Below, piece by piece: positions 1-28,219 of a stretch of 28,219 bases of DNA. Location of the stretch: positions 1 to 28,219 of IMG/VR virus record IMGVR_UViG_3300049845_000156; one strand, written 5' to 3'. Source of the stretch: a virus. Both the position numbers and the translations under genes were made by a program. The notes beneath the pieces are model-generated. The model saw only the letters and a list, made by a program, of their open reading frames with translations, was not told the origin of the DNA and did no database searches. Within the stretch, counting starts at the first letter, position 1, and each line of letters begins with the position of its first letter.

Positions 1-1014
1 ACGACGATCAATACTCTTACAAGCACCACCGTCAATGCAACAACCTTTGACACGAATGTAGCCGCCGCAGGTGTGACGCTGGCTGGAAGCACATTGGCTG
101 CGGATGGGACAGACGCCAACATCAACATCAGCATCACTCCTAAAGGTACTGGCGAAGTCAACATTACAAAGGTTGATATTGACGCTGGTACTATAGATGG
201 CACAACGATTGGTGCGACTAGTGCGTCTACAGGTATATTCACAACCGTAACAGCAGATGTTGGTGCTGTAAACTCTGCTGCTTTTAGATTTAGTGGTGAT
301 TTGAATACTGGAATCTTTAGCACTGGTGCAGATAAGATGTCATTTACGACAGGCGGAACTGCGTATATGATGGCAGACGGAGTAAATAACGCAGTTGTTG
401 TTGGGCCAAATATATCTGCTGCTTTGGTTACTGCCGGTGGCAGCACATTTACACCATATTTGCAGACAGTTGGGACAGCAGCAGGAGCTAGTACGATGGT
501 AGCTAGGTTTGCAGTTTCTGCGACAAATGGTCCAGCTGTTATTATGGCAAGATCAGTAGGTTCATCGGTTGGGGATTATACTGCTGTAGGGTTAGGAACC
601 CGTTTAGGATCTTTCCAGGCTATTGGATCTGATGGCACCGATTTTTCTGTATCTAGTGCTATTCGTTTTGAGTCTGAAGGAACAATAGCAGATAATCAAG
701 TCCCAGGAAGAATAAAGTTTGAAACGGTTACTACAGGAGCAACGCCAACAGAGGCAATGCGAATTGATTCGGCGCAGCAGGTATCATGTAAGGCCACTAC
801 AGCAAGCACAAGCACAACCACTGGAGGGTTTGTTACATCAGGTGGAGTCGGCATCGCTAAGGAAATCGTCCTGACCGCATCATCGACCGGCGCGGTCTAT
901 TGGGGACCGACAGGAACAGACGGAAGCGTCAGATGCTATGGCAATGGTTCTGGTGCACTCATCTTTGAAAAGCGTGCGTCTAGCGCATGGACTGAAATCG
1001 GGAGGTTCGGATAA
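1..1014 (+). CDS. Tail fibre-like protein, 5' truncated by window edge
   Basis: The reading frame is open from base 1, so the start lies outside the window and 337 residues are visible. The sequence is rich in Thr, Ser, Ala and Gly, has no Cys in its first half, and carries short beta-type repeats (STTVNATTF, SITPKGTGEV, STGIFTTVTADVG). Near the end comes STTTGGFVTSGGVGIA, a segment often seen in phage tail-fibre proteins. The family role is host recognition on the distal tail. The 5' part is relatively AT-rich (25 of 60 G+C in 241-300) and becomes GC-richer after about 845, so the protein may be a mosaic. The stop overlaps the next start as TAATG. The fibre call rests on composition and context, not on a catalytic motif. 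Confidence 0.7.
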   Translation, partial: TTINTLTSTTVNATTFDTNVAAAGVTLAGSTLAADGTDANINISITPKGTGEVNITKVDIDAGTIDGTTIGATSASTGIFTTVTADVGAVNSAAFRFSGDLNTGIFSTGADKMSFTTGGTAYMMADGVNNAVVVGPNISAALVTAGGSTFTPYLQTVGTAAGASTMVARFAVSATNGPAVIMARSVGSSVGDYTAVGLGTRLGSFQAIGSDGTDFSVSSAIRFESEGTIADNQVPGRIKFETVTTGATPTEAMRIDSAQQVSCKATTASTSTTTGGFVTSGGVGIAKEIVLTASSTGAVYWGPTGTDGSVRCYGNGSGALIFEKRASSAWTEIGRFG

Positions 1015-1631
1015 TGCTTATTCTACCTAAGACAAGCCTGCAAGGGATACAGGTTGACCCTGCTGCTGCTACATATCCTTGGCGAGATTTGACTGCTGAT
1101 CTTGTCGTACGCACCACTGGTACTGCCGCTCCAGCATATTCGCAGATTGGCGCTACGGTATTCTATGCGTATGACTTCGTTGGGGCTACAACGCTCAAGG
1201 AAGCACGGGTAAACTTCCATCTTGACCATGATTATGTTGCTGGAACCGATATCTACTTCCATGTGCATTGGATGCCAACGGATACCGGATCTGGAAATGT
1301 GAAGTGGAGTGCTGATGTTTGCTACGCCAAAGGCCATAACCAGGCCGTTTTCGCTTTCGCTTCTCCGGTTTCAACATCTGTTACTACCGCAGCGCCGACC
1401 GTACAGTACCAGCATATGATCAGTGAAATGGTCATTAGCCAGGCTGGGGCTGGATCGCTTATCAATAACACTCTGTTTGAGCCAGACGGCATCATCATGG
1501 TTCGGTTCTATCGTGACCCTACAGACGGCGCTGATACCTATGGGTCTACCGCATGGGTGAACTTTGCTGATTGCCATTACCAAAGCACCGGCATTGGGAC
1601 GAAGCAAAAAGCCCCTAACTTCTATACTTAA
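1014..1631 (+). CDS. Probable tail-fibre-associated structural protein
   Basis: This 205-aa protein starts on the A of the upstream TAA, so it is translationally coupled to the tail fibre. It has no signal peptide or membrane segment. It is rich in aromatic and beta-forming residues (DIYFHVHWMPTDTG, GIIMVRFYRDPTDG) and ends in a GIGTKQKAPNFYT tail of the kind I associate with small structural proteins beside podovirus fibres. It could be a fibre tip, an adaptor or a chaperone. No enzymatic motif is visible, and the position directly after the fibre gene is the main guide. Confidence 0.55.
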   Translation: MLILPKTSLQGIQVDPAAATYPWRDLTADLVVRTTGTAAPAYSQIGATVFYAYDFVGATTLKEARVNFHLDHDYVAGTDIYFHVHWMPTDTGSGNVKWSADVCYAKGHNQAVFAFASPVSTSVTTAAPTVQYQHMISEMVISQAGAGSLINNTLFEPDGIIMVRFYRDPTDGADTYGSTAWVNFADCHYQSTGIGTKQKAPNFYT

Positions 1632-1634
1632 TAT

Positions 1635-1868
1635 ATGCTTACCACAGACAAAACCACATTCCGCCGCATCCAGACGGACAATCCTGTTCGTCTGACTGCG
1701 TTTTTTTCTGTTGACGCTACCGATGCTTTAGGGCGCGTTATCGAAGGCCCATGGGATTCGGTTACGCTTGAACTGACCGCAGAAGAGGCAGCGTTTGCTG
1801 CAAACATAGTTTCGCGTATGCGACAGGCGTACTGCGACAAGGTGAATGCGTGTTCTACGACCGAATAA
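1635..1868 (+). CDS. Small hypothetical phage protein
   Basis: A 77-aa soluble protein starting 3 nt after the preceding stop. The N-terminal half is predicted beta (RLTAFFSVDATD, GPWDSVTLEL) and the C-terminal half helical (TAEEAAFAANIVSRMRQAY). No membrane segment or known motif is seen. It overlaps the next gene by 19 nt in another frame. Its place between fibre proteins and the lysis-like genes suggests a late accessory protein. I do not recognise the family. Confidence 0.5.
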   Translation: MLTTDKTTFRRIQTDNPVRLTAFFSVDATDALGRVIEGPWDSVTLELTAEEAAFAANIVSRMRQAYCDKVNACSTTE

Positions 1869-2086
1869 CCCGTATCGTCTCTGCGCTATCGCAGCTTGCG
1901 AATGTGGTCATCTTGGACGGTGATCCAAACGAAAGCATCAGCGGGAGGGCGCACCGGCAGGGATGGCGGCGCACGGAACGGGTTATTAATTGCATTTTCT
2001 TCTGGCAGTTGTATCACTGCCGGTCAGCATATCTGCGAGATATGGATTGGGCTATCCTCTATCAGCACCAGACCAAGACACCATGA
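1850..2086 (+). CDS. Small conserved-looking phage protein of unknown function
   Basis: A 78-aa protein with a GTG start preceded by AAGGTG at 6-nt spacing. It has a pattern I have seen in small phage proteins near lysis or packaging genes: NESISGRAHRQGWRRTERVIN followed by a hydrophobic IFFWQ patch and a His/Cys pair (YHCRSAY). Function is unknown. The Cys-His pair might bind metal, but there are too few ligands for a finger. The stop overlaps the next ATG as ATGA, which supports translation of both genes. Confidence 0.55.
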   Translation: MFYDRITRIVSALSQLANVVILDGDPNESISGRAHRQGWRRTERVINCIFFWQLYHCRSAYLRDMDWAILYQHQTKTP

Positions 2087-2247
2087 CAACTGAACTAAAC
2101 ACCCCTCCTGCAAACTTCATCGCCCAGGCTTTGAACGACTACGCTCAGACGCTGCCGCCCAGTGTGCGTCCGTTGTTTATCCGCGAAGCGCAGGCTGCGC
2201 TTAAGGCCATGGTTGGCGACAAGAAGCCTGCAACCGAACACGGGTGA
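2083..2247 (+). CDS. Small hypothetical protein (54 aa)
   Basis: The frame is open further upstream, but the ATG at 2083 forms an ATGA junction with the stop of the previous gene, so I place the start there (MTTELNTPPANF). The product is a helical, soluble protein (FIAQALNDYAQTLPP, LFIREAQAALKAMVG). The region has no other reading frame that fits the operon direction. Function is not recognised. It ends 3 nt before the holin-like gene and may be a lysis-module accessory protein. Confidence 0.45.
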   Translation: MTTELNTPPANFIAQALNDYAQTLPPSVRPLFIREAQAALKAMVGDKKPATEHG

Positions 2248-2250
2248 ACC

Positions 2251-2496
2251 ATGGCACACGCTTGCGACAATGAGGATGTCCTGTCGGACCACGGCACCAG
2301 GCTTGCCAAAATCGAGGACCGCATTAACCGTGGGGATATCGAGTTTGCCAAGATCAGCAAGGATATTGAAACGCTGTCTGGCAAGGTTGGGACCCTGACG
2401 GAAGTGCTGAAGTGGGTTGGTTCTGCAATTGGTCTAGGATTGCTCGGAACCGCTGGGTCTGCCCTGTTGTGGACCATTAGGCACATGAACCCATGA
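2251..2496 (+). CDS. Holin-like membrane protein with N-terminal coiled coil
   Basis: An 81-aa protein with an amphipathic N-terminal helix (about residues 10-52: RLAKIEDRI, ISKDIETLSGKVGTL) followed by one hydrophobic segment at about 54-76 (VGSAIGLGLLGTAGSALLW) and a short charged tail. This layout resembles XhlA-type or other small phage holin-related proteins that sit in the inner membrane and help release endolysin. The next gene is also a membrane protein and overlaps it by ATGA, which suggests a lysis cassette. No endolysin is present nearby, so the lysis role is an inference. Confidence 0.5.
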   Translation: MAHACDNEDVLSDHGTRLAKIEDRINRGDIEFAKISKDIETLSGKVGTLTEVLKWVGSAIGLGLLGTAGSALLWTIRHMNP

Positions 2497-2933
2497 GATT
2501 CGATATGGCAGCCTATATCCGCATGTTGGCATTCGCCGCATTCCTTGCGGCGCTTGCCGCTGGATTCTCCATGGTGCTGACCGGATGCGGAGACGAACCG
2601 CGCCCTCTTCCGCCAGCCGGGGGTGGGGACGGCGGATCCACCCTCGGCACCCTCGGCGGATCCTTGGTATGGGCCGGCGGAATCGGCGCAGCAGCAGGCG
2701 TGGCGCTCGGAATCGTGTCGCTCGTATGGCCTCCGCTCGCCCCGCTTGCAGGACTCTTCCGGTTCGCAGCCCTCGGCAGCGTCGGAGTCCTCGCAGTCGG
2801 ATCCAGCATCCAATGGCTCTCCGACCGTCCATGGCTTATGGTCATCGGGATTGTCGCCACGGTGGGCGCTCTGGTATGGTGGTATTGGCCTCGCCTTCAT
2901 CGGCTTATTGATCGTCGGTTGGCTGAGAAGTAA
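2493..2933 (+). CDS. Multi-span membrane lipoprotein, possible lysis or spanin-related protein
   Basis: A 146-aa protein with a hydrophobic N terminus (about residues 8-29) that ends in a lipobox, LTGC, with the candidate lipidated Cys at 32. A Pro/Gly-rich stretch follows (PLPPAGGGDGGS), and then three predicted membrane segments at about 55-80, 84-106 and 113-133. A lipobox followed by membrane spans recalls unimolecular spanins, which link the outer and inner membranes in Gram-negative hosts. However, the periplasmic part here is short and there are three spans, not one. It could instead be a second holin. The start overlaps the previous stop as ATGA. Confidence 0.5.
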   Translation: MRFDMAAYIRMLAFAAFLAALAAGFSMVLTGCGDEPRPLPPAGGGDGGSTLGTLGGSLVWAGGIGAAAGVALGIVSLVWPPLAPLAGLFRFAALGSVGVLAVGSSIQWLSDRPWLMVIGIVATVGALVWWYWPRLHRLIDRRLAEK

Positions 2934-2966
2934 GCATGATCGTCAGTGAAACTCCAAGGAACACAC

Positions 2967-4820
2967 ATGTCTGAATCGCCCGTTGCCAACATCATCAAGA
3001 AGCTGCTGGACTCCAGCAAGGAAGATCGGCGCGACTGGCTCAAGCAGGGCGATGAGATTGATCGCTATACGACCAGCGATGACTATGGGTTCCTGTACCA
3101 GGAGTTTGACCACGATCTGAGCTTTAAGGCCCGCGTCAACAAGGCGTCAGAGTTCCGCCAGATCCTTGGCCCGTACCTGTACCCGCAGAATCCCGATGCT
3201 GCTGTCAATAGCGAGGAATGGGCGGATGAGTGGGCGAAGAAGCGTCATGTCATCGAAGAACGCTATGCCGATTATTCGGCACGCCACGGCGAGCTTGCCG
3301 TCCACATGCGGCGGTGCATCGACCAGGCTTTGACCTATGGGCGCGGCATGACATGGTGCGGATTCAACCAGCGCAAGGGCATCGTCCAGCATGTCTTTGA
3401 CACGGTGGACAACCTGCTGACGGATCCTGACGCGAAGAACGAGGAAGAGAAGAACTGGCAGGCGCGCACCCGCGTCAAGCCTCGCTGGGAACTGCGCCAG
3501 CGTTATCCTGACGCCGCGGACATAATCGACAGGCTTCCCGCCTATCAGAAGGACGCCAAGGAAGGCCGGCAGCACAATGGGCAGTCTGACACCGATCTGG
3601 TTAGCTATAACGAAGTCTGGATGGGGGTTGCTCCTGAGAACTACTCCCGCAACATGGAGCCGGTACAGGGTGATAAGCTGGACCTTGGCGCGAAGCGGAA
3701 GTATTGCATAGCTGATGGGAAGATCCTGCACACTGGTCCGTGGGAAATCCCATTCTTTATGATTGACGAATGGCCCGGCAGCGCCCTGGATCTGCTGGAG
3801 CGCCCCGGTAGCCTGTACCCGCTGCCGCCTATGGAGCCTGGAATGGGGCACCTGCGGGCGATGAACTACTTCTACACCCTGTTCATCAGCAAGTATAAGT
3901 TGATGTCGCGCACCCCGTTTGCCCGCATGATCATCAACGGCCAGGGCATTGAACTGGACCAGTTGCATAAGATCCTGCGCGGTGAGCAACTGGATATCCT
4001 TACCGTCAAGGTGAATGGGAATGAGAATGTCAAGATCAGCGACCTGTTCCAGCGCATTGATTGGGGCGATCCTGTGCCTGGATTTGAACGCGGATGGGGC
4101 TTGCTGGCGTCCGAGTTTGAGAAGTCAGTTGGCCTGTACGAAATCCTGTACACGGGTCAGACGCAGACGCAGTTGCGTTCTGCGACTGCTGCCAATCTGA
4201 TTGAAAATAAGTCGAGTTCACGCATTGACGCTATGCGTGAATGCACCGTCAAGTACCTCCAGAAACTCTACCGCAAGACCCTGTTTGCGGCCCGCTATCT
4301 GCATGGTTCAGATGACATAAACAAGCTATTCGGTGCGTCTGCCGGCCCGTTGTGGGGCGAGCTTGGCCCGCCGGAAGTCATCGCCCAGGAACAGCAGGTG
4401 CGCCAGCAGTTGATGCAGCAGGCCGCAGCCATGGGCATGCCGCCCGAGCAGGCAGATGCCCAGCTTGGGCCGCCGCAGTTTGTGTCCATGGACGCCTGGA
4501 TCACTGAGGCAGACCGGACGGTTGATGGAGGTTCCATGCGCAGGTTGGATATTAATGCGCAGGTTGATAATCTGAATGTGGCGCTGAATCAGCTTGGCCC
4601 TGCTGTGGTCAATCTGCCTGGCGGCGGCAAGTTTGTGGCTGCCCTGGCTGCCGAGTTCTCCAAGATCAACCGGTTCTCGCCGGAACTGCAAGAGGCTGCC
4701 AAGAACATCGCTGTTGAGATTGAATTGGCGCAGTCCATGGCTATGGCACCGCCGACCCAGACCGCACCGAATCCTCCAGCCGGCCCTATGTCTGGACCCA
4801 TGGGCGGTGCTCCGCAGTGA
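2967..4820 (+). CDS. Portal protein (head-tail connector)
   Basis: This 617-aa protein is the size of podovirus portals and would form the dodecameric ring through which DNA is packaged and ejected. Supporting features are the acidic, helical N-terminal region, a central domain with RSATAANLIENKSSSRID, a conserved-looking portal helix region, and a Pro/Gln/Met-rich C-terminal tail (MQQAAAMGMPPEQ). A GTG at 2946 is in frame, but the ATG at 2967 has AAGGA at 7-nt spacing, the ribosome-site type used repeatedly here, so I prefer it. It is followed by zinc ribbon, scaffold and capsid genes, the usual head-gene order. No terminase gene precedes it in the window. Confidence 0.8.
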   Translation: MSESPVANIIKKLLDSSKEDRRDWLKQGDEIDRYTTSDDYGFLYQEFDHDLSFKARVNKASEFRQILGPYLYPQNPDAAVNSEEWADEWAKKRHVIEERYADYSARHGELAVHMRRCIDQALTYGRGMTWCGFNQRKGIVQHVFDTVDNLLTDPDAKNEEEKNWQARTRVKPRWELRQRYPDAADIIDRLPAYQKDAKEGRQHNGQSDTDLVSYNEVWMGVAPENYSRNMEPVQGDKLDLGAKRKYCIADGKILHTGPWEIPFFMIDEWPGSALDLLERPGSLYPLPPMEPGMGHLRAMNYFYTLFISKYKLMSRTPFARMIINGQGIELDQLHKILRGEQLDILTVKVNGNENVKISDLFQRIDWGDPVPGFERGWGLLASEFEKSVGLYEILYTGQTQTQLRSATAANLIENKSSSRIDAMRECTVKYLQKLYRKTLFAARYLHGSDDINKLFGASAGPLWGELGPPEVIAQEQQVRQQLMQQAAAMGMPPEQADAQLGPPQFVSMDAWITEADRTVDGGSMRRLDINAQVDNLNVALNQLGPAVVNLPGGGKFVAALAAEFSKINRFSPELQEAAKNIAVEIELAQSMAMAPPTQTAPNPPAGPMSGPMGGAPQ

Positions 4821-4827
4821 TTGCGTG

Positions 4828-4853
4828 TTGACAAACTCGACGTGGTGTATAAA
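4828..4853 (+). promoter_or_regulatory. Weak sigma70-like promoter candidate before the zinc-ribbon gene
   Basis: TTGACA is followed after 14 nt by TATAAA in the 55-nt gap between the portal and zinc-ribbon genes. Both boxes match consensus well, but the spacer is shorter than the usual 16-18 nt. It may be a secondary late promoter or chance. Confidence 0.25.
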
Positions 4854-4875
4854 AGCAGGACAGAGGTGTTGAAAT

Positions 4876-5169
4876 ATGCAGTATGAATATGAGTGCCGCA
4901 AGTGTGGCGCGAGGTTTGACGCTATTGTGTCGATCAATGACCGGGACGGCCCGGTGGCCTGTCCTGACTGCGGCGCATCTGCAAAGCGTCTGATTTCCAT
5001 GCCGCATGTGTGCATGGGATCGTCAACGGATTGGTCGAACGAAAACAATGGCAAGGGCCGGCGCATCTCCCAGCTAGATCATGGGGTGCGCCAGCCATAC
5101 TATGCAAAGAATCAGCAGTCTGCGATTGATGAAGCGCATCGTCGCGGATTGCATGCCCATAAAGCATAA
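4876..5169 (+). CDS. FmdB-type zinc-ribbon protein
   Basis: A 97-aa protein opening with YEYECRKCGARFDA and then CPDCGASAKRL. This gives a Cys-x2-Cys ... Cys-x2-Cys zinc site at residues 7, 10, 29 and 32, the hallmark of the FmdB/CxxC putative regulatory family. The C-terminal half is polar and basic with no obvious fold. GAGGT lies 8 nt before the ATG. It sits between portal and scaffold, so a role in head assembly or late regulation is plausible, but the family function is not defined. Zinc binding is a confident reading; the role is not. Confidence 0.75.
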   Translation: MQYEYECRKCGARFDAIVSINDRDGPVACPDCGASAKRLISMPHVCMGSSTDWSNENNGKGRRISQLDHGVRQPYYAKNQQSAIDEAHRRGLHAHKA

Positions 5170-5253
5170 CTGAAGTTTCGTGCGCCTGGCACCCGGCCAG
5201 AGCGTATAGGGACTTCGCCACGCCTTTGTGCGTGTATCATACAGGAGCTTGAC

Positions 5254-6282
5254 ATGCCCGACGAAGAGGATACCATTACCGCAGCCGAGCCGGATACTGG
5301 CGAGGTTCAGAGTGGCGCACCCGAGACGGCCGCCGCTGAACCGCCTGCCAATCCAGCAGAGCCGCAGGCGAATGGTGATGCGCCGGCTAACGCCGCACCG
5401 CAGAGCCAGGACGGATCTTTGCCAACCGATAGCCAGAATACCGAACAGCATCAACCGGAGAAACCGGCTGTTGATTGGGAAAAACGCTACCGTGACCAGC
5501 AGTCCTATATGGACCGGCAGGTCAACCAGTGGCGGCAACGCATGGAGCAGCAAGGGCAGCAGATGTCCGAGCTTTCCAAGTGGAAGCAAGAACAGGAACA
5601 GCGGGCGCAGCAGGCGCAGCTAAAGCCATGGTCTAAGGCGCATCCCGACAACAGCAAGTTCAACGGTTTGCTTGAGCGAGCCAAGGTCATCGAATCGCAG
5701 TTGCGCCGCATCCCGGCAACGCTGCCTCCTGAACAGCAGGAAGCGATGAAGCAGGCCATCATCGGTGCGCTTGACCCTGCTGAACAGCAGCAGATTCAGG
5801 AGTACCGGGAAAATCTTGCGAACTTCCAGCGAGATTTCTTCACCGACCCGCAGGGGACGCTCCTGCCCATGGTGGAGCAGTTGGCCGAGCGTAAAGTCCA
5901 GATGGCGCTCCAGAAGATCGAGGCGCAGCAGTCCGTCCAGAAGGACTTCACCGATCCCAAGCTGGGACCGATGGTCCAGCAGTACAAGGACGACTTCGCC
6001 AAGGCGCTGAATGACGGTGTTCCATACGACTACGCCAAGCACATGATGGGCATGTATGCCGAGCTTGAGGCGCTGCGCAATGAAAAGCGCACGCTTTCTG
6101 GCAAGGCTGCCCAGGCCGATGAGCAGCGTAGGCTGGCTAAAGGCGAGGCATCGCATACGCGTGATCCCCGTTCGCTCCCTCAAGACCCATACACCCTTGC
6201 GCTTGCCGACGCTAAAAAGCGCGGCGTGACGCCCGATTCCCCGAGGTTCGCTTCGATCCTCGCAAAATACGAAAGTAGATAA
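5254..6282 (+). CDS. Scaffolding protein
   Basis: A 342-aa protein with an acidic, Pro/Ala-rich, probably disordered N terminus (about residues 1-75). A long Gln-rich helical and coiled-coil middle follows (WRQRMEQQGQQMSEL, QQIQEYRENLANF), then a charged C-terminal region (about 290-342). Composition and position immediately before the capsid gene match phage scaffolding proteins, which line the procapsid and leave before maturation. AGGAG at 6-nt spacing supports the ATG. The basic C-terminal helix would be the expected capsid-binding part by analogy with other phages. Confidence 0.75.
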   Translation: MPDEEDTITAAEPDTGEVQSGAPETAAAEPPANPAEPQANGDAPANAAPQSQDGSLPTDSQNTEQHQPEKPAVDWEKRYRDQQSYMDRQVNQWRQRMEQQGQQMSELSKWKQEQEQRAQQAQLKPWSKAHPDNSKFNGLLERAKVIESQLRRIPATLPPEQQEAMKQAIIGALDPAEQQQIQEYRENLANFQRDFFTDPQGTLLPMVEQLAERKVQMALQKIEAQQSVQKDFTDPKLGPMVQQYKDDFAKALNDGVPYDYAKHMMGMYAELEALRNEKRTLSGKAAQADEQRRLAKGEASHTRDPRSLPQDPYTLALADAKKRGVTPDSPRFASILAKYESR

Positions 6283-6284
6283 CC

Positions 6285-7601
6285 ATGTCTGGTTCCCAGG
6301 ACCCCATCGCCACTACTACCCTTGCCAATGTCGCCCGTGGCGCGTGGGACGGTGTGAGTGAGCACAACCCCCTCTTCTCCGAGATGAAGAAGTCCGGCAC
6401 TATCGAGTACGATGTTGCCGGTGCTTCGGACGGCTCGACCCTCAACAGCACGACCTACGAACTGTCGGGCGCTGTCGAGGCCGGTCGCTTCCAGCCGACC
6501 ATTTCCGCCCCCGGTCAGGACATCTCCAGCCTGTTCACCTTCAAGAAGCGTCACCAGCGTTGGGTTGGCTCCTTCGGTGAGATTGTGAACGCGACCGCCT
6601 TTGATCGCGGTGCGCTGCGCCGGAACAAGAACAGCCAGATCGTTGATCTGAGCAAGACGGAAATCCCGGCGATGATCAAGGACACCATTACCGGCACCAA
6701 TGGCCTCCAGCATCAGGTGCTCCAGATGGTCCAGCCGGCCTATGCCGGCAACGGTCTGCCGCTCTATGGTCTGCCGAGCTTCCTGCCCGGCAACGGCTAC
6801 ACGGGTTCGGCTGCGTATAGCCTTGGTGCGGTTTCCAGCGGTGGCTCGGCTACGACCGGAACCGCCCTTGGTGACTTCGACATCGAAGGCTACACCCCGC
6901 CCACCGGGACCGGCAACGGCACCCTGAGCGGCGCTGTCCCGACCGCTGCGTTCAAGGAAGTGCAGGTTGCCGGGTCGAACACCTACCTTGGCCTGGCGCT
7001 CAAGCCTGGTCAGTTGGTGGTCGATGACGCCCAGTGGGATGCCTGGACGCCCACTCTGGTCAACACGGCCTCCAGCGCCTGGACCTCCACCGTTGACGAC
7101 GAGGACGATGCGATCGAGAAGTTCCTGTCGTACCTGATCTTCCGCCTGTCGCGCTTCTCCAGCACCGACAAGTCGAAGATCCCGAATGTGGGCCTGCTGG
7201 ACAAGACTTTCTTTGAGTACCTTGGTGCCAAGAAGTCGAGCCGCGAGACGATCTTCGTCACCCCGGATCAGAAGTCGCCCATGGTCCCCGACACCTCGTG
7301 GCCTGTCCACTTCATCTTCCATGCCGGCGTCCGCTGGTTCTGGGATGAGAACATGCCGTCGAGCACCGCCTATGCCTTCCCGGTCCAGCAGATGAAGCTG
7401 AAGGTGCAGCCTCTGTACCGCAACCTGGAGGACGGCAACCCGCTCAAGGTGAGCGGCGAGGATGCCGGTATCCTGGAGACGGAAATCACCCGTGATCCGA
7501 ACCGTCGCCAGTGGCTGGTGAGCTCGACCTTCCCTGGTCAGCTTATCTGCAACCCGCGCTACTTCGGGCGTGCCAGCCCGTACAGCACCGGAGCGGCCTG
7601 A
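6285..7601 (+). CDS. Major capsid protein
   Basis: This 438-aa protein directly follows the scaffold gene and is the size of a podovirus major head protein. It is rich in Gly, Ser and Thr, with few Cys and no membrane segment. It has a strongly optimised GC-rich codon use (37 of 60 G+C in 7381-7440), as expected for the most highly expressed virion gene. An HK97-type fold is expected from family knowledge but is not provable by eye. A strong hairpin follows the stop. A long antisense frame (6180-7322) is a codon-bias shadow. Confidence 0.8.
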   Translation: MSGSQDPIATTTLANVARGAWDGVSEHNPLFSEMKKSGTIEYDVAGASDGSTLNSTTYELSGAVEAGRFQPTISAPGQDISSLFTFKKRHQRWVGSFGEIVNATAFDRGALRRNKNSQIVDLSKTEIPAMIKDTITGTNGLQHQVLQMVQPAYAGNGLPLYGLPSFLPGNGYTGSAAYSLGAVSSGGSATTGTALGDFDIEGYTPPTGTGNGTLSGAVPTAAFKEVQVAGSNTYLGLALKPGQLVVDDAQWDAWTPTLVNTASSAWTSTVDDEDDAIEKFLSYLIFRLSRFSSTDKSKIPNVGLLDKTFFEYLGAKKSSRETIFVTPDQKSPMVPDTSWPVHFIFHAGVRWFWDENMPSSTAYAFPVQQMKLKVQPLYRNLEDGNPLKVSGEDAGILETEITRDPNRRQWLVSSTFPGQLICNPRYFGRASPYSTGAA

Positions 7602-7610
7602 TAGCCTGAT

Positions 7611-7641
7611 GGCTGCCCTGGGGATGTTCCCTGGGGCAGCC
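7611..7641 (+). terminator. Strong hairpin after the capsid gene
   Basis: Arms GGCTGCCCTGGGG and CCCTGGGGCAGCC pair over 13 positions (two G-U) around a 5-nt loop, starting 10 nt after the capsid stop. No T-run follows, so this may be a partial terminator or an mRNA-stabilising or processing structure that sets the capsid dose relative to downstream genes. Confidence 0.55.
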
Positions 7642-7688
7642 TATGGCCCCTTATAGCGTCCAGCCAGTCTGGCGAAAGGAAACACAAC

Positions 7689-8201
7689 ATGATTCACCAA
7701 CCCATTAAGGTCGGCACCGCCTCCGCGAATGCCGCCCACGCTGCCGATCTTGGCAAGCTGATCGTTTCTGACGGCAAGATGTACCTTGTGGTCAAGGCTG
7801 CCGCGACCATTGCGGAAGCCGCTTCCCGTGGCGTTGCCATTGGCAAGACCCTGGGCGTTCCGAACTGGACCGTCAACTTCCCCGCTGACGCAACTGGGCG
7901 CGACATTGGCCTGGTACCAGCAGGCCAGGTCGGCTCGACTGGAACGACCTCGCTGGTTTCCGGCGACTACTTCCTGCTTCAGATCAGCGGCCCCGGAACC
8001 GCCCTGTCCAACAGCACGCTGATCGCTTCGGCCACCCGCAATGGTCTGACGGTCAACAGCAAGGGCCTGTGGACGCCGATTGCCTCGACCTCTGAGGCTG
8101 CATCGGTGCTCACCTTTGCGGCCAATGAGTGCCGCTTCACCAACACTGCCGCCGTGGCTGTGTCGGCTGAAGTGACGGTCCAGCTTGCTGGGCTGATCTG
8201 A
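7689..8201 (+). CDS. Probable head decoration or capsid-associated protein
   Basis: A 170-aa protein preceded by GAAAGGAAACACAAC, a strong ribosome site. It is rich in Ala, Thr, Val and Gly with a beta-type pattern (KLIVSDGKMYLVVKAAATI, GDYFLLQISGPGTAL) and lacks Cys except one near the C terminus. Small beta-rich proteins encoded right after the major capsid gene are commonly head-stabilising or decoration proteins on the outside of the capsid. It lies between two hairpin regions, so it may be expressed at high level as its own short message. If capsid glycosylation occurs (see findings), this Thr/Ser-rich protein is a candidate acceptor. Confidence 0.55.
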   Translation: MIHQPIKVGTASANAAHAADLGKLIVSDGKMYLVVKAAATIAEAASRGVAIGKTLGVPNWTVNFPADATGRDIGLVPAGQVGSTGTTSLVSGDYFLLQISGPGTALSNSTLIASATRNGLTVNSKGLWTPIASTSEAASVLTFAANECRFTNTAAVAVSAEVTVQLAGLI

Positions 8202-8208
8202 TGTTGAC

Positions 8209-8234
8209 CGCTGCGGATTGTGACTACCGCAGCG
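8209..8234 (+). terminator. Perfect 8-bp stem-loop after the decoration gene
   Basis: CGCTGCGG and CCGCAGCG are exact inverted repeats around a 10-nt loop, beginning 7 nt after the stop. There is no T-run. It is the first of two adjacent hairpins, which suggests transcription attenuation or RNA processing. Confidence 0.45.
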
Positions 8235-8245
8235 ATCCTGGCCCG

Positions 8246-8279
8246 GACGCAACGCTATTCGCACGGGTAGTGTTGCGTC
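8246..8279 (+). terminator. 12-bp stem-loop upstream of the DUF115 gene
   Basis: Arms GACGCAACGCTA and TAGTGTTGCGTC pair over 12 positions with one G-U, around a 10-nt loop. No T-run follows. Together with the preceding stem-loop it separates the capsid and decoration genes from the putative glycosyltransferase gene, and probably lowers read-through. Confidence 0.5.
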
Positions 8280-8297
8280 TGTCGCCAGATTCTACGG

Positions 8298-8325
8298 TTG
8301 ACTTGTGCATATCACAGATTATGAG
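8298..8325 (+). promoter_or_regulatory. Candidate sigma70-type promoter for the DUF115 gene
   Basis: TTGACT (5 of 6 consensus) is followed after 16 nt by TATGAG (4 of 6), just downstream of the two hairpins. Transcription would begin near 8332, which fits an ATG start at 8343. The -10 match is moderate. Confidence 0.35.
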
Positions 8326-8342
8326 TGCTCCCGAGAACCTAC

Positions 8343-9476
8343 ATGCTGTGCAGCACTACGCCGGTTGCGACGGCTCTTGACACGCTGGAAGATCCTAACG
8401 CGGAGACAAACGAATCCTATTTCTTCGGATTCGGTGATGACGTTCTTGATGTTGCGTTAGGTATCGACGCTTACTGGAAGAATCGGTGGATCTTCGATCG
8501 CCCAATGCTTCCGACAGGCGTGTACGATGGAGATGTTGTTATCGTAGGAAGTGGGCCTAGCCTGGACGTAAACCTGGCTAGGCTCAAGTCTGTTCAGGAT
8601 TCCTGTCTTATCGTTGCTTCGCATAGCGCCATTCCACGATTGATGGCAGAAGGCATTATCCCGCATGTGATCTGCCCAAAGGAACGGCTACCTGATATCC
8701 AAAAGATACCGGAGCCACTGCCAGACTCAGTTATTTACGCTGGATTACCGCTTGTTCCGCATGCGCCGGTCATGTGCAAGCGTCAATATCTGGTTGGAGA
8801 CTGCGGGAAACTGAGCAAATGGCTGGGGATCTATAACGGAAGCATTGGCGTATGCCCGACTTCCGGCACCCTGGCGGCTTGGATTGGTGGCAGAATGAGT
8901 ACCGGTACCATATGGTTGTTAGGCCATGATATGACCATCGGCCATTATAGCGGGTTCAAGTTCCGAGAAGAGACAACCATTGGAGAGATTGAGTGCGTAG
9001 ACGGCATAAAGCGTCCGAGTACGCGAATCTATAGGGCATGCCAGGATAACCTGCGAGCATTGGCTACGGGGTGCCCGGTTGTCCAGACCGCGCCGCGTGG
9101 GGCACAGATCGAAGGTGCAGAACATGGGCCATTTGAACCTGATATTGGTCCAAAACCGGACCTTCCGTATGACGAAACGCCGGTCCATCGTCCATGCGTT
9201 TCTCGCATGGCTGCAATCCCTGAGATATGGCCCAAGGCACTAGCCGGCATAGAGCGCGCCAAGTCGCACGAGGACCTGACGGCAGGTGCTCTATTCGATC
9301 CAGAACACTTTGAACTGGGATGTTCGCTGTCGCAGACCATCTATTTGCAAGTCTCTATCCTGCGTCGGACGCTTCCGTTGACTGATGACCAGGCTTTTGC
9401 CATGCTGAAGGAAGCCATGAGCAATACCTACCGTGGCCTTTTGCCGTGGGCTAGGAGCATCCATGGACCTACCTAA
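8343..9476 (+). CDS. DUF115/Maf-like (MptE-like fold) putative glycosyltransferase
   Basis: A 377-aa protein with the signature of the DUF115 family (Maf flagellin-glycosylation proteins and archaeal MptE). The visible motifs are VVIVGSGPSLD at about 65-75, a Rossmann-like strand and loop; ICPKE at about 110; SGTLAAW at about 174-180; LLGHDM at about 192-197; and RGAQIEGAEH at about 252-261. In the family, Maf proteins transfer pseudaminic, legionaminic or related nonulosonic acids from CMP to protein Ser/Thr. It lies among capsid and tail genes, behind two hairpins and a possible promoter. A GTG at 8325 in frame is an alternative start. It could instead be a pterin-type pyrophosphokinase relative, but the neuBCA genes in the same genome favour sugar transfer. 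Confidence 0.65.
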   Translation: MLCSTTPVATALDTLEDPNAETNESYFFGFGDDVLDVALGIDAYWKNRWIFDRPMLPTGVYDGDVVIVGSGPSLDVNLARLKSVQDSCLIVASHSAIPRLMAEGIIPHVICPKERLPDIQKIPEPLPDSVIYAGLPLVPHAPVMCKRQYLVGDCGKLSKWLGIYNGSIGVCPTSGTLAAWIGGRMSTGTIWLLGHDMTIGHYSGFKFREETTIGEIECVDGIKRPSTRIYRACQDNLRALATGCPVVQTAPRGAQIEGAEHGPFEPDIGPKPDLPYDETPVHRPCVSRMAAIPEIWPKALAGIERAKSHEDLTAGALFDPEHFELGCSLSQTIYLQVSILRRTLPLTDDQAFAMLKEAMSNTYRGLLPWARSIHGPT

Positions 9477-9726
9477 AGAATTGTGGCCAACCTGGGGCGA
9501 TCACAAGAAAAACGCGCATACCTATGCTTTGTGCTGCATGGCGCATCGCTTCCGCAAGTTTGGATTTGAATCGTCGGTGAACATGCTGGATCCGCGCAGT
9601 ATGATCTACTTTTCCATGTGTGTCCATGAACCTATGGCATCGGCCTGCATAAAACACGCTATCGCTTGCGGTCCGTCGCTAAAGCGTATCATATATCCAA
9701 CCCATGAGCACGCCCTACTACCATAG
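9463..9726 (+). CDS. Small hypothetical protein (87 aa)
   Basis: I place the start at the ATG at 9463, which has AGGAG at 5-nt spacing, instead of an upstream in-frame start. It overlaps the DUF115 gene by 14 nt and the adaptor gene by 23 nt. The protein is rich in Cys, His and Met (HTYALCCMAHRF, YFSMCVHEPMASACIKHAIAC), unusual for its virion neighbours and suggestive of metal binding or a compact cytoplasmic helper. It is probably co-expressed with the DUF115 gene. I do not recognise the family. Confidence 0.5.
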   Translation: MDLPKELWPTWGDHKKNAHTYALCCMAHRFRKFGFESSVNMLDPRSMIYFSMCVHEPMASACIKHAIACGPSLKRIIYPTHEHALLP

Positions 9727-11191
9727 AGTTGATACGACTTTGCGTGATGCGATCATCGTGCAGAATGTGTCTGGAACCTTTGTCACCGGACTGACCAATG
9801 CAGATTTCACCAAGAAGTTGTCAAAGAACGGGACCGGGAATCAGTCAACCGCTGGGATCACCATTACTGAGGTTGATAGCACGAACAACCCAGGAGAATA
9901 TGAGGTTGAAGCGGCTGCGACATCGTTTGTTGCTGATGAGGGAACCTATACGCTGATGATCTACCGTACTGCTGCGCCGACGTATTCCTATGAGCAGGTT
10001 TATGTTGTGAACGCCACCGGAACCAGCGAGGCTACCCCAGCGAGCTTTACGGCAACCGCCAGCGATGGGCGTATCATTGACGGCACTGATCCGCTTGCGT
10101 CTGCAACGGTGTATATCACGGATGCCGGCAATTCGTTCATTACGCAGACTACGACCGGAGCCACTGGCTTGTGGGGACCCGTGTACCTGACTGATGGAAC
10201 CTATACGGTACGCGCACAGAAGAATGGGTACACGCAGGGGACTGGAACGATTACGGTTTCTGGATCAACCGTTACCGGTCCTGGCGCTGACATCACCTGC
10301 GCTGTTGGATCTACGACTGACTTCCGCTCTGCCGCACAGTTGTGGGCCTATGCCCGCCGGCAGGCTGTTGATCTGACCGGAACCAAGGCAGACGCCATCA
10401 TTAAGTCTGCCGTCAATGATGCGCTCGATATGCTGTCCAGCGAGCGTCAGTGGTCGCATCTGCTGCGGAAGTATTACATTCCGCTGAAGGGTGCGTACAG
10501 CACCGGAACGATTGCTGTTGCCACTGGCGGCACTGACGTTACTCTGACGACCGGGACTTGGCCTAGCTGGGCTGCCAGCGGCAAGATTTTCGTTGGCAAC
10601 CAGATTCTTGACGTTGCTACGCGCAGCAGCAATAGCGTTGTGACGCTGGCGCAGGCATACGATGCAACCGCTATCAGCGGTTCTACCTATGTGCTGTATC
10701 AGAATGAGTATGATCTTCCTGACGATATGTGGAAGTTCCACCGACCGCTCCCCGGTCAGCGTTGGGGATATGGCGGCAGCGCCAGGCCGATGCTGGAGCT
10801 TCTGGAAGCCGAGAACGGTGCCGCCTATGGGCAGCACTTCCCGAGCATGTTTGCCGTAGCCAACGGAAGCTTTGTCTGCTGGCCGTATCCTGACACCGAC
10901 TACATGCTGGGCTTTACCTACTTCGCCAGGCCGGCGCGTCTGTCCACGGACACGGATGTTGCCGACATTGACCCAGTGCATATCGAGTGCATGCGCCGCG
11001 CCATCGACTACCAGTTGGCCCGCCAGCTTGGCAAGGTTGTGGCGGGTGACGCCAATACGACCCTGGCTGCTTACAAGGAAGCCCTGTCGCGCATCGTCGA
11101 TAACGACAAGACGCCGATCGAGATTGATGCGGTTGGATCCGAGCCTATGGCCATGGGGCGCAAGGACATCTGGAAGCGGAGGACCGTCTAA
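9704..11191 (+). CDS. Head-tail adaptor with N-terminal Ig-like domains
   Basis: A 495-aa protein. Residues about 1-105 and 110-200 look like two beta-sandwich domains; the second (PLASATVYITDAG, GTYTVRAQKNGYTQGTG) resembles carboxypeptidase-regulatory or Ig-like folds that decorate many phage structural proteins. From about 205 on, helices (DAIIKSAVNDALDMLSSERQW) and a beta region (YDLPDDMWKFHRP) match the podovirus gp4-type adaptor pattern that bridges portal and tail hub. The gene lies just before the nozzle gene, the expected order, and ends in a TAATG overlap with it. The start has only a weak ribosome site. Confidence 0.6.
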   Translation: MSTPYYHRVDTTLRDAIIVQNVSGTFVTGLTNADFTKKLSKNGTGNQSTAGITITEVDSTNNPGEYEVEAAATSFVADEGTYTLMIYRTAAPTYSYEQVYVVNATGTSEATPASFTATASDGRIIDGTDPLASATVYITDAGNSFITQTTTGATGLWGPVYLTDGTYTVRAQKNGYTQGTGTITVSGSTVTGPGADITCAVGSTTDFRSAAQLWAYARRQAVDLTGTKADAIIKSAVNDALDMLSSERQWSHLLRKYYIPLKGAYSTGTIAVATGGTDVTLTTGTWPSWAASGKIFVGNQILDVATRSSNSVVTLAQAYDATAISGSTYVLYQNEYDLPDDMWKFHRPLPGQRWGYGGSARPMLELLEAENGAAYGQHFPSMFAVANGSFVCWPYPDTDYMLGFTYFARPARLSTDTDVADIDPVHIECMRRAIDYQLARQLGKVVAGDANTTLAAYKEALSRIVDNDKTPIEIDAVGSEPMAMGRKDIWKRRTV

Positions 11192-13170
11192 TGGCCTGGA
11201 ATGGCTACAGTGACCATGAAAGCGATATCGGAACCGGATGGTCCGAGATGGAAAACTGTTCATTCTACTACGCTGGTGAGTGCCGCCGTCGCCTTGGTTT
11301 TGGTGGCAAGGTTTCGTTGGGAAAGATCGGATGGTCAGGTGTAGAGCTTGGATCATATGCGCTGGTTGGTACAAGCGCAGGAGATATCCTGAGCGTTACG
11401 CAGTCAACATCTGCTGTAGCATCATTGGCTAGTGGTCTGACTGCAACTGCGTATCCAACGTTTGCCGTGATGAACGGTCGCGCGTACTATGCGAATGGGA
11501 CTGAGGTGCGTGTGTGTGACACCGGGGCGACGGCGGCGCGTACCGTTGGCATTGCAGCGCCAGCATCGGCTGCGACAGCATCAGGCACGAGTTCCGGCGG
11601 CGTTGTCGATGTAGGAGAACATCTAGTACGTTATCGTTATTACGATTCTTCCAGAAACCGCCTGTCCAATCCATCTACAGCAGCATCTGTTACCACAACC
11701 GCAGGGCAAAAGGTTGCAGTTGGTTACGCTGCATCTGCTGACTCAACGGTAAATTATATTATTATTGAAATGACTGCTGTAGGAGCATCAACGTATTACA
11801 GGGCGGCAACGATAGCAAATAGCGGAAGCAGTTATACGCTCGATATTTCTGACGACAATCTTATTGTTGGAGTTGCTGCGTCCAGAGATGGAGAATGGCA
11901 ACACGGGACTCCTCCTGCGTATGATATTATCTCAGAACACAGGCAGCGTCTATGGCTATGGGAAGCAAGCAATGGCGAACTTGCGTGGAGTCGCGCATTG
12001 TTCCCTGAGTCTTGGGATTCTGTAAATTACTCTCGGAAAATCACCCTTGACAACGGTGATACGCCTTCTGGATTGGCGTCATTCTATACTGATTTGTACC
12101 TTATTGGGCAACGCAGTATGCGGCGTCTTGTCTATACAAGCGATCCTTCTGCTGCTATGGTTGTAGATGTCCCAGGTAACTTTGGAGTATTTAACCAGCG
12201 TTGCCTCATAAAGATCGACGGTGGGATACTGCTTGGATGGGGTAAGAATGGCGCATGGATCATTGATGCCATGCAACCAAAGAAGATCAGCGCAAACATT
12301 GATGACACGCTTGCATCGCTGGCAAGCGCAACGACTACGGCACGTTTCGTGACTTACGAGCCAACCAGGCGCGAAGTGCTATTTTTCTTCCCGCTATCTG
12401 GAGAAACGTACTGTAAAGCTGCGTTTTGCTATAGCCTAGACACGAAGGAATGGACGCTTTACAAGTTCCGCCAACCTATTTCGTGTGCTGTCCTGAATAG
12501 CCAGTACACAGACCGTGAGCGGCTGATGATATGCGACAGCAATACCTATGGCTGGCGCATGGGTGTTTCCGCCAACGATGGCGGCGGCGATGGTGTTATT
12601 ACGGTATCCACCGGAAGCACGACAACGATCATCCAGGCCACGAATACGGCAGTTGTAGGTCAGACGCTCTACAATCCGACAACGACTGAGGAACGCCTTA
12701 TTACCGCATGCGATAGCAGCAGCATAACGGTCGGCGTTGCGTTTGCCGCTGCGCCGACTTCTGGGACCGTCATGTATGTTGGCAGCATACGGCAGAAACT
12801 TGTCACCGATTGGTGGCCTGGACAGTCCATGGTTGCCAAGAAACGCCCGACAAAGTTCCAGATCGCTGTCCGGTCAGAGGGTGACATGGGCACCGGAACC
12901 GTATCGTATTATCAGGACTTTAGCGGGACCGCTGTATCTGCAACCTCGTTTGCTTCAGACGCTTTCCCGGAAGGCGTGAGTATTTCTAGTGGTGCCATTA
13001 CAGTTAATTTCGACACTGGTGCGGCAGATGGCTATGTGTCTGTCCCAATGCCAGCCGACTGGAAGCGTGTTATTGCAACGCAGATCATCATTGAAACCCC
13101 GTATGATGGTGTGAGGCTTGTTGAGGCCGCGATTAAGGACGACAGCACGATGCAGGAGGATGGTGAATAA
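11191..13170 (+). CDS. Tail hub/nozzle protein (P22 gp10 / T7 gp12-like)
   Basis: A 659-aa, almost entirely beta-rich protein. GGAGG lies 8 nt before the ATG, and the start is in TAATG overlap with the adaptor stop. The N terminus (CSFYYAGECRRRLGF) and the middle region (SEHRQRLWLWEASNGELAWSR, LYLIGQRSMRRLVYTSDPSA, GGILLGWGKNGAWIIDA) match the pattern of podovirus nozzle proteins with a beta-propeller platform. In the family these form the hexameric tail tube below the adaptor and hold the fibres or spikes. The size agrees with gp10-like and gp12-like nozzles. Assignment is by pattern and gene order. Confidence 0.65.
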   Translation: MAWNGYSDHESDIGTGWSEMENCSFYYAGECRRRLGFGGKVSLGKIGWSGVELGSYALVGTSAGDILSVTQSTSAVASLASGLTATAYPTFAVMNGRAYYANGTEVRVCDTGATAARTVGIAAPASAATASGTSSGGVVDVGEHLVRYRYYDSSRNRLSNPSTAASVTTTAGQKVAVGYAASADSTVNYIIIEMTAVGASTYYRAATIANSGSSYTLDISDDNLIVGVAASRDGEWQHGTPPAYDIISEHRQRLWLWEASNGELAWSRALFPESWDSVNYSRKITLDNGDTPSGLASFYTDLYLIGQRSMRRLVYTSDPSAAMVVDVPGNFGVFNQRCLIKIDGGILLGWGKNGAWIIDAMQPKKISANIDDTLASLASATTTARFVTYEPTRREVLFFFPLSGETYCKAAFCYSLDTKEWTLYKFRQPISCAVLNSQYTDRERLMICDSNTYGWRMGVSANDGGGDGVITVSTGSTTTIIQATNTAVVGQTLYNPTTTEERLITACDSSSITVGVAFAAAPTSGTVMYVGSIRQKLVTDWWPGQSMVAKKRPTKFQIAVRSEGDMGTGTVSYYQDFSGTAVSATSFASDAFPEGVSISSGAITVNFDTGAADGYVSVPMPADWKRVIATQIIIETPYDGVRLVEAAIKDDSTMQEDGE

Positions 13171-13793
13171 TGCCTATTTCCAGCAACGCCCCATTTAATG
13201 AGTTCGGGATGTCGATGGTACTGCGCGACATCGAACAACTCTGGTTATCTCTTAATGCGCCAGATACAGACGCCAATTCAACAACCGGGAATATTTCCAG
13301 CGGCCCCGGAGAAGGGCAGACGCAAAACGATAATAATGGAGTGTCGCAGAGTAGCGGAGAAACACCAGAGGTTACTGGTGGCGGCGGCGCAGCAGAAGGC
13401 AATATCCTGCTGACCGTTGACAGTGCCAACACTACAAACGCAGCGTCACTTGTTCTAACTGGCACATTCTACGGACAAAGCTGGACTTTCTATGAAAAGC
13501 GTCCGAGGTTTAACGCAAAGTGGGTGAATAGTGTTGAAATAACCACATCTGGATCAGCGTGTTCTGTTATTGGCAGATCCGCAAGTACCACAGGCGCAGT
13601 TGCAGATATTGTAGCAAGTGATGGGACAATTTTATGTAGAAGTCAAGGAACTAGCACGGTTGCATTTAGCAATAATCCAGTAGTTGTTAGAGACTCGCAA
13701 AATCTATCTGTTTGCATGATTGCATCATTTACTACAGATACCACCGCGCCAACAAGAGCCGCCACAAAGGGCGAATTATACTGTATCTATTGA
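13170..13793 (+). CDS. Hypothetical tail-associated structural protein
   Basis: A 207-aa protein in TAATG overlap with the nozzle gene and preceded by GGAGG. The N terminus (NEFGMSMVLRDIEQLWLSL) is probably a short attachment helix. A disordered Gly/Ser/Asn linker covers about residues 32-78, and a beta-rich C-terminal domain follows. The layout of attachment helix, linker and beta domain suits a tail appendage or fibre adaptor. Base composition becomes AT-rich in the C-terminal half, continuous with the next gene, so the two probably move as a host-range unit. Confidence 0.5.
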   Translation: MPISSNAPFNEFGMSMVLRDIEQLWLSLNAPDTDANSTTGNISSGPGEGQTQNDNNGVSQSSGETPEVTGGGGAAEGNILLTVDSANTTNAASLVLTGTFYGQSWTFYEKRPRFNAKWVNSVEITTSGSACSVIGRSASTTGAVADIVASDGTILCRSQGTSTVAFSNNPVVVRDSQNLSVCMIASFTTDTTAPTRAATKGELYCIY

Positions 13794-13794
13794 T

Positions 13795-14844
13795 ATGCCA
13801 GATACATACATTCACGATGGGTCATCTTGGAGAAGGTCTAGGGAGCTATATCTTCCTATTTACCCAGGTGGAGGGTATCAACAGTGGGTAAAGGCTAAAA
13901 AACTCTATTGCCACGACGGATCATCTTGGAGACTTGTTTTTGATGGGAAAAAAAGGATTTATGCGTGTGGGCCTTCTGGGCTATCGCAGGTAAATCGAGA
14001 CAATGGCGCATTCACGCTTATAGACAGTTCTATAACAGGTCTTAAATACGGTAGATATCTTAATGACGAGTTCTTCGTATCTGATGGCCAATATGTTTAT
14101 AGGCGAACAGGCGGATCATGGCAACAGTTGTCTGGCATAACATCAATCGCTGGGTCCATCAAGAAACTAGAAGTCTATAATGGGGAATTATATGTAACAA
14201 ACAATAGAATCACAGCAAATGGCGGCGGCATATATGTTATGGACGGATCATATTCATTTTCCGTTGATTATTCCATTAGCTATCCTAATAGTCTTGCTGT
14301 TGGTAACGGTCTGTTGTATTGTTCATTGGATGTTGGTGGAAATGTGTATGGATACAACGGGACAGCATGGGGTGTTGTTGGAACTGCTGGTTCAACAACA
14401 AAGACAATCATAACATCAGGGAATAATGATGGAACGTTTTTTACAATGGGTAATGACAACTATTTTTACGGACCCGGAATACATAACCGTATAAGGACAA
14501 GCCCATACATAGACTCATGGGCAGCATATCTTGTTTCTTTTTTTGGAGGATATAATGAAGCAATAGGATTATGTTATCATGGCAATGCTATTTATGCTGC
14601 GTATGTGTACTACGGATCAGGGGGCGGAGCACCGTATGGTGTTTTGCGTTGTACAGATACATACATTCCAACTGTTACATCTTGGTCTGTTAATTATCCA
14701 TATATGTGTACATCGGTTGATAATTGCCTGCTAATATCACAGAACGGGTCAACCGTTTTCAGAAATGAATATGAATATCAATGGACAGTAACAGACACGA
14801 ATACATATTACGATGCCTTTGCGTCAGATTTTGACTTCACATAA
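13795..14844 (+). CDS. Beta-propeller-like tail spike or receptor-binding protein
   Basis: This 349-aa protein starts at the ATG one base after the preceding stop; the frame is open further upstream but that overlaps the previous gene. It opens with a duplicated HDGSSWR module (about residues 7-13 and 40-46) of the kind seen at tail-fibre tips. About five repeated beta units with Gly-Tyr-Val patterns follow (GQYVYRRTGGSW, GGGIYVMDGS, NVYGYNGTAW), resembling a propeller. Base composition is strikingly AT-rich (20 of 60 G+C in 14401-14460) against GC-rich neighbours. Host recognition is the likely role; no enzymatic motif is seen. Confidence 0.55.
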   Translation: MPDTYIHDGSSWRRSRELYLPIYPGGGYQQWVKAKKLYCHDGSSWRLVFDGKKRIYACGPSGLSQVNRDNGAFTLIDSSITGLKYGRYLNDEFFVSDGQYVYRRTGGSWQQLSGITSIAGSIKKLEVYNGELYVTNNRITANGGGIYVMDGSYSFSVDYSISYPNSLAVGNGLLYCSLDVGGNVYGYNGTAWGVVGTAGSTTKTIITSGNNDGTFFTMGNDNYFYGPGIHNRIRTSPYIDSWAAYLVSFFGGYNEAIGLCYHGNAIYAAYVYYGSGGGAPYGVLRCTDTYIPTVTSWSVNYPYMCTSVDNCLLISQNGSTVFRNEYEYQWTVTDTNTYYDAFASDFDFT

Positions 14845-14884
14845 AACTGCTTCCATTCTTGAAATATAAAAGTAGGATACCTCC

Positions 14885-15958
14885 ATGGCACTAGCATTTG
14901 ACCAATACGGGCGCGTCCAGGGCGCACCAAACTACGGCCAGCCAAAGACCGCCGCTGAATTGCAAGACGAATACAACCGTGCTAGTTCTCTGTATAGTCA
15001 GTCGCTTCGCCAATCTGGTGCACCGACTACATATATGGCGAATCAGAATGCTGCTGTTGCACAGCAGCAGAGGAATAAAAACGCTTTGTGGGATCAGCTT
15101 CAGGCCGCCCGTGGCTCAGAGTCTGCCGCTGATCCAAACAACCCGCAGAATCAGGCAAACGCTGCATGGGGCGAGGCTACGCGGTTGACCAGTGGTTTTT
15201 CAGACCGTATTCTGAATGACCCACAGATGGCGGCTGCCATGCAGCAACTTGAGTCGATGCAGAAGGCTGGTGGGCCATATACGCCAGAGGTGCAGCGCCA
15301 GATTACCAACCGTTTCGCAGATCAGCAGGCTGCCGCAGAGGCTGCCAACGCACAGGAAGTGCGAGATATGTCAGCGGCGCGAGGGATGGACCCGAGGCAG
15401 GCCATTGCACAGGGACAAGCGCAGCGGCAGCAGGCAAACATTGCGTTTGGCGGTGATATGGCGACTAAAGCCGCGTTGGCTAACTATGAGTCTACTCGTG
15501 GAGGAGCATCCCAGCTTGCCAATATGCGTTTGGCTCAGTATTCCGCAGCGCAGCCTGGATATATGGCGGCAGCGCAGGCAAACCTACAACGCCAGTTTGG
15601 TGGCCAGCGTGCGCCTTCTGTGACCAATTCAGTTCCTAATCTTGCTTTCTCTGGTGGTGGATCGCAGATGCAGTCGTCTGGTAGCATTATACCGCAGATT
15701 GTTCCACAAACACCGCAGCAACCTTTTGTGAACAGGACCTATGGCGGATCGTCAGGAGCTGCCCCGTTGCAGAATCAGCGCAGGACTGCACAAGCAGGAG
15801 CAACATCAAATGCTCAAACTGGTTATGCGCAGCCTATTGTTTCGACGCAGCCGCAGCGAAACACCTTGCTGAATAGCCTTAATAACGCATCGACATATCC
15901 GTATCGGCCTACGAACTTAGATTACACGGGCGGCGGACGACCGGCAGCAGGATACTAA
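14885..15958 (+). CDS. Probable internal virion protein, Gln/Ala-rich
   Basis: A 357-aa protein rich in Gln, Ala, Asn and Ser. It has helical stretches (about residues 25-75 and 110-170: ADQQAAAEAANAQEVRDMSAA) and a low-complexity C terminus (PQIVPQTPQQP). No membrane segment is seen. It heads a run of four genes between the tail spike and the convergent module, the place occupied by DNA-ejection proteins in P22-like and T7-like phages. The first such gene often encodes the smallest ejection protein. The role is inferred from composition and gene order. Confidence 0.5.
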   Translation: MALAFDQYGRVQGAPNYGQPKTAAELQDEYNRASSLYSQSLRQSGAPTTYMANQNAAVAQQQRNKNALWDQLQAARGSESAADPNNPQNQANAAWGEATRLTSGFSDRILNDPQMAAAMQQLESMQKAGGPYTPEVQRQITNRFADQQAAAEAANAQEVRDMSAARGMDPRQAIAQGQAQRQQANIAFGGDMATKAALANYESTRGGASQLANMRLAQYSAAQPGYMAAAQANLQRQFGGQRAPSVTNSVPNLAFSGGGSQMQSSGSIIPQIVPQTPQQPFVNRTYGGSSGAAPLQNQRRTAQAGATSNAQTGYAQPIVSTQPQRNTLLNSLNNASTYPYRPTNLDYTGGGRPAAGY

Positions 15959-15967
15959 GGAATACAC

Positions 15968-16912
15968 ATGCCACAAATGACCTATTCAGCGATGCGCCCG
16001 TCCGGTTCCTGGCAGTCCGATGCCATGGATCAGGTCGAGCAGTTGAACGCGAACCGTGGCGATGAATGGAGCCGGTACGCCTTGAGCCTGATGCAGCAGA
16101 ACCAGGCGCGGCAGCAGCAGCAGGCGGCGGAAGATTGGCGTAAGGAAGTCGCTCTGCGGTCGCTGAGCAATGAGCAGGAACGCTTCCACGCCGGTCGGGA
16201 GGATAGCGCGGCTGAGCGTGCGGCACGGTATGGTTATATGGACCGTGAGCTTGCGCTGCGTGGGCAGTCTGTGAATGCCGAGAATGAATGGAACAAGATA
16301 CGCATTGACGAGGCTCGCAGGCTTGCGCAGGAACGAGCAGATGAGGCTAATGCGCTGACGCAGTTTGACCCGAGTGCGCTTGGATATGACGCCAAGACTG
16401 CTGCCGCTATCCGCGCCATGCCCCGTGGGTTGCAGAGTCAGGTTTATACTGCGCGTCTTGCCCAGCAGATCGCCCGGCAAGGACGGCCAGAGGAACGCGC
16501 AGACATTGGAGAAAACGCACGGATCGAGGCGGCCATGAATAGCCTCAACGCTATGCAGGGTCGTCGTGACCTTTCACCGCGTGAAATGAATGAGTTCAAT
16601 CGCGCAAAGGCAGTTGCGCAGACATCTGGACTTGGGGATATTACTGGTGGAGTTGAGACTTCACAAGAGAAGTTGGATTCCAAGTTTAGGAAGAGCATCC
16701 GCGAATTGACGGATAAGGCCGAGGAACTTGCTGGCGGATGGTATGGAATTGCAACCGACGATGATGTTAAGGTTGTAAACCGCATGTACGAAGATCTTGT
16801 TCTTGAAATGGAGAAGGCTGGATATTCAGTCGAGGAAATCAGGTCTGCTCTCAGTGGTATCAACGCTAAGCTTAGCGATATTAGTTCCGATTTCCAGGCC
16901 ATGGTCCGATAA
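15968..16912 (+). CDS. Coiled-coil internal virion protein
   Basis: A 314-aa, strongly charged, helical protein with AAGGAATACAC before the ATG, a strong ribosome site. Heptad-like patterns cover about residues 40-130 (QNQARQQQQAAEDWRKEVAL, NEWNKIRIDEARRLAQERAD) and 200-310. No membrane segment or catalytic motif is visible. The position between two other ejection-protein candidates suggests it is packaged in the head and enters the host with the DNA, but this is inference. Confidence 0.5.
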   Translation: MPQMTYSAMRPSGSWQSDAMDQVEQLNANRGDEWSRYALSLMQQNQARQQQQAAEDWRKEVALRSLSNEQERFHAGREDSAAERAARYGYMDRELALRGQSVNAENEWNKIRIDEARRLAQERADEANALTQFDPSALGYDAKTAAAIRAMPRGLQSQVYTARLAQQIARQGRPEERADIGENARIEAAMNSLNAMQGRRDLSPREMNEFNRAKAVAQTSGLGDITGGVETSQEKLDSKFRKSIRELTDKAEELAGGWYGIATDDDVKVVNRMYEDLVLEMEKAGYSVEEIRSALSGINAKLSDISSDFQAMVR

Positions 16913-16920
16913 AGGAATAT

Positions 16921-17712
16921 ATGCTTCCAATTATCCTCGGCGCTGGCATCGGCGCACTCACCCCGCTTGTCTCTGAAATCTTCCGCACGAAGCCGGATCC
17001 CAAGGTTGCGAAGGATCTGATTCTCACGAAGCGTCAGGAGTTTATCGACCGCGCCTTGGGAGAAGGTCTGACGCAGCAGGTTGCAGAGAAGCGTGTTGAC
17101 GCTGAGATGCAGGCTGCCATGGAAGAGGCGGATCGCCAGGGGCAGTTTAACACGCCGTGGGGCGAAATGTTCGGCATGGCCCTGCTGGGCGGCGGCGTCG
17201 GAATGGCCTTCCCCAAGGTTGCACAGTGGGTATCTGGTCTGAAAGGTGCCAAGGCTATTGCGCCGGCTGCGGCTGCGGCTGCGGCCCCTGCTGCTGAAAC
17301 CGCTGGTGCCAAGGTGGCCTCTGCTGCGGATGATGTCTATAAGGCTGGATTTCGCTCTCCTGCCGTTGACCGGGCCTTGAGTGGAGAACTTGACACCGTT
17401 GGCGCTCCTAAGCGTATCGGAATGTCCGAGCGTCCCGTGGCAGAGCGCGGCTTTACCATGAGCGATGCAGCCAGCACCCCGTTCCCCGGTAAAGGTCGCG
17501 GCGACTTCAATGTGGAGATTATTGGCGACACCGGAGGTGCGCGCATGGTTCCGGTGGATGTCCAGGCACCGTTCCCCGGCATGGCCCGTGGCGGCGAGCG
17601 TATTGCAACCTCTAACCCTCTGGTTGGTCTGCCGCCTCCGGGTCAGATGTATAATCTCCCGCCTGATGAGATTGGCAGGATTCTCCGGTTGCGCCAGGCT
17701 ACTGGAGACTAA
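16921..17712 (+). CDS. Internal virion protein with hydrophobic Gly-rich segments
   Basis: A 263-aa protein preceded by AAAGGAATAT. Hydrophobic Gly-rich stretches lie at residues 1-17 (LPIILGAGIGALTPLV) and about 83-100 (MFGMALLGGGVGMAFPKV), with an Ala-rich stretch at 111-132. Such segments are common in phage proteins that insert into the host envelope during DNA ejection. The C terminus is disordered and carries two related PFPG motifs (TPFPGKGRG and PFPGMARGG). Function is inferred from gene order and hydrophobicity. Confidence 0.5.
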   Translation: MLPIILGAGIGALTPLVSEIFRTKPDPKVAKDLILTKRQEFIDRALGEGLTQQVAEKRVDAEMQAAMEEADRQGQFNTPWGEMFGMALLGGGVGMAFPKVAQWVSGLKGAKAIAPAAAAAAAPAAETAGAKVASAADDVYKAGFRSPAVDRALSGELDTVGAPKRIGMSERPVAERGFTMSDAASTPFPGKGRGDFNVEIIGDTGGARMVPVDVQAPFPGMARGGERIATSNPLVGLPPPGQMYNLPPDEIGRILRLRQATGD

Positions 17713-17723
17713 TCTAGGCACTC

Positions 17724-20360
17724 ATGCCTGACCCGTTCGCACCAGAAGGCGTCCTCCCCAATCTCCTGCGCTGGATGGACCGTCCAGGGCAGGCGGTCCG
17801 CAATGTATTGCGTGGCGATCCCATGGCGGCAGCCCGCCAGGTTGCAGACTTTGTTGTTGAGCCGCTTGACGCTGCGCTGCCCGGCGACTGGGTACCTGAC
17901 ATTGCACGCCGTGAGGACTATGTTAGCGGATCAGAACTTGCCGGTATTAAGACGCCTATCGCATCAACAGCAGCAGACATTGGGATTGGAGTCCTTACTG
18001 ACCCACTAACATACCTGTCCTTCGGTGCGCTGCCTGCCGCAAAGGCGGCGGCGACCGGAATGAAGTATGGAGTGACGGCAGGAATCCCGTTCACAGGGGG
18101 CAAGGCTTCCGTGATGCTCGGGAAAGGCTCTCTTACGCCCGTAGACCCACTTTCCCGCCTCATGGGCGGTGCTGATATGGGTCTGACTGCCGTGGCCGGC
18201 AAATTGGACGAAATGAAGGCTGGCGGCACCCAGGCTGGGCAGGCCATTGGACCCGTGACCAGGGGGTATGAGGACCTGAAGGCTGGCATCCGCCGGGCCA
18301 CGGGTTCAGAAAAACTCTCTCCGACGATCCAGAAGCAGATCCAGGAAGGCGTGGCGCTTGGTAATGCTTCCGCCAAGGTCAGTCGCGTCAAAGCCGAGGC
18401 GGCTATGATAGGGTTGGATAAAGAGGAGCGGGTGTTGTTGACGCTCGCCAATCGTGGCATTGACATTGGCGACCTAAAACCAACCAAGGCAAGCCGCGCA
18501 ACCGTCACAGGATCAACCGACTTTCAAGAGAATGTTGGGCTACTGGCAAGGAAATACGGTAAAGACGAAGCGAAGCTAAAGGCGAGGGCGCAGGCCATTT
18601 CAGAGCTTGGCGGGCTGCAAATGTCTGAGGCAAAAGCTGCCCAGGCCATGGACAAGAACGCTGGCATTGCCGATTATCTCAAAACGCAATGGTTGTTTGA
18701 TTCAGACACGAATTCTCTCAAAGGGAGGACGCTCAAAACTCCAGAGGCGTTTGCAAAGTTCTTGAATGAAGAAGGTGTAGGAATCGAGCTTGATTCTGCA
18801 AAACTGCTACTGGACCGCGCCAATAGCCAGGGGAGCATGATAACCAAGGCGCATATTGCCAAAATGTTTGCGCCAGCCAATGAAGCGGCGCTTAACCAGG
18901 GGCTTGCCGACGCTGCCAAGGCTGCCATTGCGGAGACGCCAGGATTGCACCGCGATGAGGTGCGCGCCCTGACGGACCTGTTGAACGGCATGCCTGCCCG
19001 TGGCGGCGTGTTCAATGTCCTGGCAAAGATGACCAAGCCGGTAAAGGGCGCGATGGTCTATGGTGTTGTGCTTCCAAAGATCGGATCGCTTGTGCGCAAT
19101 AAGATCGGTATGGGCATGCAGGCAGCCGCTACGCCAGGTGTGCGTGAACAGGCATTTACGCATCTCAATCCGTACAATATCCTGATGGACATTGGCAAAG
19201 CTGCCGATGAAGCGTATGGAATGGCCCTATTCGGTAAGTCCGATGAGATTAGCCGGGATATCATAAAGATTGAGGAAGCCTATAAAAAGGCTAGGTCTGG
19301 GAAGGAAGTCGAAAAGATCCTACGCGACGGTGGAGATGCCATGCTGGCAGATGCCGTGAAGCACGGCGTCATGGATGGGTTTGTTTCTACTGAGGAAATC
19401 CTGTCAAAGATAGACAAGGACCCCAAGTGGGCGAAGTTTTGGGACATCTATAACGCGCCTGGCAAGATGTTCTCGTATATCGAGCAACGCGGGCGACTCC
19501 AGACCTTCAAGAACCTGCACCCGTCCATGGGTGGAGCAGAGGCTGGGCGCAAGACCAAGGAAGCACTCTACGACTACACGGTAAATAGCCCAGAGAACCG
19601 CAATCTGCGCGATGTCATCCCGTTTGCTCAGTTCATGGTCAAGTCCATCCCGCAGCAGGCGAAATGGCTGAGTGAAAAGCCGGCTGTTGGCGCAGCTATG
19701 GCCCCGTTGTTCTACGATGCCAGTGGCGATGAACCACCCGTGTACCCGTGGATGCAGGGCAAGTCCCGTGTGTCGCTAGGTACTGATGCTACCGGGAATC
19801 CTTTGTTTGCCACTGGGTTCGGACTCCCCATGGAGAGTATTGATGTCCTGCCAAATCTATCGGGTAGCCTGCAAAGTGCTGGGCGTGACCTCAGCCAAGG
19901 AATGCTGGCCTCCACTGCCCCGGTGCTTAAGACGGCGGCGGCGATCACGACCGGGAAAGATCCATACTTCGGAACACCGTTCGGAACCTACGGGAAACTC
20001 CCGATCATAGGCGAGGCTGGCGGGCTTGGACGCGCCATAAATGTCATCGGGGGGACGGGATTCCTTGAACCTCTTGGCTTTAACCTGATCCGTCAGGCTA
20101 ACCAAGCTACCGACGAAACCAAGACCGGTATTGCCCGCACCGTGGACTTAGCTACCGGTGCTAAACTCATCTCTGTAGATCCGAACATTGCCGAACAACG
20201 GGCCATTACCTCCTACTTGGAGCAGCGGCCAGATATTCAGCAGTACCGCACCTTCTATTCGCGTGAGCCTGACGCCGAGTTCTCGGAACTTATGACGCAG
20301 TTGCAGCAGGCTAAGGCGCGGGCGAAGGCTGCACGGGAAGCTGCCGCGCAGGCGCAGTAA
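17724..20360 (+). CDS. Large internal virion / DNA ejection protein
   Basis: An 878-aa protein and the last gene of the rightward module. It has a membrane-active-looking N-terminal part (ADIGIGVLTDPLTYLSFGAL at about residues 87-106). Long helical regions occupy the middle, and a Lys/Ala/Gln-rich coiled C terminus follows (TQLQQAKARAKAAREAAAQ). Size and place match the largest ejection proteins of podoviruses, which form a channel across the cell envelope. I see no lysozyme or transglycosylase motif. The last 50 nt overlap the 3' end of neuA on the other strand. Confidence 0.6.
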   Translation: MPDPFAPEGVLPNLLRWMDRPGQAVRNVLRGDPMAAARQVADFVVEPLDAALPGDWVPDIARREDYVSGSELAGIKTPIASTAADIGIGVLTDPLTYLSFGALPAAKAAATGMKYGVTAGIPFTGGKASVMLGKGSLTPVDPLSRLMGGADMGLTAVAGKLDEMKAGGTQAGQAIGPVTRGYEDLKAGIRRATGSEKLSPTIQKQIQEGVALGNASAKVSRVKAEAAMIGLDKEERVLLTLANRGIDIGDLKPTKASRATVTGSTDFQENVGLLARKYGKDEAKLKARAQAISELGGLQMSEAKAAQAMDKNAGIADYLKTQWLFDSDTNSLKGRTLKTPEAFAKFLNEEGVGIELDSAKLLLDRANSQGSMITKAHIAKMFAPANEAALNQGLADAAKAAIAETPGLHRDEVRALTDLLNGMPARGGVFNVLAKMTKPVKGAMVYGVVLPKIGSLVRNKIGMGMQAAATPGVREQAFTHLNPYNILMDIGKAADEAYGMALFGKSDEISRDIIKIEEAYKKARSGKEVEKILRDGGDAMLADAVKHGVMDGFVSTEEILSKIDKDPKWAKFWDIYNAPGKMFSYIEQRGRLQTFKNLHPSMGGAEAGRKTKEALYDYTVNSPENRNLRDVIPFAQFMVKSIPQQAKWLSEKPAVGAAMAPLFYDASGDEPPVYPWMQGKSRVSLGTDATGNPLFATGFGLPMESIDVLPNLSGSLQSAGRDLSQGMLASTAPVLKTAAAITTGKDPYFGTPFGTYGKLPIIGEAGGLGRAINVIGGTGFLEPLGFNLIRQANQATDETKTGIARTVDLATGAKLISVDPNIAEQRAITSYLEQRPDIQQYRTFYSREPDAEFSELMTQLQQAKARAKAAREAAAQAQ

Positions 20361-20997
20361 GCAATGCGTTCGCAACCATAAGATCAAACTCATCGTTAAT
20401 ATCCAGGGCCTCCATCTTGCTGATGGGGATCCCGATCACATTGCCGTATCCCGTGATCTTCCGAGACATCCACAAGGATTCTGAGCGGGTCAAATAGCAG
20501 GCAGAGTTTTCTTCCCAAAGCGGCTGCCGCTCCTGCTGCCGGCGCGGTGCGTTAGGATCCAGCCGTTGCATAATGCCATTGTTATCCCGCCACAGATCGC
20601 CCCTGTAGTCCGTCACCGTCATAATGCAATGGGCTTCCTCTGGACGCTTTGCATCTATCACCTTGCGGATGGTTGCAGCCGTCCGTAGCGGACTGGTAGG
20701 AGGAAGGCAGAGCGTCCACGGGTTAAGGCCCAGTTCATCCAGAGCATGGATCAATACCGATTCAGTAGTTGCATCATCCGCCGCCAGCGACAGCGGACGC
20801 CACACGACCTTAGACCCGTAGGACATGGCAACATCTGCGATTTCCTCGTCCTCGGTGGACACATATGGGTCGCATCCAGCCTCTAGTGCCGCCTTAATGG
20901 TCCAGGCAATCAGCGGGATTCCACCGCACATGGCTATGTTTTTACGCGGGACACGCTGGCTTCCGCCACGCGCAGGGATGATGCAGAGAGGGTTCAT
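20311..20997 (-). CDS. neuA: CMP-nonulosonic acid (CMP-sialic acid type) cytidylyltransferase, NeuA-like
   Basis: The enzyme joins a nonulosonic acid such as Neu5Ac to CMP using CTP. The 228-aa protein has the complete cytidylyltransferase signature: IPARGGSQRVPRKN (7-20) for CTP binding, TSPLRT (101-106), ENSACYLT (about 163-170) and the metal-binding ALDINDEFD (197-205). This first motif is of the type also seen in pseudaminic and legionaminic homologues (PseF, LegF), so the exact sugar is open. It starts in TAATG overlap with neuC. The last ~17 residues (after ANALL) extend past the usual core end and lie in the overlap with the convergent 878-aa gene. Confidence 0.88.
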   Translation of the reverse strand: MNPLCIIPARGGSQRVPRKNIAMCGGIPLIAWTIKAALEAGCDPYVSTEDEEIADVAMSYGSKVVWRPLSLAADDATTESVLIHALDELGLNPWTLCLPPTSPLRTAATIRKVIDAKRPEEAHCIMTVTDYRGDLWRDNNGIMQRLDPNAPRRQQERQPLWEENSACYLTRSESLWMSRKITGYGNVIGIPISKMEALDINDEFDLMVANALLTAPARQLPVQPSPAP

Positions 20998-22070
20998 TAG
21001 TAGGGCATCCTCTTGTGCAGCAGTGATTCGTTGATTTCCGTATTCATCAGAGCGTCAACAATACGAGGTGCGCTCATGCCGTCGCCATATGGGTTGTCCT
21101 TCACGCGTGGCATAGATTGTGCCTGGTGAATACCGGCAACGATACGGTCAGGCTGGAAAAGAGCAATGTCGATGACATTTTTGCCCCTAATTCTGTCCTG
21201 CTGCCTGTCTCCGATGTTCACCGCAGGAGTCCCATAGCTGGGTGCCTCTAGCAGACCACTACTGCTGTTCCCAACAATGGCAACAGCATGCTCCAGCAGT
21301 TGCAGGTATTGGCTACGCGGCATATTCTGGTATGCTAGCGGGACGCCTTGCAGACCGTCAAGAACCCCGCGCCAGCCGGGATCATTGTTGGGCAGGATCC
21401 ATACCGACTTCATACCGACCTTCTGAACAGCCTCCTTGACAGCCTCAACCTGCGCCCGTGTCTCTCCGGGGCGGTTTGTGGTCGGATGCATGACACACAG
21501 CAAATACGGCTCAACAATAGGCCGGTCGGAACCATGAGGCAGATCGTCAAGCTGCGGCGCTCCAGTCCTGTGGATACGCCACAGATCCTCGCCAAGTTCC
21601 ATCAGACGGGAAAACGCATCGTCATTAGCGGCAAAATGCAGATGCGCCAGCTTAGCAATCGCCATCCTGGCCGTACCGTCTATATTTCCGCTTCGTTCCC
21701 CAGCCTGTATATGGGCCGTAGGAATATAGGAATACGCACCGGCAATGGCCCCCATCAACTGTTCGCCACGGTCGCCAGCCAGCACCAACCAATCAGGCTT
21801 TACATGATTGAGCGTGAGAGCAAAGTCCTCTAGGAACCCTCCAAGGCTGCCGGCATGAGCGCAATTCGTATCATGCGGGGCCATGCCTACCACATGGTCA
21901 ACCTCAAACCCATCTTCCTTGATGTACCTGGCCGTCGATCCATGCGACACAGACAGGTGCATGTTGGTCGCGCAGATGCGGCACTCAATACCACGCGCCT
22001 TGGCGTTGGCTATAACCGGGCGAATATAGCCCCATTCTCCCCTAGATCCGGTAAGAAACATCAGACGCAC
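20997..22070 (-). CDS. neuC: Hydrolysing UDP-HexNAc 2-epimerase, NeuC-like
   Basis: The family hydrolyses UDP-GlcNAc (or UDP-diNAcBac in LegG) with inversion at C2 to give ManNAc or a relative, the substrate of NeuB. I choose the GTG at 22070 because GGAGG sits 7 nt before it; this gives 357 aa and a 10-nt overlap with neuB. The longer open frame upstream lies inside neuB. Motifs are TGSRGEWG (7-14), GDRGE (99-103), AHIQAGE (119-125), NID (129-131), GNSSSGLLEAPSYG (267-280), NIGDRQQDR (285-293) and NPYGDG (326-331). The usual HIHGGE is HIQAGE here, a small departure from the NeuC pattern. Confidence 0.85.
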   Translation of the reverse strand: MRLMFLTGSRGEWGYIRPVIANAKARGIECRICATNMHLSVSHGSTARYIKEDGFEVDHVVGMAPHDTNCAHAGSLGGFLEDFALTLNHVKPDWLVLAGDRGEQLMGAIAGAYSYIPTAHIQAGERSGNIDGTARMAIAKLAHLHFAANDDAFSRLMELGEDLWRIHRTGAPQLDDLPHGSDRPIVEPYLLCVMHPTTNRPGETRAQVEAVKEAVQKVGMKSVWILPNNDPGWRGVLDGLQGVPLAYQNMPRSQYLQLLEHAVAIVGNSSSGLLEAPSYGTPAVNIGDRQQDRIRGKNVIDIALFQPDRIVAGIHQAQSMPRVKDNPYGDGMSAPRIVDALMNTEINESLLHKRMPY

Positions 22071-23098
22071 GGGATATCCTCCACATCTTCCACGCGAAGC
22101 TGGGTGTTTGCCTTTACATGATGCACGACCTTGCGCCCCAGATACAACGGCATCTCCCGAGACAGGATCCCATTGCCAGGCCGCTTGCTCCACAGGTTGC
22201 CCTCGGAAAGCACATCCCCAGGATGCAAGTCCTTGGTCACAACCAGTGACCTATATGCCCAGTTGCGGATGGGGCGCTCCATATCCTGCAACCGCTTATC
22301 GTCTCCCATGGCCATACCGTTGATATGCAGCGCATGGCACAAGTCGCCAAGTTCGGCAAAGGTGATCGAAACATCCCGGTCCGGGCCTTCAATGGCCGGG
22401 TGCAGCGTCACATGCTTTTCGATTATGGTTGCCCCAAGCGCATGTGCAGCGATGGCTGGGTAGATGTAGGGTGCGTGGCATGAGTAGCCGATAACGCAGC
22501 GGAACCGCTCTGCCATGCGCTCAACGACCGCAATATTCAGATCGCCAGCCCGTGGCGGATACTCGCTCAGGCAATGGCACAGGGCGAACGACCTAAACCG
22601 TGAGTCGAGATATTCATACAGAGTCTCTACTTCCGGCCAATCGCACATGCCTGTTGATACGATGACCGGCTTCCCGATCTTCGCCAGACGGTCAAGGAAC
22701 GGATAGTCCTGAGCCTCGCCAGATCCGACCTTGAACACAGGAACCAGCGGCTCAATCTCCTGCGCCGCCTTCCATGAAAAAGGCGTACACAGGTAGGTGA
22801 TTCCCTCAAAATCGCAATGCTCCTTCAGCTTGCGATGCTGCTCCAGCGTGAGGGCATGCTTCTTGAGCCAATCATACAGAGGCTCAGACATATTGTCCGA
22901 CATCGGAGTCCCTGGCAACATCTCTTCATCCGGCAGATGATGCTGGAACTTTACTGCGTCCGCCCCGGCGTTAGCTGCTGCTGTAGCCATAGCGCAGGCC
23001 ATGTCTAGGTTGCCCATATGCGCGTCGGCGCACTCAGCAATGACGTATGCCTTAGCGTCAATGCTGCTGACGCTTTGCGATCCGATGTAGAAGTTCAT
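22061..23098 (-). CDS. neuB: N-acetylneuraminate-type synthase, NeuB-like
   Basis: The enzyme condenses ManNAc (or a related hexose) with phosphoenolpyruvate to form a nine-carbon sialic-type acid. This 345-aa protein has the full NeuB length and both domains. The TIM-barrel part carries VIAE (19-22), KFQ (50-52), CTPF (104-107), KVGSGE (123-128), VSTGM (147-151), the metal-site histidines H208 and H229 (EKH) and EGPDRD (237-242). The C-terminal SAF (antifreeze-like) domain spans about 282-345 with R283 and RPGNG (306-310). GYSDHT of the family is GYSCHA here. AAGGA at 5-nt spacing supports the ATG. The frame continues upstream in a Cys-rich stretch (see findings). Confidence 0.9.
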   Translation of the reverse strand: MNFYIGSQSVSSIDAKAYVIAECADAHMGNLDMACAMATAAANAGADAVKFQHHLPDEEMLPGTPMSDNMSEPLYDWLKKHALTLEQHRKLKEHCDFEGITYLCTPFSWKAAQEIEPLVPVFKVGSGEAQDYPFLDRLAKIGKPVIVSTGMCDWPEVETLYEYLDSRFRSFALCHCLSEYPPRAGDLNIAVVERMAERFRCVIGYSCHAPYIYPAIAAHALGATIIEKHVTLHPAIEGPDRDVSITFAELGDLCHALHINGMAMGDDKRLQDMERPIRNWAYRSLVVTKDLHPGDVLSEGNLWSKRPGNGILSREMPLYLGRKVVHHVKANTQLRVEDVEDIPCV

Positions 23099-23189
23099 GT
23101 GTTCCTTATAACAAGCCGGGTTGTGGCCGTAACCACAAGTCCCCTCAGGGCACGCCCGGCACGGTGAGTATATTGGGATGGTTATTCTG

Positions 23190-23411
23190 TCAAGCATCCA
23201 GCTTGACAACGGTTCCGCGCAGGCCGTTGATGGCATTAACCGCCAACGCCTCAGATTCCGAGGCATAACTGGTAGCATCCTCCTGCGACTGCCGCCACCC
23301 GCCAGCGGGTCGCCAACGCTTGTCGGCATCCTGATAGGCGGTGCGCGTCTGCCACCAGTTCTGCATATGGTGGCCATTCAGATTCTTGACCTTGGTGATG
23401 CCGTATGGCAT
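23190..23411 (-). CDS. Small hypothetical protein (73 aa)
   Basis: The ATG at 23411 is preceded by GGAAGGAG, a strong ribosome site, which supports a real gene. The protein is polar and rich in Trp and Arg (MQNWWQTRTAYQDADKRWR) with a small alanine-rich C-terminal helix. I see no metal site or membrane segment. It lies between the HExxH protein and neuB in the same direction, and its stop overlaps a possible upstream start of the neuB frame by 8 nt. Function is unknown. Confidence 0.55.
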   Translation of the reverse strand: MPYGITKVKNLNGHHMQNWWQTRTAYQDADKRWRPAGGWRQSQEDATSYASESEALAVNAINGLRGTVVKLDA

Positions 23412-23414
23412 GGC

Positions 23415-23687
23415 TTACTCCTTCCGCTTCTTCTTACCGGCAGGCAGCCGATAGCCACGCTTCCACAGCACCTCGACAATATCCTGTGTGACACGCTCAA
23501 CCTCTGATTCCGTCATATCAGGAAGCGATGTATGCAGCGTTTCGTGAACCATGGTATCAAAGTATTCCTTGGACGGCACATCATTCGGCGGAACGATGAT
23601 GGTTGCACCACTAACCGCTAGGCCAACATATTTCTCGATAATGACCTGCACTTCTCCGCAGGATAGTTTGACACAAAAGTCTTTCAC
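23415..23687 (-). CDS. Small HExxH protein, putative minimal zinc metallopeptidase
   Basis: I place the start at the GTG at 23687, which forms a GTGA junction with the metallophosphoesterase stop and has AGGGA about 7 nt upstream; frames starting at 23705 or 23726 are also open. The 90-aa product contains HETLH (48-52), an HExxH zinc motif preceded by a hydrophobic strand (GATIIVPPND), with a downstream helix (ESEVERVTQDIVEVLW) that could supply the third ligand. This is the pattern of minimal gluzincin or SprT/ImmA-like domains. The role is unclear; cleavage of a host factor is only a guess. Confidence 0.6.
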   Translation of the reverse strand: MKDFCVKLSCGEVQVIIEKYVGLAVSGATIIVPPNDVPSKEYFDTMVHETLHTSLPDMTESEVERVTQDIVEVLWKRGYRLPAGKKKRKE

Positions 23688-24379
23688 GACAGTTTCCCTA
23701 TCCATCGGCCATCGCTGCGCGTCCACATGGGGATTGGAGTCGCCATCCCGTTGATAATGACGCCAACTCCAAGCATGGGACGGTCCAGAGTACCCTTGGC
23801 GTAGTCGAACGCCATGCTGGTTGGGTCAATAAGGCAGCCGCAGCACATAGACCATTGCCTGTATCGCAGGTTTGCACGATAGTGCACTCCAAATAGTGTG
23901 TGTCTATGACCATATGCGATGCACGCATCGCCTACCTTTGCCAGCGATGTCTTGAGATTAGGTCCAAAATCATGGCGGATAATCAAAGGGATACCGTGCA
24001 TATCCTCTACAATTTCGCTTTCCCACTTCCAGCCTGGCGTCCGATAAATGTCTGTATATGCCTGCAACGCATCGTTGGGAAGCCCGCTGGCAATGACCTT
24101 GCGCGCCAACAGATCCCCATGGTTAGACCTCGCCAGCCGCATCTTCGGGAAATGCTTGTGCCACTCCTTCAGCTTTGGCCTAGCCATCTTGAGTTCATCA
24201 CCAGGACTAGGAAGATCCGGGTTGTGATCGTGAAATGAGATGGAGTGCCAATCTGTTTCATCTCCCACGCTAATCGCATCGTCTGTCTTGTATCGGTCGC
24301 GCACCGCAACGCAGAACTTCAATGCGTCTGGGTGTTCCCAGGGAATATGAAGGTCACTTATGAGAAGCGTAGGTTTCAC
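23684..24379 (-). CDS. Calcineurin-like metallophosphoesterase
   Basis: A 231-aa protein with the four metal-binding blocks of the family: SDLH (8-11), GDETD (39-43), NHGD (86-89) and GHRH (157-160). Family members hydrolyse phosphodiesters or phosphomonoesters in a two-metal site; phage copies are common in replication modules and may act on nucleotides or RNA ends. The GTG start forms a GTGA junction with the DUF3310 gene and has AAGGAA upstream. The third block is NHGD, close to the usual NH[ED]. The substrate is unknown. Confidence 0.8.
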   Translation of the reverse strand: MKPTLLISDLHIPWEHPDALKFCVAVRDRYKTDDAISVGDETDWHSISFHDHNPDLPSPGDELKMARPKLKEWHKHFPKMRLARSNHGDLLARKVIASGLPNDALQAYTDIYRTPGWKWESEIVEDMHGIPLIIRHDFGPNLKTSLAKVGDACIAYGHRHTLFGVHYRANLRYRQWSMCCGCLIDPTSMAFDYAKGTLDRPMLGVGVIINGMATPIPMWTRSDGRWIGKLS

Positions 24380-24606
24380 TTGGTCAGTTCCTTACCGTCC
24401 AGCGTGTCTTTAATCCATTGCGCATACACCTGGGCCTTCCCAATCTCAATCAAAGCGTCATCCTTTTTCCCAATCCTCCACAGATATCGCATAACCTGAC
24501 CTCGGCAGTAAGCGATAAACCCTTCATGCCCCAATGCTGCACGAATGGCATCTATGGCCTCAATATTTCCAGCCTTGTAGTGGTCGGGATTAACTGATTC
24601 GTTCAT
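24376..24606 (-). CDS. DUF3310 protein
   Basis: A 76-aa protein with the family signature VNPDHYKAGNIEAIDAI (5-21), then EGFIAYCRGQVMRYLWR. DUF3310 proteins are common in phage nucleotide and replication modules, with no firmly established reaction, and lie beside nuclease and SSB genes as here. AAGGAAACAC directly precedes the ATG, the typical ribosome site of this genome. It overlaps the metallophosphoesterase start by 4 nt. Confidence 0.8.
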   Translation of the reverse strand: MNESVNPDHYKAGNIEAIDAIRAALGHEGFIAYCRGQVMRYLWRIGKKDDALIEIGKAQVYAQWIKDTLDGKELTK

Positions 24607-24826
24607 GTGTTTCCTTGGTTTCTGCTGTAAGTGATGGAGTTTCGTTGGTTATTGGAATACTCTGTCCGCCGTGAGGTGTTTCGCCTTTAGCTGCCTGGGT
24701 TAGCCAGAGTGCAGAGTTGACCATGGCCATGGTGTACCGGTCATAGTCATAATATGGTCTGTGTTCCCGCCGCAGCGTCCAGTACCTCGGGTCATCGTCA
24801 TCATCCACGGAGCACCTGGATTGCAT
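24590..24826 (-). CDS. Small hypothetical protein with acidic start
   Basis: The frame overlaps the VRR-NUC gene end and the DUF3310 start. I use the ATG at 24826; a GTG at 24808 with AGGTG upstream is equally plausible and leaves an 8-nt overlap with the previous stop. The product has an acidic Asp run (VDDDDDPRYWTL), a Tyr-rich stretch (RPYYDYDRY) and a helix (MVNSALWLTQAAKG). The end is Thr/Ser-rich. No catalytic motif is seen. Confidence 0.5.
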   Translation of the reverse strand: MQSRCSVDDDDDPRYWTLRREHRPYYDYDRYTMAMVNSALWLTQAAKGETPHGGQSIPITNETPSLTAETKETHERIS

Positions 24827-25064
24827 CTTCCACAGACCTGACAATGCTTACAGATCCATTCCAGGACCCGTGCCACACAACCTGATCCTCAGTCAGCTTC
24901 CCGTTTTCAAACTTTATTTCCATAAGTTTATTTTCTCCGTTTATCCCAACAAGAATATCTGGGCATCCCTTGCCAACGGCAGATAGGATTTGGACAGTTG
25001 CACCAGCATCACGCAAGGCTTTAACTATTTCAGGTTGGTTCTTGTCTATTTTGCATGCTCGCAT
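24801..25064 (-). CDS. VRR-NUC domain nuclease
   Basis: An 87-aa protein that is almost exactly one VRR-NUC domain: D7-x-N9 at the start, GKGCPD (31-36), a MEIK motif with E49 and K51 as the catalytic pair, and a conserved-looking KLTEDQ with Q61. VRR-NUC is a small PD-(D/E)XK-type nuclease family, known in phages as Holliday-junction or flap-type nucleases. AGGGGA precedes the ATG. It overlaps its upstream neighbour by 19 nt, part of a compact replication and repair cluster. Confidence 0.8.
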   Translation of the reverse strand: MRACKIDKNQPEIVKALRDAGATVQILSAVGKGCPDILVGINGENKLMEIKFENGKLTEDQVVWHGSWNGSVSIVRSVEDAIQVLRG

Positions 25065-25468
25065 GTATCATTCCCCTGTTTGATGACTCGATTTTTCAGA
25101 ACAATCATTGCGGCATCTAGCCCTTCGGCAATGCTCCCCGCCCACAATGCTTCGCGTTCTTCGCCAGGTATAGACTCCTGATATTGTGCATATGCCTTCT
25201 GATGCGCTTCGGATAACCGGGTGGTCTTTGGCTTAAACTCTGCCGCCCGGTGCATGGCCTTCAGCATCTCTTCCCTCAGTTCTATCAGCGCCGACATAAC
25301 CGGCGCGTACTCCGGCCTGACATCGCGCATATAATGCCGGCAGCTATCGTCAATAGTCACCAGCAGATGCCCAGGGCGCTCCATGTTTATCATGCGTTGA
25401 TCGGAATACCAATCGTCAGCCATGACTGGCTTATACCTGCGGCCAACCTTCTCATAAAGAATAGTCAT
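25046..25468 (-). CDS. Conserved-looking phage protein of unknown function (140 aa)
   Basis: The ATG at 25468 overlaps the stop of the Cys-rich 62-aa ORF as ATGA, so this start is preferred over a longer frame. It begins YEKVGRRYKPV, a start I associate with hypothetical podovirus proteins. The product is mostly helical with no membrane segment (YAPVMSALIELREEMLKAM, LDAAMIVLKNRVIKQ). Its Shine-Dalgarno sequence lies in a hairpin (25479-25505), suggesting translation depends on the upstream ORF. The role in DNA metabolism is inferred from position only. Confidence 0.6.
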   Translation of the reverse strand: MTILYEKVGRRYKPVMADDWYSDQRMINMERPGHLLVTIDDSCRHYMRDVRPEYAPVMSALIELREEMLKAMHRAAEFKPKTTRLSEAHQKAYAQYQESIPGEEREALWAGSIAEGLDAAMIVLKNRVIKQGNDTCEHAK

Positions 25469-25653
25469 TTGCCGATTAACCCTCCCGTGGCAAGCCAGGG
25501 AGGGTGTCGGGTGGAACCTACTTTCGGACTGAACAGGCCATGAGTGGATACGCCACAGGCTCGGCAGGCTCCGCGCTGGTTGCGGCCAGATAGGCAGTAC
25601 GCCCCGCAGTCCACGATGCAAAAGAACAAGCCGCCAGAGGGATCCTCCCTCAC
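25465..25653 (-). CDS. Small Cys-rich ORF, possible zinc-binding leader protein
   Basis: A 62-aa frame with a GTG start and five cysteines in a pattern that could bind metal (FFCIVDCGAYC at 11-20, then CRAC at 30-33). It ends in an ATGA overlap with the next gene, which favours a translated ORF. There is no good ribosome site before the GTG. It is embedded in a hairpin-rich segment, so a structured RNA is the alternative reading. Confidence 0.4.
   Translation of the reverse strand: MREDPSGGLFFCIVDCGAYCLSGRNQRGACRACGVSTHGLFSPKVGSTRHPPWLATGGLIGK
25479..25505 (-). promoter_or_regulatory. Hairpin sequestering the ribosome site of the gene at 25468
   Basis: On the minus strand, ACCCTCCC pairs exactly with GGGAGGGT (8 bp), with a short inner TGG/CCA stem. 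The 3' arm contains GGGAGGG, the likely Shine-Dalgarno for the ATG at 25468, about 11 nt away. This suggests translational coupling: ribosomes crossing the 62-aa ORF would open the hairpin. Confidence 0.45.
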
Positions 25654-25724
25654 ACCCGCTCAGCAGCGGGATGCTTCCACCGGAGATTCACCAGTGGTCA
25701 TAAACTGCCAGGTTTTAATCTGGC
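25637..25724 (-). other. Four consecutive hairpins downstream of SSB, structured leader
   Basis: On the minus strand, four inverted repeats follow each other: GCCAG/CTGGC (25724-25707), CCACTGG/CCGGTGG (25697-25677, one G-U), CCCGCT/AGCGGG (25670-25655) and GAGGGA/TCCCTC (25651-25637). They lie between the SSB stop and the Cys-rich ORF. A terminator or attenuator, a regulatory RNA or an origin-type structure are all possible. I do not recognise a known riboswitch. Confidence 0.35.
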
Positions 25725-25745
25725 TTACATCATGGCGGCAAAAGA

Positions 25746-26150
25746 TCAGAACGGAGGATCTGAAGCCTCAGTATCCGAGATGGCAGGCTTCGCCGGGGCA
25801 GTAGGCTTGTGAACCGGTGCCGGCTGTTCCTCGGTTGCATGCGACTTCATCACGTCAATATCGAAGCTGGAACACCGCATCTCAAGCGTGTGCTTATCGG
25901 TTCCATCCTTGGCATGGTACTTCCGCAGCGTTAGATCGCCAGTTGCGGTGATCCACGCACCCTTAATAAGCTGGTTAGCCAGCCAATCCGGCGCGTCCCA
26001 CACGTTTATCTTTACCCAGGTGAATGTCGGCTGTTCTCCGTCCTTTGGCTTGCCGTTCACGCGGCAGATAGCCAGTTCGGTCAGGTCCTTGGTCCCAACG
26101 GACCGATGATCGGCCCGCTTGACTTCTCCGCTTACGATGCCTCGGATCAT
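25746..26150 (-). CDS. ssb: Single-stranded DNA-binding protein
   Basis: A 134-aa protein with a single OB-fold pattern (MIRGIVSGEVKR, FTWVKINVWDAPDWLANQL, KGAWITATGDLTLRKY). A Pro/Ala-rich linker follows, and the acidic tip SDTEASDPPF copies the bacterial SSB tail that recruits replication partners. The product coats ssDNA in replication and repair. AAGGAG lies about 9 nt before the ATG, and the gene overlaps its upstream neighbour by ATGA. The call is clear from the fold pattern plus the tail. Confidence 0.85.
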   Translation of the reverse strand: MIRGIVSGEVKRADHRSVGTKDLTELAICRVNGKPKDGEQPTFTWVKINVWDAPDWLANQLIKGAWITATGDLTLRKYHAKDGTDKHTLEMRCSSFDIDVMKSHATEEQPAPVHKPTAPAKPAISDTEASDPPF

Positions 26151-26515
26151 TGATTTGTCTCCTTAAAATGGTTTGGGATTGCTTTCAGATCAGACACTAG
26201 CCTAGTAACTGGTTGCCTCATATAACCGCAGGAAACTCTAGCTACGCGACAAAAATGATGACCGCATTCGACGACGATTGCAATATCATAGATACGATCG
26301 GTGTGTTTAGCAGCATAGGATGGATCTTCGCGCATCTTTTGCCTGTGGCGTCGAATGCTTCGATCGCTTTTACCAATTACAGGCTTTTTGCTGCGCGTGG
26401 AAAACGGAGCCAATACATAATCGTCTGGCTTGAACTTACATGAGGCTTCCGTGGCCTTCCTAACTATAGTCTGGCCCTTTTGAGCCATCATTTCCATATA
26501 GTCTATCATTGACAT
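26147..26515 (-). CDS. Hypothetical basic protein (122 aa)
   Basis: A basic protein with a Lys/Arg-rich middle (SDRSIRRHRQKMRED) and a His/Cys cluster (ECGHHFCRVARVSCGY at about 84-99) that could be a small metal site. AAGGAG precedes the ATG at 9-nt spacing, and the stop overlaps SSB as ATGA. The position suggests a DNA-binding accessory protein. I do not recognise the family. Confidence 0.55.
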   Translation of the reverse strand: MSMIDYMEMMAQKGQTIVRKATEASCKFKPDDYVLAPFSTRSKKPVIGKSDRSIRRHRQKMREDPSYAAKHTDRIYDIAIVVECGHHFCRVARVSCGYMRQPVTRLVSDLKAIPNHFKETNQ

Positions 26516-26593
26516 TTAATTGCTCTCCTTAGTCACGTTGACGGTATTCATGCAGTCAAGCTGCTGCATGAGAATGTGATGGTCTTCATCCAT
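26516..26593 (-). CDS. Possible 25-aa mini-protein between nuclease and basic protein
   Basis: An ATG at 26593 opens a 25-codon frame that overlaps the nuclease stop by 8 nt and ends directly before the next ATG at 26515. AAGGG lies about 7 nt upstream. The product is acidic at its start (MDEDHHIL) and soluble. The exact fit between two genes suggests it may be translated as a coupling peptide, but the length is short enough for chance. Confidence 0.35.
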   Translation of the reverse strand: MDEDHHILMQQLDCMNTVNVTKESN

Positions 26594-27596
26594 TGTCTTT
26601 GCCCTTCATCAACATGGTATAGTAGGTGCGCTTGCTGCAACCGTCAATCATCCGGTTAATGGACTCCCTGTGTGACTCACCCCATGCGGCAACTAGGCGG
26701 TTCTCGGCTTCCTTTGGTACAACCAGTTCCACAAGGCTACACGCCGGGAGGAAATGCGCGTCAGCGTATGCCTGCGCCTCATGCTCGATAGTGTCCACCG
26801 TCCAGCGCCGAGGCGTACCCTTCTTGATAACGCGCATGCCGGTATTCTCACCGGCAATGGTTGCGGTCTTAATGCTGGCCTCCAGCGCCTTCTCCAACGA
26901 TTCCGCCCGCTTCATCACCTTCTTCAGCTTGGTCCACAATTCAACCTGCGCCTGTACCGATAGGCCGCGCATGTCATTGGCAGTCGATAACGTTGATACC
27001 GTGTCCTTGTGCAGAGCAGAGCAGTTTGCCCGCTTGACGCAGTACGCGCAACCGGCGTGTACAGATGGAGGAGCAGATAGGTTCTTGCGAGTAGCAACTA
27101 TTCTTTCAACATCCGCCCTGAGTGTGGATTTATTTTGGTATTGTGCGCTAAAATACTGGTGCGTGTTGTAGTTATAGAAATACACACGCACCATGATGAC
27201 ATCTGGATGCTGCTCCCATAGGTTCAGCGCATACGCCTTGCCCTGCAAGCTGTCTGGAGACACATCGCTGGCCTTCCAGTCAACGATATAGATCATATTG
27301 GCGCGCACCATGCATGCGTCGATAGTGCCTCCGGTTTCAGGAACGGCACCATCAACCCAACATTCATGCTTCCAGACCCCTGGCAATATGGTCTGTAGCC
27401 ATCCCAGGCATCGCTGTGCACGCTCCAGGTCCTCTACTTCGCATACCGCACCGTTGCCAGATGCAAGATCGGCAATCAGTTTATGGAAGTCTGTTCCACG
27501 CTTTGCGGCATCAGTGTTTTGTTCGCCATCCCAATGGCAGCAGTGTTCCCACTGCGCTAGACGGGATGGTCCGAACGGATCGTGTTTATCTGGCAT
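26586..27596 (-). CDS. Cas4/RecB-like PD-(D/E)XK exonuclease with probable Fe-S site
   Basis: A 336-aa protein with the PD-(D/E)XK layout of the Cas4/AddB/RecB nuclease group. GTDFHKLI places H38; GGTIDACM gives D93; and YIVDWKAS gives D106 and K108. Cysteines occur near the N terminus (19/20) and at 183, 186 and 192 (CAYCVKRANC), the pattern of a [4Fe-4S] clasp. The family degrades DNA ends, and phage versions act in recombination or in recycling host DNA. AAGGA at 7-nt spacing supports the ATG. The C terminus is helical and unrelated to the core. Confidence 0.8.
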   Translation of the reverse strand: MPDKHDPFGPSRLAQWEHCCHWDGEQNTDAAKRGTDFHKLIADLASGNGAVCEVEDLERAQRCLGWLQTILPGVWKHECWVDGAVPETGGTIDACMVRANMIYIVDWKASDVSPDSLQGKAYALNLWEQHPDVIMVRVYFYNYNTHQYFSAQYQNKSTLRADVERIVATRKNLSAPPSVHAGCAYCVKRANCSALHKDTVSTLSTANDMRGLSVQAQVELWTKLKKVMKRAESLEKALEASIKTATIAGENTGMRVIKKGTPRRWTVDTIEHEAQAYADAHFLPACSLVELVVPKEAENRLVAAWGESHRESINRMIDGCSKRTYYTMLMKGKDNG

Positions 27597-27650
27597 CGTA
27601 TATCCTTGGTTGTTGAGTTGATGTTATTCTTGGCTTGAGCCTATTACCCT

Positions 27651-27824
27651 GTTAGATTCGAAAGCGCGTAATGCATTCAATGGTTTGAAAGGCAATTGGA
27701 TTTAGGCTTGGTCCTTATTGCAGTTGATCGAATTGATCAAGACAATGTGGTTCAGGCATCGGTTCTTATTGCAGTTGATTGGTTGGTTTCGAATTGTTTT
27801 GGGTTGTATAAAAGCGAATCTAAC
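27651..27824. repeat. 10-bp inverted repeat in the upstream control region
   Basis: GTTAGATTCG at 27651-27660 and its exact complement CGAATCTAAC at 27815-27824 flank the region before the nuclease gene, about 155 nt apart. They may be paired operator sites. The stretch 27597-27701 contains no convincing gene. Confidence 0.4.
27701..27779. repeat. Imperfect tandem direct repeat, about 50-nt period
   Basis: Two copies of a 28-29-nt unit beginning TTTAGGC (27701) and TTCAGGC (27751) share an exact 15-mer, CTTATTGCAGTTGAT (27714-27728 and 27765-27779). The area is AT-rich and just upstream of the replication operon. Candidate roles are iterons or repressor sites. Confidence 0.5.
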
Positions 27825-27944
27825 AAGGCGATCCAGCGGAGCACATGTCGTTGGTCTTTCCAGGCCCGCCTCAGTCAAGAATTCGCCGCGAATGAAGTCT
27901 ATCTTTGCAGGATGGGGATTTAGGCGCGGCTCAGTTCTTGACAT
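27702..27944 (-). CDS. Small ORF of uncertain coding status
   Basis: An 80-aa frame starting at an ATG preceded by GGAGAGG, a fair ribosome site, 26 nt after the previous gene. The N-terminal part (MSRTEPRLNPHPAKIDFIRG) looks protein-like. The C-terminal part lies over the tandem repeat and is Asn/Cys-rich with a repeated INCNK motif, which suggests a frame running on into non-coding sequence. A short protein that ends in a control region is the likeliest reading. A plus-strand frame here (27696-27923) is less convincing. Confidence 0.35.
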   Translation of the reverse strand: MSRTEPRLNPHPAKIDFIRGEFLTEAGLERPTTCAPLDRLVRFAFIQPKTIRNQPINCNKNRCLNHIVLINSINCNKDQA

Positions 27945-27970
27945 TCGGCTACCTCTCCGCGGATGGGCCA

Positions 27971-28219
27971 TCAACCGTTCAGCGTTGATGGCCGCAACCC
28001 GGCCATGTGCCCGCTGATCTTGTCGTTGGATGCTCGGCGTGGTGCGGGCACCAGTGGGATCAGCAGATCCAGCATGCTGGGTGTGATTGCTTTGGTATCA
28101 TACGGCCCATTACCGGGGTTCGGGTCGTGGGCGACAAACCATTCATAGGCGCGGTTCACATTCTCAAACGAGCGCCAGCCGACGATAACGGCGTGGCTGA
28201 CACCTGGGAACTTCTGCGA
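27971..28219 (-). CDS. Hypothetical phage protein, 5' truncated by window edge
   Basis: The frame is open to the right edge of the window, giving 82 visible C-terminal residues with the start outside. It is a mixed, well-balanced protein sequence (SHAVIVGWRSFENVNRAYEW, HDPNPGNGPYDTKA) with no motif I can name. It is on the same strand as the replication operon and probably belongs to it. Confidence 0.5.
   Translation of the reverse strand, partial: SQKFPGVSHAVIVGWRSFENVNRAYEWFVAHDPNPGNGPYDTKAITPSMLDLLIPLVPAPRRASNDKISGHMAGLRPSTLNG

Follow-up and report, generated by a model that had tools for sequence, protein, structure and literature searches.

The DNA analysed here, a 28,219-nt fragment of a phage genome (the window), carries three adjoining genes for nonulosonate synthesis on its minus strand. 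The first, neuB (22061–23098), is predicted to encode a nonulosonate (N-acetylneuraminate-type) synthase of 345 residues with a C-terminal SAF domain; its ATG at 23098 is immediately preceded by AAGGA and its stop lies at 22061. It is followed by neuC (20997–22070; GTG start at 22070, stop at 20997), encoding a hydrolysing UDP-GlcNAc 2-epimerase of 357 residues, and by neuA (20311–20997; ATG at 20997 within TAATG, stop at 20311), whose 228-residue product belongs to the CMP-nonulosonate cytidylyltransferase family. The NeuB and NeuC frames overlap by 10 nt and those of NeuC and NeuA by 1 nt. The original prediction of a full-length, translationally coupled neuB-neuC-neuA set is thus borne out by the starts, stops, overlaps and family matches (PF03102/SAF, PF02350 and PF02348).

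At its 3' end neuA overlaps a convergent, plus-strand phage gene (17724–20360) tail-to-tail by 50 bp (20311–20360). On the other side, at 23.1 kb, a short intergenic gap separates neuB from same-strand phage genes, and an operon of exonuclease, SSB-like and phosphoesterase genes lies upstream on that strand. The GC content is flat across the neu genes, and their codon usage correlates with that of the phage genes (r=0.89). Together, these features indicate that the neu genes belong to the phage and are not flanking host DNA, as had been proposed.

Sequence features of NeuC, NeuB and NeuA

NeuC matches PF02350 (2e-60) and scores above the cut-off of the NCBIfam equivalog TIGR03568 (291 vs 236 bits). 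Its closest PDB matches are 5xvs/5zlr and human GNE (4zht), and alignment to the latter shows that the catalytic D/E/D/H/R residues are all kept, so the site looks intact. Identity to any viral or bacterial relative among the matches listed is at most about 40%.

NeuB contains PF03102 (2e-62) and SAF (1e-8) domains and is closest in the PDB to meningococcal NeuB (1xuu, 2e-52). It has the metal-binding His pair and the PEP/ManNAc residues; the alignment shows retention of E22, K50, Q52, K123, S126, E128, H208, H229, D240 and R306, and the active site again looks intact. Because the protein scores below the Neu5Ac-specific equivalog TIGR03569 (262 vs 399.65 bits), it was classified as a NeuB-family nonulosonate synthase, a class that does not fix the sugar. 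Pseudaminate synthases have a Phe after the KIGS/KIAS motif where Neu and Leg synthases have a Gly (PMC7371886). The residue here is G127, of the Neu/Leg rather than the Pse type, which argues against a pseudaminic acid product. The protein has a Ser at nmNeuB position 184, an atypical residue in both the Neu and the Leg sets of that study. Neu5Ac is therefore favoured as the product, but not proven. The original prediction held the product to be unreadable from sequence, a view refined by these residues.

NeuA belongs to PF02348 (9e-19), and its nearest NCBIfam model, PseF, is matched below the cut-off (121 vs 206). It retains R10, K19, N20, R67 and D199. The second Mg-binding aspartate of the meningococcal enzyme, Asp211, is replaced by Asn201, the sugar-contacting Gln104 by Pro99, and a third change is R165Q. 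In CMP-Neu5Ac synthetase of N. meningitidis, kcat falls about 15,000-fold in the D211A mutant, and the Km for Neu5Ac rises about 40-fold in Q104A (PMC2901514). Asn at position 211 occurs in four of the 72 aligned NeuA homologues, this phage's included, the others being full-length proteins (L112, L116 and L168); Pro at position 104 is unique to this phage among the 72. The Asn201 and Pro99 replacements make the activity and sugar specificity of NeuA uncertain. Hence the set is likely complete, as originally claimed, although completeness is not read off the sequence, and the active-site motifs said to be visible in all three enzymes are so in NeuB and NeuC and incomplete in NeuA. The further claim that UDP-GlcNAc suffices with no further input overlooked the PEP and CTP that the host must supply.

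The virion genes and the PF01973 protein

The virion genes lie on the plus strand. They begin with a portal protein (2946–4820; phrog_12082 portal, 3.5e-6) of a family shared with the portal of podovirus L211, and a small Cys-rich, zinc-ribbon-like protein (4876–5169), recognized by eye and collinear with similar small genes in L236 and L237. A probable scaffold protein (5254–6282) was assigned by position and composition. The probable major capsid protein (6285–7601) was assigned by position and a weak profile match (hhalign against the L211 and L216 capsid proteins, probability 45%, E=2e-4), since the structure model built from four sequences was poor (pLDDT 29). Position and size suggest that the next gene (7689–8201) encodes a capsid decoration protein of 170 residues, a candidate acceptor, and its L211 counterpart matches a PHROG virion structural family. 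Further downstream are an SU10-type head-tail adaptor (9704–11191; PF24175, 3e-9), a tail nozzle-like protein (11191–13170; homologue in podovirus G054, L222 10057–11868, E=3e-7) and the convergent gene mentioned above, which encodes an internal virion/ejection-type protein of 878 residues (homologue in G054, L201 1797–5366, E about 1e-9). Ser/Thr content singles out no acceptor. PADLOC found no defence family in this phage. The window shows neither a membrane-bound transferase, flippase or polymerase nor legionaminate or pseudaminate pathway genes, and the phage's record contains no GT29 sialyltransferase (PF00777). A terminase gene is likewise missing from the fragment.

Between the decoration-like and adaptor genes lies a plus-strand gene (8325–9476) for a 383-residue protein with a PF01973 (MptE-like/Maf_flag10/DUF115) domain (1e-14, 55 bits vs a cut-off of 34.6), a family that also includes MptE pterin kinases. 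A Foldseek search with its AlphaFold model returned Maf (5mu5) as the best match (E=4e-9, probability 1.0), followed by archaeal MptE (8sd5) and, weakly, human ST8SiaIII (E=4e-3). The protein extends past PF01973, and the alignment to Maf covers 350 columns vs about 215 residues for the MptE entries; the extension is modelled at low confidence. Maf glycosyltransferases have a helical C-terminal domain, and helices are predicted here at 285–379, again at low confidence. PF01973 is the sole domain found. As the N-terminal Maf domain PF20157 is absent, in contrast to the Maf of contig L197, the protein is described as Maf-like rather than as a typical Maf. Identity to the other PF01973 proteins aligned is 10–23%. 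Maf enzymes use CMP-Neu5Ac for transfer onto flagellin, and the PF01973 domain resembles the sialyltransferase Cst-II (PMC11339370). The Maf of C. botulinum has been co-expressed with flagellin in E. coli that makes CMP-Neu5Ac. Sequence and fold model together suggest that the protein is probably a CMP-nonulosonate glycosyltransferase that would consume the neu product. This transferase-family gene, 11 kb from the neu genes and on the opposite strand, was missed in the original prediction, and it provides a plausible purpose for the pathway.

Related gene sets in other phages

IMG/VR scans with the NeuB, PF01973 and capsid proteins singly, and with a portal alignment, identified no close relatives. 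Searching 50,697 deposited phages by tblastn yielded no relatives of the portal, capsid, internal virion or PF01973 proteins and no comparable system; the PF01973 protein of L211 was matched there over its methyltransferase part only. The strongest NeuB/NeuC match among the deposited phages proved to be a Moritella capsule contig, not a phage. No close bacterial donor appeared among the matches listed, and a closer one may exist. The searchable literature, which leaves out subscription journals and preprints, contained no description of a phage neuBCA with Maf or of a phage GT29.

The decoration gene–PF01973–adaptor slot is also present in four or more other podovirus lineages. The slot-bearing podoviruses L211–L214, L216, L233, L234, L236 and L237 have no NeuB in the available records, so the presence of the slot does not depend on nonulosonate made by the phage; one of their PF01973 proteins was tested and has an additional methyltransferase domain. 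Of the 49 other viral records with NeuB that were searched, 24 had PF01973 and seven had GT29 (PF00777); five of 20 PF01973 phage records, sampled regardless of NeuB, contained NeuB. NeuB and PF01973 co-occur far above the expectation from their rarity in viral records. The large marine NeuB contigs L025–L082 were given little weight because few of them yielded a terminase.

Several unrelated uncultivated phages were found in which NeuB with NeuC and/or NeuA adjoins PF01973 or GT29, in or beside virion genes. G054 encodes homologues of this phage's nozzle and internal virion proteins; the latter is followed within about 2 kb by neuA-neuC-maf-neuB, and the Maf is full-length. The siphovirus-like contig L204 has the gene order capsid-Maf-NeuA-NeuB. 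In G010, PF01973 genes adjoin capsid and tail genes, and NeuA-like and NeuB genes are also present. L197/L199 carry Polysacc_synt_2 dehydratase, DegT aminotransferase and NeuB-family genes, with the L197 Maf a short way before the terminase. Other phages pair GT29 sialyltransferase-like genes with NeuB/NeuC, in two cases directly after the capsid gene. The combination of NeuB, NeuC and/or NeuA with PF01973 or GT29 is thus common to this phage, G054, L204, G010, G001/G002 and the T4-like G003/G004/G005/G009; these phages differ from it in lineage, in transferase family and, in several, in having the neu genes directly beside the transferase.

Discussion

From the observed genes, families, residues, fold and synteny, we infer a pathway in which four catalytically active proteins would cooperate. 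NeuC, made with the replication genes, would convert host UDP-GlcNAc to ManNAc, NeuB would condense ManNAc and PEP into Neu5Ac or a closely related sugar, and NeuA would use CTP to activate the product. Transfer from CMP would then fall to the cytoplasmic PF01973/Maf-like protein, co-produced with the capsid genes. It would place the sugar on Ser/Thr, or on a different acceptor, in a freshly synthesized virion protein, the likeliest target being the capsid or decoration protein encoded next to it. The phage may benefit through shielding by charge, concealment from defence, or adsorption. We give about even chances to such a pathway supplying nonulosonate for Maf-type glycosylation, with the virion as the likeliest target; the recurrence of this gene pairing in several unrelated phages supports that target. 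Against it weigh the NeuA changes at metal and sugar positions, the slot-bearing kin without NeuB, the 11-kb, opposite-strand separation of the neu and PF01973 genes, the missing N-terminal Maf domain in a family that also contains MptE, and the weak capsid assignment.

The sugar might instead serve the host surface, altering the infected cell's LPS, capsule or flagellin through host transferases or through the PF01973 protein acting on flagellin; superinfection exclusion, receptor masking and cell shielding are the roles envisaged. The sugars made by NeuBCA ordinarily end up in surface glycans, the neu operon is grouped with replication genes and runs opposite to the virion genes, and known Maf acceptors are flagellins (PMC11339370). 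However, the sole transferase-family gene found in the window sits in the capsid cassette, in a slot conserved in other podoviruses; in unrelated phages, transferase-like genes have capsid or tail genes as neighbours; and the fragment shows no membrane-bound transferase, flippase or polymerase. We consider this destination unlikely. Much the same holds, at slightly lower probability, for the PF01973 and neu genes being unrelated, the former an old capsid-cassette component with another donor or function (e.g. pterin or nucleotide chemistry) and neuBCA a separate metabolic set. The slot kin without neuB, one of them with the methyltransferase domain, the MptE match and the opposite strands would fit, but the excess co-occurrence of NeuB and PF01973, their single gene run in the distantly related G054, and the longer alignment to Maf, extension at low confidence included, speak for a connection.

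A decayed pathway, or one for another nonulosonate (of legionaminic type or a host-modified ManNAc product), overlaps with these alternatives and is less likely than not, though far from negligible. It would account for D211N and Q104P in NeuA, the sub-threshold PseF match, and a NeuB under the Neu5Ac-synthase cut-off with Ser at position 184; yet the three frames are open and coupled, L112, L116 and L168 share the Asn, NeuC exceeds its cut-off, and the window shows no legionaminate or pseudaminate genes. An assembly artefact joining host to phage sequence was rejected as very improbable: NeuBCA are usually host genes and no close relative was listed, but the 50-bp overlap, the matching codon usage and GC, the short gap to same-strand phage genes and the recurrence in independent phages all count against a join at 20.3 or 23.1 kb.

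The closest known systems resemble this one in part. Bacterial neuBCA/nab clusters for sialic-type sugars (N. meningitidis, C. jejuni, Moritella, with human GNE as a further counterpart of the epimerase) share the three enzymes, their chemistry, the NeuB/NeuC catalytic residues and the coupling with the phage set, which differs in lying among virion and replication genes, in Asn201/Pro99 of NeuA and in its long branch. With Maf flagellin glycosyltransferases (5mu5 of Magnetospirillum, CbMaf of C. botulinum) the phage protein has in common PF01973 above the Pfam cut-off, the best fold match and the partnership with nonulosonate genes usual for Maf; it differs in its shorter length (383 vs about 630–670 residues), in the absence of an N-terminal Maf domain and in being encoded in a capsid cassette. 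Freeman is said to have found in 2023 that mycobacteriophage capsids and tail tubes are glycosylated, and the shared idea would be that phage-coded transferases add sugars to capsid or tail proteins. In the phage studied here, synthesis of the activated sugar would be phage-encoded as well; PMC12619734, which cites that glycosylation, mentions no Maf-type transferase or phage-made nonulosonate.

More broadly, and with somewhat less than even confidence, unrelated phage lineages may have independently built self-contained sialylation from CMP-nonulosonate genes and a Maf (PF01973) or GT29 transferase, often in the virion block, coating their own particles inside the cell. If true, bacterial viruses would produce activated nonulosonic acid themselves and attach it to the virion in a way akin to flagellin glycosylation, which suggests that a charged layer of sugar shields the particle. 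Proteins annotated as MptE-like in uncultivated phages would gain a clear role, and such phages would be a source of small soluble enzymes for protein sialylation. The function of PF01973 proteins in the capsid cassettes of phages becomes a directly testable question.

The neuB-neuC-neuA operon

The window spans an entire viral record of IMG/VR (28,219 bases), which is a linear fragment, and carries three minus-strand nonulosonate genes: neuB (22061-23098) overlaps neuC (20997-22070) by 10 nt, and neuC overlaps neuA (20311-20997) by 1 nt. A minus-strand operon with exonuclease, SSB-like, DUF3310-like and metallophosphoesterase genes precedes neuB. At the other end, neuA overlaps by 50 bp the 3' end of a convergent 878-aa phage gene (17724-20360). 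GC content is flat throughout the set, and codon usage correlates equally (r = 0.89) with that of the virion genes and of the other minus-strand genes. The overlap, the flat GC and the matching codon usage therefore bear out the original prediction that the neu genes are phage DNA and not host flank, and leave neither chance nor a chimera as a serious explanation of their source. Elsewhere in the window, a 374-aa tail-module gene (13720-14844) has a GC content of 0.405 versus about 0.56 and an unlike codon usage; it was probably acquired recently and would encode a receptor-binding or tail protein.

NeuB matches PF03102 at 2e-62 and contains a SAF domain. Its closest solved structure is the meningococcal synthase (1xuu), with whose active-site residues NeuB E22, K50, Q52, K123, S126, E128, H208, H229, D240 and R306 align. 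The score falls below the NCBIfam Neu5Ac-synthase cut-off. Gly127 is the Neu/Leg form, pseudaminate synthases carrying Phe there, and Ser178 (meningococcal position 184) is Ser in 23 of 63 aligned homologues, a residue that is atypical under the rule of PMC7371886. NeuC passes the NeuC equivalog cut-off and retains its catalytic residues; the NeuC tree requires at least four switches between bacterial and viral hosts.

A Maf-like protein in the capsid cassette

The original prediction had missed a plus-strand gene (8325-9476) for a 383-aa protein matching PF01973 at 1e-14. PF01973 is the domain at the centre of the Maf enzymes, which glycosylate flagellin. An AlphaFold model built with 44 relatives is confident only in core portions (residues about 70-120 and 220-270). 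Foldseek ranked Maf 5mu5 first (E=4e-9) and archaeal MptE next, with human sialyltransferase ST8SiaIII lower (E=4e-3); over the whole protein the TM-scores are low (0.42 against 5mu5), which fits the model's low confidence outside the core. In E. coli, a C. botulinum Maf modifies flagellin Ser/Thr from CMP-Neu5Ac, and the PF01973 domain has been likened to Cst-II (PMC11339370).

The gene's neighbours are one of the size expected for a decoration protein and one for an SU10-type adaptor. Small open frames also flank it (8201-8380 and 9433-9726), and two podoviruses (L236, L237) likewise have one gene between PF01973 and adaptor. Scanning with PF01973 alignments retrieved podoviruses L211-L214, L216 and L231-L237, of which L231, L232 and L235 duplicate records already in the set. 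They represent at least four lineages, 52-76% identical to L216 in the PF01973 protein, and share the order portal, scaffold, capsid, decoration, PF01973, adaptor, nozzle; similarity search recognised no capsid or decoration gene in L233 and L237. The window follows the shared arrangement and has a portal of the same PHROG, its PF01973 protein being just ~15-20% identical to theirs. PF01973 proteins of L211 (9845-11215) and its kin bear an extra C-terminal methyltransferase domain absent from the window protein.

Nonulosonate genes in other phages

The podovirus G054, in which the window nozzle (3e-7) and the window internal virion protein (9e-10) both have homologues, encodes neuA, neuC, a Maf of full length (651 aa) and neuB in a single run ~2 kb past the internal virion protein. 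In the phage record L204, capsid, Maf, neuA and neuB genes are clustered; in G010, PF01973 genes adjoin those for capsid and tail, and neuA-like and neuB genes lie between them. The phage records L197 and L199 carry genes for a PF02719-family dehydratase, an aminotransferase, acetyltransferase-like proteins and a NeuB-family protein, sets resembling a pseudaminic-type pathway; a full-length Maf, with its N-terminal domain, lies a short way upstream of the L197 terminase. NeuB occurs in 5 of 20 records selected for PF01973, compared with a few hundred NeuB contigs among 2.9 million, a rough contrast between two pattern-limited scans.

Other phages carry GT29, a eukaryote-type sialyltransferase family. 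A GT29-like gene directly follows the capsid gene in G001 and G002, with glycosyltransferases, neuB and neuC, and in G001 additionally a neuA-like gene. In the T4-like phages G005 and G009, and also in G003 and G004, which are related to them, neuB, neuC, neuA and GT29 form a single run. G006 has neuC and neuB upstream of the capsid gene and two glycosyltransferases after it. No GT29 was found in 14 control genomes. The GT29 genes of L189 (4575-5234), L186 (6746-7405) and L194 (7489-8016) are close to neuB/neuC, with neuA also close in the T4-like ones. An uncultured 484-kb phage (LR756508.1, locus 322868-326042) has a NeuB relative, and its record has five GT29-like places, one of them <3 kb from that relative.

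Proposed function and alternatives

The genes, families, residues, fold and synteny of the sugar system are observed; its timing, activity, product, acceptor and advantage we infer. In the likeliest reading, the phage produces CMP-Neu5Ac, or a sugar close to it, alongside its replication genes, and a Maf-like enzyme expressed with the capsid genes would put this sugar on a virion protein in the cytoplasm. Alternatively, the host surface may be modified instead of the virion. The neu genes and the PF01973 gene may also have unrelated roles. NeuB was not found in the sequenced records examined of the other podoviruses with the capsid-cassette PF01973 gene, and the donor there would therefore have to be host-derived, or something else.

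A further alternative is that the sugar pathway has decayed or makes a different sugar. NeuA keeps the nucleotide-binding residues and Asp199; relative to the meningococcal enzyme, Asp211 is replaced by Asn201, Gln104 by Pro99 and Arg165 by Gln154. In that enzyme D211A lowers kcat 15,000-fold and Q104A raises the Km for Neu5Ac 40-fold (PMC2901514). Asn occupies position 211 in 4 of 72 aligned NeuA homologues, and Pro position 104 in the window NeuA alone. NeuA is the weak link of the predicted complete set, in which all three genes are present and NeuB and NeuC keep their catalytic residues.

Searching PHROG gave no family for NeuB or NeuA and, for NeuC, a single distant family of unknown function. 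No relatives of the PF01973 domains of the window or the podovirus cassettes were found in deposited phages; BFVD annotates MptE-like proteins in uncultured Caudovirales. The parts have been seen before, yet their joining into one function was not found in the searchable literature. Virion glycosylation is known in mycobacteriophages from work cited in PMC12619734. To known phage glycosylation, the window phage would add a nonulosonate donor that the phage makes itself, together with a transferase of Maf-like type.
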